Below, one piece after another: positions 1 to 64,000 of a stretch of DNA of 64,000 nucleotides; the first letter of the stretch is position 1, and each line of letters starts with the position of its first letter. The notes beneath the pieces are model-generated. The model was not told the origin of the DNA, did not search any database, and saw only the letters and a list, made by a program, of their open reading frames with translations. The stretch is from Pseudocercospora fijiensis CIRAD86 (taxonomy: Eukaryota; Ascomycota; Dothideomycetes; Mycosphaerellales; Mycosphaerellaceae): NCBI RefSeq assembly GCF_000340215.1, contig NW_006921534.1:806001-870000 (forward strand), read 5' to 3'. A program made the position numbers and the translations under genes.

Positions 1-183
1 ATACCTTAGAAGGGTCTATACTACTAGAAAACCGTCGACACGATATCTACGATATATTAGAGGACTAGAGGCATTAGAGGGAGAACAAATAATTCAAAAA
101 CTACTAAAATGGCGGTGTGGTTCCTCTCTCGGAGGTATAGGGTTCTCCCCGCACCGGTACTAACAAGTTAGAAGGGTTACACA
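1..183. other. RIP-mutated flank without a recognisable gene
   Basis: TA-rich, CpA/TpG-poor sequence lying outside the first transposon terminus. No coding or repeat structure was recognised. Confidence 0.5.
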
Positions 184-205
184 GTATCCGGGGTTTCGTT
201 AGTTA

Positions 206-214
206 CTTTACGCC
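206..214. repeat. Left 9-bp target site duplication of the MULE
   Basis: CTTTACGCC directly abuts the left terminal inverted repeat. The same nine bases abut the right terminal repeat at 3541-3549. A 9-bp duplication is the hallmark of Mutator-like elements. Confidence 0.85.
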
Positions 215-266
215 CCTCGAGACTAAACCGAGCCCTAGCTACCCGCCCGAGCCCTAGCATGACCCG
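215..266 (+). repeat. MULE left terminal inverted repeat
   Basis: The stretch beginning CCTCGAGACTAAACCGAG is repeated in inverted orientation at 3489-3540. Confidence 0.85.
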
Positions 267-689
267 AGATTACGAGATCGGCTGTTCTATACAAAATCGC
301 GTATAGAAGCGGATAATCGCGTCGCTATAGCCCCTCCGACCGGGCAACTACTACTATACTACTACTAGCAGCTATAAAGCTAAAGTTTGTTAGCAAATTA
401 GTAGTATAGCAAAATTTAAGGTGTTATTAGTTGTTAGCTATCTACTTAGGTCTAAGCGGATTGCGACCTGCCGCCTTATAACTACGCGAAGCTATATATA
501 CTAGCTTATATTAGTCTCCTAGTTGCTAACTAGCCTACTACTATATATAATACTACTACTAAGTAAACTAATAGTGCTATTGCTACAGCACCTAGTAATG
601 AAGTAGCCGCCCTATTAGCTATATAAGCGACTATTGTTGTTAGTGCTAGTATTGTTACTAAGCAGCCTATCGTTATTGTTGCTTATATA

Positions 690-3169
690 ATGCCGCCTAC
701 TAGCGGCTACTATTAGCTTATTGCCTCGCTCGCTCTTCTTCCGCCTATAGACGTTAGTTCTTACGTACTCGTAGGTCTTTAATCTCTCGGCGAAGTAGAT
801 CTAGCTTAGAAGGTAGCTCCGGAGCGACTAGAAGTAATAATAAAGGCTTAACTCGTAGATTATAATACTTAAAGCCGGCTAGATAGCAAGCGGAGCTATA
901 CGGTCGATTAGCCTTCTAGCAAGGGCATTATTAAGTACGGTATTAGCTCTTTACGCACTTATAGTAGTTAGCAACCGTAGTACGAAGTTATATAAGAGAT
1001 ACGCCTAGTTCTAAGGCAAAGTCGACTATTCTAGCCGTTAGAGTCTTCCGCTTCTTAATTACTATAACCTTATTTAAGTCGTCTAATTCTCGAGCCGTTG
1101 CTACACGCTTTATAGTATACAATGTCGCTCCGCTAGTAAGAGGTTTGCGGTTGCTATAGATTACTTCCGGTTCTCGTAGATTATACGTTCTACGGAAGTC
1201 AATTAACTAGTACTTATAGAAGTAGCTCGGTAATAGCATAGCGCGGCTTCTACCTATTTCGAGAAGCTTTATAATATCGTGTTTATAAGGATAACTATGC
1301 GTCTTACGAAGGTAGTCGTTATAGCGGCATTATAAGTAGGGGTACGAGTACGCCGAGTGCTTAATCTCGTTGCCGTTATCGTTAGTTATAGTCCGCAGAA
1401 GGTCGTTAGTACGTTAGTATAGATCCTTAACCTCGAGAAGGTAGTAATCGCTTATAACTCGAGAAACGCTCGCCTAAAATAGTCTAGTAAGTGCTTTATT
1501 ATACCTCTTTAGGTTCTTAGCAAGGCGGATACGACGGCGATTATGCCCTTTATTCTACTAGTTAAGAAGGCTCTTAAATAAGGTAAAGATATTGTAGCGG
1601 CTGCTATAGTTAAGCTAGACTTTAATACGTCTATACGTAGCTTTAACTCGCGAGGTTGTTTTATAGCTAAAGTATAGAACTTCGTTAGTCTAGTAGTCGA
1701 TAATGTGAGTCTTATAGCACTACTATTTATTATTAAGATAGGCCTTAAATATAGGATAGACGTTGTCTAGTTTCCGAGCGTTCTCGTTAAACTCGGCTTT
1801 AGTTTAACTATAGATAGTATAAGCGAACAACCGTAGAAACTTGCTAGTTTAAGGACTGTTAGTCTAAGAGCCGTCGGTACCCTTTACCTAACTAAATTCG
1901 CTACGCTCCTTGCGGATACGAGTTAATATATCTTGCTATAGATGCTAGTCGCAGACGATATTTAATAAGCCTAGATAGACCTCCTTAATCGCTAGCATTA
2001 AGGCGACTTCTCGATTAGTAGCAATAACGAGAGGTAGCGGACAACTAGCCTATTTAAGACCCTTCCGTAGTAACTATAACAAAGTAGTAAAATCGGCTTA
2101 ATTAGGCTTCGGTCGAATAAGTCTAACGCCGAGCTTAATAGTGTCATTTATCGGTCTAGCAGCGACAATATCTAGAAGCTCGAGGTTATAGATATTAGTT
2201 AAATACGTCGTATTAATAATAAGGGTATATAGCGTGTTCTTAAAGGCCTCGAGGGACTTAGGGTAGAGCGTAACTATACTTCGAATAGTACCGTTCTCGG
2301 GGTTCTCGCAAATATCGTAGAATATACTATTCTCGTCTAATAACCTAACTATCCGCTAAGCCTAGTTTATCTATTATCGAGCGTCTATATTACGAGCCTA
2401 TACGACATTCTGTACGTCCTTCGGCTTAAGAATAATACTACGGCCGCGGAAGTAGGCTATAATCTTCGAGGTTAGTATATAAGACTACTATAAGCGCTCT
2501 AGTTGTTTAAGGAACTCCGCGGATCTCGAGCGGCGCCTATATGTAGCAAGAGCGACGATATCGTCCTTCTTATAGTTATAGAAGCAGTAATCTTCTTTAG
2601 TAGAATGCCGGATAACCTATTAACCTTTAGGCTAGCTCGGGTCGATAGCAATAGCGTAGAAGTAGAATTTATAACCTATCTTCTTTAAGGTTAACTTCCG
2701 CTTTATTACTTCCTTCTAGGTACGCTTATCTAGTAAGCCGAAGCAACTATATACCTAGCGGTAGCGATATTTAATACTATTCTTGTTCTTCTGCGGCTTA
2801 TACTACTTAAACTCGTATCTAGTCGCCTTTCCGAAGGTATAGATATACGACTCGAGAGCTCGATAAGACGGAAACTGCGACTCGCGCGGTATTAGACTAC
2901 GAGAGCGCTCCTTTAGTAAGAATAGGTACTTCTAAGGGCGTAGTAACACTAATCGATAGTTAGAAAGCGATATACGTTCTCGAGGCACGTTTAGTAAGCG
3001 ACTGCGACCTCGAATACGTGTTTCCTACGACTTAATAACTACCGCCGAGAGCGCGCCTTCTACCGCTATTTCTACCTCTTTCTGCGACTTAACTACTACT
3101 ACCGCCGGCGGCGGTAACGGCGGTAACGGCGCGGCTATTTCTACCTCTTCCTACGACTTAACTACTACT

Positions 3170-3203
<34 letters not shown>

Positions 3204-3291
3204 CGTTACAACTTACCGCTATTACCGCCGTTACCGCCGCCGGCGATAACTTTATCGAGAAACTCGTCGTAGGATAGAGATTTAGCCATTT
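690..3291 (-). pseudogene. MULE transposase remnant
   Basis: The start codon is taken at about 3289-3291 on the minus strand, giving MAKSLSYDEFLDKVIAGGGN and then a long polyglycine tract from a GGC repeat. The first RIP-type stop comes soon after. Further in, around 2190-2250, INTTYLTNIYNLELLDIV corresponds to the D-containing block of MULE transposases (usual form DxTYKTN...PLLxIVG). Around 1955-2010, ATNREVALMLAI corresponds to the TDRExALMxAI block. It is followed by the Cys/His-containing segment of the MULE domain, here read as NIVCDQHLQQDIL. The catalytic Asp appears as Asn in the second block. The expected full protein is a little over 800 residues, as in Hop. Non-functional. Confidence 0.75.
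3171..3200. repeat. (CCG)10 trinucleotide repeat
   Basis: An uninterrupted CCG run lies inside the N-terminal coding part of the MULE transposase. In gene sense it encodes consecutive glycines. A shorter GGC/GGT-rich tract lies at about 3104-3130. Confidence 0.9.
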
Positions 3292-3488
3292 TCGGTAGTT
3301 ACTAGGCAATCTACTATAAAAGGGGGAAGAAATACGAACTTTAGGTCTACGGTAGAATTCGAGGCGCGACTTCCTAGGTAATACGCTACGCGCCTATTAA
3401 CAATACTAACTAGGAATAGAAACAGCCTATATTAGGCGGAAAGAGCACGTAATTTAATACAGAGGCGATTCTATAATAGTGCTAGCAC

Positions 3489-3540
3489 CGGGTTATACTA
3501 GGGCTCGGGCGGGTAGCTAGGGCTCGGTTTAGTCTCGAGG
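3489..3540 (-). repeat. MULE right terminal inverted repeat
   Basis: Reverse complement of 215-266 with few differences, followed directly by the second copy of the target duplication at 3541-3549. Confidence 0.85.
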
Positions 3541-3619
3541 CTTTACGCCCGCTATTTGCGGGGAAATAGGCTATACGTGAGATCGCATTTTCTTAGTAGG
3601 CTATACGTAAATCTCGGTA

Positions 3620-6600
3620 TAATCGTACCTTCTAGTCCTATTCGGATATCTAGGTAGGTATAGTATTAAACCGCGAGTCTAAATACTATACAAATAGGCC
3701 TATTTAAGTATATAGTAGCTATAGACCTTACTACCGCTATTTTCTTATATAATTATTAGTAGGCGCGTCTATCTTATTCTAAAGCGTATATTCCTCGTAT
3801 TCCTCCTATTTCTTCTATTCTACTATATAGATCGTATATGAAACTTAGTATAAGGCGTAAAAAGACTAGAAAGGTAAAAAAATAAAAAAAATAAAAAAAT
3901 AAAAAGATAAAAAGGTAAAAAGGTAAAAAGGTAAAAAGGTAAAAAGGTAAAAAGGTAAAAAGGTAAAAAGGTAAAAAGGTAAAAAGGTAAAAAGGTAAAA
4001 AGGTAAAAAGGGTATATACTAAGTAGCTAACTAAGATAGAGAGAGTAGAAAGGGTAGTAGAACGCGTTATTTCGAGATACTAGGAACTATAGGCTAAATT
4101 AGTAAATCTTAGTATACGAGAGGTTTATAGGATTAAGAAGGTAACTAACCTATATTCGCGAGTCTATTAGCGATTAAGAGGCCGACTATCGCTCCTATTA
4201 CGGCTGCTAACTAATACTAAATTAAGTAAGTAAAAGTCTTAAAAGCTATCGCTAGCGGATTATTATTAAAAGAGGGACAAAATAGGGATATTCTTACTAG
4301 TGCGCTTATCGGCGTTATTACTAAAGATATACTAAAGAGAATATCGCCTAATAAGGTAATACTACTATTTAGTAGTAACTAGGCTAAACGATTCCTAGCT
4401 TAGTATAATCTTAGTAAAGTAAAGTCTAAACCGATTAAGAAGTAGCGTAAGGAAGCCTATAGTCCTTCGACAATAAGGGCGTAGTTTAATAGGTTTAAGG
4501 CGATAGTAGAGCGACTAGGTATAAAGCCGCGGAATATATAGAAATTTAATAAAAGCAGTTTTCGGATTAGTATTAGTAATAGCGAATACGTAGTTATAAT
4601 AGATACGAAGCGGCGCGCCTAGGCCGAATATAATACTAATCGTATATATATAACTATAGTCGAGACTATTAATACGTATACGGTACGGCGAGGTAATTAA
4701 GTACTAATTAGTTATTAAAGATATAATAGTTTAAGAGCGTTAGATAATAAAAGAAGGTAAATCCGTTACCGAGACTAAGTCTATTACCTAAAGTAATAAT
4801 AACGTTACTTACTAACTATACTATTATTATTAGGTAAGGACAACTTCTTAATTACTACTAATAAGTCTAGCTATATAACAGACGATACTACTATATACTA
4901 TATCTATTAGTTTAAGCGTAAGACGAGACCTAAGGACCTAAATAAATAGAGAGTGCTACTATACGACAATTATAGCTTCTATTACTATAAGGAATTCGCG
5001 GCCTTTACAAAGCGCTATAAAATTCAATTATAGGGCCTATAACTATATACTTTGCACTTTATATAGCCTCCTAACGTTATACTATTCTAAGTATATAGAT
5101 TAAAGTATCGATAAGCGATCTTAGAGGCTATATGCCGTAGTACTAGTAAATCTAGCATTTCTAAGTTTATAGAAGCCGCGGCCCTTTTAGCTATTCGGGT
5201 AAAGACAATTGCTAGCTATAGTACAAGAGCCGCATTCCGCAAGATAGGCTTGTTCCCAGTTAATAGTACTTAATAGGGAGGTTCCTTACCGTTCTATTCG
5301 AGATTAGTATAGCGCTATAGACTGTGATTGGAACTAGTAGGTAATCGACGGCGAATTAGCGTAGAAGGAAGTCTAATACGAAGAATCGCTCGTAATAGCG
5401 GACACCGCTTAGTAGGAATATCTCGTATTAGTCGAGCGAGAACGTTCGCCTAATCCCTTTATTATTAATCTGGATAGGTAGTATTCCGCTAATAACAGTT
5501 ACTATTTAAGAGACCTCGAGAATATAATTACTTAGAGTATACTATCGTCGCTGCCTTTACGGATTTAGACACTAACTCCCGAATTAATAGAATAGCTACT
5601 ATTTACTACTACTAGCCCTCGTACGATCTAGGTATCTCGTAGTACTACATAAGCTCGGAAAAAAATAACGTTCTTATCTAGAGATAGCCCCGCCTAGTAT
5701 TAATAATATATATTACTAAAGTTTAATCCCTTTTCTTTATCTCCTATAAAGTAGGTAGAGGCTATCTATAATATATTAGTCGACGTAGCTATTTGTAAAT
5801 ATAAAGAATACAAGCGTAAGTATAAGTCCACAAGCCTCGTAAAAGGCGTAAAGAAATAGTAGAAGGAATAGCCTAATCGGCTTATTCGAGTAGGTACTAT
5901 CGAGGCAAACGAATTGCGCTTATAACTTAGTTAGAAAGATAAGGAGATAGCTAATAATAGCTATTAGAAGATACTCCGTAATACTAAGACTATATATAAT
6001 AAAGTACGCTAGTAATAACTAAAGTATAGCAAGGCCTGCTATATTGTCTTTAATAGTAATAGTAAGACTAAGTTTCTAGACGTTATACTATAGGCTATTA
6101 ATAAGCGACTATAACGTATCTTCGACCTTCGGCTTCTTACTACTACTACTACGAACCTCGACTCGATAAAGAAGACCGGTAATCTATACGCTAATATTAC
6201 TAGCAACTGTAAGCGATATACTTACACCTCCGACAATAGCGACGTTACCTACATATAGAGCAATAAACGGACATTAGACCTAGCGAGCCGTACCTACAAA
6301 TACGAGGAAGGAAGTAATGTTCTAACCTAGACTAGCGTCTAGTCGAAGCGACGATTAAACGGCTTATTTACGTAAGAGCCTAATACTCGATTAGACTAGG
6401 TATAATAACACAAGGCGCTACTTAATAAGGATACTATATATACTATATTTTAGCCTTATTTAGTATACCCTCGTCGCCGTTAAGAGTCTATATAGTAGAA
6501 GAGCTATTTCTACGAGGCTCTAAAGAAATCTAGTCGCTATAAAGGCGCTATTATAGCTACTAGTAGCAAGAACAGCCCTATTAAGTTAGAAGATATATAG

Positions 6601-6720
6601 GATAGTAGTTAACTATTTAATTAAGAGGTAGCGGCTACATAATAGACATATAGGCCGACAAGTATAGTAACTAATAATAAAGTAGATATAAGGTACACGC
6701 GGAGGCCGTTAGTCTGCTTC
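3620..6720 (+). pseudogene. Fot1/pogo transposase remnant (DDE_1)
   Basis: Transposases of this family cut and paste the element through a DDE-type catalytic core in the nucleus. Reading through RIP-type stops, the plus strand gives three pogo-like blocks. One is an N-terminal Lys-rich part that includes the octamer repeat at 3871-4011. The second, around 4490-4700, reads like the first catalytic region (RLGIKPRNIWKFN then a GFRI-like stretch). The third, around 4950-5120, reads LLYDNYSFYYYKEF followed by a HFIQPPNVILF-like block, matching the DNHxSH...LPPHTSHxLQPLD region of DDE_1. IGLFPVNST at about 5245-5275 is also typical of the family. A charged tail continues to about 6720. Dozens of TAA/TAG codons make it non-functional. 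The family call is by eye; Fot1 versus other pogo subgroups is not resolved. Confidence 0.65.
3871..4011 (+). repeat. AAAAAGGT octamer minisatellite
   Basis: About a dozen tandem AAAAAGGT units are preceded by AT-only variants (AAAAAAAT, AAAAAGAT). They lie in the Lys-rich N-terminal part of the pogo-like transposase. If each unit was originally AAAAAGGC, all three reading frames would be open and Lys-rich. The CpA at each unit junction has become TpA, as RIP predicts. Confidence 0.85.
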
Positions 6721-6937
6721 TACGGTCTGATTTAAGGTCTATAATAAGCTATATAGTTGCAATTTGCTTAAAAACTACTACTTCTTAACTATAATTGCAC
6801 TTACTACTAATTTTCTAGCTTATATACTCTATAATATACGATAGTATTGAGATTTACGTATAGCCTACTAACAAATCGCAATTTTGCGTATAGCTAAAAT
6901 CCCCGAGCGTAGGCGAGAGGTATAGTAGTTAACGTAA

Positions 6938-7139
6938 CCTTAGATAACTTAAAGGGTGTCTACGATAACTGTTTATAAACCCGCTAAGGCTATTCGGAAA
7001 TCTAGTAGACTAAGGTACCTACTTAGAGTCTTAAACGCAGTTTCTACGGTACAATATAGACGTTAATATTAATATAAGAATAATTTATTTCTTAAATTTT
7101 CTTATTTTAGAAATTAGATTTTTTAAAAGTTTTGTAAAA
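6938..7139. other. AT-rich spacer between pogo-like element and LINE-A
   Basis: No coding pattern. A strongly AT-rich stretch at about 7080-7180 may contain the 3' tail of LINE-A, because that element runs on the minus strand and ends here. Confidence 0.4.
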
Positions 7140-9872
7140 ATAATAATTTGCCTCTATAATATATATATTATATATTAAAGTCTTTTATTACTAGTCTACT
7201 CCTAACTAGGATAAGTAGCTTTACTCTATATATCTAAGGAGAAAAGCTAGTAGTATAATAACTCCTCTTTCCCTAAGTTCTATCTTCTATAGGCCCTAGT
7301 TCCTATCTATATTACTTTATATTATATTAGTTACCCTAACCTGCTCGTCCTAATAGGTAGTCTTTAGCCTTCTTTCTTCTCGGCCCCCTCCTCTACTCCC
7401 CTTACCTTGCCCTAATACTATATTAGTATCTCCTCCTTTACTAGTAAGAACTAGTCGAGTACCCCTTCCTATATTAGCTACCTTACTGTTACTAAGAGTC
7501 CTTTCTTTGTAGTAGTAAGAGCATTCTAGCTGCTTATTCCTACCCTTCTATATATCTCTTACGTACCCTTTCTTAAGGGGTAGAATATAGTAATATATTT
7601 TATTAACTAGGACAGTTACTAGGTTCTCTAGCCGTACTAGTATTCTAGGGTAATTCCTAGGTCTCTTCTCTTTATAAGGTATTGTCTTAGGCTTATATAC
7701 TCTATCCTAATTTATATAACTATTAAGGTAACTAGTCTTAGCTATCCTAAGTAGAGATAGATTGCTCTCTCTTAGTACCTTATTTACTAGGCTACTAGTC
7801 TACTCTAACCCTATTATAGGGCTTCTCTTTTTAAGTTTTTATACTCTCCTTTCCCTATCTTTCTACCTAGGTATTCTTACTCTACTATATTCTTCCTAAG
7901 TAGAGTAGGGCTATACTTCCCTATACCCCTGCCTCTTAGCTAACTAACTTAGTAACCTATTCTTAGATAGTAACTCTTCTTTTTAGGTTTTATCTCCTAG
8001 AGCCCCTAATTCTATTCTCTATTTTACTATACTTTTTCCTTATATACTATTATATAGGGAGAGTGTCTCTTCGCTACTAAGAGCCTTACTATATCCTAGG
8101 TATAGAGAGTAAGGGGAGGAGGGTATCGGCTTCCTTCTAGAGGATAGCTTCCGGTACGCGCTTATAGGCTCCTAGGATATGTCTTAGCCTAGTGTTTTAT
8201 ACTTTCTTAAGGGGCTTCTAGAGGTGCTTCTAGTATCCCTAGATCCCTTCTAGTACTACCTAGATTTAGCAGCTATATATTAGGGCTAGTCTAACTATTA
8301 TACTATATAGTTACTTTGCTCTCTAGAAGCTAGTACCCCTATATTAACTTATATAGTCCCTAGAGGGACTTTGTATTAGTAAGGCCCCTCTCTTAGGCCT
8401 TTCTAATATATAGCTCCTATTTAAGCTTGCTATCTAGCTAGACCCCTAGGAGTCTAATATCTAGTTCTAGTTATACTTAGTACCCTAGGATCTAGATAGT
8501 AGCCTATAGGTTGTATTTCCTTCTAATCCTTATAAAGTAGATAAGTTAGTACTTCTAGGGGGCGAGGCCTACTCTACCCCTCCTTATCTACTCTATATAC
8601 TATTTTTAGGCTTCTTCGAGTCTCCTATAGTTTTGCTCTATAGACCTGCTATATCTAATAATATTAGTGTTATTAACAAATCCTATTGCTATTATCTAAG
8701 GGCCCTCTAGTTTAGGGAGGAGTATAGAGGCAAATAGGAGGAGTAGTATAGATAAGAGGGTAGAGCCCTAGGGGATACTTGTCTCTTATCTACCTCCGTT
8801 TAGGCCTTTGTATATTAAGGATTACGTTCCGCGGTAGTAAATTAGTTCGAATTGCACGTAATAGTATAATTTAGGGTTTATTTACCGACTTCCGAGCAAC
8901 TAATTATATACTACTCTACCTAATCCTTCGCCTAAAAAGAGGAGTCTCTAGTATAATATATTATTAAAGGCTCCTAAGATATCTAGGTAGAATATTAAGA
9001 CTATATATAACTTGTATATCTCCTAGGCTGCTTTTATTATTCCTATAGCTAACTCTAGGGCTAGGATTATAGACCTTTTTAGCCTAGCTCCTATTTGTAA
9101 TCTAGGAAGGAGCCCCTTCTCCGTAACCTACTTTAAGATTATTTCTGCTACTATTGCCTTAACGGTTTTAGCTAGGGTATTAAGTTAGGCAATTAGCCTA
9201 TATATACTAGACTTTAAGTAGTCTAGTTCTTATAGTTTCTTAAGAACTACTATAATTAACTTCTTAAATACCTTTAGGTAGTAGCTAAGTTAGATTCTAT
9301 ATTACTATTACCTCTACTATAGTAAGAACTATACTATTCTCCCTTATAATTCTAATAAGGTTGTCTGCCTAGTAGTGCTAGCTCTAGTCTAGGTTGCCTC
9401 CCTATATTAGATAGTAAAGGTTAAAGTTACCTACTAGGAATTAGCTATTACCTTAGTACTTTTAGGCAGCCTGCTCTATAAGTAGTAGTAATCCTTCCTC
9501 CCTACTACTTCCTAGGGCTAATAGGTAGTAGTAGTTATAGATAATAACTCTATCCCTTCCTATCCCTTTACTAATTAATAGTAGGTCTTTATACTAGGAG
9601 CTTAGCTCCTATAAAGCCTCCTATATTTCCTTAGAGATATAGAGTGCTACTCTAGGGTATAGGCCTTATATAACGATAATATAGAAGCCTAGGTATTAAA
9701 CTATACTTCCTATAGCTATATTAGTCTAGGGCTCCTAAATTGTAAGAATATAGTCCTCCTTTAGGTCTATTTACTAGAGAAAGGCTCTCTATATCTTGTT
9801 TGCGCTATAGTTTATATTATACTAGAAATATAGAGGCTAGTTACTATTAGAGGATAGTAGGGGGTCTACTAT
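7140..9872 (-). pseudogene. LINE-A 3' half: Tad-type endonuclease and reverse transcriptase
   Basis: This is ORF2 of a non-LTR retrotransposon, which encodes an apurinic-type endonuclease that nicks the target and a reverse transcriptase that copies the RNA there. Reading leftward from about 9830, LYFQYNINYSANKIQRAF and then YILTIQEPQTN match the QYNVxKS...ILAIQEPW start of Tad1-clade endonucleases. At about 8650-8700, GFVNNTNIIRYS is the RT active-site box (usually F-x-D-D), with both Asp codons changed to Asn in the way RIP does. The frame contains many TAA/TAG codons. The reading stops abruptly at 9872, where the gypsy-1 LTR begins. The upstream part of the element resumes at 36,348. Confidence 0.75.
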
Positions 9873-10223
9873 TGTAGGCGGGACGAGTAGGTCGTAGGTA
9901 GAGGTACATATATAGGGAACTGTATGCTATAGGCCTAGTACTTAGTGTCTCTTAGGTAACTGCGAGGGGTCGGCGTAGCATTGTATACTTCGAAGAGGAG
10001 GCGCTATAAATATTAAAGAGAAGAGAATAGCCGTAGGGAGGGCTATATTATAGCTAGATTAGGTACATTTCCTATATCCTTCTTGCTATATGTGTTGTCG
10101 TAGCTGTGCCTCCTTATATAGTGTATATATATATATAAAGGTAGTTATATCTTCTAGGGTACAAAAGCAAGGAGAGGGGGTATAAGTGTATACACAAGTG
10201 CCAAGCCGGGTTTCCCTACTACA
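9873..10223 (-). repeat. gypsy-1 3' LTR
   Basis: Near-identical to 35,997-36,347, with differences confined to C/T and G/A transitions. It begins TGTAGGCGGGACG and ends CCCTACTACA in plus orientation. The preceding bases in element sense (10,224-10,236) read GGGAGGGAAAA, a polypurine tract, which identifies this copy as the 3' LTR. Confidence 0.85.
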
Positions 10224-10328
10224 TTTTCCCTCCCGGACTAAGAAGTCTGCCCTTAGACTAACGCTTCCTTACCTCCTAGACTAAAAAACCTCAAACACGT
10301 AAAGAAACTAAACTAACTATCCTATAAC

Positions 10329-10356
10329 GGTATCCTAGCTAGCTAGCTGCTATACC
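10329..10356. repeat. ORF-boundary palindrome P1 of gypsy-1
   Basis: Near-palindrome with core CTAGCTAGCTAGC flanked by GGTAT and ATACC. It lies after the extra ORF and about 105 bp before the 3' LTR. The same core recurs at 14,402, 31,787 and 35,455. Confidence 0.7.
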
Positions 10357-10389
10357 CTATTACTTATTTCTTTCTACTACGAGTCGCTA

Positions 10390-13300
10390 GTCTACTATAG
10401 TTACCTCTACGGCCCTAGCCGCTATAATTGCCTCCTCGCCCCTGCTAGTTAAATTAGTCGATAAGAGCCTAGGTCCGCGTCGCCTTAGCTCGTATATCCT
10501 AGCGGGTCTGTCGCTTATTCGGATTAGCTATAGGGTTCGTAGGCTGCTTTAAAGAAGATAGCTAAGGAGGCTGTTTCTTAGGGGTACTAAGCTACTAGGA
10601 GTTAACGTTCGGGAGTACTCTACTAGGAGTAGAGACCTTCGAAGCGTAGGTAGCAGGTTTCGCTAAAGGGGCGCTAGACTGTCGTTAGTTAGTAGGAAGG
10701 TCTGCCTTACTAGGTTCCTATTAGTATATAAATCCCTAGCCTCCCTAATTAAACTCCTCCCTAGTGTTAGGCGTAGGCTAATATCGGTAGAAATTATCCT
10801 AGTTTAGGCGCATATACCGATCTTCGCTATTATTTAGAATATAACTCTAGTCTTTTAAAGACTATATAAGAGCCTTAAAGAATGATTTCTCCCCGAAACG
10901 TTCCTACTCGAGCCGAATAACCTCACTTAATATCTTAGAGTATGCCGACGCTATATCCTTTCGATACTGCTTTAAATAGTTCTCGAGTATATATAAGGAG
11001 CCTTCTTAGTTAAGGTTGCGAAAGAGTCTTCGAATATATTGCTATACTATAGTATCGTCCTACTTTAATCGACCGACGAGGGCTTCCGAGATCAGGTTAT
11101 TATTGCGTAGGCGCACTATAGCCGGGAACGCGTACGGAGGGGCACCGTACTTGTTTGCAAGACTAGAGAGCGAGGTAGGGCTAGGAAGAAGGTCTCGATA
11201 GGTAGCGGCGAGTTCCTAAAACGTACCTCTAGCTTCGCAATCGAGCTTTCTAGTTACTAAGTCGTATCGGTAGAACTAGGGGAGTATAGTTATCCTCTTA
11301 GTGTTCTTCGGTAATGCCTAAGCGCCGTATAGAAGGTAGGGAAGGGTTAGGCGTACCCTAAGGGCACCGACCGGGTACTGCTCCTAGCCTACATTTCGAC
11401 ACTTGCCCTTTAGCTCGTTCTTAATAAAGTTATTAAGGGTATTCTCTATCTTAGTGTTTAGGTAGTATATATTGTAGTTAATAGAGAGAATATAACCTCG
11501 AGGGGCGTACGTAGGGCCCTTTTCCTAGCGAAGGATCTTAAGTTCCTTATACTATTTATTAAAGACTTCTAGCTAGTAGATCCTAGCGAAGACCTTCGTA
11601 GTAGTCTCTACCGTTTTAGGAAGGAAGGATACGGAGCCTTGAACTTAGTTTATAGCAATGCCTTCTTAGAGATCGAGAGGGTGCTAGTTAATATAGGTAA
11701 ACTCGGTCGAACCGCCGTTACTAGGTTGAGTTATCTTAGCGTAGTACGGGTAGGAGATTAGGTTAAGAGCGTAGTTAGGGCGGGTAAGGCCGTAGAGGAG
11801 CTAGTAGACAGGGTCTCCTCGGCAGATCTACTAGAACCTAGAATAGAAGGCGGTTCGAAGCCAACCCTTATTCGAGACTCCGTTAACTATACGCTAATAC
11901 TAAAGGTATATTGTAGTCTCTAGCTTAAACTAGTTAGATAGGGACATCTTTCCGAAGGGTAGAGGGGCCGCGGCGACTTCGACTTTCTTATTATTATACT
12001 AACCGAAGACGGCCGCTCTATATAGTTTAGTAGAGCCTTTGTCGCTCGTAATGCTATCTAAGGTAATAGTACTATCTCTTGCCTAGGCATCCTAGCTAGC
12101 TTTTATTATTACTCCTATACGGGAGAAGGCCTTGCGAATCTTAGCAGCGATCGCTAGGGTAACGCGTTTAATAGTTAAAGGGTTGTATATCTTGCTCTCG
12201 TAACTATAGGCCTTAGGGAAAAAGCGATATAGTCTAAGGTAGTCGCTAGGGATAGGAGGACGGCGAGTCTTCCGAAACAGGTTAGGTCTCTTATTTCGAA
12301 GGCGGAGAAGGTCGTTCCGGTACTTATATCTAGGGTTACTTAAGGTTTCTATTATCTAGTCTCGACTAACCTTTCCTCGAAACCTAACTACTGTCCTAAA
12401 CAGGTAGCGGGTATAAGTATAGCAAGGCGGGTAAGGGGCAGTTACAATAAGGGCAATTACTCTTCCTTACGTAGCGTTATTAGATTTACTATCGTACTGC
12501 ATTAAAGTACTACGGTCGGCTTCCGAGAATCTATTACAGCTATAGTAGGCTAGGCTGTTTCTAATTTAAGTGTCCTTATCGGGGGTTAGCTCCTTATAGT
12601 ATATAGTACCTCCCCGCTTAGGTCCTAAGGTATTAAGGTCGTCGGTTAGGTTCTCCTCGAGGGGTGCGGTAAGATCTCTACTCGGCTTATTAAGTCTGTT
12701 CGATCTGCGGGTCCTTCCTAGAGGGGGAATAGGCGTAGTAGTCCGAATTCGACGAGTAGGCGGAGCCCCTAGAGTAAGGCTATTATTACTACTCCTACTA
12801 CTAGTCCGATCGGATAGTAGAGTAGAGTTTTCGACTAGGAGATTAGAGCGAGTCGTATTACGTTATAGAGGCGTATTTTAGCGAGAGCCGATAGGCTAAG
12901 TAGGGCGAGCGGGTAACAGCTACTAGTTGTCCTATCTAGCTAGAGGATCGCTAGCCGGGTTGTATACAACTAGTGATCTAATAGGTATACTAATTCGCTT
13001 ATATATACCTATACGGGATCGAGGGACATTAAGCCCTAGGGTCCTAGAAGTAGTACCTTTAATGTAGCTACCTAGCGGTCTCGAAAAAGGGCGCCCGTCG
13101 GGAGTAATAGCAATTATAGGAGGGCCTTCGTATTAGCTAATTCGAATACTAATAGCCTTAGGCTTCGCCTTGCTAGCCTCCGATCTCTAGAAGAAGAATT
13201 TATTCTTACCCTCCTTACGAGTATCGTCCTCCTTATCTACTACGCAGTCCTTAGTAGTAATAGTAACGGTATTAACATCTGCCTGTCCCTGTCTCGCTCT

Positions 13301-14060
13301 AAGCGTTCGGCGGTATAGGTAATTGCTTAGGATACGAAGAACAAGCTAAATTTCGGAAACCTAGCTAGCGTCCTTAAAGTTTACGTAGTTGTTAAGCTTT
13401 CTATCCTTCTATAGCCTAAAGACTCGAGCTATTTCCTTTGCGGTATTACCTCGGATATTATAGAGGTCTAGGTAGTTCCTAAAGAATATAGGACTATTAG
13501 TAATATCGTTCTTACGGCGATCTTCCGTAGCCTTCCTACGAGTAGCGGCGGCTTATAGGGCAGCAAATTCGTTACCTATATACTACTCGAGGGCCTATAC
13601 TATAGTAGATCCTCGGGTACGAAGAACATCTCCTATTTCTTTCGGCAGTCCTTTAAAGAGCGCCTCCTTAAGCCGATAATAGGTTAGCTCGGTACCTTTA
13701 ATAAAGTTATTAACACTTCCTAGATTGTCGTAGATTATATCTACTTTAGTTTAGCGGGATAGGTTAGCGGATTAAAGATATTGCACCTATTCGAGTAGGG
13801 TATTATAATTGCTTAGTCGCTAGTCGGAAGGAAGGTAGGAAATACCGCTATAGGCTACGCTCGTAATAAGGTCTCGACTAGAGGCTTCTACTATTACGCG
13901 CTTACGAGGCGGTAGGGGGGTTTTACGTATCGAGTCGCGTAGAGGAGGTAGGGGTTTGTCGGTCTTTAATAGTTAATTAAGGAGGGTAGTGTTTGCTATA
14001 AGCGCCTATCGCTTTATCGAGGAAAGGGCGGTATAGGTATGTTTGTTTATAAAGAAGTTT
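10390..14060 (-). pseudogene. gypsy-1 extra ORF downstream of pol, unknown function
   Basis: A long minus-strand reading of roughly 1,200 codons, with stops only of the TAA/TAG kind expected from RIP. It lies between the end of pol and the 3' LTR. I recognise no enzyme or envelope domain, and no membrane segment stands out. Several blocks resemble the extra ORF of gypsy-2 in the same order: RPNYALNLIS (gypsy-2 RPDYAYELIS), LEVFNKQYKELK (PEVFTNQVKKLK), LPYLLYGA (MPHLLYSN) and ISEALVGR (ISDALVSR). The similarity is by eye and distant. The start is uncertain because ATG codons become ATA. Two palindromes bracket it, at 14,402-14,430 and 10,329-10,356. Confidence 0.55.
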
Positions 14061-14401
14061 AGGCGCGAGAAAGATCGCCTTTTTGTCGTAGTAATAGCGC
14101 GGGTACGCGGGAAGGGACGGGAGGCACCTACCTTACGCGTATACGCGCGTTTATATATAAATCCGAAAATAAGGCACGTATCCTAAAGGAAGTAAAGGGT
14201 TAGTAGTAGGTAGCGGCGACATCTCTAGAGGCCTAGGTAATTCGCGTAGTAGCGAGATCCGAGGGCGTAGGACTAGAGTACTTAGATCTAGAGAGTTAGG
14301 TATTATATAACGTACTAACCCCTCCGCTTCAACCCCTACCGTATTAGGGCATAGTTATAAGGGCTCCTCCGGGTAGTATAGGGGTAGTAGTAGTAGTCGC
14401 A

Positions 14402-14430
14402 ATATATCCTAGCTAGCTAGCTACTATAGG
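14402..14430. repeat. ORF-boundary palindrome P2 of gypsy-1
   Basis: Core CCTAGCTAGCTAGCTA with TAT on both sides. It lies between the end of the pol reading (about 14,450) and the start of the extra ORF (about 14,060). Confidence 0.7.
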
Positions 14431-14449
14431 CGGGAGCTCCCGGGATTCT

Positions 14450-16363
14450 TAGAAATCTCGATATATCGGCCGGCGTAGGCTATAGAAATAATACAAAGGA
14501 AAGCTTTTTAAACAAAGGAAATCTTTAAGGTTAGGTAAGGTTTTCCTAGGCTTACTCCGTAGGGTAGGCTTCGGTTTTAGTAAGCTAGGCGCGACGTAGA
14601 GCTTATAGCAGGTCCCCTTTTGCCGAGTTAAAATTATTTACTCGCTCCGCGGGTAGACTAGTACTTAGACTACCCCGGGGAGCAGGTCTAGGGATATTAT
14701 TAAGGATAGGGGCTCCTTACTAAAGCCCCTACCCTCGTCGGTAGTAGTATAAAGGAAAAGAAGCAACGATAGGGCTCTAGTAGTAGTACTCTATCCGGCT
14801 ACTAATATATAAAGGGATAATCGATCCTAGTATACGTCGATAATCCGTTTGAATACGCGAATAAGGGTATTAGCGAGTGAAAAATTCGATATAAGGCGAG
14901 TAAATAGGAGCAAAAGGGAGGCTATACGCGAGTAGTTATAGGTTTATCGGGCCTACTAAGGTAGTAGTAGTCTATTTTCGTTGCATTCTATAGCCTACTC
15001 CGCTTCTAAGGGTTCGTTAAAAGCTCCGGGGTTTGAGCCTAGGCCCTTAGAGTTAGCGGTATAGCGGAGCTCCTCTTGTTCGATCTAGGTAAGCCGAAGC
15101 CTATCTCGTATTTCTATTAAGGATAGCCTACATTCGTTGTCTCCCTAGTTTGCAACGTTGTCTATAGCCTCCTAGGCGAGAAATCTAATGCCTCGCCGCC
15201 TATATAGGTTAGCATATACTAGGGCAGCAAGGCTAGTTTCTACTAGGGCCTTAAGGAGATATAGGTTGTGTTCGAACTTCAATATGTTTATCTCGTCGTA
15301 GACCTAGACTCTCTAGGTCGTCTACTAGCTAGGGTCTCGCTATAGTGCTAGTCGAAATCTAGGGTCCTAGGTAAGCCTCGGAAGAGCGCTAACGTAGTAG
15401 GCTTGTTCGTATAGGTCCTACCTTCTATATAGAATTGCTATCTAGCCGAATCTATAGTATTAAGCTAAAGGCTAGGTTACCCCTCCCTAGGTAAATAGGG
15501 CTAGGTAATTAAAAGCTAGAAAACTATTAGGTTCGGTCGAGCTATTAAAGAAGAGATAGTTATTCGAATAATCCTCTATAAGGGGTACGCTAAGAAGGTC
15601 TCGTATTAGGTTGTTAATCTAAGAGATAGGATTAACTTTAGGGTCGACTCGGTATATAGCTATAGTATAGGCTTAAAAGGCTCGCCTTTGCTCCTCCCTA
15701 GGAAGGGATATAATCGTATAGACGTCTATATCCCTTTCTTTACCGGACTTAGTATTAGACTAGCTATCGTCCCTAGACTCGGAGGACTTAGACTAGCTAT
15801 CTCTATCTGCCTCGACTTCTTTATTAATAGGTTCGTTGTTCGTCGTAGTAGCGTTTTTACCCGAGATCCGGTTAGGCCGGAATAGAGGTACTTCCTTTAG
15901 TCGATCGCGTAGAAAGGTAATAGCTAGATTAGCCCTATTAAGTTCCGTAAGGTAGTACGAGGTCCTAGAGGCAGTAATCCCCGTAATACGAAAGGGGCCC
16001 TTCTAGCGAAAGGCAAGCTTACTAGACCTCGAGTGCTCGATTTCGCTCCTAGTAACAAGTATAAGGGATCTAATCTTAAGGGGAGCGTTAGATACTACTC
16101 CCTTTTCGTCGTACTAGCGAGTATTCTCCTCGCGAGTCCTCTTTAGCCGAAGGGTCGCCTCTTCGTTATCGTTAGGTATATATACTAGTTACTAAGCACG
16201 GTATGCAAGTAACGAGGTAGTGTTACGTATAGTATCCTAGTCGACTTTTTAGAAGGTTCGGTAGGCATTCTCGATAGGAAGGATAACGTCGGCCCCTCTA
16301 TATATAACTTCCGTAGGCGTTTTTCTAGTCGTTCGTCGGTATATCGTTCGGTCGGCCTATAGG
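14450..16363 (-). pseudogene. gypsy-1 pol, C-terminal part (end of integrase)
   Basis: Continues the integrase core broken at 28,702. Minus-strand reading from 16,363 gives RTIYRRTTRKTPTEVIY, which matches the R-x-T-x-R-x-T-G-x-T-P-F-E-L-x-Y block after the catalytic core of Ty3 integrases. Around 15,930-16,010, KLAFRQKGPFRIT matches the C-terminal GPF/Y module that contacts DNA. A non-conserved tail with acidic and Gln-rich stretches continues to about 14,450. Junction residues on either side of gypsy-2 read through in register, supporting a clean insertion with a 4-bp duplication (ATAG). Confidence 0.75.
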
Positions 16364-16367
16364 ATAG

Positions 16368-16647
16368 TAAAGGACGGAAACTAAAACTACTACTACTACT
16401 AGTAGTAATAGTATAGGCTACCGAGGGTAACATAACCTATAGCAATATAGGTAGCTATGTTTAGCATAATAGGATAATAAGACGGTTGCTTAGGCTAATA
16501 ACTAGAGCCCTGCAATATAGGCATTATAGAAGTGTGACATAAACAATGTGCTATACGAGGTTAGTGCCCTATCTACAATATAGAAGGAGGCCTCTTATAT
16601 AGGCTTAAAACTCAGCCTAGGTGTGTAGGGCCGGTTACTAGCTAATA
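16368..16647 (-). repeat. gypsy-2 3' LTR
   Basis: First copy of the 280-bp repeat. In element sense it is preceded by the polypurine tract AAGAAAGGGAGGGAT (16,648-16,662). Confidence 0.88.
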
Positions 16648-16758
16648 TCCCTCCCTTTCTTCGTATCTAACTAGACACGCTTTACATTGTGCGCTCAAAA
16701 CAAACAGTTATATAGTAACCTTAGGCATCTCAGCTAAGGCTATCTTTTAGAGACTCCG

Positions 16759-16784
16759 TAATGACACCCCCGGGGTAGCATTAT
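16759..16784. repeat. ORF-boundary palindrome A of gypsy-2
   Basis: TAATGACACCCCCGGGGTAG followed by CATTAT: a dyad centred on CCCCGGGG. It lies just after the extra ORF and about 110 bp before the 3' LTR. Confidence 0.75.
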
Positions 16785-16846
16785 TCCTAGATTCTATTAA
16801 TATACAAAAACAACTTCCTAAGTATCTAATCTACTACGCTAACTTA

Positions 16847-19603
16847 CTACTGCTTCAATGCACCGTAATCCTTACTAGTAATAACCTTATCTGCTAGTCG
16901 GCTCTCGAAATCTCCTCCGTATACGTTGAAGCTATTAGTACCGAAGTACTGTCCCTCGTAGAAAGCTTAATTAACGAGGAGGTTAACAGCCTTTTCCGTC
17001 GTAGTATTCTCCTAATTGTATAGATATTCCTTAAGTCCCTCGTTATTAAGCTAGAGGATCTATTCAACTTCGTTCTAAACAACGTAACTTAACTAAGGAA
17101 TCCTACTAACTAGAGCGTCGGAGATATAGCCGAGGCCTTCGACTAAGATCGCCGTAGGGAAAGCGAATAGTACGAAGGAGTTAGAGGCCGGGAGGGCGGT
17201 TAGATTGCGGTGCGCTTTAGCAACCTAGGAGACTGTTAAGTTCTCGTAACCCTTAACCTTAGTGCTATTAATAACGCGAGAGTAGCCTAGGTTAATTGAT
17301 ATACGGTTGCTCTCGGTCTTCAGATTACTATATAGTAGGTGCGGCATCTAAATAGAGACCTCGCACTCCTTTAGAGGGTTGAGGATCTACTCCGCCTTAC
17401 GCCCCTTACTATTAGGCTAACTATCGAACATATAGTCGAGGTCGTCGTCGGTAAGGTACTTATTAGTAAGCTTGCCGATCTTGCTTAGTAGGACTAGGCT
17501 ACGAGCCTTGAGCTTCTTAACCTAGTTCGTAAAGACCTCGGGCTAATACATGCCTTCGACAATAGTAGAGTAGCTAGTCTTATCCTCAGATATAAGACAG
17601 ACCTTAATACGTAGGTAACTAGCACCCTCGCTAGCTGCGAGCTTAACTACATCTTGTCCGAGACGAGCAGACTCCTTAGGAGGATAGTTTTCGTAAGTAC
17701 CGCTAACCTTGAAGAACTTAGTAGGCTTAGGGACGGAGATAAGCTCGTATGCGTAATCAGGTCGAAGGGCGATAGCTAAGAGCCACAGGGCAGGGTGCTA
17801 GCGGACGATTTAGTTGCTTACACTATAAGTTTAAAGGGCATTACGGCCTTCTTACTTAGACTTAGGCATGTTACGTATATACTAAAGGTATATCTTAAAC
17901 TCTTCCTACATTAGGTCGATAAGGAAAGGAAGATATACTCTATAAGGCTCTTATAACTAACTAAAGACTTAAGGGAAGATAGCATTACTAGTCTAGCGAA
18001 AGCGATCGAAGGAGGTGCCTTAGCTAAGAATGCCGGTAACGAACTTGCTCTAGCGATCCGTTAGCGTAAGGGCGCGAGTAATAGTACTAGTAGGGTTGAA
18101 CGCGTAGAGTCCTAGAGATGTCGGGGCGGCAATAGGGCGTCTAGGAAACTAGTTAGCATAGGCCTAATTAGCCTTAAGGGCAGCGAAGGCGTCTTAATTA
18201 GGAACCTCGCGACCAATCTTTAATAGGCGACCGACGAGGACACTCGCCTTAGCACTAGTATAGAGACTATAGACCTTAGCGGCCTTCTTAACATAGTTGG
18301 CATATATAGAGAACGGCTCTTCTCCTAGCTTACTAAGGTCGTCGAGCTGTTAACAAATAGAGAGGGCGGTAGAGGCTTCGCCTATTGCGGCTTTAGGAAC
18401 TATATCGATGTCGGTAATAAGGTACGCGATAGAGACGCCCTTATAAGAACCGCAAATGTTCTTAGTTAATAGGATCGGCGAGAGGCCTCTATTTCTACGC
18501 TCGCTAAAGGAGCCTTCGGAGGAGACATCTTCTAGTAGTGCATCTAGCATATTAACATCCGAGTTACTATAGTTAGTACTATAGTTAGTACTATAGTCGG
18601 TACTAGAAGGAGCGCTATATTTCTTAGTAGCCTTACGGAGGGCCTAGCGAGTATGCAATGCCTTCTTACGCGCTACTTCGGCCTTAGCGCGCTCGTCTTA
18701 AACTTCTTAAGGGACCTTGCGGTTACGGGTCGAGCGACGATCCTTAGCCTGCATCTCCGTAGCGAGCGCGAGACTAGTAGCCGTATCGGCCTCCGTTTCT
18801 AGGCGAAGAGCCTTACGTTTAAGAACATTAACGATAGGCGCCTCTTAACCTTTAACAATAAAGCCTGCACTATTAATGCGACAGCCCTTCTCTTTTAGTA
18901 GATCCTTAGTTGTCTGTACGTTGAGATCGACCTAGACAATCGCATCGTAGTGCTTCTTCTAGTAGGCTATCGTAAAGTCGTTAAGCGTAAAGGACAAGTT
19001 AAGCAACTGCTTACCTACCTTCTTACTAGTAGTAGATATACGATAGATTATAGTGCGGGAAAGATGCTCGGCGCCTTAACGACGGACCTTGTACTTATTA
19101 ACGAACGAAGAAACCTGCTTAGTACGCTCTTGTCTACCGTAGGCGAAGTTAATAAGGCTCTTAGGAAGACTACTTAGTCCTCCTTAATGTTCGAAGGCCT
19201 AGTCGAGGGTCTTAAAGCGTAAACGAATCTAGGTACCGGCAGTCTCGAGGCTATAGACGATAGGAAAGGCTTGTTTAATATCTATATCGTTAAGAACCTC
19301 GCGCTTAAAGATACGCTTACCGATAGACTAACGCAAGTTGTTTATACCGTACGTAACTGAGACAGTAGCCTTCTTAATATTCCTATTAATAACGCGTAGT
19401 AGGGTACGAGCGTTCTAGATCTTCTCTTAAGGGTCTTTAAGGGCGGTAACGATCTAGAAGCAGTGCTTAAGGCTGGTTGCAGCAGCTAAGGCGCTATCGG
19501 ATAGGGCTTCGATCGGAACTAGGGCGGCTAGGCTTAGGTTAATAGGGGCAGGTAGGTCGTTGCTGCTACTAGCGCCTAGCGGATTCGGGGCGCCGGAAGA
19601 CAT
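16847..19603 (-). pseudogene. gypsy-2 extra ORF, about 919 codons, unknown function
   Basis: The start codon is at 19,601-19,603 on the minus strand, giving MSSGAPNPLGASSSNDLPA. The reading then stays in one frame with only TAA/TAG interruptions and reaches LADKVITSKDYGALKQ before a TAG at 16,847-16,849. The first part is Ala/Ser/Pro-rich, the middle (about residues 150-300) is Lys/Arg/Glu-rich and probably helical, and the rest looks globular. I see no transmembrane helix, zinc knuckle or DDE core. It lies downstream of integrase where some LTR elements carry an envelope, but nothing in it suggests one. Blocks shared with the extra ORF of gypsy-1 suggest common descent. Function not known. 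Confidence 0.6.
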
Positions 19604-20011
19604 AGTCGACCGAGGCGGTTTAGAAACGAGTTTGCAAAGTGTGTTCGTTGCTTAATAATAATAATTGAAGGGTTTAGATAGAAGGGGGGTTTTAGGCGGT
19701 AGCGAGTTAGTTAGTAACCGAGTAGAAGAAGGAGCTTAGGAAGCTCGCTTTAAATATAGTACGAAGGTAACGTAGTCCGTATGTTCCGCGCTAGTAAAGC
19801 AAACGGATAACGGCTGTATATAAAAGTAAAGCTATATACGAGACTTCTTTGTTATTAGGGTAGGCTGAACTTTAACAATCGATCTAGCCAATTGCTAGTA
19901 GCGACTACGCGCCTTTGTTAACCTTTAGCTATCGTAGATTCTCGCGCACTCGAAATGTAACTAGTTAGTTCGAGTCCTTAGTAGAAATCTATAGTAGTAA
20001 AGCTAGCGGGA

Positions 20012-20038
20012 CTAATAACACCCCCGGGGTAGCATTAG
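20012..20038. repeat. ORF-boundary palindrome B of gypsy-2
   Basis: CTAATAACACCCCCGGGGTA followed by GCATTAG. It lies about 410 bp upstream of the extra ORF start. Confidence 0.75.
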
Positions 20039-20461
20039 CTTCTCTCTAGAGATGCTCGGTAACGAGAAGCAAGTCGCCTAGGCCTAGCGTAGCTAATTCG
20101 TCGGTGTATTAGCCTATAGCACTACCGTTGTAGATATAGCATCACCTTTTATATTAGCAAGCACGTAAGGGTAGTCTGTGCGTTTACCTTCTTCCTTCTT
20201 CTAAACACTAAGCTTAATAGCCTAAGGTCCCTATTCTTAGAGGCTATAGGCCTAGGTTGCTGTATCTATCTAAGAGCTAGGAAGGGAGAGGGATAGGGAA
20301 CCTCCCTTTCTTAGTATCCTACGTAACTAGTGCTAATTAGGGCAGAAACAGTCTCTAGCAGAGTATCTTATTATCGTTGTCACTTGAGGAAGGTTGCTAG
20401 AGTCTAGGAATCTAGAGGGAAGTAGTCCTAGAAGGGTAGAGGGGTTAGGTTCGGCTATCTT

Positions 20462-20490
20462 CCTAATGCTACCCCCGGGGTATTATTAGG
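20462..20490. repeat. ORF-boundary palindrome C of gypsy-2
   Basis: CTAATGCTACCCCCGGGGTA followed by TTATTAGG, inverted relative to A, B and D. It lies about 240 bp after the pol stop codon. Confidence 0.75.
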
Positions 20491-20731
20491 AAAACACGCC
20501 TCGTACAGTTCTATCTAAGGAAAAACAAGAGCAAAGGAATAAAGTTATAGCAACATCTCGAAGGCAAAAGAGCAATATAATAGACAAAGTAAAAGCAAAA
20601 GAGGGCAGCAACTATAAGCATTAACATCCGTAGGAACAAGTAGTAAGGACTAAAGCTATAGGGCGGCACTATATTAACAGCGCGGAGAAGGTAAGGAAAA
20701 CAACGTAGTAGAGGTAGGGAAAGATAAGCAA

Positions 20732-23700
20732 TCATTTAGTCTCGGGATCTAGCTATAATTCTAGGCGGTCTTCGTCGCTAGACTAGTCGAGCTCCTCCTC
20801 GGAGTTAGAGTTAGATAGCTAGAAGTCTAGTTTACTATCGGAATCAACATCGGAAATGCTTTGCGCGTAATTAATACGCACATAACCCTCCCTTTGTTTA
20901 TAAGTTATTCCTAATAGCTTACTAAGATATATCTAGGGATACGTATAGTTGTCGGGCAGAACAGGATCTATAATCGCGGTAGGATCCTCCTCTCGATAGG
21001 CATCCAAGGTCGGTAGAGGGTCTATAGAGGCATTAACTTCCTCTTCGGTCGGGGGAGGGCGGGCAGGCTCTCTCAATTCGACGATCTTTTTTAGGTTGGC
21101 TCGGGGGTGCGAGTGCTTTAAAGTAGCACTATCAAGTTCCTAAAGTCGGTACGTAGAACCATCGTAAAGGACCTCCTATACTCTGTAAGGCCCTTTCTAT
21201 TTAAAGGCTAGCTTATAGGAGTAACTATACTCTAACTCGGACCGGTATAGGAGAACTATATCGCTAACCTTTAGAGGCTCCTAATTAATAGCATTATAGT
21301 TATTAAAATACTGCTTAGCCTCTTTACGGAGGCGCCGTTGTCGAGCAAGACCCTCTTAAGAAGTAGTAGTTATGTCCTTAAGAGCCTTAGCGCGTAGGGC
21401 AAGGAGATCTACTCTAGTACGAATAGACCCCTAGTCGTAAACGCTATGTATGCGATAGGACAACTTAATAGGAAGAACGGCGTCCCTCCTAATTATAAGC
21501 TCTGCTAGCGTAAGTCTAGTCGTATCGATAATAGTAGTTCGATCCGCCTAGAGAAGGGCCGGAACGCGGGTAGAGATAGGAACGGACCTGTCCCCTCTAT
21601 TAGTTATCTTAGATAGGGCATCGATCAAAGACCGATAGCTACGCTTAATAATAGCATTCGACTAGGGATAGTACGGGGAGATGCGAACGTTCTTCGCCCT
21701 ATACGAAACAAGTAGTGCTTAAACTTCTTTAGCTATATTGTTCGTAGCGTTGTCTAAGATAATCTCGTAGGGCGTTCCCTAGCGGTAAAAGAGATCTTTA
21801 AATAGGAAGGTAGCTATATTACGAGCATTAATAGCGCCGCAGCCCTTGTAGAAATGATAGGCTTTAGGCTATTAAGAAAGACCTTCCCGAATAATATAGA
21901 GGCTATTGTTCCGGCTTAGATGAACCCTATTACCGTACTATCGCTTACTAACTAATTAGGCAGTAGGAATACGCAGTTCCCCTAGACGTCGGTAGCTATT
22001 CCTAAAATTGCACTTAGGACAGCTCTTATAGTAGCGGGAGACATTAGCCTATACGCTATCCTACTAGTAGCGCCGACGAAGGACATCGAAGGTGCCCTCC
22101 GCCGCCCGGTAGCCGAGCTTATCGTAAACGGAACGAAGGATCTCTTATCGGGCTGCTAGGTCGTTAATAACACGCTAGAGAGGTGCATTAACTATCGCTT
22201 GTCGCTAAAGGATTCGATCTTTAACTAGGAATCGTCGAGAATAGCGAATAACCCGACGGTATTAACTCTTTAATAGGCTAGGCGCTTTCTTCGTATAGGT
22301 TAGGAAGTAGGCGATGTAATAGGAGTCGTCGGAGTAGACCCTATTAAGGATATTATCCCTCTCTAGTTTATCCGCCTTAGCTTTAATCTAGTCGTTACCG
22401 TTAGTACTAGGGCTCTCGTCGGGCTAGTTACTAGGTTAGTCGCTATGTTGGTCGTTAGTAGCAGGCCTAGTAATCGCTAGTATAGCATTAATATAGAAGG
22501 TAGCGAAGAAGGTACGGTTAATTACTGTATCGACATCCTCTTCTTCTATTATCTCGGCGATGTCCTCTTCTATAGCGGGCCTTCTAGAAAGGCTATCCGG
22601 TCTAGTGTGCTTCTTGCTAGGAACGTAGAAGACGTCGAAGTTAAACAAATAGATCTAGGCAACCTACCGAGCTATCGTAGAGTTTAGTAGGTCGGAGGCT
22701 ATACGGTTAAGCTAATAGACTAGCGTCTAAGCATCGATTTCTAGACGAAAGAACACCCTAAAGAGCTATAGTCGGAACTTCTTAAGAGCCTTATAGACTC
22801 TAAGGCATTCTCGCTTGCTAGTATCGTATCGGGCCTCGATCGGTTTCTATAGTCCGGAGTCGTACCTAATAGGATAACGCAAGGATAGCTCCTTACGGTT
22901 ATACTATATTAGTATCTCGCTATAGCCTTCCCCGCTCGAGTCGATAGCAACAATTATTAAACCCGCACCCTCTAAGTAGTCAATCGATGTTAGTATAGGT
23001 GCGCTAACGAGCGCCTTAGTTACCGTGTCCTTAGCCGCTTAGTAAACGGAGGTCTATTCGAATTCAGCATCCTTCTTAAGTAAGGCGTATAAGGGCTTAT
23101 ACACTAATACAAAGTTCTCGACCTAGATGCGGAAGTAGGAGACTACTCTAAGCTAGGTTCGGACATCCTTCTAACAGGTAGGATCCGGCTAGGACACTAT
23201 CTTTAGGACCCGTACATTATTAGGATAGCGGCCGTTCTTATTAGTTACAAACCCGACAATGTTTATTCGTTTATATAGGAGCTAAAGCTTCTCTCTATAT
23301 ACCGTTAGGTTAGCTCGCTCTAGGTCGTAGAGGACACTATCGAGGTTCTAAATATATTCGAGAAAGAACCTACGGATGCTAGGCTCTACTTCTTTATTGT
23401 CGTACCTAGTTTTAGGGCCCTTAATACCGATATCGTCGAGGAAAGGCATCGCTATATAGGAGATATAGGCCGCGAGGACTTAGTTTATAATGCGAACGAA
23501 CTAAGCTACGGAGTTGGTTGCCCCTTAGGGAAGGGTAGTTTGTCTATATAGCCTAAGAGGTATCTCGAAACTAGTAAGGTCGCGGCTGTTAGGATAGAGA
23601 GGGATCTGGTCGTAGCCTAAGAAAACATCAACTAGTAAGGCTATAATACAGTTAGTAAAAGCTTCCGAGAACCTATTAGTCTCCGGAGGAAGGTTAGCAT

Positions 23701-24440
23701 CTCTAATCGTAACTACGTTAAACTTTTATATAGCGTTAATTAGACGGTACTTCTTTAGTTCCCTAGGAGCTGTTTTCTTTTAAACTAGGAAGTATAGATT
23801 ACGATACGAGGCATAGGAAGGTTCTAAGGTGCTAGCCTTTACACGCTATCGTATTATGTCCTTAACTACACCTCGTAGGCTTAGGTTTAGCTTAAAACCT
23901 AGGTAGGCCTAAGGCTTATATTCGATCGTTCGGATCCTCTACGGAGGGGCAACCTCCGGGTTTATTCTGCCTAGGTAAGTAAAGTTATATACTAATACGG
24001 CCTCGCGATTGTATAGAAGCTCGTATAGCAAATCCAGCTCACGATCCGAAAGCTTAATGCTAGGTTTGATTTTCGCAAGCCTCTCCTCTATTAGCCTTAA
24101 CCCCCTAGGGATAGTAGAGAACTTTTTAGTAATGTATTTCTAATCGTACGGACCATCCCTAGGTAGTAGTGTCGCCTCCCAATTAAGGCACTTTTGTCGC
24201 CAGTTAGGATTTCCGCTAGGATTAGACCTATCGGTAATATGTACGCTACCCTTTACGGGCTTAATCTTGTCGGCTACCCTCTTATATAGGGTATAGATAC
24301 CAATCGATTGTCGAATCCGAGCTCTCTCTCTTTGTCGTTAGGCCTAGAGATTGGCGTAATAAAACAGCGCATAAACTTCCTTAAAAGTCTCCTTAAGTCG
24401 ATAGGTATACAACTAGTAGTCCTAATTTATAACGCCGGCG
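20732..24440 (-). pseudogene. gypsy-2 pol: RT, RNase H and integrase
   Basis: Long minus-strand Ty3 reading. At about 23,440 MPFLDDIGIKG is the RT active-site box. At about 22,590-22,640 FDVFYVPSKKHTRPDSLSRR is the RNase H-integrase linker motif of Ty3 elements. At 21,640-21,800 the integrase core shows EIILDNATNN and later YYPQSNAIIKRSYRSL, where the third acidic catalytic residue is now Lys. KLAFKQKGPYRVQEVLYDGS at about 21,160-21,220 is the GPF/Y module. The reading ends with LELQLDPETK and a TGA at 20,732-20,734. TGA is not a product of RIP on CAA/CAG, so this is probably the true stop. No chromodomain was seen. Confidence 0.8.
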
Positions 24441-24454
24441 AAAACGTTAGATTC

Positions 24455-24481
24455 GTAATAACACCCCCGGGGTAGTATTAG
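24455..24481. repeat. ORF-boundary palindrome D of gypsy-2
   Basis: GTAATAACACCCCCGGGGTA followed by GTATTAG. It lies at the junction between the gag-protease and RT readings. Confidence 0.75.
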
Positions 24482-24489
24482 ACTCGCGC

Positions 24490-27400
24490 TCTAATTAGTT
24501 AGTTCGGGTAGACCCGCGTCCGGTAGTAATGCCTCCGGCGACGATGTATAAGATAGCATTATTACCTTAACTTGTATAGTAGGTATAGGTAGTCGTTGTG
24601 TTATGCTCGCTGTCGCTTCGAGCACTCGTCTTCTTAGTATAGAACCTAGAAACTTGCCTTAACGTACGGAGCGGCGCACTTCTAGAAATAACCTATTTAA
24701 GCTACACTAACTTATAGCGCAGATTGCCGGTCTTACAACCGCGCCGTAGCGTTTCCCGAAGACCGTCTAGAAGCAGCAAGGATATCCTCGTAGGACTTAT
24801 AGCTAGTATTACCGACATAACTAGTAAACACGACTCGGTTGCCCTTCTAGTTAGCGATAGTTCCCTCCTAGGAGCTATCGTCGCAGTTGCGCTAGACACT
24901 ACGAGTTATGCGAGACTATAGCCGACCTAGAATAATTAGCGTGTTTAGGTCGGCGGCAATCTAGAAGGTAAAGGAAAAGCATATGCCGAAAGCGTCTACT
25001 ATAACATTGTAGTAGGCACCTATTAGCGCAACCTCCCTATTTACTCCCTATATACTAAGGGAAATGTCTCTATTTATTAGTAGTCTAAGCTGTTTAGCCT
25101 AGCGCTCACTTATAATAAGTGACTCTAAACTATTATTAAGCATTGCTAGCATCTGTTAACTATAGCTCCCGATAGTAACCTAAATATAGATAGTAGGGAC
25201 GACGGCGAAGGAACGGGTAACTACGGAAAGGTCTACATTATTAGGGATAGAGTAAAGTTCTTTAGGTTAAGGAGGTCCTACTCGACCGATTTATTAGCTA
25301 GTAAACCGGACAGCCTTAATAGAGACTAAAACTAGAGCAGAGTCGGGATTATTACTATCCCCTCGGCCTATCTCCTTAACTCCCTCTTCGTTAGTATTAT
25401 CGATAGTCTCTTAGTTCTCGTAGGTTACCGATTCGCCTTCTGCTAACTCTTAGGCACCTAAAAATTTAGGAAGGAACTATAGGGAAGAGACGTCGATGTA
25501 GTCTTCTCGTCCCTATTTCCTCCGGAGGGTAGCGAGGTCTTTTATAAAGGTAGTATCGTTAAGGATTCGGCTCTAGAATAGGTTAGTAGGCAAACCGTAT
25601 ACTAGCAGCTCTCCTATAGACATATTGGACTTAAGGTCTAGGAACTATAAAGCCTAGAAGAGAGCGTTTGCCTTTGTGTCTAAGGAGTTAGCTAGGCTAG
25701 TACTATACTTTTTCATATACCTATTAAAGCGAAAGCTCTTTAGGTCGGATAACTTCCGTTTATAGGCCGGTAGGTTAGCTGGACCTAGGGTACTACTAAT
25801 GTTAGTAGCAACATCCTCTATATCGACCTCTAGAGTCTCTAGGACTACTAGGCTTTCTATAGGTAGGGTGCTAGGGGCGGTGCTAGGTACGGTACTAGAT
25901 CGGGTAGCGCGGTCTATAGCTGTCTAGAGAGTCTTGGTTTTAGCGGTTAACTCTCGCTATTACTTGGCTTTGTCGGCCGCCTTATTCTTTAGTACCCTAG
26001 TAGGGGCTGCCGTACTAGGGCGAGTAGGGTTCTAAGGGCTCTTGCCCTTGCTTTAGGACTAGGTCTAAGACCGTATAGCAGCGTAGACATCTATACTGTT
26101 CTTAGTAACCGCGTAAACATTGGTAACTACGTCCGGATCCTAAGAAACAAAGTTAACTTTAATAGGCTTAGTAGTTCCGTTACTGCTTCGCTCCTCAACC
26201 TGTTTTGCCCTAACCTTCTAAGTTTCTCGTTTAGCAATAGCGGCGAGGGTACTGTTCCTAGTGTCCTTAAACTCGATCTTGCCGCTATACTTCTTTTCTA
26301 GAAGGGTCTTTAGCTAAGGCAGCTTCGGGGCTCTCCGATCCTATTCGAAATTAATCTTATCGCCGGTGTCTATATAGTGGAATCGGCCATTTACTTGCAT
26401 AATAAGCTTCCTTTTAAGAAGCTCTTTCTAGATAGGGTAGGACGATTAGACATGTTTAAACCCGCTATACATCTAGCACTTGCTATCCAAGTTAGAATAG
26501 ATCTTCCGTATAGCGTAGACATCTACTAAAGGGGCTTTAGGGTAGTTAGGATCTAAAACCTAGTAGACTAGTAGTACATCGCCTAGTGTAGTAGCATTAA
26601 TAACCTCCCTAACTCGCTATAATGCTTTCGCATTTAGGTTTAGCTAGGCTAGGGATTCAGCTAAGTCCGCGACATCCTAAGAGTGCTTAGTAATAGTAGG
26701 AGTTACGGTCTTAGGACCACTTTGCGATTTAGGAAGGAACTTGGGTCCCTTGCTTACTAAGGCTTCTTTCCTAACCTACGCTAGGTTATTCCGGTCTTCG
26801 CCGTAGATGAACTTCCTCGTATCGGCTGCGCTATTAATGTCGGCCTTGATACATACTAGGACCTCTTTATACTTCCTAAAGCTCTTAGGATCGGCCTCGC
26901 TAAGCTTATAGCGACGGAAGATACGCTAAGCTATAGGCTACGGCAACCCCTAGAGGAGCAGCCTTGTTCTCTAAGAGTTTTCGAGATTACTCTGTTCGAT
27001 GCTATCCGCTAACTCGACAAACTCGCGGACATACCCCTTTAGGTCGTTATCCTTAGTGCGCCTTACTAAGTAGAGGGACTCGAGCTACGCACGACTGCCT
27101 TTAATACGACGGCTATCGCGCTCCCGATACTCCCTTATAAAGGCTATCTTGAAGGTCTCCTAGTTAGTATTAGACTTGTCGTCCTTTTCTAGATAGCTAA
27201 CTAGGGTTTTAAGGGTTCGGTAAAGCTTAGAGGAGGTAGTCCTTGTAAAGGACCGAATCTTGTACTAGTCGGATTCTCTATCGAGCTCGTAATTAACTAA
27301 GCCTTCCTTAAAGCGCTTAATATGTACTATAGCGTTCTACCCTTCGAATAGGGGATTTGCCCTACTCCCTAGCTCTAGCGGGCGACGCTTGTTTTAACGG

Positions 27401-27591
27401 AGAAGCTCAGTTTGCTTCTCTATCATTTTTATAAGGACAGTATAGAGCGCCTCTAGCGTAGAGGGCGTAGGAGGCTTACTTATATTAACTAGTCGCCGCC
27501 TAATTTCTTCGTTAATAGGATTAGGGGCGTTTTCGGATTCAGAGGATTCCGCTAATTCTCGATGTTCGTTTTCGCTAGAGCTAGAGCTTAT
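24490..27591 (-). pseudogene. gypsy-2 gag and protease
   Basis: The proposed start is at 27,589-27,591, now ATA, followed by SSSSENEHRELAE. The capsid region at about 27,150-27,400 reads NPLFEGQNAIVHIKRFKEG and then KIRSFTRTTSSKLYRTL, with the helical pattern of Ty3 Gag. At about 25,100-25,250 a retropepsin-like stretch includes MLAMLNNSLESLIISE, corresponding to the LLDSGAE active site with Asp changed to Asn. Palindrome E precedes it and palindrome D follows it. The frame continues to the D palindrome with RIP-type stops. Confidence 0.65.
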
Positions 27592-27740
27592 TCGATTGTT
27601 GTAAAATAGTTGAAATAGCTAAAATAGAATGCTGTATAAAGTTAAAATGGAATGCTATATAAATGTGTTTTTAGTAACTTTGGTCTGTTTAGTTTGTTGT
27701 AATGTTGCTATACGAGAGAGTAGTATATTAGGCTGTTTCT

Positions 27741-27769
27741 CCTAGTATTACCCCCGGGGTAGCATTAGG
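27741..27769. repeat. ORF-boundary palindrome E of gypsy-2
   Basis: CCTAGTATTACCCCCGGGGT followed by AGCATTAGG. It lies about 150 bp upstream of the proposed gag start. Confidence 0.75.
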
Positions 27770-28397
27770 ATTTAGCCTCCTAGGGGTCGCCTAACTACCT
27801 CTAGGAGCTTAGTTTAGTAGATTTTGGATAAAAGCCGCTCGGAGGGAGAGACTACAATCTCTATTCACACCTAGATCCTAGAAACTAGCTCGTATCTCCT
27901 TTAGCTAGGCGGGGGGGCGGTAGCCTTCTTTTTCTAGTAGAAGGCTAAGTACTATCTAAGCGAGGCTGCGAATCTAGGAACGCCCTACCCGATTAATAGG
28001 GGACTCCCCGGCTATCCGACCTGCAATCCGTATTTACTATCAATTAATAGTCTTAGCAAACTAAGCAAGGCCGATAGGTGATTAGTCTATCTCCTCCTTA
28101 GGCGGGGCTTATCTCGAGCAAGCGGTGCTAAATAGGTCTTCGACCCGGAGCCGAGTCCTTAGAAGCTAGCTATAGCTATAGACTAGGCCCTAAGCTGTAA
28201 CAGTCCTAAGGGTTTGTAGCTTTTCGGGGTTAAAGCGATGCCCTCGTTAAGAGGTTTCTCTACTTGTCGTAATAGCCCCTTAAGATACTTCGGTATCGTC
28301 CGTATCGTAGGCTCTTATCGTGCCCTCGCTTTAGTTATAGCTATTCGTGCCTAGAGACTACCTTCAATATACCCGAACTTGTTAGATATAAAGAGAT
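27770..28397. other. gypsy-2 untranslated leader
   Basis: About 630 bp between palindrome E and the primer-binding site. No coding frame or internal repeat was seen. Confidence 0.5.
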
Positions 28398-28416
28398 AGC
28401 CCTACCTTCGGCTCTA
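28398..28416 (-). promoter_or_regulatory. gypsy-2 primer-binding site
   Basis: TAGAGCCGAAGGTAGGGCT in element sense, identical to the gypsy-1 site. Both elements therefore appear to use the same primer tRNA and probably belong to one clade. Confidence 0.65.
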
Positions 28417-28417
28417 A

Positions 28418-28697
28418 TAAAGGACGGAAACCAAAACTACTACTACTACTAGTAGTAATAGTATAGGCTACCGAGGGTAACATAACCTATAGCAATATAG
28501 GTAGCTATATTTAGCATAATAGGATAACAAGACGGTTGCTTAGGCTAATAACTAGAGCCCTGCAACATAGGCATTGTGGAAGTGTAATATAAACAATGTG
28601 CTATACGAGGTTGGTGCCCTATCTACAATGTAGAAGGAGGCCTCTTATATAGGCTCAAAACTCAGCCTAGGTGTGTAGGGCCGGTTACTAGCCAATA
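28418..28697 (-). repeat. gypsy-2 5' LTR
   Basis: Second copy of the 280-bp repeat. The primer-binding site lies one base inside, at 28,398-28,416. After undoing RIP transitions the ends fit TG...CA. Confidence 0.88.
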
Positions 28698-28701
28698 ATA
28701 G

Positions 28702-31330
28702 GTAGGACGTGTTTCCTCTAACTCTTTATAGTGCCGTTCGTTAGTTTAGAAAGGGTAGCTAGGATAGGTCGGTTTCTAACTTCGATTTAACTATTTGCTT
28801 TTAGGTAGTATAGGGAAATCCGTACCCGGTACGTAGCTATTCGCTTAAGCAATTCCTTAGTATCCTTCCGATTCTTAGATCCGTTGTCTATAACGAATTC
28901 ATCCGGATAGCTATATCGGTAATAGACCTCTTCGTATAGGAACTTAGCTATTTGCTATATACTAACCGACTTGCCCGAGTAGTTAAATATCCTCCCCTCT
29001 ACCTAGCCGCTAACAACCTTACGCGCTAAGGCAATAGACCCCTTATTGTCGATATAAAGTATATCGGCAACCTAGCGACGGCTAACAACTCGAATATAGG
29101 TAGGGTAAAGCGTCCTAGCAATCTTGTATCCCTCTCGCATTCGGTATATACGATAGGACCGAACCTATATAGCGATTTAGGACTACATCCTATGCTAGAA
29201 GTACCTTTTCGAGGCTAGATAGTATACTGCCTCCCGGCCCTTATAGCTATAATCCTCGTAAAGTAATTAGATAATTTCCTCCCTAGCCTTTTCGCTATTA
29301 ATTACTCGTTAAAGGGGGCAATTCGGATAACGCTAGTAGAAAAGGAGCCGATCCTTAACAATATACTTCTAGGTAGTACGTCGAACCCTTCGGGCTTCGC
29401 TTCGAGAGATGCCTTACGGAAAGCGAAGGGTCGACTTAAAGTATCCGATAAGAAGCGATTCTCGAGACTAGTATTCGTCCTCGTTAAGGAAGCTAGACTT
29501 AGCTAAGGGATCGATAGGCTTAGTCTATACTATACTATAAAAGAAGTCGTTGTCGATTATATTATCGTCGTCGATTTAGTTATCTCGTTCGACGATGTCT
29601 TCTTTAGTAGGGTTACGACGGGATAGACTATTAGCCGTAGAGTACTTCCGCCCGGGGATATACTTAACTTCGAAGTCGAACAGTCGGATCTAGGCTACCT
29701 AGCGAGCTATTGCCGAGTTAGGGAGGTCCGAGGCGGATTTGTTAAGCTAGTAGACAAGGGTAGTAGTATCGATTTCGATCCGAAAGTACTACCTAACGAG
29801 ATACTTCTTAAACTTCTTTAGTAGTTTAAGTACGGTAAGGCACTCTCGTTTGCTAGTATTATATCGGGCTTTACTTTCGGTCTAAAGACCGCTTTCGTAC
29901 CGAATAGGGTAACGCTTCTTTATATTGTCCCTTTCGCACTAGTTTAGGCTACTACTATACCCGGATCTACTCGCGTCTAATAGAAGGATAATTAACCTAG
30001 TACCCTTAGTATAATCGATCGAGACAAGAGTAGGGGTAATAGTTAGCGCAGCCTTTAAGGTATCTGTAGCGACTTACTAATCCGGTCTCTATAAGAATTC
30101 GATATCGGCCTTTAGGAGGTAGAAGAGTAGTCTTACTATTATTGCGAAGCCCTCGATCTAGATACGGTAGTAGATACAAACCCTAAGGAAGGCCCGTACG
30201 CTAGACTAGTTCTTAGGTACTAGCTATGCGACAATCTTTGCAACTTTCTCTATATTAGGGTGTCTTCCGGAAATATTAACAACGTAGCCGACATATTTCA
30301 GCTTTTTATAGAGGAACTAAGACTTTAGACCTAAAACAGTATACCTAGTACGCTTAATATCTGCAAGAATACTATCTATCTATTAAATGTGCTTAGTAAC
30401 GAATCTTCTTAGGCTAGGTTCGACCTCTTTATTATTATATCGGGTCTTTAGGCCCTTAATACTAATATCGTCGACAAACGGCCTCGTATAGTAGGAAATG
30501 TAGTTAAAAAGGATTCTTGTTACTACTCGGACAAACTAGGCAACGGAGTTTATCGCTCCTTACGGAAGGGTAGTTATTCGTATAAGGCTAAGCGGGGTAT
30601 TAAAGGCAGTTATATCTCGATCGGCCTCGTAAAGCGGGACTTAGTCGTATCTAGAAAAGAAATCGATTAGGAACGAGATAGTATAGTTAGCAAAATCCTC
30701 GGTGAAGCTATTAGTATTAGGAGGAAGGTTTCCGTCCCGTATTGTATAGCGGTTTAGCTCTATAGCAGCGTTAATTAGGCGATATTTCTTAGTTCCTTTC
30801 TTCTAGACTAAGAACTATAGGTTCCGGTATACTCCTTCGCTAACTTTAAGTACCCTATTCGCAATTCGTTCTCGGATTATTTCTTCTATAATGTTTACTA
30901 GGCTAGGCTAGAGGCGGAAGGTTGGTTTTCTCTAGGGTTTATAAGGAATTGTTCGGATCCGTTAGGGAGGTACTATATCCGCGTCGACTCTTCTAATTTC
31001 GGTAAAGCTCTAGGTAAGGGCTTTCTCCCTATTATAAAGCATTTCGTAGAACAGATCTAGCTCCTTAGGAAGAAGTTCTATTCTAATAAGAAGCTTTGCT
31101 TTCCTTTCCTTAGTTAGGCGCGAGCTACGCGGTATATCTAAGAACTTCTTAATTAGGTACTTCTAGTTATATAGCCCGGTTCTAGGCAGAAGCAACGCTT
31201 CTCGAGCAAGCCGTTTCTTTTTCTAGTAAGGGTTACTACCGGTCGTTATACTCCCGGTTATCGTAGTGCTAGCTTCTATAGGTCTTACTTTGTCTGCCTT
31301 TTTCTTATATATACTATAAACTCCGACCGT
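28702..31330 (-). pseudogene. gypsy-1 pol: RT, RNase H and N-terminal integrase
   Basis: Minus-strand Ty3 polyprotein. At about 30,450-30,480, RPFVDDISIKG is the RT active-site box with its two Asp still present. The RNase H segment and the linker motif FDFEVKYIPGRKYSTANSLSRR lie at about 29,640-29,700. The integrase core follows, with DILYIDNKGS around 29,040 and EFVIDNGSKN around 28,890. The reading ends at 28,702, where the gypsy-2 target duplication begins, and resumes at 16,363. This enzyme set makes and inserts the cDNA of the element. Scattered RIP stops inactivate it. Confidence 0.8.
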
Positions 31331-31786
31331 GCGGCTAGTATCCGAATCTTCCTTAAGCATTTTCTTAATAGATAGTAGCTAGGTAGGGAACCTTCGAAAG
31401 CTCTAAAACCTATAGTGCCGCTTATGCTAGTTATAAAACCTATTCGCTTCCGACTACTAAAGGATTGCCGCCTAGTCGTTACGAGTTGTAGGTTCGAGAA
31501 TTGCCTCCGTACGCCCGAGCCGGGTAAGGCTAATCGTCGGGTATAGCTAAGAAGGATCTTCGAGAAAGGACTAGCGTTATATAGCTAGGACCGGTACGTC
31601 GTCGTATACCTGCTCCTAGATAGGGTGCCTAGCTAAGCGGCTTTTATATAGGGTGCTACTAGAGGGCAATTGCGGGGACGCGGGAATGCCGGGGCTAGCG
31701 GGAATACCGGGACAAGCCGGAGCTAGTCTAAGCGAGGTCGGAAAAGGTAGCGGGAGCGGGGGCGGGCCGACTACCGGACTAATTAA

Positions 31787-31816
31787 TATACCCTAGCTAG
31801 CTAGCTAGTATACCCT
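31787..31816. repeat. ORF-boundary palindrome P3 of gypsy-1
   Basis: TATACC-CTAGCTAGCTAGCTAG-TATACC type dyad, nearly perfect over about 28 bp. It lies between the gag-protease and RT readings. Confidence 0.75.
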
Positions 31817-31899
31817 AGGGTTACTACCCTCTTTGCTATATAGCCCTATAACAACATTTCTTATTAAACAATAGGTCGCAACGGTATATATAATATTCC

Positions 31900-34800
31900 T
31901 ACTTAGCGGTTTCGAAAAAGGGGCGGACTTGACGCTAGTTTCTCGTCCGCTACCTAGTTTTTTAACTACTAGGTATCGTTGCGACTAAGGAGCTCCTTAA
32001 GTAGGATACAATTCTTAGAGCTAGCAAGGGTAGTAAAGGTAGTAGAGCGGCCCCTACGCGTAGAAATAGTTCCTTCCTAGGAGCCGTCGTCTATATTTCG
32101 AGCGACAAGGCGGTTCTTGCGAGCCTACGGGCGACTAAGAATAATAGGGAGGTCGTTATCTCCTAGGGGTATAATAAGGAAGTCGGTTTTATACTCGACA
32201 TTAAAGGTAGAGACAGGAACGGAAGTGCTAATACCGATAAATTTAGCTCTTCCTCTAGCTCCTCGTATATTTAGAATAAGACTCTTTAAAAGAGCAAGGC
32301 TAGCTCGCTATAGGAACTTCGCGTTTAGTATATTCCCCTCGGAGCCTTTATTAATAAGAGCGCGGATCTTAAGGCACCTATTAATAGTAATAGTAATATA
32401 CGGACTAGGAACAAGGGCGAAGTTGTCGTCGACTAATAAGAGGCGAATCTAGCTAGGGTCGATATAGAGCATCTCGTTAGGTAGGGCGTCTACCCCGGAT
32501 AAAATAACCTACACTATATAGCAATTAAGTCTGTTTCTCCGGCTAATCGAATTAGGGTCCTAGATAACCTCTTCGTTAGCGGCCTCGTATTCCTCGTAGC
32601 TTTCTTCCTCGTTAAGGCTAGTAAAGAACTCTCGAGCGGAGGTAAGGACTAGAATAGGGTAGTCTTTAGGCCGCCTAGGTCTACCTTTCCTAGCAGCTAA
32701 GGTAGCTACCCTACCTACTATTTCTATAATCTAGTAGGGGATCTTGTCGGTTTTATCCTTTTCTAGCTCCCGAATTCTTATAGTAAGCGCGTTGTCGTTT
32801 AGCTAGCGTGTAACGAGCTTTTAACACTCCGGAATGTAGGCGAGGGCCTTAGTATTGCTAAGCTATATACCGTTCCTACTAAGGAATTTCTTTACCTAAA
32901 AGTCGGGGTCCTTATAGTGTTTCTAAAGATTCTTTATAATGTTAGTTATCTTAGGCTCTTTCCGCGTAGCTCTCTACCGGCTCGGAGGGTTTACCCCCTT
33001 CGATAGTTCTTTAGCGGCAGGCTTCGGGGTAGGCGGTAGTACGTTATCTATTTCCTAATTACTATCCTTAGGTAGGCTAGCGTTACTATTTAAGGATTTA
33101 GCAGCAGGCTGCCTATAGGTACTAGAAGGGCTAGTAGTAGGGGTTTTACGACTAACCGTTTCCTTAGACTAGGTTCTTACTCTTAGAGGTAGTAGGCTCG
33201 GGGACCTTTAAGTAGTTCTTCGAGGCTAGGTTTGTTTACGAATTGCTTCCTCTACCTCGCGAACGCTAAGCCCTTAAACTACGTTACGAATGCCCTTAGT
33301 CTTCGTAGCACCTTTCTACTTAGTAGTAGCTTTCCGGATCCGATTTATATCGGTAATAGCGGTAACGGGAAGACTATTCCTAAGCGGTGTATCCTAGCTA
33401 CGAGTATAGGCAAGGGTATCTATAACTATAGCCGCCTCGTAGTCGCTAAAATCTAGCTCTTTATCGGCCTCCTCGACTATACCTAGATCGTAGGGCCTTT
33501 AGTATAGCATAACCCGCCTAGTAGTAGTAGGGGTAGCAGTAGGGGTAGGAAGGCCGTTTCGCGTATCGTTTAAAGCGATCCCTCTGTAGGGGTTTCCCGG
33601 AGACCTTAAAGGTAGAGGGGGAAGAGTAGAAGGAATTATCGGAGCTAGGGCTTAAGGAGTCGGAACTCGAGGGCCTAGTTAAGCTATAGTACTAGGGGCT
33701 ACAGTTCGCCTTAGTTACTAAGAAGGATAGTTAAATTGTTTTCGAAGGGCTTCTATTCTAAATTTAGGTAGGAAAACAATCTCTTACTAGTAATAGGCCT
33801 CGAGGAGAGGAAGTATAATAGCGAGCTTTAGGAGGGTAGGACTATTACGGAAGCGGAATAGGGTAGCGTATAGTATACCTAGGGGCCCGAAGTACTACGT
33901 ACGGTCCCGAATATAGCAGAACCCTTAGTCTTATATATACCGGTAGGGCCTATAGTTTAGACGAAGGTAGCCTTTAGCTCCGTAATAGTAATAGCGACCC
34001 TCTATACTAGGGATAGATTGAAAGGCAAAGGCGTCGAAGGTTAGCCCTTATATAAACTAGTTGTTATATATCTAAGTTGTAGGGGTATTGTCGCTCTAGA
34101 GGGGATAGAGGCGCTATAGGGTATACGAATCGGTATTAGTGTTAACCGGACCTATAGTAGGGCCCTTCTAATTGTCTCGGGAGAGGACGTAAAGTTTTAG
34201 TTCTTAGAACTGCTTAATAAGGTCGTCGATACCGGGGTCCGTAACTAGCTTAAGGGCTACCCCCTATCGCTAGATATCTAGGGTAGGGCGTATACTTAGC
34301 ATTCTTTTCTTAACTGTCTCTCGCAGCTCTTTTAAATAGCTACTATCGTTACTAGTAAGGAGCGAGAAGCCCTATCGGCTACGAGCTAGGTCGTACCTAG
34401 TACGATAAATCTATTTGAAGTCGGTATAGGATTCCTTATCGTAAGGGTAGATGCTACATTTTTCGTAGATCCGAGGCATAATAGCAGGTATAGAGCCTCC
34501 TAAGCCCTTTAGAAACAGACGGCTCCTCGTAATATTGTTAAGAAGCCTCCTCGGTATCCCTTTAGCGATGCTATAGAAGTCCTAGTAAAAGCGAAGGGTA
34601 TTACTCTTAGCCGTTTGTCTAGTATATAGCTCTTTAAGGTATTCGCGGGAGTTTAGCCGAACCGCGACATCCTAGTTAGCAAACTCGCGTTTAAACTTCT
34701 TTAAGAAGGCTTCCTACGTAAGAGGCTTACTATCTAGGAGCCGAGCAACTCGGGGTCGGATACTAGTTTCACAATTAGCTATAAGGAGCTTTACCGTAGT

Positions 34801-35230
34801 AGCCGTTTTAGCCCTTAGACAGTATCGCTTAAGGATAGTAGAAAACCTTTTAACAAAGTTAGTAGCGTTTTCTCTAGTAAAGAGGGGGTTCTTAACGGTC
34901 CCTAGGAGGGATATCTACGGCTTTAAGTCCGAGAAGGCCTAAAGAAGGCCTTAGAGAAGTTAAGGGGACAGCCCTCCGGTTGCCTAGACAAGCTACTAGG
35001 GAACTTCTTAAGTACCGCCCTCCTAGGTAGTGCCTCCTTAAGCCGCTTCTCTATGCTCTATACTAGTATCCTTATCGCTTCCCGAGGCCGTAGTCCTCTC
35101 GGCATTAGAGTTAGTATCGAGGTAGTTGCGAATAAAGTTTAGAGGTAGGTCTCGGTAGGTACCGGCATTAGAGAGGGCCTATAAAGGCGGTTTAGCCGGG
35201 GTAGGGTTGTTATTGTTTTCTTAGGAGCTT
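31900..35230 (-). pseudogene. gypsy-1 gag and protease
   Basis: The minus-strand reading at about 34,600-34,900 resembles a Ty3 capsid domain (NPLFTRENATNFVKRF, then a LLDSKPLTQEAFLKKF-like helical pattern if one TAG is read as Gln). At about 32,330-32,370 the sequence ALINKGSEGNILNAKFL corresponds to the retropepsin active-site block. The usual D-S/T-G is changed at its first residue to Asn, as RIP would do. Gag would form the particle and the protease would cut the polyprotein. The start codon cannot be fixed. The leader to the 5' LTR is about 750 bp and contains palindrome P4. Confidence 0.65.
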
Positions 35231-35454
35231 ATCTCGTCGGTAGAACAAACAATTTATAGAAGACGATAAACGATTAGAATAAATAGGAAGGATACAGTAT
35301 CGATAAAATTAGATAGGTTGCTAGGTATACTTAAGGTAAGGAGGGAGCGTAGACGGGCTATAGCGTACTTTATAGTACGTATCGCGTCTGTGTCCTCGAA
35401 GTAAGGGGAGGGTAGGCGGTAGTCCGTATATATATAGAATAAAGGGGGCGGCGA

Positions 35455-35483
35455 ATATTACCTAGCTAGCTAGCTAGTATACC
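35455..35483. repeat. ORF-boundary palindrome P4 of gypsy-1
   Basis: Core CCTAGCTAGCTAGCTAG with TATTA and TATA flanks. It lies upstream of gag in the leader of gypsy-1. Confidence 0.7.
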
Positions 35484-35972
35484 TACTATACCCGTTCTAG
35501 GCCCCCTTTATTCCTCTCTTATTAATTTCTATTAACTCGCAGTATGTCGATTACGGCACCGCGGAAGGGTCGTAATAGTCCGGAAGGAGGTTTTAAGTTA
35601 GGCTCGCGCCGATTAGTAGAAGGGATAGGGGGCTATCGACCTTTCGGGGTTCTTCGTATCCCTATCTCTAGTTTCTTATAGCGGGCTCTTAGGTTTCTTT
35701 CTGTATAGGTCGTTTCTTATAAGGTCCCGCCTGCTATAGATAGGTAGGGAGTCGTAATATTCGTAAACAGTATTTCCTTTTGCTTTAAGTCGGTAACGGT
35801 ATTCCTTTTTCTTTAAGTCGGTAACGGTTTATTAGTAGTAGGACGTCTCGATACTACTAAGGTCTTTTTTAGCGGTAGCATTACATTAGTAGTATAGTCC
35901 TCGCTCTAGGCGAAGGCTATAAACGTTTCTTCTTAACTATATATATACCTGTACCTTTAAATGAATAAAGAT

Positions 35973-35991
35973 AGCCCTACCTTCGGCTCTA
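35973..35991 (-). promoter_or_regulatory. gypsy-1 primer-binding site
   Basis: In element sense it reads TAGAGCCGAAGGTAGGGCT. The same sequence lies next to the 5' LTR of gypsy-2 at 28,398-28,416. If the leading TAG was TGG before RIP, it would pair with a tRNA 3' end finishing in CCA. The tRNA is not identified. Confidence 0.6.
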
Positions 35992-35996
35992 GAAAA

Positions 35997-36347
35997 TGTA
36001 GGCGGGACGAGTAGGTCGTAGGTAGAGGTACATATATAGGGAACTGTATACTATAGGCCTAGTACTTAGTGTCTCTTAGGTAACTGCGAGGGGTCGGCGT
36101 AGTATTATATACTTCGAAGGGGAGGCGCTATAAATATTAAAGAGAAGAGAATAGCCGTAGGGAGGGCTACATTGTAGCTAGATTAGGTACATTTCCTATG
36201 TCCTTCTTGCTGTATATATTGTCGTAGCTATGCCTCCTTGTATAGTGTATATATATGTGTAAAGGTAGTTGTGTCTTCTAGGGTACAAAAGCAAGGAGAG
36301 GGGATACAAGTATATACACAAGTGCTAAGCCGGGTTTCCCTACTACA
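35997..36347 (-). repeat. gypsy-1 5' LTR
   Basis: Second copy of the 351-bp repeat. The primer-binding site lies a few bases inside it at 35,973-35,991, which marks it as the 5' LTR in element sense. Confidence 0.85.
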
Positions 36348-38040
36348 CTATTTATATATCTTCCTTCTCTATTATCCTCTATTAGCTTAACTATAAGGAG
36401 AGGAAGCTAAGCCTACTAGTATAGGTATCTCCCTACTTTCTTATACTCGTAGTACCTATTAGTCTCCCTAGGGATCTTCTCTCTTAGGTATCCTAATAGG
36501 TCTCTCTCCTCTACTTTTCTAGAGATTCGGCTCGCCTCTTCCTACTTTATACTAGCGTCTAGTCTTCTTAGCTCCTCTATATCCCTCTAAACTTCTCTAC
36601 TATTACGTTCCTAAATCCTCTTCTCTTTACTTAGGTAGCTTGCCTTATACTATATATCTTAGACTAGGTAGGGTAGCTACCTTTATAGTTACTATATATA
36701 TGTTTACTACTAAGGCATTTGTCTATTCTATATTCCTCTATATATCTTCTATAGCTCTAGCTCTTATTATAGTATTTAGTAATATATCTAAACCTCTAGC
36801 ATTTAAGGTACTATACTACCCTTTATTACTAGGTAAAGGATTCTACTAGGAGGATAGTTCCTTAGACTAGTAGTCCCTCCCCTATAATTTCTTCTATCTA
36901 GCTAGCGCTCTATATATAGATTACTATTAAGGAGTATATTTGTCCTTCCCTAGCCTTAGGGCTCTTTAGCTAGAAGGCTCTTCCTCCTTTTAGGTTAGGG
37001 TACTATCTAGTATTATCTTCCGAGAATCTTTCTATAGTTTCCTTCCTTTTAGGGCTATAGTCTCTTATATATAGACTAGTATCTAGTAGGCTACCTATAA
37101 TATCTCTCCTCCTAGGAATATCTCCTATATCTATTCTCTACTCTCCTAGAGCTAGGCTTTTACTATTTATAATATTACAAATATAGTAATATCTCTACTA
37201 GGTTGTTTCCTACCCCTAGTTGCTCTAGGGTCTCCTATCTCCTTTAGGAGTTCTATATTACTCTTATTAAGAGTCTTTTCCTCGTTTAAGGTATCCTCTA
37301 CTCTTATATATACTATATATGCCTCCTATAGTAGGGATCTAGTCTAGGGAAAGGGAGGGAGGGTAGCTAGCCTAACGGGCAATTTATGCCTAAGATACTA
37401 GCTACTAGCCCCTATCGGAAGGTTTCTATTTCGTAGGCAGTTACTAAGGTCTTTAATTAACTATACTATTACCGCTTTCTATTAGTAGTAGAGGATTATA
37501 GTAATATATCTCTAGAGGAGGGAGAAGACTTAGAAGAGGAGGGACTCCTATTTATTAGCTAGGCTCCTAGGATAAGAGATAGCGGCCTGTATTTCTTAGA
37601 CTAAAGAGTTTATACTCTCTTATATCTAGTAGTTCTCTTTTTCTAATTAAATGCCTACCCTAGCCTAGCTCCCTCCTAGGGTAGGTTAGGGCCTTCTTTA
37701 GCTAGAGGTACTAGCTAGTAGAAGCTAGGGACTTCTAACTCCTTTATACCTCTTAGTAGTATCCTAGATCTTCGCGAGTCTGTCTAGATAGACTCTAGTA
37801 TACTAAGATACCTAGAGGCCTTCTTATAGTACTATCGTTTTTTCTCCTATAATATATAGTAAGTTATATTATATTTTTAAATAAGGAGAGCCTACAAATT
37901 AAAAAGAATCTCTTAACAATTATATTTCTTATAAATATATAGCTAGTTTTAATTACTAGTTAGTTCTATTTACTATACTAGTTTAGAAAAAAGAGTAGTA
38001 GAAACTTAGTAAATATATAGAAGAGGGAATTTTGTTAAAT
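36348..38040 (-). pseudogene. LINE-A 5' half: ORF1 with zinc knuckles
   Basis: Minus-strand reading around 36,640-36,800 gives a row of Cys-containing knuckles: LKCQRF..., DKCLSSKH and further Cys/His positions turned to Tyr by RIP. This is the arrangement at the C-terminal end of ORF1 in Tad-type LINEs, where the Gag-like protein binds the element RNA. A charged, Arg/Glu-rich tail follows down to 36,348. In intact elements the ORF2 endonuclease follows at this distance, and it is found at 9872. The two halves are therefore one LINE split by gypsy-1. The 5' end near 38,040 is where the RIP signature stops, and it is approximate. Confidence 0.7.
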
Positions 38041-38206
38041 ACATAGAGTACTAGAACGTGCAGTCTAGCATAGCTTCTTAAACAGCACAAGACGCTAACA
38101 GCAAGATTTTAAAGTCTAGGGTTGTAGTAAATATGTATCGACACGCTAGTACTGACAAATCGATCCTGCGAGCAATCCACCGAAACATCGTTCTCCTTAT
38201 TTGCAA
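38041..38206. other. Unmutated 3' flank of the ferric reductase gene
   Basis: CpA and TpG reappear here, so RIP stops at about 38,045-38,055. The stretch probably contains the 3' untranslated region. No polyadenylation signal could be assigned with confidence. Confidence 0.45.
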
Positions 38207-40414
38207 CTACCAAATCATAGTCTCATTGTAATAGCCGATCTCAACACCTTCTTCGCCTGGAATCTTGACTACAGCAGCGCGGCAGGCGTCAGAGAATTGC
38301 GGAGTGCCGCATGTAACAATTGCCATACTCTTCTTCGCGATCTGTCTGTGCTCTCGCATGACTGTTTGAGCGTCAGGGCGTCCGAAACGGATCTCATATG
38401 GAGGTCGCGCTGGGAGCTTTTCAGCATTCTGTGCTTCCTCCTCAGCAGCCGACGTGAGATACACAGTCATATAAACACGATCTGTATGGATGACCGACGC
38501 CAGTTCATTCGCGCAAATGTCGTCTGGGAGGTGTCGTTGAGGCACAGCCCAAGCAATATGGACCTTGGTGTGGTTGTTATCGGCCACCAAGAAGTGAGCA
38601 TGCGAGATTGCAGCGGTGATACCCGAACCTCCACACAGCACAAGCACATCCGAGTAGCCCGAAAGATCCAGCTTTTCTCCATACGGACCCTCGAGAAAGA
38701 CTGTGACTTGTGCAGATGCTACTGATTCGTTCGTTGCAAAAAGTCGGTTCTGAAGGCGACCGGTCATTCCCCCGTATGGGCGAATGAGAAAAGTGTGGGC
38801 CAGTTCACCGGAAGCAGATGTCTCAAAGACTGGACGAATATTTGTTCCAAATTCCTTGGCCATAATGGATTGTCTCGGCGAAGGGGGCTCAGAGGAACCT
38901 GGTCGTCGCCAAGAGCACACTGTGAATGGATGACTCTCATAGCCTCGCAGACCGACGGGCATATATAAGTAATAGTATAGTCCAGGTACAACCGGCTTGT
39001 TTGGCATGAAGTCAGTGATGTCCAAGCGAGCCATATCGGTGGTCCGATGGTATGTGGCAACAGCTTCGACGCCCTTGGTGAAGCGTGGCATAACCGAGAT
39101 GAAGACTGTTCGACCGAATCGCAGCAGGCGATCGAGAACCCAGATGGCGATGCATGGGTAGAGGTAGTAATTGAATTCCCCACTGAAAATCTTGACGTGG
39201 TACCAAAGAGTCACGAAGAAGATCAGGGACATCCAGATGTGGACCATCAAAAACAAATCGTAAAAGTGTTCGCGGAAGCAGTATGCAGAGGCACCAAGCA
39301 TTAGCGCCATGGTGATTGTAGCGATGCCGCCACAGTACCAGTACTCTTCAGCCCACGATGACTGGTAGGAAGACGCATCTCCGGTCGAGTAGAAATCAAA
39401 GACGGTGTAGGCGATGGAGTGGATGATTGCGTGGACGACAGCAATCCTAGCAATCCAACGATGAAAGAGATTGTACGTCGCAAAAGACCAGCCTGTAAGC
39501 CACATAAACGGATCATTGCGAGCCGCAAAAACCCAGACCATAGGCAATTGCGCGATTGATAGAAAGCCGGTGCGATCAGCAACATATCTTGCAAGCTGGA
39601 GCTTGTAGGTAGGATAACTGGCAGCGTCAGCGACGAACATCGAGTGGACGGGATGAACAGCGACTCACTATTGGTTGCCAATGAAGAGATTGTATCCTGG
39701 GAAGCACATGATGAAGTTCATAACCACGTAAAGCGCCAGAATGACGCTCTCAAGTCTTGGAGGAATGGTGAAAGAGCGAGCCACCGCCTCCGACTGGTGC
39801 TTGCGGAAAGTAGGGGGCAAGATCAGACTCTTGCGGATCCAAAGCCACCAGCGTGATTGTGGAGCACCCCGTGGCTTCTTCATGACTGTAATCGTGCGGT
39901 GACCAATTCCAAGCGCAATGACAAGGCCCCAGAATGCGAGCATGGCGAAGGAGAAGTCAAAGTCTATGTTCCACGTTGCGTAGAACTCTTTGACTGTCTT
40001 CTCGCCCAATGCTTGCCAGTCAGAATCGGGAATGGCTGGGGTGTTGAGTGGTACATTTGCAGTTGCAAGGGCAGCTGTGGCGTTCAAGACCAACACTTGA
40101 TTGAGTTCTGCCTCGGAAAGAAGATAGTCTTGGATGGTAGGCAGTGGAAAGCCAGCATTTTCTTCGCACGAAGGACTCAGAAGATTACGTCCAGACTGTG
40201 CTTGTTCGGGAGTGCAATATCTCTGGGCGCAGTAGAAGATGGATTTGATCTTGGGCGTGTTGGAGCACTCATCCAAGTAGTAGGCGCCTGGATCCGCCGA
40301 GGCTGGCGTGACATTGAAATAAATCGAATCGACAGCACTGTAGCATCCATAGAAACTTGAAGAGTGTATGTATAGGCTATCACGTGCATGATGCCTGAGG
40401 CTGCAACTGTGCAC
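38207..40414 (-). CDS. Ferric reductase transmembrane component, two exons, N-terminus replaced
   Basis: FRE/NOX-type oxidoreductase that would pass electrons from NADPH through FAD and two haems across a membrane to reduce extracellular Fe3+ (or Cu2+) for uptake. Exon 1 is 39,669-40,414 and exon 2 is 38,207-39,617, giving about 718 residues. The extracellular N-terminal part is Cys-rich (CYSAVDSIYF, FYCAQRYC). Helices begin at FSFAMLAFWGLVIAL. Two His pairs spaced 14 residues lie in HRWIARIAVVHAIIH and HIWMSLIFFVTLWYH and are the expected haem ligands. The FAD motif is HPFT (about 38,930). The NADPH motifs are VLVLCGGSGIT and CGTPQFSDA near the C-terminus, which ends ETMIW. No stop interrupts it and its base use is normal, unlike everything around it. 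The first ~20 codons come from a Copia LTR fragment, and no signal peptide is seen. The true first exon seems lost or elsewhere. Confidence 0.9.
39618..39668 (-). other. 51-bp spliceosomal intron of the ferric reductase gene
   Basis: In gene sense the donor is GTGAGT, a branch-like GCTGAC lies 10 bases before the acceptor, and the acceptor is CAG. Splicing joins IGNQY to YPTYKL and restores the conserved run into RYVADRTGFLS. Without splicing, a TAG lies directly across the donor. Confidence 0.88.
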
Positions 40415-40458
40415 ACTTTATCTTTAGGCTTTCTGTAATTAGCCCTTCTTCTAACAAC
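40353..40458 (-). repeat. Copia LTR fragment without RIP, fused to the 5' end of the ferric reductase gene
   Basis: Matches 45,573-45,672 along its length. Almost all differences are CA/TG here against TA there, so this copy kept the original bases. It is next to the 3' end of the Copia coding region, so it is the start of the 3' LTR, cut off at about 40,353 where ferric reductase sequence begins. The reductase ATG at 40,412-40,414 lies inside it. Confidence 0.7.
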
Positions 40459-40461
40459 CGA

Positions 40462-43400
40462 GCTAGAGTAATAGCCTCCTTCGCACTAGTTGTTAACTAA
40501 ATATACTCGGCTTCTATAGACGATAGTATAACAAGTGTCTAGCGGCCGGACTTATATAATAGAGGTCCGCCGGTAATAGTAAAGTAGAAGCCTCCTATAG
40601 AGCGACGAGTAACCGGATTATTAGCCTAGGAAGCGTTATAGTATCTAACAAAGTTAAGCTCGTTTTTATTCTATATTCCTCGGAAGTATAAGCTACGGCT
40701 AAGAGTGCTAACTAGGTACTTAATAAGCTAAAGAAGTGCGGTATAATACTCCTTAGTTAGGTTAGAAATATATCGTAATAGTAGGCCTATAGTATAGCAA
40801 GCATTAGGTCGTATAATTATAGCTAGCTATAGTGCTTTACTAACACCTTCCTAATACTAAGTCTTAAAGGCAGCGCTAGTAGTATAGCCCTTAGGTATAC
40901 GCTAAATCGATATCTTAACGTATCGAGGCGCTATTAGCGTAGCCGGTACTATACGGCCCTATATGCTATACTTCTTACTAAGCCTATTTAAATAGGTATC
41001 TTAAACAACGTAAATAGTGCGCTAGTTGCGGTTACGAATAATCCGTATACCGAGATAGTAGTATAGGTTACCTAGTTCTCGTATATTAAAGCGGTCCTTT
41101 AGCAACTAAGCGACTGCTTCTAGTGCTAATAGGGTATAGGCGATAATAATTATATTATCTACGTAGATAATAATAATAGAGCCGCTAACAACGTGTTTAA
41201 ATACATATATATTAGCTATTATTAGTATAAAGTCTAGGCTCTTTAAGTACTTTCGAAGCTCTTCGTACTATAGCATTAGTAACTGCTTTAGACTATATAG
41301 TGCCTTTAGCAATAGACAGACTATAGCCTTGCTACTACGGTCTTTAAAGCTATATAGTTGCTCGACGTAGATCTTATACTTATTACTAATAAGCGTATTA
41401 AGGAAGGCCGTTAGGATGTTATATTACTTAGCCTCTAGGTCGTAATAAGCGATTAGGCCAAATAGTGCTCGTAGCGTAGACGGCTTAGCTATAGCCGTAT
41501 AGGTCTTATTATAGTCCTATCCCTTAACCTATATAAAACTACGGACGACCTAACGAGCCTTAAACCGGCTTATATTACTATTAGCGTCTCGCTTAATAGT
41601 AAAGACCTATCGGCTACAGACAACCTTGCGACCTCTAGGCACTTCTAGTCGAGAAACATATACCTATATATAGTTGTCTATTAATAACTTGTATTTAGCC
41701 TTATAGGCCTCCTACTATTATAGCTAATATAGCGACTCCTTAGCGGCCTTAAAGCTCTTCGGAATTAGAATGTCGTTATTCGGGATCTATTTAGCAATAT
41801 AGCAGGCGGCTATAAAACCCTTTATATAGGCTATCGGTATATTAGTAAGGTTGCGGCGCTCTTTACGGTAGGCGCTAGTGTTAGCTAGATAACTACGTAA
41901 TAGTTTACGAGCGCTCTTATTGCTTCGTATCTTACGTATAGAACGATCGCCTATCTTAGTTAGCCGCTCAAACTCTAGCAACTAGCTAGGCTCGCCTTTC
42001 TTAGCTTATAGATTATATATAGGCTGTTCCTTAGCTAATTAGAAACTATCCTTATTACTTAAAGGAGGTTAAATAGCTAGTAGGTTATCCTCGAGTAGTA
42101 ATAGATTAGCGACCTTATTAGCTACCTCTATATCCTAAGTAGGTTCTTCTAGAGCATCTTCCTATTAAGCTAGAATATGCTAGACTATACTAATAGCCTC
42201 TACCGGCGGTAGTGCCTCGTTAGTTATAGAATTGAATAGAGCCGGTATAATAGACTCGAGTATAACAAACTCGTTCTCCGCTAGGTTATTAGAGTTAGTA
42301 TATAGTACTATACTCTTAGGAAGCAACAGCTTACTAGCTATTTTAATAAACTAGATATCCTTTAATAGAATAACCTTATACTAGTTAGGAAGGTAAATTA
42401 TATATTTTCCTAAGTCTATAGAGTCCTTAGTATAGCTAACTAGCTTGCTAATAAGGCCTCTACTATCTATTTTTTTTCTACGAGTTACTCCGTAATCGTA
42501 TATAATAGTAGTATAGCTATAGGCACGAAGATATTAAAGGCGTAGCTGCTTTCGAGACCAATTAAGCTCCCTAGCTATAATAGTATAGGGGCTAAGACCT
42601 TCTAAGGTTCTAGGAGTGATATTAAGAACCTATATAGTAGTAGTAACTATATACGGCTATAGGGCCTTTAGCAAATTAGTATAGAGCACTATCTTCCGAG
42701 CGGTCGTATATACGATATAATTACTAACTTTAGCTAGGCTATTCTAAGTAGAAGAATAAGGTGCTATAACCTATAGTATAATGCCCTAATTACGAGCCTA
42801 GCTTAACAGCTAAGTTCCGCCGTATTTACCTCCTCTATCGAGGCGATAGATTAGGATCGAATAGCTAGTTTATATACGGACGTATATACGATAGTCCTTA
42901 ATAGCTACTACAGCCCCTAACTTTAGTAAGCTAGTATACTCGTATCGATAGGCTAACTTAGCGCATATAAACAACGTAAAATAGCGTTCTTGTAGTAGAC
43001 TAGGATTAGTAATAGTAACTACATCTATATAGACAATATAGTAAATAGTAGATAGTCGTAGGCGTAGCAGTCGATTATATTCCTTATATAACGTCGCTAT
43101 ACGATAAGTAATGCAGTTTCGGAAGTCGTCCTTGTTTCTAGTAATAACAATCTAACCCTTAGCTTCTATTCGTAATAGCTTGCGGTAATAAATATAGCTA
43201 TATCGTAGATACTACTCTTCTATCGTACCTATTAGTACCCCCTTCTTTAATAGAAGTGTAACAACCTAACCCTTAGGACTAGAGGTTAGTATATACAGAT
43301 AGGGGAGACTATTCTTTCGGTATATCTAAGCAATAGTAACCTTAGAGCCGTTAACGACAGTAAATAGTATACGCTTGTTATTCCGATAGAAATAGCCCTT

Positions 43401-45040
43401 ATCGGTAAGCTTCTTAGTAGATAGGAGGTTAGCAGCTAGACCTAGTATATACAGTGTCTCTAACAACTTTATATTGCTAATACTATACTCGTTAACTACT
43501 TCTGTCTAAGCAATACCTACTATTATTACGTGCTTCGTATTGCCTCTAAATCGAATAGGGATATAGCAGCCTTTATATTTAAGTAGTAGGGCAGGATTAT
43601 TAACTATATATATACTAGTACTAGAGTCTACAACCTAGTTAGTAGTACGAGTCGCTATAGTAAGCGCTATTAATGCCGCATTACTAATAGTAATCGTATT
43701 AAAGGCGTAGTTGCTACCTAAACTAGGTAACGGTACTAAATCCGGACGTAGATTGTTATAGAATAAGGGTAGCGTATTCTTAGCAAATAGGCCTTATATA
43801 CTAGGCTAGGGTTGCTACTATTGCTATATAGTTAGTCTACGCTACTGCTGCTGCTATTGCTATTACTATATCCCCTTCTTCTTAGCCTTCTACTACTTAC
43901 GGCGTAGTCGGTCTTCCTCCTTTAGATAAGGGTACTTGTTATAGCAGCGGTCGGAAGGATATAACCCCTAATAATAGGTGCATTTCTTACGGTTAGACTA
44001 ATAACTATTCTAGTTGTTTCTACCGCGGCCTCGACCGTTATTATTATTATTTCCGCGGCTACTACGACCGCTACGGTTAGAGTTACCTCGACTATTGCTA
44101 CTACTATTGCTACCTTATAGTTACTAGCGCTAAAGACTAAAGAAGCTATTATATTAGGCCTAGTTTAATTAAGCTACATTCTTATTAAGCAACGCGCTAA
44201 TAATGTTATTAAGGGTACTATTATTAATAGTGTATTCCGAGGCGCGTATCTGCTTACGGCGTATCTATACGAAAGCCTCGTAGAATAGTGCGATCTGTAT
44301 AATAAATATATTATATATAGACAGCCTAATATTAGCTAATAGCTAACTTAGTATCCTTTAAGGCACCGAGCTTCTTCTTATATTCGTTATAGAACTTCTC
44401 GACGTCCTTGCTATCGTAGCGAAGGGTAATATAGTCCTAGAAGAGTATGAATTTAGTAGACCTACCTTTACTAGTATACTTCTTATATAGATAATCCTAT
44501 ACTGCCTTAGAGGTATCGAGTCTAAGCAACAACTACTAGATCTCCGATATATAGTTAGCGAATATCCACGTACGCGCTAACTAGTCCTTTGCCTCCTATT
44601 TATCTTAGCGGTCTTTAAATTGCTCCTATATTTTAGTAGATAATAGCTTAATCTTAGGCTTTAGGCGGGTCCCTTAGATATAGCGCTATACCTATATGCC
44701 TTTAAGGGCACCCTTAGCGGCATAGGCCTATACTAGATAATTCTCCTTATTCTTTAGCTTAAGAATATTGCTTATATAAGTAGTAGAGGTTATAGGAGGA
44801 GCTATTACGGATAGCGACGGCAATAATATAGAAAGAGACTATAGACTTGTCTTAAGAGGCAGCCGATAGGCGCGCCTATATTATAGTGTAGCGGACAGCT
44901 AATACTAGTGTTATAGTAACCGACTCGAGTCGGACTAGCACCTACTAGAATACTCGAGGGTAGTTAAAAGGATAGCGGCGATAATATTAGTATTAGCGTA
45001 ATTATTAGCAAAGAATGCTAGCTACGTAGTAGTCGGATTA
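40462..45040 (-). pseudogene. Copia gag-pol remnant
   Basis: A CCHC-type knuckle lies at about 43,930-43,990 (KKCTYYQGLYPSDRCYNKYP, Cys and His partly changed by RIP). The protease block VVDSSTSIYI lies at about 43,610-43,640. The integrase core is at about 42,650-43,300 (TIYYIVYIDVVTITN and downstream). RT is at about 41,000-42,000; its active-site box is YVDNIIIIA at about 41,150-41,175, usually YVDD. The RNase H end ILSSIEAEYIQLTTSAKEAI lies at about 40,465-40,530, matching the ALSSTEAEYVALSEAAKEA motif. Stops are of the TAA/TAG kind throughout, so the element is dead. Confidence 0.78.
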
Positions 45041-45572
45041 ACTATTAGAAGTGTTGAATTGCGTTAGAAACGCAGGGGGCTTATAACTACTTAAGATATA
45101 AACTGAAATTAGTTATAAGGGTACTATTAAGCCTATTACGCTATACAAGGATAATTAGTTAGTAATCGCTATTACTTAGTTAACGAGTGTCGATAGCTAT
45201 ACTAAGCATATAGATACTAGGGTCTACTATATTAGCAAGAAGATCGCTAATAGTACTATCGTTATTACCTAGATTAGTATATACAATTAAATCGCTAATA
45301 GCTTTACTAAGCCGCTTAACAAGCTTAAGCATAGTCGCTTTGTTTAGCAGTTAAACTTAGTAGATTGTAAGGCTACTATTAAGAGCGCCGCTTAACCTAC
45401 TACTAAGTACTAAATAGATAGAAGATATAGGTTTATTATCTAGTTTAACTGCTTGTTTGCCTATTTGCTTAATTAGTTATAATAGCCTAAAAGTAGTCTA
45501 TTTCTGCATCTAATACCCCTTTGTTTGCTTAGTAGTTTGCTTGTTTAGCTATATATACGCGATAAGGGGCTA

Positions 45573-45672
45573 ACTTAAAGAGTGTGTATATAGGCTATTA
45601 CGTATATAATGCCTAAGGCTACAACTATATATACTTTATCTTTAGGCTTTCTGTAATTAGCCCTTCTTCTAA
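45573..45672 (-). repeat. Copia 5' LTR segment, RIP-mutated copy
   Basis: RIP-altered counterpart of 40,353-40,458. Examples are GTATATAATGCCTAA against GTGCATGATGCCTGA. The LTR probably continues leftwards beyond 45,573. Confidence 0.65.
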
Positions 45673-45955
45673 ATACATTACAGTTTACATCTTAAGTTAG
45701 AAGCCTAGTAGACGCGATTAGCAAGTACTCTTAGATAGCAGCCTCGCGGGTAAATGTATATATAGTAGTCTTCCGGCTATAGATAGTACTAGTTCTTATA
45801 CTAAGAGTAAAGCTAGGTAGGCTCTTTGTCGCTAAGTGCGGACGTTAGAAAGCAAGTAAAGAGAGTAGCAGTAGCTATAGCAAGGGCGTAAAGGAGACGA
45901 GGAGCTATATAAACGGAGTAGTAAAGGGATCGCGACCTAGCCGGCATTTTGCGCG
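45673..45955. other. RIP-mutated spacer between Copia and the IS630-type element
   Basis: No coding reading or repeat recognised. I searched it for a missing first exon of the ferric reductase on the minus strand and saw none. Confidence 0.4.
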
Positions 45956-45999
45956 AGATCTAATTAGATTTTATCTACTAGGCATATAGGTAAGAGGAA

Positions 46000-47605
46000 G
46001 GGTAGGTGCGACGCTATTTAAGTTAAATGCATCTTACACGCTAATTCTAGAAGACAGTCGGCTATTTTCGCTATTCTAGAACGCAGCTAGATAGAATATT
46101 AGCTTTATAGTGTAAAGACTAGCTAATCTAGCTCTTTATCTAATTAATAAGATTATTACGCCTCTCGGGATAGCGTAGGGCGAGCTGCCTGCCGCGCTAA
46201 TAACAGCCTATCCCGCGAGAATTAGCTTTAAGACCCTCTAAAGGCAGGCTTACTTGCGGTAATCGTAGGTAGATAGATAAAGTCTTATATACATATACTA
46301 CGTATAAATAGGCATAGGCATAGGCACGGGCATGCGTTAGCGATGTAAAGACTAGTATATAAGGCCGTATACTATACTTTGCCGGAAGGTTAAGACTACT
46401 AAGAAATAGAGGAACCCTACTAACTTTTTACTAGTAAATCGTGTATTTCGTCCTCTAGTTAGCCTATTGCAATACTACGCGCGAAAATAGTGTTTATATT
46501 AATAGTATAGCCGTTAAATATATAGTCCGAGGTATTGTTATTAGTATTCTAGCTATTCTAGCTCTTCTACGCCGTACGAGCCCTTCCTACGCCCTTGCCT
46601 ACCTCGACTACGCGACTCGCTAAGTATTATTTTAACGCCGGTTATAAAGTAATAGATATTATATTAAAGATAGATATAAGCCGGTCGACGGTGTTTTAAT
46701 AGAAGTACTATTATAGCCTCTTTAGAGAGGTATTCTTACCGTTAGAGAGGTTTAAATCGAGTTACAAGAGGAAGATTATAAAGGAGATAGAAATCTACCT
46801 CCTTAAGTACTTATCGATACGGCCGGAGGTATATCTCGAGGAGTTATATACTACGCTATATAATCGCTTCGAAATTAAGGTAGATCTAGCTATAATATAG
46901 AAGTACCTTTACAGGCTCGGTTAGACTCGTAAAGCGGCGCATAAGATCGCGAAGGAACGTAGTACGCTAGCGATAGCCGCCTAGTATACAAAGAGCTAGA
47001 AATAGCCAGTAGATAAGTTAGTATTTATCGACGAGACTACCTCTAATAAGAAGAGTAGATATCGCAAGTTCAGATAGTCTCCGAAGGGTATAGATTGCCA
47101 CAATTACTAGTACACGCAACGGCAAGAGCGAATATTAGTACTTCTAGCACTTATAATCTATAGATATCTACCCTATACGCTCTATATCTAAGGCGCTATT
47201 AATTAAGTTATATTCGACGACTAGCTCGAGAATAAAGTACTGCCGCTTCTTAGTAAGAATATAATTATTATAATAGACAACGCTTTAGTCTACTATAGCG
47301 AAAAGGTTAAGTCGGTAATCTTAGCTACTAGATACACTTTTAAGCACTTACCGCCACACTCTCCTAACTTAAATTCTATCGAACAGACCTTCGTACCACT
47401 TAAGAAATAGCTTAAGAAGAACAGAGATCCTATAGCCAACTTCGAGACCTTCTAAGAGTTCCTTATATAGGCTTTTAACTACGTTAGAAAGATAGATATA
47501 ACTAGATTATTTAAGTATAGCGGATATAACGTATACGGCTTTAAAGCGGAGGTTTAGCTAGAGGAAAGCTAGCTTACTAGCCAATTCGACTCGCTTTAAA
47601 TCTAA
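46000..47605 (+). mobile_element. Tc1/mariner (IS630-type) DNA transposon
   Basis: Transposase similarity is on the plus strand. Terminal inverted repeats could not be identified with confidence, and the right end is disturbed by LINE-B, inserted just after the gene. The limits given are approximate. An inverted pair (CTCGGGATAG at about 46,166 and CTATCCCGCGAG at about 46,208) may be part of the left region. Confidence 0.5.
46560..47599 (+). pseudogene. IS630-type transposase remnant (DDE_3)
   Basis: Cut-and-paste transposase with a DD34E-type core. Reading through RIP stops, LVFIDETTSNKKSRYRKF at about 47,020-47,075 carries the first Asp. NIIIIIDNALVYYSEKVKS at about 47,260-47,310 carries the second (the usual form is DNASIHHS). 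HLPPHSPNLNSIEQTFVPLK at about 47,347-47,406 carries the catalytic Glu. A helix-turn-helix-like N-terminus reads KIIKEIEIYLLKYLSIRPEV. The gene ends FDSL and TAA at 47,597-47,599. Around ten in-frame TAG codons replace Gln or Trp. Confidence 0.75.
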
Positions 47606-47620
47606 CTATATAATACTACT
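47606..47620. repeat. LINE-B target site duplication, left copy
   Basis: CTATATAATACTACT, matched by CTATATAACACTACT at 52,525-52,539 with one C/T change. Confidence 0.75.
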
Positions 47621-47699
47621 ATAGTCGGTCGGATCGATATAACTAGTAGAGACAGAGGAATAGCAGCGAACAATCAGAGACGAAGGGAAGACAGTTAAG

Positions 47700-48930
47700 A
47701 AGGAAGGGAGGACGAATAGAAAGCACTATATACTAGGGTAGAGGAGGTACTAAAGGCGGAAGATAGAAGAACCCCTAAGAGGGCATATAGGATAATAATC
47801 TTAGAACTCCTTAGAGGACTAAAAGCAATCTACAACTAGGCAAGCTACGTAATTACAAAGGTAGCTAATACAGTCGCAGCAAAGATTACGAAGAGACAAC
47901 AGGAGACAAGCCTAAACTACCGCACCTAGGTAGTAGTAGCTAGTTAGGAGGCGCTAAAACCCCCGAGGACAGTAGTTAGAGTCTATATTACGGACCTATA
48001 GGAGCAAAAGGAAATCTAAGGACTTATAGGGAAAGAGATTATAGAAAGAATTGTAGTTAAAGAGGTAATTAGGGCTAGGAACGAAGGTAAAGGGGTAATT
48101 AAGCTGTTTATAGCACAAGAGTAGGACAAGAAGAAGCTAGAAACACAAAAAGAATAGACAACTAAGATAGGGAAAACAGTAAAGGTCTCCTAATAGCAAT
48201 TTATAATTATAGCCTATAGTATAATAAGAAGCTTTAAGGAAGAACAGGATATTAAGAGCCTATAGAGACAAAACCAAGCTATATACCTAGGCCTAAAGAT
48301 TACAAAAGTAGCATAGATTAAAAGGAAAATCGAAGAGACTAAGAAGTAGTCTTCCCTAATTATCTAGGTAGGGAGTGTAGAGTAAGCTAATATAGTACTA
48401 GACTAGGGGTTGTTCTAGGACTTCGAAAGATTAGAAACAGAGATATATAGAAGCAACTATAGGATAATACAGTGCTTCAAATATCAATACTATAGATACT
48501 TAGTAGCTAAGTATACAAAGACAACTAATACCTGCTCCTATTATATAGGGGATTACTAGGTCAAAGAATGTAAAGTATATAAGGGAGAAGCAAGATGTAC
48601 ATACTATACTAAAAGACACCCCTCTTAGGCGAAGGAATGCCTAGTAAGAATATAGGCAGCTAGGAAGGCAAAGGAAGCTAGAATTAATATACTAAAAAGA
48701 TACACAACAAGCTAGGGCAGCTAGGTGCAGAAGCAACCTAGCTAAGTGCTACAAAAGAGGTCTAGATAAGATAATAGGTTCACATTTAGGGCCTTACTAG
48801 TATAAGAGAGTCACTAGCAACTAGAGAGACTAAGATACCTTAATATTATAGGGAAGGAAGCAGGGCAGACAAAGCTTAGTTAAATGTTAGTCTAAAGCGA
48901 GGGAAGACTAAAGGAAAACTTATAGGGAAA
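47700..48930 (+). pseudogene. LINE-B ORF1 with three zinc knuckles
   Basis: RNA-binding Gag-like protein of the LINE. An Arg/Lys/Glu-rich first part is followed at about 48,474-48,650 by CFKYQYYRYLVAKYTK, TCSYYIGDYQVKEC and CTYYTKRHPSQAKECL. These are three CCHC-type knuckles in which several Cys codons (TGC/TGT) have become Tyr (TAC/TAT). The knuckles lie about 300 bp before the endonuclease of ORF2, as in Tad1-type elements. Many TAG codons interrupt it. Confidence 0.7.
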
Positions 48931-48939
48931 TGATATAGA

Positions 48940-51900
48940 TAAAACCTAATAAACATTGCAACATTACTGAATATTATACAGTACAATATCAATAAGAGCA
49001 AAGACAAGGTATAGAGGAGCTTCCTTTAAGTTCTAAACCTAAAAGAACATTACATTATTGCAATCTAAGAGCCTTAGCTTAACCTACATATAAAGAGACT
49101 AGCAACAGTTAAGGACCTAAGATACTACCTAATTATCTACAACTAGGGAGCCCTAAGGATATACATCTACATTAGCAAGGAGATAGATATAGAAACCTAG
49201 TAGGCTATACTATAGGAGGATAGGGACCTAACATTAATTCAAGTAGAGACATCCTAAGGTACACTCTAAGTCTACTATATATACAACCTACTACTAGACT
49301 CAAGAAGCAGTACCTAACTAAAAACCCTAGAAAGACTACCTAGAGTTATCTAGGGGAATACCTACTAAATCCTACTTAGGGATTTCAACCTCTACTACCC
49401 CCTCTAGGGCTTAGACTTTACCCTAGCTTACTACTTCCTAGTAGGAAGACTAATTGACATATTAGAGAGAGAAGGAATAGAAATTGTTACCCTAAAAGGA
49501 CTAATTACTTAGGAGGCAAGAGGAAGCAGCAGTATACTAGACCTATGCTTTATATTATATTAGATTAGGAACAGGATTACAAGATATAGGGTTAACTAGG
49601 AACTAGAAGAATCATTAGACTACTTCCCGGTATAGATTAAGCTAAATGTCTAAGCTAATTAGGAAAGGGAACTAGAGGAGAAGCTTAACTAGAAAGGTGC
49701 CTAATAGGGCAGGATTAGGGAGGAACTAGAAAGGGACCTAAAACTAGAGGAACTCTTAACAAAGCACCTACTAAGGCTAGAGGATATTAACAAGGCAGTA
49801 GAAGAACTAATAGGAATCCTAAGACAGGTAGCTAGAAAGCATACCCTAGTAAAGAAACATTCACTATACTAGCAACTATACTAGACTAGTAAGTATATAA
49901 GGAAGGTTAAAGTAGTAAGGAAAGCTAGGAGGTAGTAGATACAAACCTACTCCTAGGAAGTATAGGACAACTATAACAAAGCCTGCTAGGAAAAGAAGAT
50001 CTAGATTAAGAAAGACAAGATATAAGAATAGAGATCTATAATAGGAATAATTACAAAGAAACTAGAGGAGATATAGAGGATAGCTAAATAGGCAAGGAGA
50101 CCTAAATAGGATAAGGACATGCTACTACAATTCCCGGACATTATAGACCAACAAGGATAAATACAGACTATAATAGAAGGGAAAGTAAGAGCCCTAGGCT
50201 AACACTTCTTCTATAGAAAAGTATAAGCAGACCTATTAGATATAAAGGAGAAAGAACAAGAGACTCTACTACTAGGCATACTAAGAGACACCTAGGTTAA
50301 ACCCGAAACTATTAAAAGGATCCTAAAGAAAATTCCAAGTAATAAGGCACTAGGAGAAGACAAGATCCACAACAAACTTCTAAAAGCATATAGGAAGGGG
50401 CTTACCCTAGTACTAGCTAATATCTTTTTATAAAGCCTAGCACTAGGACACTACCTAAGACTATTTAGGAAGTCCCTAATAGTAGTGCTAAGGAAGCCCT
50501 AGAAGGAAGACTATATACAGCTTAAGGCCTATAGACTAATAGCCCTACTTAATACAATAGGCAAGGTGCTAGAAAAAATTGTCGCTAAAAGGCTAACAAC
50601 CTTTACCGAGGAAAGGAACATCCTTCCTAAAGGTTAGATAGGAGGAAGAAAGAAGAGGTTAACACTAATAGCTATAGAACTAATTACAGAACAGATTAAG
50701 CATATCTAGTACTATAGTTAAAACTAAATAGCAACCCTCCTCTCCCTTAACATCTTAGGAGCCTTTAACAATGTCTCCTATAAAAGGCTCCTATATATAC
50801 TTAAACAGAAGGCTATACTAAACTAGATAGTCTAATTTATCTAGTCCTTCCTATAGGAAAGATTAATATAGCTCATTCTAGGCAAATTCAAATTAGACCT
50901 AATGCTAACTAAAAAGGGAATCCCCTAAGGATTAATACTCTCCCTAATCCTCTTCCTTATCTTTATAGTAGACCTACTCCTACTCCTAGAATTAAAAAAC
51001 ACATTAGCATTAGGGTTTATAGATAATACAAACATCCTAGCCTAGTCTAAGATAACAGAAACTAACTGCAAGATCCTAGAAGAGAAGCACTAGGAGTGTG
51101 AAAAATAGGCAAGGAGGTACGGAGCAAAATTCGCCCTAGAAAAGTACTAGCTTATCTACTTTAGTAAGGCTAAATCAACCTATAATATAAAGCAATCAAT
51201 TACTATCTAAGGCTTTGAAACCCAACTATTAGTAGAGCTCAGGGTACTAGGGATCTAGCTAGACCTAAAACTAAATTAGGGACTATAAGTAAAGAAGGCA
51301 AAGCAGAGAGCAGATGCTAATATGCAATCTATTAATAGGCTTACAGCATCTATATAGGGGGCTATATTCGAGAAAGCTAAAGTTATATACAAAGCAATTA
51401 TTAAGCCAGCAATACTATATAGAGCACAGATATAGACAGCCTAGGAGAAAACACTAAAGAGGATTAAGCAACTAGTTAGTAGGTCCTAAACCTAAAGCCT
51501 AAAGAAAATCCTAGGAGTATATAAAACTATACTAACAAGGGTAGTGGAAATAGAATTAGGGATCCTACTAGTCAAACAATACTTTAAGGGACTAAGACAC
51601 TAATATACAGCAAAGACAATAGAATACCTAGCCTAATAGACTATCTAAAAGGCACTAGATAAGATAAAAACCTAGTGCATTAGGACTAGGAGGCGAGACA
51701 GACTATAAATAACTCCCTAGAAAGTCAAAGACCTAGAGTAATATAGAGTCTTAATAAGAGAAATGCTAGAGAAAGAGCTCTAGGGACTAAATACAAGGCT
51801 AAAGGAAGACAAGCTAAAGGGAGAGAAACAAAGCCTAACAGAATCAATTGCTAGACACCTATAGGAGTAGGAATAGAATAAAACACAAGTTAGACTAGGA

Positions 51901-52330
51901 ACCCTAAAGGCACTAATCAAATTTGGTAAATATAACTACTAGCTCTATAAGGACCTAAACAGGGCCGAGGCAAGCCTAGCTATCTAAATCAGATCTGAAC
52001 ACATTAGACTTAGATCTTACCTATATAGAAGAAACGTCCTAGGAATTGAAAGCAGAGCTTACTAATATAGCTACTAATCTTAGAACCCTAAGTATATACT
52101 ACTAGTCTGCCCTTAATAGTTAGAAGGCAGAAGTAATTAGAGACTAAAAGCAATAGAAAGGGAATACGACAAGCTAATCTAGAGCAAAGAAGACCTAAAG
52201 AGGATAGTAAAGTAGATTATCAAACAGGGATTTATATAACAATTCGCACTAGTAAGGGAAACTAAGGAGTAGATAAGAAGGAGGGAAGAAGAGGGGGAAA
52301 GAAGGGCAGGGTAGCAGGCAAGGTAGTTAG
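48940..52330 (+). pseudogene. LINE-B ORF2: endonuclease and reverse transcriptase
   Basis: The endonuclease start reads LQYNINKSKDKVQRSFLQVL and then YIIAIQEPQLN at about 48,980-49,090. Further blocks include LLRDFNLYYPLQ, matching the GDFN(A/L)HH block. RT begins at about 50,250. KAYRLIALLNTIGKVLEKI at about 50,520-50,580 and GIPQGLILSLILFLIF at about 50,920-50,965 are RT blocks. GFIDNTNILAQS at about 51,015-51,050 is the active-site box (usually DD), with the second Asp changed to Asn. A long Lys/Glu-rich C-terminal part follows, with Cys/His positions at about 52,100 (ILLVCPQQLE). Confidence 0.78.
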
Positions 52331-52524
52331 AGGGTAATAACTATAACACTAGTATACCCTAGAGGAAGGAAAACAAGGAAACGAGGAAGATTAATACTTA
52401 TAAATAGGACAGGAGGGAGGTTTTTACTAACCAAGTTAGTTTCCTACCCAAAACAATATATAGAAACAGACCTGCATAGGCCGAAAGGCACTACAATAGG
52501 CAAATGAAATATCTATCTATCTAT

Positions 52525-52539
52525 CTATATAACACTACT
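52525..52539. repeat. LINE-B target site duplication, right copy
   Basis: CTATATAACACTACT, directly after the ATCT repeat tail. Confidence 0.75.
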
Positions 52540-52543
52540 AATA

Positions 52544-52572
52544 TATCTTAATATTAGCAGAATATTAAGATA
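52544..52572. repeat. Perfect hairpin, 12-bp arms
   Basis: TATCTTAATATT, loop AGCAG, AATATTAAGATA. It lies just right of LINE-B. It could be part of the disturbed right end of the IS630-type transposon or a transcription-stop hairpin. No further evidence. Confidence 0.6.
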
Positions 52573-52639
52573 ATATGTATCTAAAGCTCCGCTATTAATT
52601 TTATATATATAACTAGTATAGTATTAGTATAACAAAAGT

Positions 52640-54530
52640 AAGAATATTATAGTGCGTACTGCTAAGCTTTATATGTCTCCTCCGCTTTTACCTCTAAGAA
52701 TACCGCCGGAAAGCACTCTCGAAGTAACGATAATAATAGCGATATATATAGCGGAGCAATTATTAAGCTATTTCATTCGCTATTCTTAATTAAACGCCTA
52801 ACAAAGCTAAAATAATAAGAACGACCGTTACTCTATTATAAATATCGTTATTATATTAGTTTCTCTAAGCTAGCTTTTCCTTCTAAAAGCGCTTAAAACA
52901 GTTACGCAACGTGCCTAAGTTACCCTTATAGAAGCTAAGCTCCTTCTATTCTCGTATAGAAAGTTAATATAACTAATTATAGTTATATCGTTTAGTTAAA
53001 AAGTGCGCTTCTATCTTTAAGAGCTATTCCTTGTCCTTAGTATCCTTCTATTCGTGCTATATCGCTGCCTATTAAAAGAACTATCTTAGTAGACTTCTTA
53101 GCGGTATATTAAGTTACTTAGCAATATGCTTTAGAACAGGTAACTCTTATTATATAGGCTAAGCTTCTTAGACCTGAGTGACAACGCCTAGCTTCTAGTT
53201 AACTAGATTAAATATAGTCTAGATTAGATTAGCGTAATCTATAGCTAGCTACGGAGGTAGATAACTTATAGGCATAGAGCGAGCTCTTGCTAGTATCTAT
53301 AATTAAAATAGCTCCTTTAAGGCTGTAAGTAGACTGTTTAGTTTACGAGATTGTATCTTCTCTTTATACTGCTATATGTTAGCGAAGACACTATACGGCG
53401 GTTGCTTAAGAGTCGCTCCTTCTTACTTTATAGCAAGAGCGTAAGACTATAGCTTTATTGCCTCGCTATAGAACTAGTAATAATTGCGAGGGATATCTAG
53501 AAGACCTTTAGGTCTATAGTAGTAAGCGCTATAGTTCTCGTAGCTAGAGAGGGTATATATATAGTTAGTAAGTAGCTTAGTCGTATAATTGCCCTCCTTC
53601 CGCTCCTTAGTAATAAAGGTAATACTAGCGATATTCTACTACTAATCGTTTAGCTTTAGTTTACTAACTTTAAGGATAGCTAAAGATCTAGCATCCTTCG
53701 TAGTAGTCTTAAACTTAATATTAATATTAATCTTGTCTCTAGCATCGTTTATTAACTCTACGGCGTAGTCGAGAGCCTTGTTATAATCGTCCGCTATATA
53801 AGAAATTAGTATACTCGTAACTCGAGATAAGCGGATATAGCCGCTAGGTAGGTACGAGCGATAGTAAGAATATCGTTACCTTACCTTTCTTCTAACTCTA
53901 CTTAAACTAGTTACTCTTTAGTACTTTAAACGCGGATACGATTAATGTATAGTTAACGATACAGAGCTACTTCTTCTACGCTTCTTCGTTAGCCTACTAC
54001 CTAATAGTACGTATCTTCGGTATACTAAGTACTAGCGCTAGTGTAGTTATAGTTCTCGAAAGCTAACTTATTATTACTAGCAAGAAGGCGCTAGGTTTAC
54101 TTGTATTCTAGGTTCTTACGAGGGTTATAAGATAGCGTAGATAATATCTTCCTTATTTGCCTACTAACCGTTAACTGGGCGCCGCGCCTGGATGCCTCTC
54201 GTAGGCGAGATATTAGCTAAACGCGCTAACTTACCGACCTTAACTTCGCTAGCGACCTTATCTTCTGCTACTATAGCGGTATTATCGACCTGGCAGTCCT
54301 TCTACGCCGCGGCCTCGAATACCGGTATATTATTAAACTTCCTCTGCTACGCCGTCTTCTACTTTACGCTGCTACTAGCCTTCTTCCTATCCTTCGACTT
54401 AATAGGCGACTCGCGCCGCTTAGCAGCTTTCTTATACGCCGGCAGGTCCTTCGATACTAGCTTTCTTAATCGAGACGCGCGTACCTCCGCTATAGCGTAG
54501 TATTCGAGATACAGGCGCTATAAATTAGTC
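52640..54530 (-). pseudogene. Unidentified RIP-degraded coding region
   Basis: The minus-strand reading has long stretches without stops other than TAA/TAG. The first part (about 54,200-54,520) is rich in Lys, Arg, Ser and Ala (KLVSKDLPAYKKAAKRRES). The middle (about 53,400-53,850) includes ALDYAVELINDARDKININ and ITFITKERKEGNYTTKLLTN, and the last part is Gln/Leu-rich and probably helical. The frame changes at about 54,050 and again at about 53,850, suggesting introns or indels. I recognise no family. It may be an unlisted transposon gene or a duplicated host gene hit by RIP. Confidence 0.4.
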
Positions 54531-55963
54531 GCTATAGACGTAGCTGTAAGAATACGACTATAAGAAGGGTGTATTAGTAGGCAGATAGGGTAGTAGTCGG
54601 TATAAGTAGTATTCGATAAGGATCTAGGAGGAGAGGGAGGAAGGTAGGAGAGTTAGCCTAACGCTAAGCGCTAAGCCCTGCCTAGGGTATTAGGACCCTA
54701 GCTTTACTTGGCCTAGTTACATGCTAATTACGTATAGCCTCTTTAGCCCTAATATACGCTTCCCTTCTAAAGGCCGCGCCCTCGTAGCCTTTCTATATTC
54801 TAATCTCGACCTCTATTACTACTAACTTAGCAAATCTAATAAGCCGCTTAGCCGCGCTAAATTAAACACTTAACTACCTAATTATATAACTATATTAAAC
54901 CTTACCTTCTAACGCTATATTTAACTCTAACTGCGCTATCCTTATATATAATAAAGTAATATATATCTATAAGAATTAAGGGCTATCGACTAATTATAAT
55001 ACGAGCGCGCCTTCCCTACTATAATAGGTAGGCGTACGAGGTATTGTAGTACTGCCTCCGTTCTAAGTAATATCGTTCCGAGTTCTTTGCGTCTACTCTA
55101 AAAGACCTAGAAATGTCCGCTCCGAGAGATTGTTCTTGTTATTACGAGGGCTATTATTGTTCGTAGTTTCGCTAGCCCTAATTAGTTAGGTTTAGTAGCC
55201 TTTAATTATTAATTAATCTTATCTTTTTAAAAATACAGTTCGTCTAGTTTCTATAGATAAAGGCTATTATAAGTGTAATAGTTAAGGTTCGCCTCGCTTA
55301 AAGGGTCGGAAAGATCGAGGAGTAACCTATTATCCGTAAGATCGACCCTAGCTAGCTTAGCTCTATATTTTTGCTCTTAGTTAGTCCCTTAGTTAGTCTA
55401 TTAGTCGCTTAATCTTTTAAGCCTTAAGCCCTTCGAACGACTTCTTTTAACCTAGTTAGTATAGTGCGTTCCGGCCTTAGATACGTAGTATAGGTAAGGT
55501 TGTTCCTATAGATATAGTAATAATAGCAGCGAGTAAGTAATATTTAATAATAGCGGCGCTAGTCGTCTTAGCGCTAACTTTACCTTACTCCTAATTTCCT
55601 TCTTCGACTAGTAACGCTTTAACTAGTAATATACTCCGTAATACTGTTACTAATATAGCCGTACGCCGTCTTCTAATATACCGCCGGCTCGTACTATAGC
55701 GCTAGTATTATTATTACTAGCACTATTCGCCTATACGCGCGCCGCCTCCGCCGACCGCCTAGGCCTTAGGGCCTTAATAGGACGTAGGAATAAGAGGAAG
55801 CGCTAAGAGAAGGGTCTTATAAGGTACGCTAGTAAAGAGGTAGATCCCTTAAAAGAGTAGGCGGTTAGTTAATAGTTATAGCGCGCTCGTTAATACTCGG
55901 TACGCGTTTACTATAGTAGTATAGTCTTATCTTTGCTAACAATTGCTTACCTCTAATTAGTTA
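54531..55963. other. RIP-mutated region, probably the 3' LTR of gypsy-3 plus flank
   Basis: No convincing coding frame on either strand. The right end (from 55,991 leftwards in the sense of gypsy-3) reads TGCTACCCCCGGGGTGCTAT just after the pol stop region, which suits an LTR start. The other end of that LTR was not found. Confidence 0.35.
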
Positions 55964-55991
55964 GCTAATAGCACCCCGGGGGTAGCATTAG
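55964..55991. repeat. CCCCGGGG palindrome F after gypsy-3 pol
   Basis: GCTAATAGCACCCCGGGGGT followed by AGCATTAG, closely like palindromes A-E of gypsy-2. It lies about 40 bp after the end of the chromodomain reading. Confidence 0.7.
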
Positions 55992-56009
55992 TCCTAGGCT
56001 CTAATAGTA

Positions 56010-57094
56010 ACATTATAGGCCCTTAGCCTTCTTCTTGTTCTTTATACTAGTCTAATATTTATCTAATAGCTTAGTTATATCTTTAAAGGAGGCTTCGGCT
56101 TCCTACGAGTCCTATTTAGGTAAATAGCCTTGCTATCTTAATAGGTATTCCTTCTTGCCTTGCCTAGTCCGATGCTTTAGTATACGCTCTATAGACTATA
56201 GCTCTTTACCGTTAGCTAAGACTTCTTCTAACTTAGTAGGCGCTTTATCGCCTTCGCGCTAGTAGTATAGTTTAAGGAGGGATACGTAGAAGGTGTTATA
56301 GATAGTATAATAAGGAGGAAGCTATAACTAATAGGCCTATACGGAGGAGCCCTTAACTTCTCGAATGCGGAACGGGCTAATATATCTTAGTGCGAGCTTA
56401 GGCCTTATTTTGCTATTAGGTAATAGGTGTTTACGGATGCGGAGGTTCTTCGTGCTAAGTATAACTATATCGCCTTGCTTAAAGGTTATTAGTATATAGT
56501 GCTTATCGTAGTAGGTCTTTTAGTACTCTTAAGCCTTTATTAGCTTCTTAGCTATCTTAGCGTAGATTTCTCGCATCTTCTAGACACGTTCTATTGCCGC
56601 TAGTATCTCTAGTGCTTAACGCGCTTCCCTTTCCTTACGCTCGGCCTCGATCGAGGCAAATAGTTATTATAGCAAAGCGGCGTTTTAGCCTATTATAGCT
56701 ATATATAGTAAAACCTTAGTTAATAAGTGTACGCTATTATTATATACGAATTCTATAGGCTATAGGAGGTCGACCTAGTCCTTAGGGTTCTTATTAATAT
56801 AGCTACGTAGGTACTACTATAGGGTAGTATTCTACCTCTCTATTTAACCGTTAGTCTATAGATAGAAGGCCGTTAATAGCCGATGCTTTAGTCTTAGCTA
56901 TAGGCATATTTCGCTCTAATAGTGCGATATTAGTGTCGATCTACGATTAGACACTATCCCCTTAGGGGTTCCCTAATAGGTATAGAAGATGCTATTCTAT
57001 AGCGCTTCTACTATATTAATAGTAGTCTAATCTCTCCGCGCCGGGATATATCGAGCGCCTTTAGTAAATCGATCTACTATAATAAGAATAGCAT
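56010..57094 (-). pseudogene. gypsy-3 integrase and chromodomain, 5' truncated
   Basis: C-terminal part of a Ty3 chromovirus pol on the minus strand. The integrase core starts at the right edge with AILIIVDRFTKGARYIPA at about 57,040-57,094 and continues with YTYQGTPKGIVSNRRSTL, where the second catalytic Asp appears as Asn. FYLQTNGQIERQNTTLQQYL at about 56,780-56,850 carries the Glu. Near the end, VSLLKLYY, SIERILKHRTRQGKKEYL and GYLPKQDS at about 56,110-56,300 form a chromodomain, which in this clade guides insertion to marked chromatin. The reading is cut at 57,094 by gypsy-4. Confidence 0.78.
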
Positions 57095-57896
57095 TGTTAT
57101 AAACACACCCTAACTTTTACGCTTCTTATCGATAAGGAAGCCGATATAGTCGTGTCTCTCTTAGTAACTCTTCGTAGAACTGTACGACAACTTGTCTACT
57201 AAATCGTCTACTCGTTCCTACTACGACACTTTGTCGTACCCTATCTAGTTACTACTACGAGTACGAGCGCACCGTGCTACGCGAGACGCGCGACGTATCT
57301 ACCCCGACTTTACGACTTCTACGATTCTTACGATATAACGCCTTCTATATAGCACTTAGGTGTTTAGAGTCTGTACCTCCTTACGATTACGATATACGAG
57401 TTACGAGTACGAGCGTTAGATTACGCTTTTACGAACCTGCGTTAAGCGCCGCAAAGTCTTTACGGTTATACGAGGCCTCGCTAGTATTATAATACAATAA
57501 CTAAACTTAGAAGAGCGCGCTAGCCGCTAGTACTATAGACACCTATTACTTCTATACGTCTTCCTATACGTTCGCAACCGACGTAACACTATCGAGTTTA
57601 CTAAAACCTCTAACCGCCGAGTAGTTAAGGACCCGGCAATCGGATCCGCCGTTAAAGTCTAGACGATCTCCTTCGTAGTCGATTACTATATAATTTCTCC
57701 GTCCCTTAACCCCTTACTAAGCCGCTTAGTAGTTACTTAGTTACTTAGTCCCCTCGTTCCCCTACTAAATCGTTTAGTATAGCACTCGTTCTTCCTTTTC
57801 TTCCCTTTATATAATCTCGTAGATCTTCGGACTTCCGACGTACCTCTAACCTATAGCTATAGCTCGACTCTCCGGCTATAGTAAGCTCTTAAGCGT
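57095..57896 (+). other. gypsy-4 5' LTR and leader
   Basis: About 800 bp before gag, with no believable protein. The small open frames here are chance. The boundary between LTR and leader and the primer-binding site were not identified. Confidence 0.45.
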
Positions 57897-60170
57897 ATGT
57901 ACGTCTATCCTCCCTAAGGATCTCCTTAAGTTCGGTAATATCTAGATATAAGGTCGCTACGCCGACTAGGTCTAGGATATACTAGGAGAAAGACATCGGC
58001 TTATTTAGATCGTCGAAGAAGAGAAGCAACTAGGTAAGGAAGCCTAAGCCGTCTAACAAGTAGCTAAGGAAGGTAACCTAGATCGCATCGACTTAACCTA
58101 GTTCTTCGAGAAGATTAGTACCGACTCCGAGGCTAAAAAGGACTATATCCTCCTCGAGGACAAGGATACTAAGCGCGAGGACCCGGATCTAGATAATCTC
58201 GATGCTATACCTTCCCTCTAGTATAAGAAATTCTAGGTTAAGGATATTAATAGGCTCGACTCTACCGATTTCGAGAAGCTCGTTAACGATAACCCGAAGA
58301 CCTTCTACGCCCTAATTACAAGTATCTACTACAACTACCTCCGGGCTCTCCGTTATATTAATATTATATATAAGCAGTATAACCTATCTAACGAGAAGTC
58401 CGCCTACCTTGCTTAAGAGATCGCTAATAAGGAGAAAGCGGTTATCGAATTAAAGGAACGACTTAAAGACCTCGCTAGTAAGGAACCCGCTACTACGGTT
58501 ACTAAGAAATATATAGACTAGGCCGATAAATAGTACTAGAAGACTAAGAAGGCCGAAGCTAAGTATACCGCGGTAAGCGAAAAGCTTAAGGAACTAAACT
58601 TAGCTTATAAGCGCCTCCGAGTAGAACGTAACGCTAAGATTAACCGAGCTAAGGTTAATAAGTCTTAGAATGCTTAGCTAGAAGGCACTAAGGCTAACCT
58701 AAAGCGTAAGATTAAAGAGCTCGAGGCTAAGATTAAGAAGATAACCGACCGTAACTGTAACCGCTCTAAGTATACCTACTTTAACTCCTTACGCTCTAGA
58801 TCGGCAGACCGTCGTCGCCGTAATAGTGCCCGTTTACGATTACGCTCTCCTCGCTTGCTATCTCGTAAGGATAAGAATAAGGACAAGGAGCGGCGCTAGC
58901 GTCGTAGACGCTCTCTCTTACCTCCTAATTTATTATCCTCCTCTTTATTCTCGTCCGACGATAAAGACAGTACTACTAACGACGAGTCTACTAATAACGA
59001 CCGTCGAAAGAAGAACAAGTCTAAGAAGAAGTCTTCTAAGAAGGACAAGCAGAGCGATAGACGCACGCCTAATCGCCGTTCTAGTCGCTCCGGACGGTTA
59101 TACTGTACTAATAAGACTAACGCTACAGATGTAACTAAGTTCGACCCCGACTTAGGTAAGGCCTTTAAGACTAATCGGGCTGTCGACAACCCTAAGAAGT
59201 TTAGCAATAAGAGTTCTTTACTACTGCAACGCTAGAAGCGACAACTTGAAAGCAAGCTCGCTATTATAATGTTCCGTAGTATAGACGATCTGCTTATATA
59301 TGTCTATAGCTGCCTAAAGAGTAACCCGTAGGAGATAATCGAAACCCGGGTCTCTTCTAAGCTTAGTAGCGATACGCTATAGGATCCCTTCGAAGACTTA
59401 GACGAGCTACTCGAGTTCCTAGATAACTACTATAGCGAGCGTAACCGCAATAGCAAGGCTTATAATAATATAACCTACTATACTTAGTAGTAGGGTAAGA
59501 ACTTTACGGAGTTCTATAACCGTTACTAGACCCTCCGCGTACGTATCGAGTAGTCGCCCGAGGTCGAGTTCTACTAGCTTAAGTAGAAGCTAAACCTTAA
59601 GTACTACGCCTAGTTAAAGAACAATATGCCTAAGACCGTTAAGAAATTAGTTAAGAAGTGCTACGAGATTAAGGACGAGTAGCGCGACCTCGACCGGAAG
59701 TTCCCTCGTAATAGCGATAAGGATAAGAAGCTAGCTAGTACCCGCCGCTCTAACAATAACGGTAGTAGTAGCAATAGCAACAACTAGCGCGGTAACAATA
59801 ACTCCCGTGCTAGTGCGAATAGCGCCTCTATCCGCAAGCAGCTACCTAAGAAGTACCGGAACCTGCCTCTACTTAGTCCTATAGGCAGCCCTAAGCGCCT
59901 TCGTTACTAACGCGAGAATCGTTACTTCCGTTACCGCGAGGTAGGCTACCGACCGAAGGACCCCCTCTGCCTAATAACCGGCTTTAATAATAACGGCTCT
60001 CTAGTTAATGCCTCCGGTATAGACGCCGACGCAGAAGCGTCTAATAATAAAGATTATTACAGCTACTACGACTCCGATTCTAAGCAGGGAAATAGTGCGT
60101 CCGCTGCCTAGGCGAGAAAGTTAGTAGATAATATAATAGCGTCGAATAATTGCGAGTATTAAAGGCAGCC
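57897..60170 (+). pseudogene. gypsy-4 gag
   Basis: The proposed start MYVYPPKDLLKF is at 57,897. It contains a long coiled-coil-like Lys/Glu stretch at about 58,400-58,750. A very basic Arg/Ser/Lys-rich region (about 58,790-59,110; KNKSKKKSSKK) follows, then a capsid-like part (about 59,250-59,650; GKNFTEFYNRYQTLRVR with stops read as Gln). A Gln/Arg/Asn-rich tail ends at about 60,170. RIP stops are fewer than in gypsy-1 and gypsy-2. Confidence 0.6.
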
Positions 60171-60199
60171 TAGGAAGTATTATTATCCTTAGTATCTTT

Positions 60200-63100
60200 A
60201 TTATCGGTATCGGCTGCTTCTGTCTCTCCTAGAGATCCTATAACTCTAGACATCTAGCCTTATATAGTCCTCTAATCTAGAGTTAATAATAACTATAAGA
60301 CCTATTCCTTCCTCGATCCTAGCGCTACTTCTATCTTCGTTAAGACTACTACTGCTCGCGCGCTTAAATTGCTATTTATACCTCTCTCCCGGTCTCGTTC
60401 CTTAGGTCTTACAAATAGGCAGACTACAGCCAACCGTATTACTTACGGTATATATCTTAACCTTAATATTAATAGTTATTGCGAACAGGTTATCGCCTTT
60501 ATTACGGATGTCTAGTATAACATTATCCTCGGACTTCCTTAGTTCGCCTTATACTAACTATTTATATACTTCGCTACGGGACGTATCGCCTTTAGTTCTC
60601 CGCACTATAGATCTATATACAACGACGCAGGTCGCATCGTATAATCTTAGTTACTAAACTATACGCCTATACCGTCCCTTACCCCTTATAAAATCCTCGG
60701 ACTACCGCTAGGGCTATTCGTCGAAGATGAGACTACTAGCCTGTTTTAAGACAATCCGGCCTTACGAGACTAGTAGCAGAACCTACCGAATCTACTAGTA
60801 GTACCGCTACTACTGCTATCATTAGCTATTTAATATAAATATTACTAACTCGATAATCCCGAGATACTAGAGATCTCCGCGTATACGCTTAGCCTACTTG
60901 CCTATAGGCCTAATATAGACGTTATTACATTATAGCTTATACCTCCTTAGGTTAGCCGCAACGATTAATTGCAAGCTTATACTATTACGACGGAAGACTA
61001 TAATAAAGCAATAACAATACGTAAGGATAAGGACCCTCGTAGCCTCCTACCTTAGTGCTATTATTACTTGTTAGACACCTTCTCGCGTGCTGCTACTAAC
61101 GTACTACCGCCGCATCGTCTAGGTATCGACTATAAGATCTATTTAAAGGAAGGCGCCGAACCTCCTTTTAAGCGACCGTACCTACTCTCGACCCGTAAGA
61201 ACGATATTATTAAGAAGTAGGTAGACGAACAACTAGCTAAAGGTATAATCTAGCCTAGTTCCTTATTAGCTACGGCCCTAGTTATCGTCGTTAAGAAACT
61301 AAGCGGTAGACTTCGAGTCTATATCGACTATCGCGGACTTAACGCCCTTACTATTAAAAACCGATGCCCTATTCCCCTAGTGCAAGATACGCTTAACCGG
61401 CTTAATAGTAAGAAGTTCTTTACTAAACTCGATATAATCGCCGCGTTTAATCGCATTCGTATCGCTACTAGCTATAAGTGGAAAACAGCCTTTACTATAG
61501 GATATAGGTTATTCGAGTGCCTTACGATGCTATTCGGCCTATATAACGCACCCTCTACCTTTTAGAGCGCGATTAACGGAGCTCTTCGCGAATACCTCGA
61601 CGATTTCGCCTCCGCCTACTTTAACGATATGCTCGTATTCTTAGACATACTAGAAGAATACTAATAGTACGTCTATAAGGTCCTAAGTCGGCTTCGTAAA
61701 GTAGGCCTTTAAGTCGATATCGACAAATGCGAGTTCTATACCGAAGAGACTAAATATCTTAGCTTAATAGTCGGAAAGGACGGCATCCGAATAGACCCTA
61801 TTAAGGTCTAATGCATCTAAGAATAGGAAACTCTACGTAACGTTAAGGACGTCTAATCTTTCCTAGGTTTCGCTAACTTCTACCGACGCTTTATCGAGAA
61901 GTTTAGCAAGATAGCGTCTCTACTTACGGACCTTACTCGCACCGCTAAAGATAAGGACGGAAACAGACCTAAGTTTCTCTAGATAGAGGCCTATAAAAGT
62001 GCCTTCTAATATCTAAAGCGATTATTCCTAGAGGCGCTAATACTAGCCTACTTTACGCCTAGTCTTAAAACTATCCTCGAGACCGACGCCTCCGACTTCG
62101 TTACCGCCGCCGTGTTATCGTAACGCGGTAGTAATAGCCTACTCCGACCCGTAGCCTACTTGTCTAAGAAGATATCCCCTACTAAATACAACTACGATAT
62201 CTACAATAAGGAATTAATAGCTATTATAAAGGCCTTCGAAGAATGGCGCCCTAAGCTCGCTACTAACGACTCGCTAGTAGACAATAATAGTGTACCTATA
62301 AAGGTTTACTCCGATTACAAGAATCTAGAGTATTTTATGTCTACTAAACTCCTAAACCGCCGACAAGCTCGCTAGGCCGAATACCTCTCTTAATTCAACT
62401 TTACGATTATCTACTAACCCGGCAAATCTAATACTAAACCTAATACCTTAACTCGGAGATCTTAAGACCTTCCTGCCAAAGCTAGCGACCCCCGTTTATA
62501 GCACTAGCAACGAGTCGTAATTAAACCTTATTAGGTCCTTCGCGTCGCCGGTATAGAAGTTAAGTAAGTAGAGAGCATCCTCGACGATATCCGTATACTC
62601 TATAATAAGCCCGCTCGCTAAGTAGTAGAGCAACTAGTACGCGATTAACCCTCTATACTATACTTAGCTAAGCTAGAGTATTACCGCGACGATTGCAAAG
62701 CACTCGACGGTATAATCTATATCCGTAACCGCTATAGTACCTAGAGCCTTTTTATACCTAGAGAAGATATACCTCTACGTACCCGCATTATTAAGGACTG
62801 CTATAGCAGCCCTACTACTAGCTACCTAGGTAGAGCGAAGACATATAAGTTAGTTAGCCGCAACTTTATCTAGCCCTAAATAGCTCGTATAATCGCCCGC
62901 TTCTACCGTAACTATCGAACGTGCTATAATACCTAAACACTTAACCGACCGTTATAGTCCCTACTATATCCTTTGCCGACGCTAACCGCTCCTTAGCAAA
63001 GCATCGCTATCGACTTTATTACGGACCTTCTAGAATTAACTAGCCTCCTCGATAATGTTACCTATACTAACATTATAACTGTTATATGCCGACTTACTAA

Positions 63101-64000
63101 AGAACGCTACCTTATACCTATTAAGTCTATAAAAGCCGAATACTGCGCTCGCGTGTTCCTACGGTATATCTAGAGTCGCTATAGATAGCCGGAAGAGATT
63201 ATCTCCGACCGCGGAAGACAATTTATATTATTATTCTAGAAGCGACTATACGCACTACTCGAGTTAAAGCGAAAGCTCTTATCTACGTACTATCCCTAAA
63301 CTAATAGATAGTCCGAGAACACTAACAAGATTATAGAATAGTATCTCCGCGTATTCTATATATATAATTAAGCCGATTAGGCAGACTAGTTGCCTTTAGC
63401 TAAATTCGTAGCTAATAACTACGTTTCCTCGACGACTAGAGTTACCCTATTCTTCGCGAATATCGGCTATTATCTATCCTTTACCGATATCAATCTCGTA
63501 TTAGAAATGCCGACGGTCCTTCCTTACAAATAGCGCCTAGATATATAAGCCGCCGACGCGTTTGCTACTCGTATAAAGGCCGTATATACTTATATGCGCT
63601 AAGAGATTAAGTAGGCCTAAGCGTTATACGCAGACTTCGCAAATAAGAAGCGCTTCTCGCCCGCCTCCTACTAAGTCGGCGATCTAGTGTTTATTAATAC
63701 CTATAACTAGAAGACCGCCCGACCGGCGAAGAAACTCGACTTTAAGTTTATAGGACCTTATAAGGTTAAGGAAGTCCTGCCCTATAGCGCGTACCGGCTA
63801 GAACTCCCTAATACTATTAAAGTTGAAAATGTCTTTAATACTAATTAGTTATAGCCTGCCGCAACCGACCCTCTACCCGGATAAGAAGAGCCGCTACCGC
63901 CTCCTATTAAGGCTATTATCGTGCCGCCTAACACTTCCGATAAGATACTCGATACCTCCGATAATGCCGACCTATCCGAAGGTACAAACTACGAGGTAGA
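60200..64000 (+). pseudogene. gypsy-4 pol: protease, RT, RNase H, integrase (3' end missing)
   Basis: Protease-like reading at about 60,260-60,550 (YSFLDPSATSIFV, then NIILGLPQF). RT at about 61,090-61,750: GIIQPSSLLATALVIVVKK, RVYIDYRGLNALTIKNRCP and LDIIAAFNRIRI are standard blocks. The active-site box is YFNDMLVFLD at about 61,620, with one Asp now Asn. RNase H at about 62,040-62,400 (LETDASDFVTAAVLS; QFNFTIIYQPGKSNTKPNTL). The integrase zinc-binding part begins at about 62,700. Its core is at about 63,000-63,330, with EIISDRGRQF and YYPQTNRQSENTNKIIEQYL. The GPYKVKEVLP module is at about 63,750. The window ends shortly after. Confidence 0.8.

Follow-up and report, generated by a model that had tools for sequence, protein, structure and literature searches.

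Why should an LTR retrotransposon repeat one short palindrome at its gene boundaries, and does selection there act on the symmetry, on the site itself or on a recogniser that co-evolves with it? The question is raised by gypsy-2 (e2), an element in a 64,000-nt stretch of the Pseudocercospora fijiensis CIRAD86 genome (hereafter the window), whose features, in window coordinates, are as follows.

16365..28697, minus strand: gypsy-2, nested inside gypsy-1, delimited by its LTR pair
28415..28697, minus strand: 5' LTR, 283 bp, 95% identical to 16365-16647
27742..27768, minus strand: dyad site 5, before gag
24482..27741, minus strand: ORF1 region, gag and protease-like part (by eye), stop-broken; placed by the fewest-stop frame and by homology to gypsy-1 ORF1
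24455..24481, minus strand: dyad site 4, gag/pol junction
20490..24454, minus strand: ORF2 region with RT, RNase H and integrase in that order (by eye), stop-broken; placed by third-position transversions
20463..20489, minus strand: dyad site 3, after pol, arm order reversed relative to the other four
20039..20462, minus strand: 424-nt spacer with no visible open frame (10-15 stops per ~140 codons in each minus frame)
20012..20038, minus strand: dyad site 2, before ORF3
16785..20011, minus strand: ORF3 region with weak homology to ORF3 of gypsy-1 (E 7.3e-8)
16758..16784, minus strand: dyad site 1, after ORF3
16365..16647, minus strand: 3' LTR, from the LTR pair

With two LTRs and a 5-bp target-site duplication (ATAGG, 16359-16363 and 28698-28702), gypsy-2 has the structure of an LTR retrotransposon. 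Its pol is homologous to that of gypsy-1 over about 610 residues, and RVT_1 matches the piece at 23528-23725 weakly (E 0.015; 15.5 bits, below the cut-off of 29.6). By eye, the domain order appears to be PR-RT-RH-IN, with the protease-like part ending ORF1 and the integrase-like part following RNase H; neither of these two parts matched any model. Pfam returned nothing above cut-off for the ORF3 pieces, and Rfam had 0 matches at gathering score within the window.

The dyad is 27 bp long and reads CTAATRNYACCCC-N-GGGGTRNYATTAG, a formula that describes the variants observed. The five ~27-bp copies announced in the preliminary description were all found, within 1-2 bases of the positions given there, and the reading frames bear out their placement before gag, at gag/pol, at the pol end and at the ORF3 start and end. 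The exact 27-base pattern occurs at 688 sites in the 74-Mb genome and at 0 in the reversed control, and a 25-base pattern gives 466+453 matches genome-wide (control, 0+0). A stricter pattern recovers 4/5 sites in gypsy-2 and none in 300 Markov-1 random copies of the element. Half-sites are likewise far beyond chance (1457+1468 genome-wide; control, 4+2); 1376 of these 2925 are part of exact dyads, and the remaining 1549 were counted only as half-sites.

The dyad repeated in gypsy-1 is a different one, with a AGCTAGCTAGCT core, and it occupies four places rather than five.

35454..35483, minus strand: gypsy-1 dyad before gag, AGCTAGCTAGCT core
31785..31814, minus strand: gypsy-1 dyad at the gag/pol junction, AGCTAGCTAGCT core
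14401..14430, minus strand: gypsy-1 dyad before ORF3, AGCTAGCTAGCT core
10327..10356, minus strand: gypsy-1 dyad after ORF3, AGCTAGCTAGCT core

The core was found nowhere else in the window, so gypsy-1 has no separate dyad behind pol. Four of the five gypsy-2 positions have an equivalent in gypsy-1; that the two palindromes are unrelated in sequence, as the preliminary description had it, is correct for their cores. Genome-wide, the ORF3-flanking form of the gypsy-1 dyad has 105 sites (control, 0), and the gag-side form, at up to 3 mismatches, has 104+97 matches (control, 0+0). The gypsy-1 core, a TAGC repeat, is symmetric by itself.

Selection on the gypsy-2-type sites was assessed from same-site alignments of 33 copies. 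Transversions occur in 0/132 dyad block columns, compared to 97/1000 flank columns (p = 7e-6). The result is the same for the 18 copies from loci that were not fetched through the very site scored, window copies included (0/132 block versus 93/959 flank columns). Positions 2-6, 8-13, 15-20 and 22-26 (22 positions) are transversion-free in the 33 sites, whereas positions 1, 7, 14, 21 and 27 vary, giving four six-base blocks parted by single free bases (6-1-6-1-6-1-6). The single bases are free when different site types or families are compared; among copies of a single gypsy-2 site type they too lack transversions (0/15 columns). In e3, a third LTR family described below, 3/3 such columns have them. 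Within the blocks, only C/T and G/A changes occur. These data support the view that the dyad letters are protected from change, i.e., that selection acts on the sites.

Pairing does not seem to be what is constrained. In 1/33 sites positions 7 and 21 are paired, and next to the free centre C and G are retained (exceptions: C>T in 6/33, G>A in 1/33). An RNA loop would not need a fixed C and G beside its centre, which favours a protein-type DNA site. The preliminary description had proposed selection on the symmetry or on an element-specific recogniser that co-evolves with its site, to be refuted by, among other things, a lack of compensatory change between the arms. Selection on the sites is supported. 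For symmetry as such there is no support, given the C/T and G/A changes and the 7/21 positions, and the arm comparison went against it within the gypsy-2 dyad type: no arm-to-arm compensation beyond what RIP makes was seen in the 33 sites. That comparison has little power, because RIP alone, we infer, could make such paired changes by converting CA to TA in one arm and TG to TA in the opposite one. Since RIP imitates compensatory change in palindromes, the lesson for RIP-degraded DNA is to score constraint by transversions only. In favour of symmetry, the sequences found at corresponding places of gypsy-1 and gypsy-2 differ and yet are both symmetric, although the gypsy-1 core is self-symmetric.

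The same properties bear on whether the dyads are simply an artefact of RIP and low-complexity sequence. RIP leaves palindromes palindromic, the CCCC-N-GGGG core is nearly devoid of CA/TG and hence escapes RIP, and the TAGC repeat of gypsy-1 needs no selection to be symmetric. Against this, the controls gave 0 where the genome has 688 and 105 sites, and conservation was scored on transversions, which RIP does not make. An artefact is thus highly improbable and largely ruled out for gypsy-2; the symmetry of the gypsy-1 core is uninformative in this respect.

The dyads could instead work at the RNA level, forming hairpins between ORFs that cause cutting, termination or re-starting, through processing or through stop-start translation at TAATG. 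Such UAAUG translational coupling occurs in retroelements such as SART1, and gypsy-2 resembles them in that its canonical arm contains TAATG in the expected frames: at sites 4, 3 and 1 the left-arm TAA is in frame with the ORF upstream, and at sites 5, 4 and 2 the ATG/ATA is in frame with the ORF downstream (6/6, for cases that are partly dependent and were noticed afterwards). In addition, the site 3 hairpin is far more stable than shuffled sequences (z -4.76). However, it is the only significantly stable one among the five gypsy-2 sites in this shuffle test; at 4/5 gypsy-2 and 4/4 gypsy-1 sites the hairpin does not outdo shuffled sequences, and pairing is not kept at 7/21. At each of sites 5 and 2 the ATG frame runs into a stop within the dyad, so that neither has a start codon opening the downstream ORF; at site 4 such a start may exist. 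The ATTAG end was not made by RIP from ATTGG (318+332 versus 0+1 genome-wide matches, with a pattern that also picks up arms of other sites); G is retained at position 6 in 9/33 sites and at position 20 in 12/33. In gypsy-1, the left-arm ATA is off the downstream frame at 3/3 start-side sites, and the TAG repeat puts stops in all frames. Coding phase, judged from transversions, is not seen directly before sites 4 and 3; in the ORF1 region it is absent from the last bin, about 20-170 nt before site 4. Unlike SART1-type coupling, then, gypsy-2 has an in-dyad stop at 2/3 start-side sites and no counterpart in gypsy-1, and the dyad also occurs at places with no ORF seen behind it. A start codon in the dyad was not adopted because of the in-dyad stops, the age of the ATTAG end and the gypsy-1 mismatch, and we regard a role in RNA as rather unlikely. 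The 6/6 frame agreement in gypsy-2 stays without explanation.

The gypsy-2-type dyad is shared between families: it was found in gypsy-2, in e3 and in one further repeat family. The e3 family is 7.1 kb long and has a single dyad, behind pol; its pol matched none of the gypsy-1 or gypsy-2 pieces tried.

54559-57095: e3 copy in the window, cut there
55965..55991, minus strand: gypsy-2-type dyad in e3, between the pol end and the 3' LTR

L036, a locus with a whole e3, gave no match to gypsy-1 or gypsy-2 pieces at E 1e-4; those that L043 gave are to a gypsy-2 stretch adjoining its e3. Either arm order occurs, at site 3 of gypsy-2 as well as in L044 compared to other e3 copies. Among 20 loci picked for differing stop patterns from 150 scored RT matches, out of 2414 first-look candidates, no further family was seen to repeat a dyad at its ORF boundaries; such picks may miss families. 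The L030 dyads (GGTACC/GGTGCC type) were dropped, at least one of the four lying in a few-stop frame, about 370 nt behind the RT match.

This sharing speaks to an element-encoded recogniser, for instance ORF3, that co-evolves with its own palindrome, as had been suggested at the outset. The related gypsy-1 and gypsy-2 do differ in dyad core at equivalent places and in their diverged ORF3. Co-evolution is nevertheless unsupported: the gypsy-2 dyad recurs in e3, but gypsy-1, which is more closely related to gypsy-2 (pol and, weakly, ORF3 are homologous), has another core. No extra ORF was detected behind the e3 dyad, where no piece of 70 residues is stop-free (a weak test in broken DNA). Furthermore, the relative e1b (L063; 62% identity to gypsy-1 over a 50-residue pol piece) retains the gypsy-1 core at gag/pol. 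It was the one gypsy-1 core seen in five of six 351-base slices at the expected gag/pol distance (two others were gypsy-2-like, two had neither dyad); its other three sites were not found in three 251-base slices placed by gypsy-1 distances. We consider such a recogniser very unlikely.

Alternatively, the dyads may be left over from small mobile palindromes, or from cassette exchange between elements, and have settled only in non-coding gaps, so that position would not imply function. GC-rich palindromes that are mobile flank fungal mitochondrial genes, as in the Neurospora PstI palindromes and the yeast GC clusters. Like these, the gypsy-2 dyads are short repeated palindromes that punctuate genes; they lie in non-coding gaps, in at least three families, with cores that differ by family. 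They differ from the mitochondrial palindromes in being nuclear, carried by LTR elements and conserved well beyond their flanks. The dyad is kept at 8/8 gypsy-2 places (L003, L006, L008, L018, L034, L035, L043 and L045) and at 4/4 e3 places (L036, L040, L043 and L044). No empty site was seen at 12/12 places in copies covering a site but fetched otherwise, a small sample, and no direct repeats were seen by eye beside the dyads in the flanks inspected. A relic origin is therefore distinctly unlikely.

Our tentative preference, held at somewhat short of an even chance, is that the dyad is a putative protein-bound DNA site marking ORF boundaries. As double-stranded DNA it would be bound by a sequence-specific protein, which we infer to be dimeric. 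The binder would most likely be a host factor, because otherwise dissimilar families have the dyad in common, although these common dyads could also stem from recombination between elements. The ORFs of the element are parted by non-coding gaps, and bracketing by dyads could let each be handled as its own expression unit, with the dyad acting as internal promoter, terminator or boundary. The distances involved are unequal: 150 nt separate site 5 from the likely gag start and 408 nt site 2 from the likely ORF3 start (both starts by eye), while the pol frame is open directly from site 4. These unequal distances, the site 3 RNA hairpin and the lack of transversions at the free positions within single gypsy-2 site types are counterpoints to this reading. 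In e3 a promoter role is not obvious: ~350-600 nt separate the dyad from the last stretch of pol without stops, and nothing stop-free over 70 residues follows.

LTR retrotransposons normally express several genes from one RNA via frameshifting, read-through or splicing. A conserved protein-site-like dyad at every gene boundary, common to families, would point to a different solution. One may speculate, as an idea that is more probably wrong than right by a clear measure, that one host DNA-binding factor was recruited by several unrelated LTR families of this genome and that giant elements came to carry multiplied copies of its site at all their gene boundaries, so that their genes would be transcribed as separate units rather than on one genomic RNA. 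The short dyad would serve as bait for its factor.

Dyads at gene boundaries of Ty3/gypsy elements were not found among the titles and abstract openings returned by searches of the open PMC subset. The closest known kind are the palindromic repeated motifs (RM boxes) of plant Sireviruses, which are Ty1/copia elements. RM boxes are symmetric, mostly with a CGG-CCG core, vary from element to element, lie in non-coding parts of the elements (certain Sireviruses have them 5' to the envelope ORF) and are proposed to have a putative cis-regulatory function (PMC2829016). Some Sireviruses also have an inverted repeat at the gag/pol boundary, proposed as a recoding structure (PMC2829016). The gypsy-2 dyads share with RM boxes a repeated palindromic motif in non-coding regions, and site 4 shares with the inverted repeat a symmetric sequence at gag/pol. 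The inverted repeat is one RNA-level site, whereas gypsy-2 has five, mostly without a stable hairpin. Unlike RM boxes, the gypsy-2 dyads are single at ORF boundaries, 27 bp long and set in a RIP-marked fungal genome. Most RM boxes are located in the LTR, ahead of the promoter, whereas the gypsy-2 LTRs have no dyad of the gypsy-2 type (best window, 10/27 mismatches). A different palindrome is present in the gypsy-2 LTR.

The gypsy-2 dyad is a conserved site common to several element families. Gypsy-2 is nested in gypsy-1, its host element, and both contain three ORFs. In each, ORF1 comprises gag plus a protease-like part and ORF2 comprises RT, RNase H and integrase, the protease-like part and the ORF2 domains having been judged by eye. 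When translations with X at stops were compared using phmmer, the two elements proved homologous in ORF1 (E = 2e-23) and ORF2 (E = 1e-201); the homology of their third ORFs is weak (E = 7e-8). Many stops interrupt the gypsy-2 ORFs. RIP marks are strong, with every 4-kb bin of the window enriched in TA and depleted in CA and TG, which suggests the genome of a filamentous fungus. The relevant features are as follows.

Elements and gypsy-2 dyads in the window
9873-10172 and 35997-36296: LTR-like repeats of gypsy-1
16365-28697, minus strand: gypsy-2, flanked by ATAGG at either end; LTRs of 283 bp, 95% identical
27742, minus strand: dyad, 27 bases, before gag (site 5)
24455, minus strand: dyad, 27 bases, gag/pol (site 4)
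20463, minus strand: dyad, 27 bases, after pol (site 3)
20012, minus strand: dyad, 27 bases, before ORF3 (site 2)
16758, minus strand: dyad, 27 bases, after ORF3 (site 1)
54559-57095: 3' portion of e3, a third LTR family

Genome-wide counts were made in one genome (74 Mb, 30 contigs), with the reversed sequence as control. A 25-base dyad pattern has 466+453 matches versus 0+0 in the control, the exact 27-base pattern occurs at 688 sites versus 0, and the half-site has 1457+1468 matches versus 4+2. Because there are 688 exact dyads, 1376 of the 2925 half-sites fall within them. Among the 100 places listed for the 25-base pattern, 72 have a same-strand neighbor within 13 kb, and neighbor distances recur near 0.4, 3.2, 4.0, and 4.4 kb, in agreement with the spacing on the gypsy-2 map. 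Sites 3 and 2 are separated by a spacer (20039-20462) that seems variable in length, neighboring sites lying ~300, 415, 430, or 445 bases apart among the matches listed.

Alignment of 33 sites from the window and the fetched loci showed no transversion at 22 positions (2-6, 8-13, 15-20, and 22-26), while positions 1, 7, 14, 21, and 27 are variable. The dyad therefore consists of four six-base blocks with single free bases between them, CTAATR-N-YACCCC-N-GGGGTR-N-YATTAG. This table is biased when taken alone, as part of it was fetched by a pattern fixing most letters and the rest by a scan allowing five mismatches. In a stronger test, same-site copies were aligned with 80 bases on each side. 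Transversions occur in 0/132 block columns versus 97/1000 flank columns for 33 copies (p = 7e-6), and in 0/132 versus 93/959 for the 18 copies whose locus was not fetched by that very site (p = 7e-6), a set that includes the window copies and three from loci fetched through a different dyad in that element. Since RIP makes no transversions, the constraint on the blocks is old. Counting against the simple reading, the free positions likewise lack transversions within one gypsy-2 site type (0/15 columns); their differences lie between site types and, at 3/3 columns, in e3. The printed flanks of the five gypsy-2 sites are mutually dissimilar. The second-ranked rival reading is that the dyads are left over from mobile palindromes or from cassette exchange.

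A RIP artefact is the last among the rivals. Changes at positions 6, 8, 20, and 22 are all A/G or C/T, the RIP kind, and a palindrome would stay palindromic under RIP without selection, since RIP hits CA and TG alike. For the same reason, paired C/T and G/A changes are not countable as compensation: pair 8-20 occurs as T-A, T-G, C-A, and C-G, which RIP can explain and which alone would equally fit compensatory change. Beyond RIP-type changes there is little to count, as the block pairs lack transversion variation in the 33 sites. The preliminary description had proposed selection on symmetry. In its favor, gypsy-1 and gypsy-2 have different cores, both symmetric, at equivalent places, the gypsy-1 core being symmetric by itself because it is a TAGC repeat; against it, no arm compensation is seen beyond RIP-type changes, and positions 7 and 21 pair in only 1/33 sites.

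Two whole e3 copies (7088 bp at locus L036 and 7153 bp at L043) have gag and pol frames and ~195-bp LTRs that are 96% and 94% identical, respectively. In each, a single dyad of the gypsy-2 type follows pol (at 5692 and 5718, respectively), and the 3' LTR begins ~1.2 kb further on. Matches to the e3 dyad region may number roughly 1000, given 1057 first-look candidates, of which 40 were scored. Locus L036 has no match to the gypsy-1 or gypsy-2 pieces at E 1e-4, and L043 matches them through a gypsy-2 stretch adjoining its e3. Another repeat, at L049, also has the gypsy-2-type dyad (109 first-look candidates, 40 scored); outside the dyad, its match to the DNA compared was limited to 45 bases at window position 43621. 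A gypsy-2 subfamily (L035, L043, and L045; gag pieces 62-91% identical among the matches listed) has a pre-gag dyad with a different central base, and a gypsy-1 relative (L063; 62% identical in a pol piece of 50 residues) retains the gypsy-1 core at gag/pol. Gypsy-1 and gypsy-2 are thus related with different dyads, whereas gypsy-2 and e3 are not close and have the dyad in common, so dyad type does not track pol kinship. A recognizer co-evolving with its site, also suggested initially and now third among the rivals, is disfavored by this distribution.

The foremost rival is an RNA-level punctuation mark. Site 3 (20453-20499) is the sole dyad whose RNA hairpin is strongly stable (z = -4.76); it folds well because its flanks lengthen the stem, and it is the only gypsy-2 dyad with swapped arms. 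Compared with shuffles, the other four gypsy-2 sites fold no better (z = 0.70, -0.35, -0.07, and -0.88), nor do the 4/4 gypsy-1 sites (z = 0.34, -0.11, 1.98, and 0.03). The letters beside the center, which would be unconstrained in an RNA loop, remain C and G except for C>T in 6/33 and G>A in 1/33. At the gypsy-2 sites, the TAA of the left arm shares the frame of the ORF ending there and the ATG/ATA that of the ORF following, an agreement (6/6; 16758-27768) noticed afterwards in cases not all independent. In the bins immediately preceding sites 4 and 3, transversions showed no coding phase. The dyad as a general start site was rejected: at two sites (5 and 2) the frame meets a stop inside the dyad; ATTAG is an old form of the end, with 650 matches genome-wide versus 1 for ATTGG; and in gypsy-1 the left-arm ATA does not share the frame of the downstream ORF at 3/3 start-side sites. 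Translation may still start within the dyad at site 4.

We propose instead that a dimeric DNA-binding protein, probably the host's, recognizes the four blocks, and that the element would use the dyad to delimit expression units. CCGGGG fits the CreA/Mig1-type consensus (SYGGRG), a lead only. Judged on titles and abstract starts, with most subscription journals outside the coverage, no paper on such dyads in Ty3/gypsy elements was found. The closest published parallel found is the Sirevirus RM boxes, palindromes that mostly have a CGG-CCG core and a suggested regulatory role; they lie in the LTR, and some elements also have them 5' of env (PMC2829016). The gypsy-2 dyads, by contrast, lie at ORF boundaries, with none of the dyad type in either LTR.

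Other palindromes were also noticed. Eight bases from the pre-gag dyad lies a second inverted repeat (27777-27807; CTCCTAGGGG, 11-nt loop, CCTCTAGGAG), which by eye pairs perfectly in subfamily copies L035 and L045; the 87-nt stretch containing both folds only slightly better than shuffles (z = -1.22). Both gypsy-2 LTRs (16388-16413 and 28438-28463) contain the palindrome TACTACTACTACTAGTAGTAATAGTA, which resembles a trinucleotide repeat and has no relation to the dyad. At L018:2357 and L030:5309-5339, a single insertion event, possibly reflecting a target preference, placed a gypsy-2-type element within the left arm of the palindrome CTAACTAGGTGCCTCGGAGGCACCTTATTAG of a different gypsy family.
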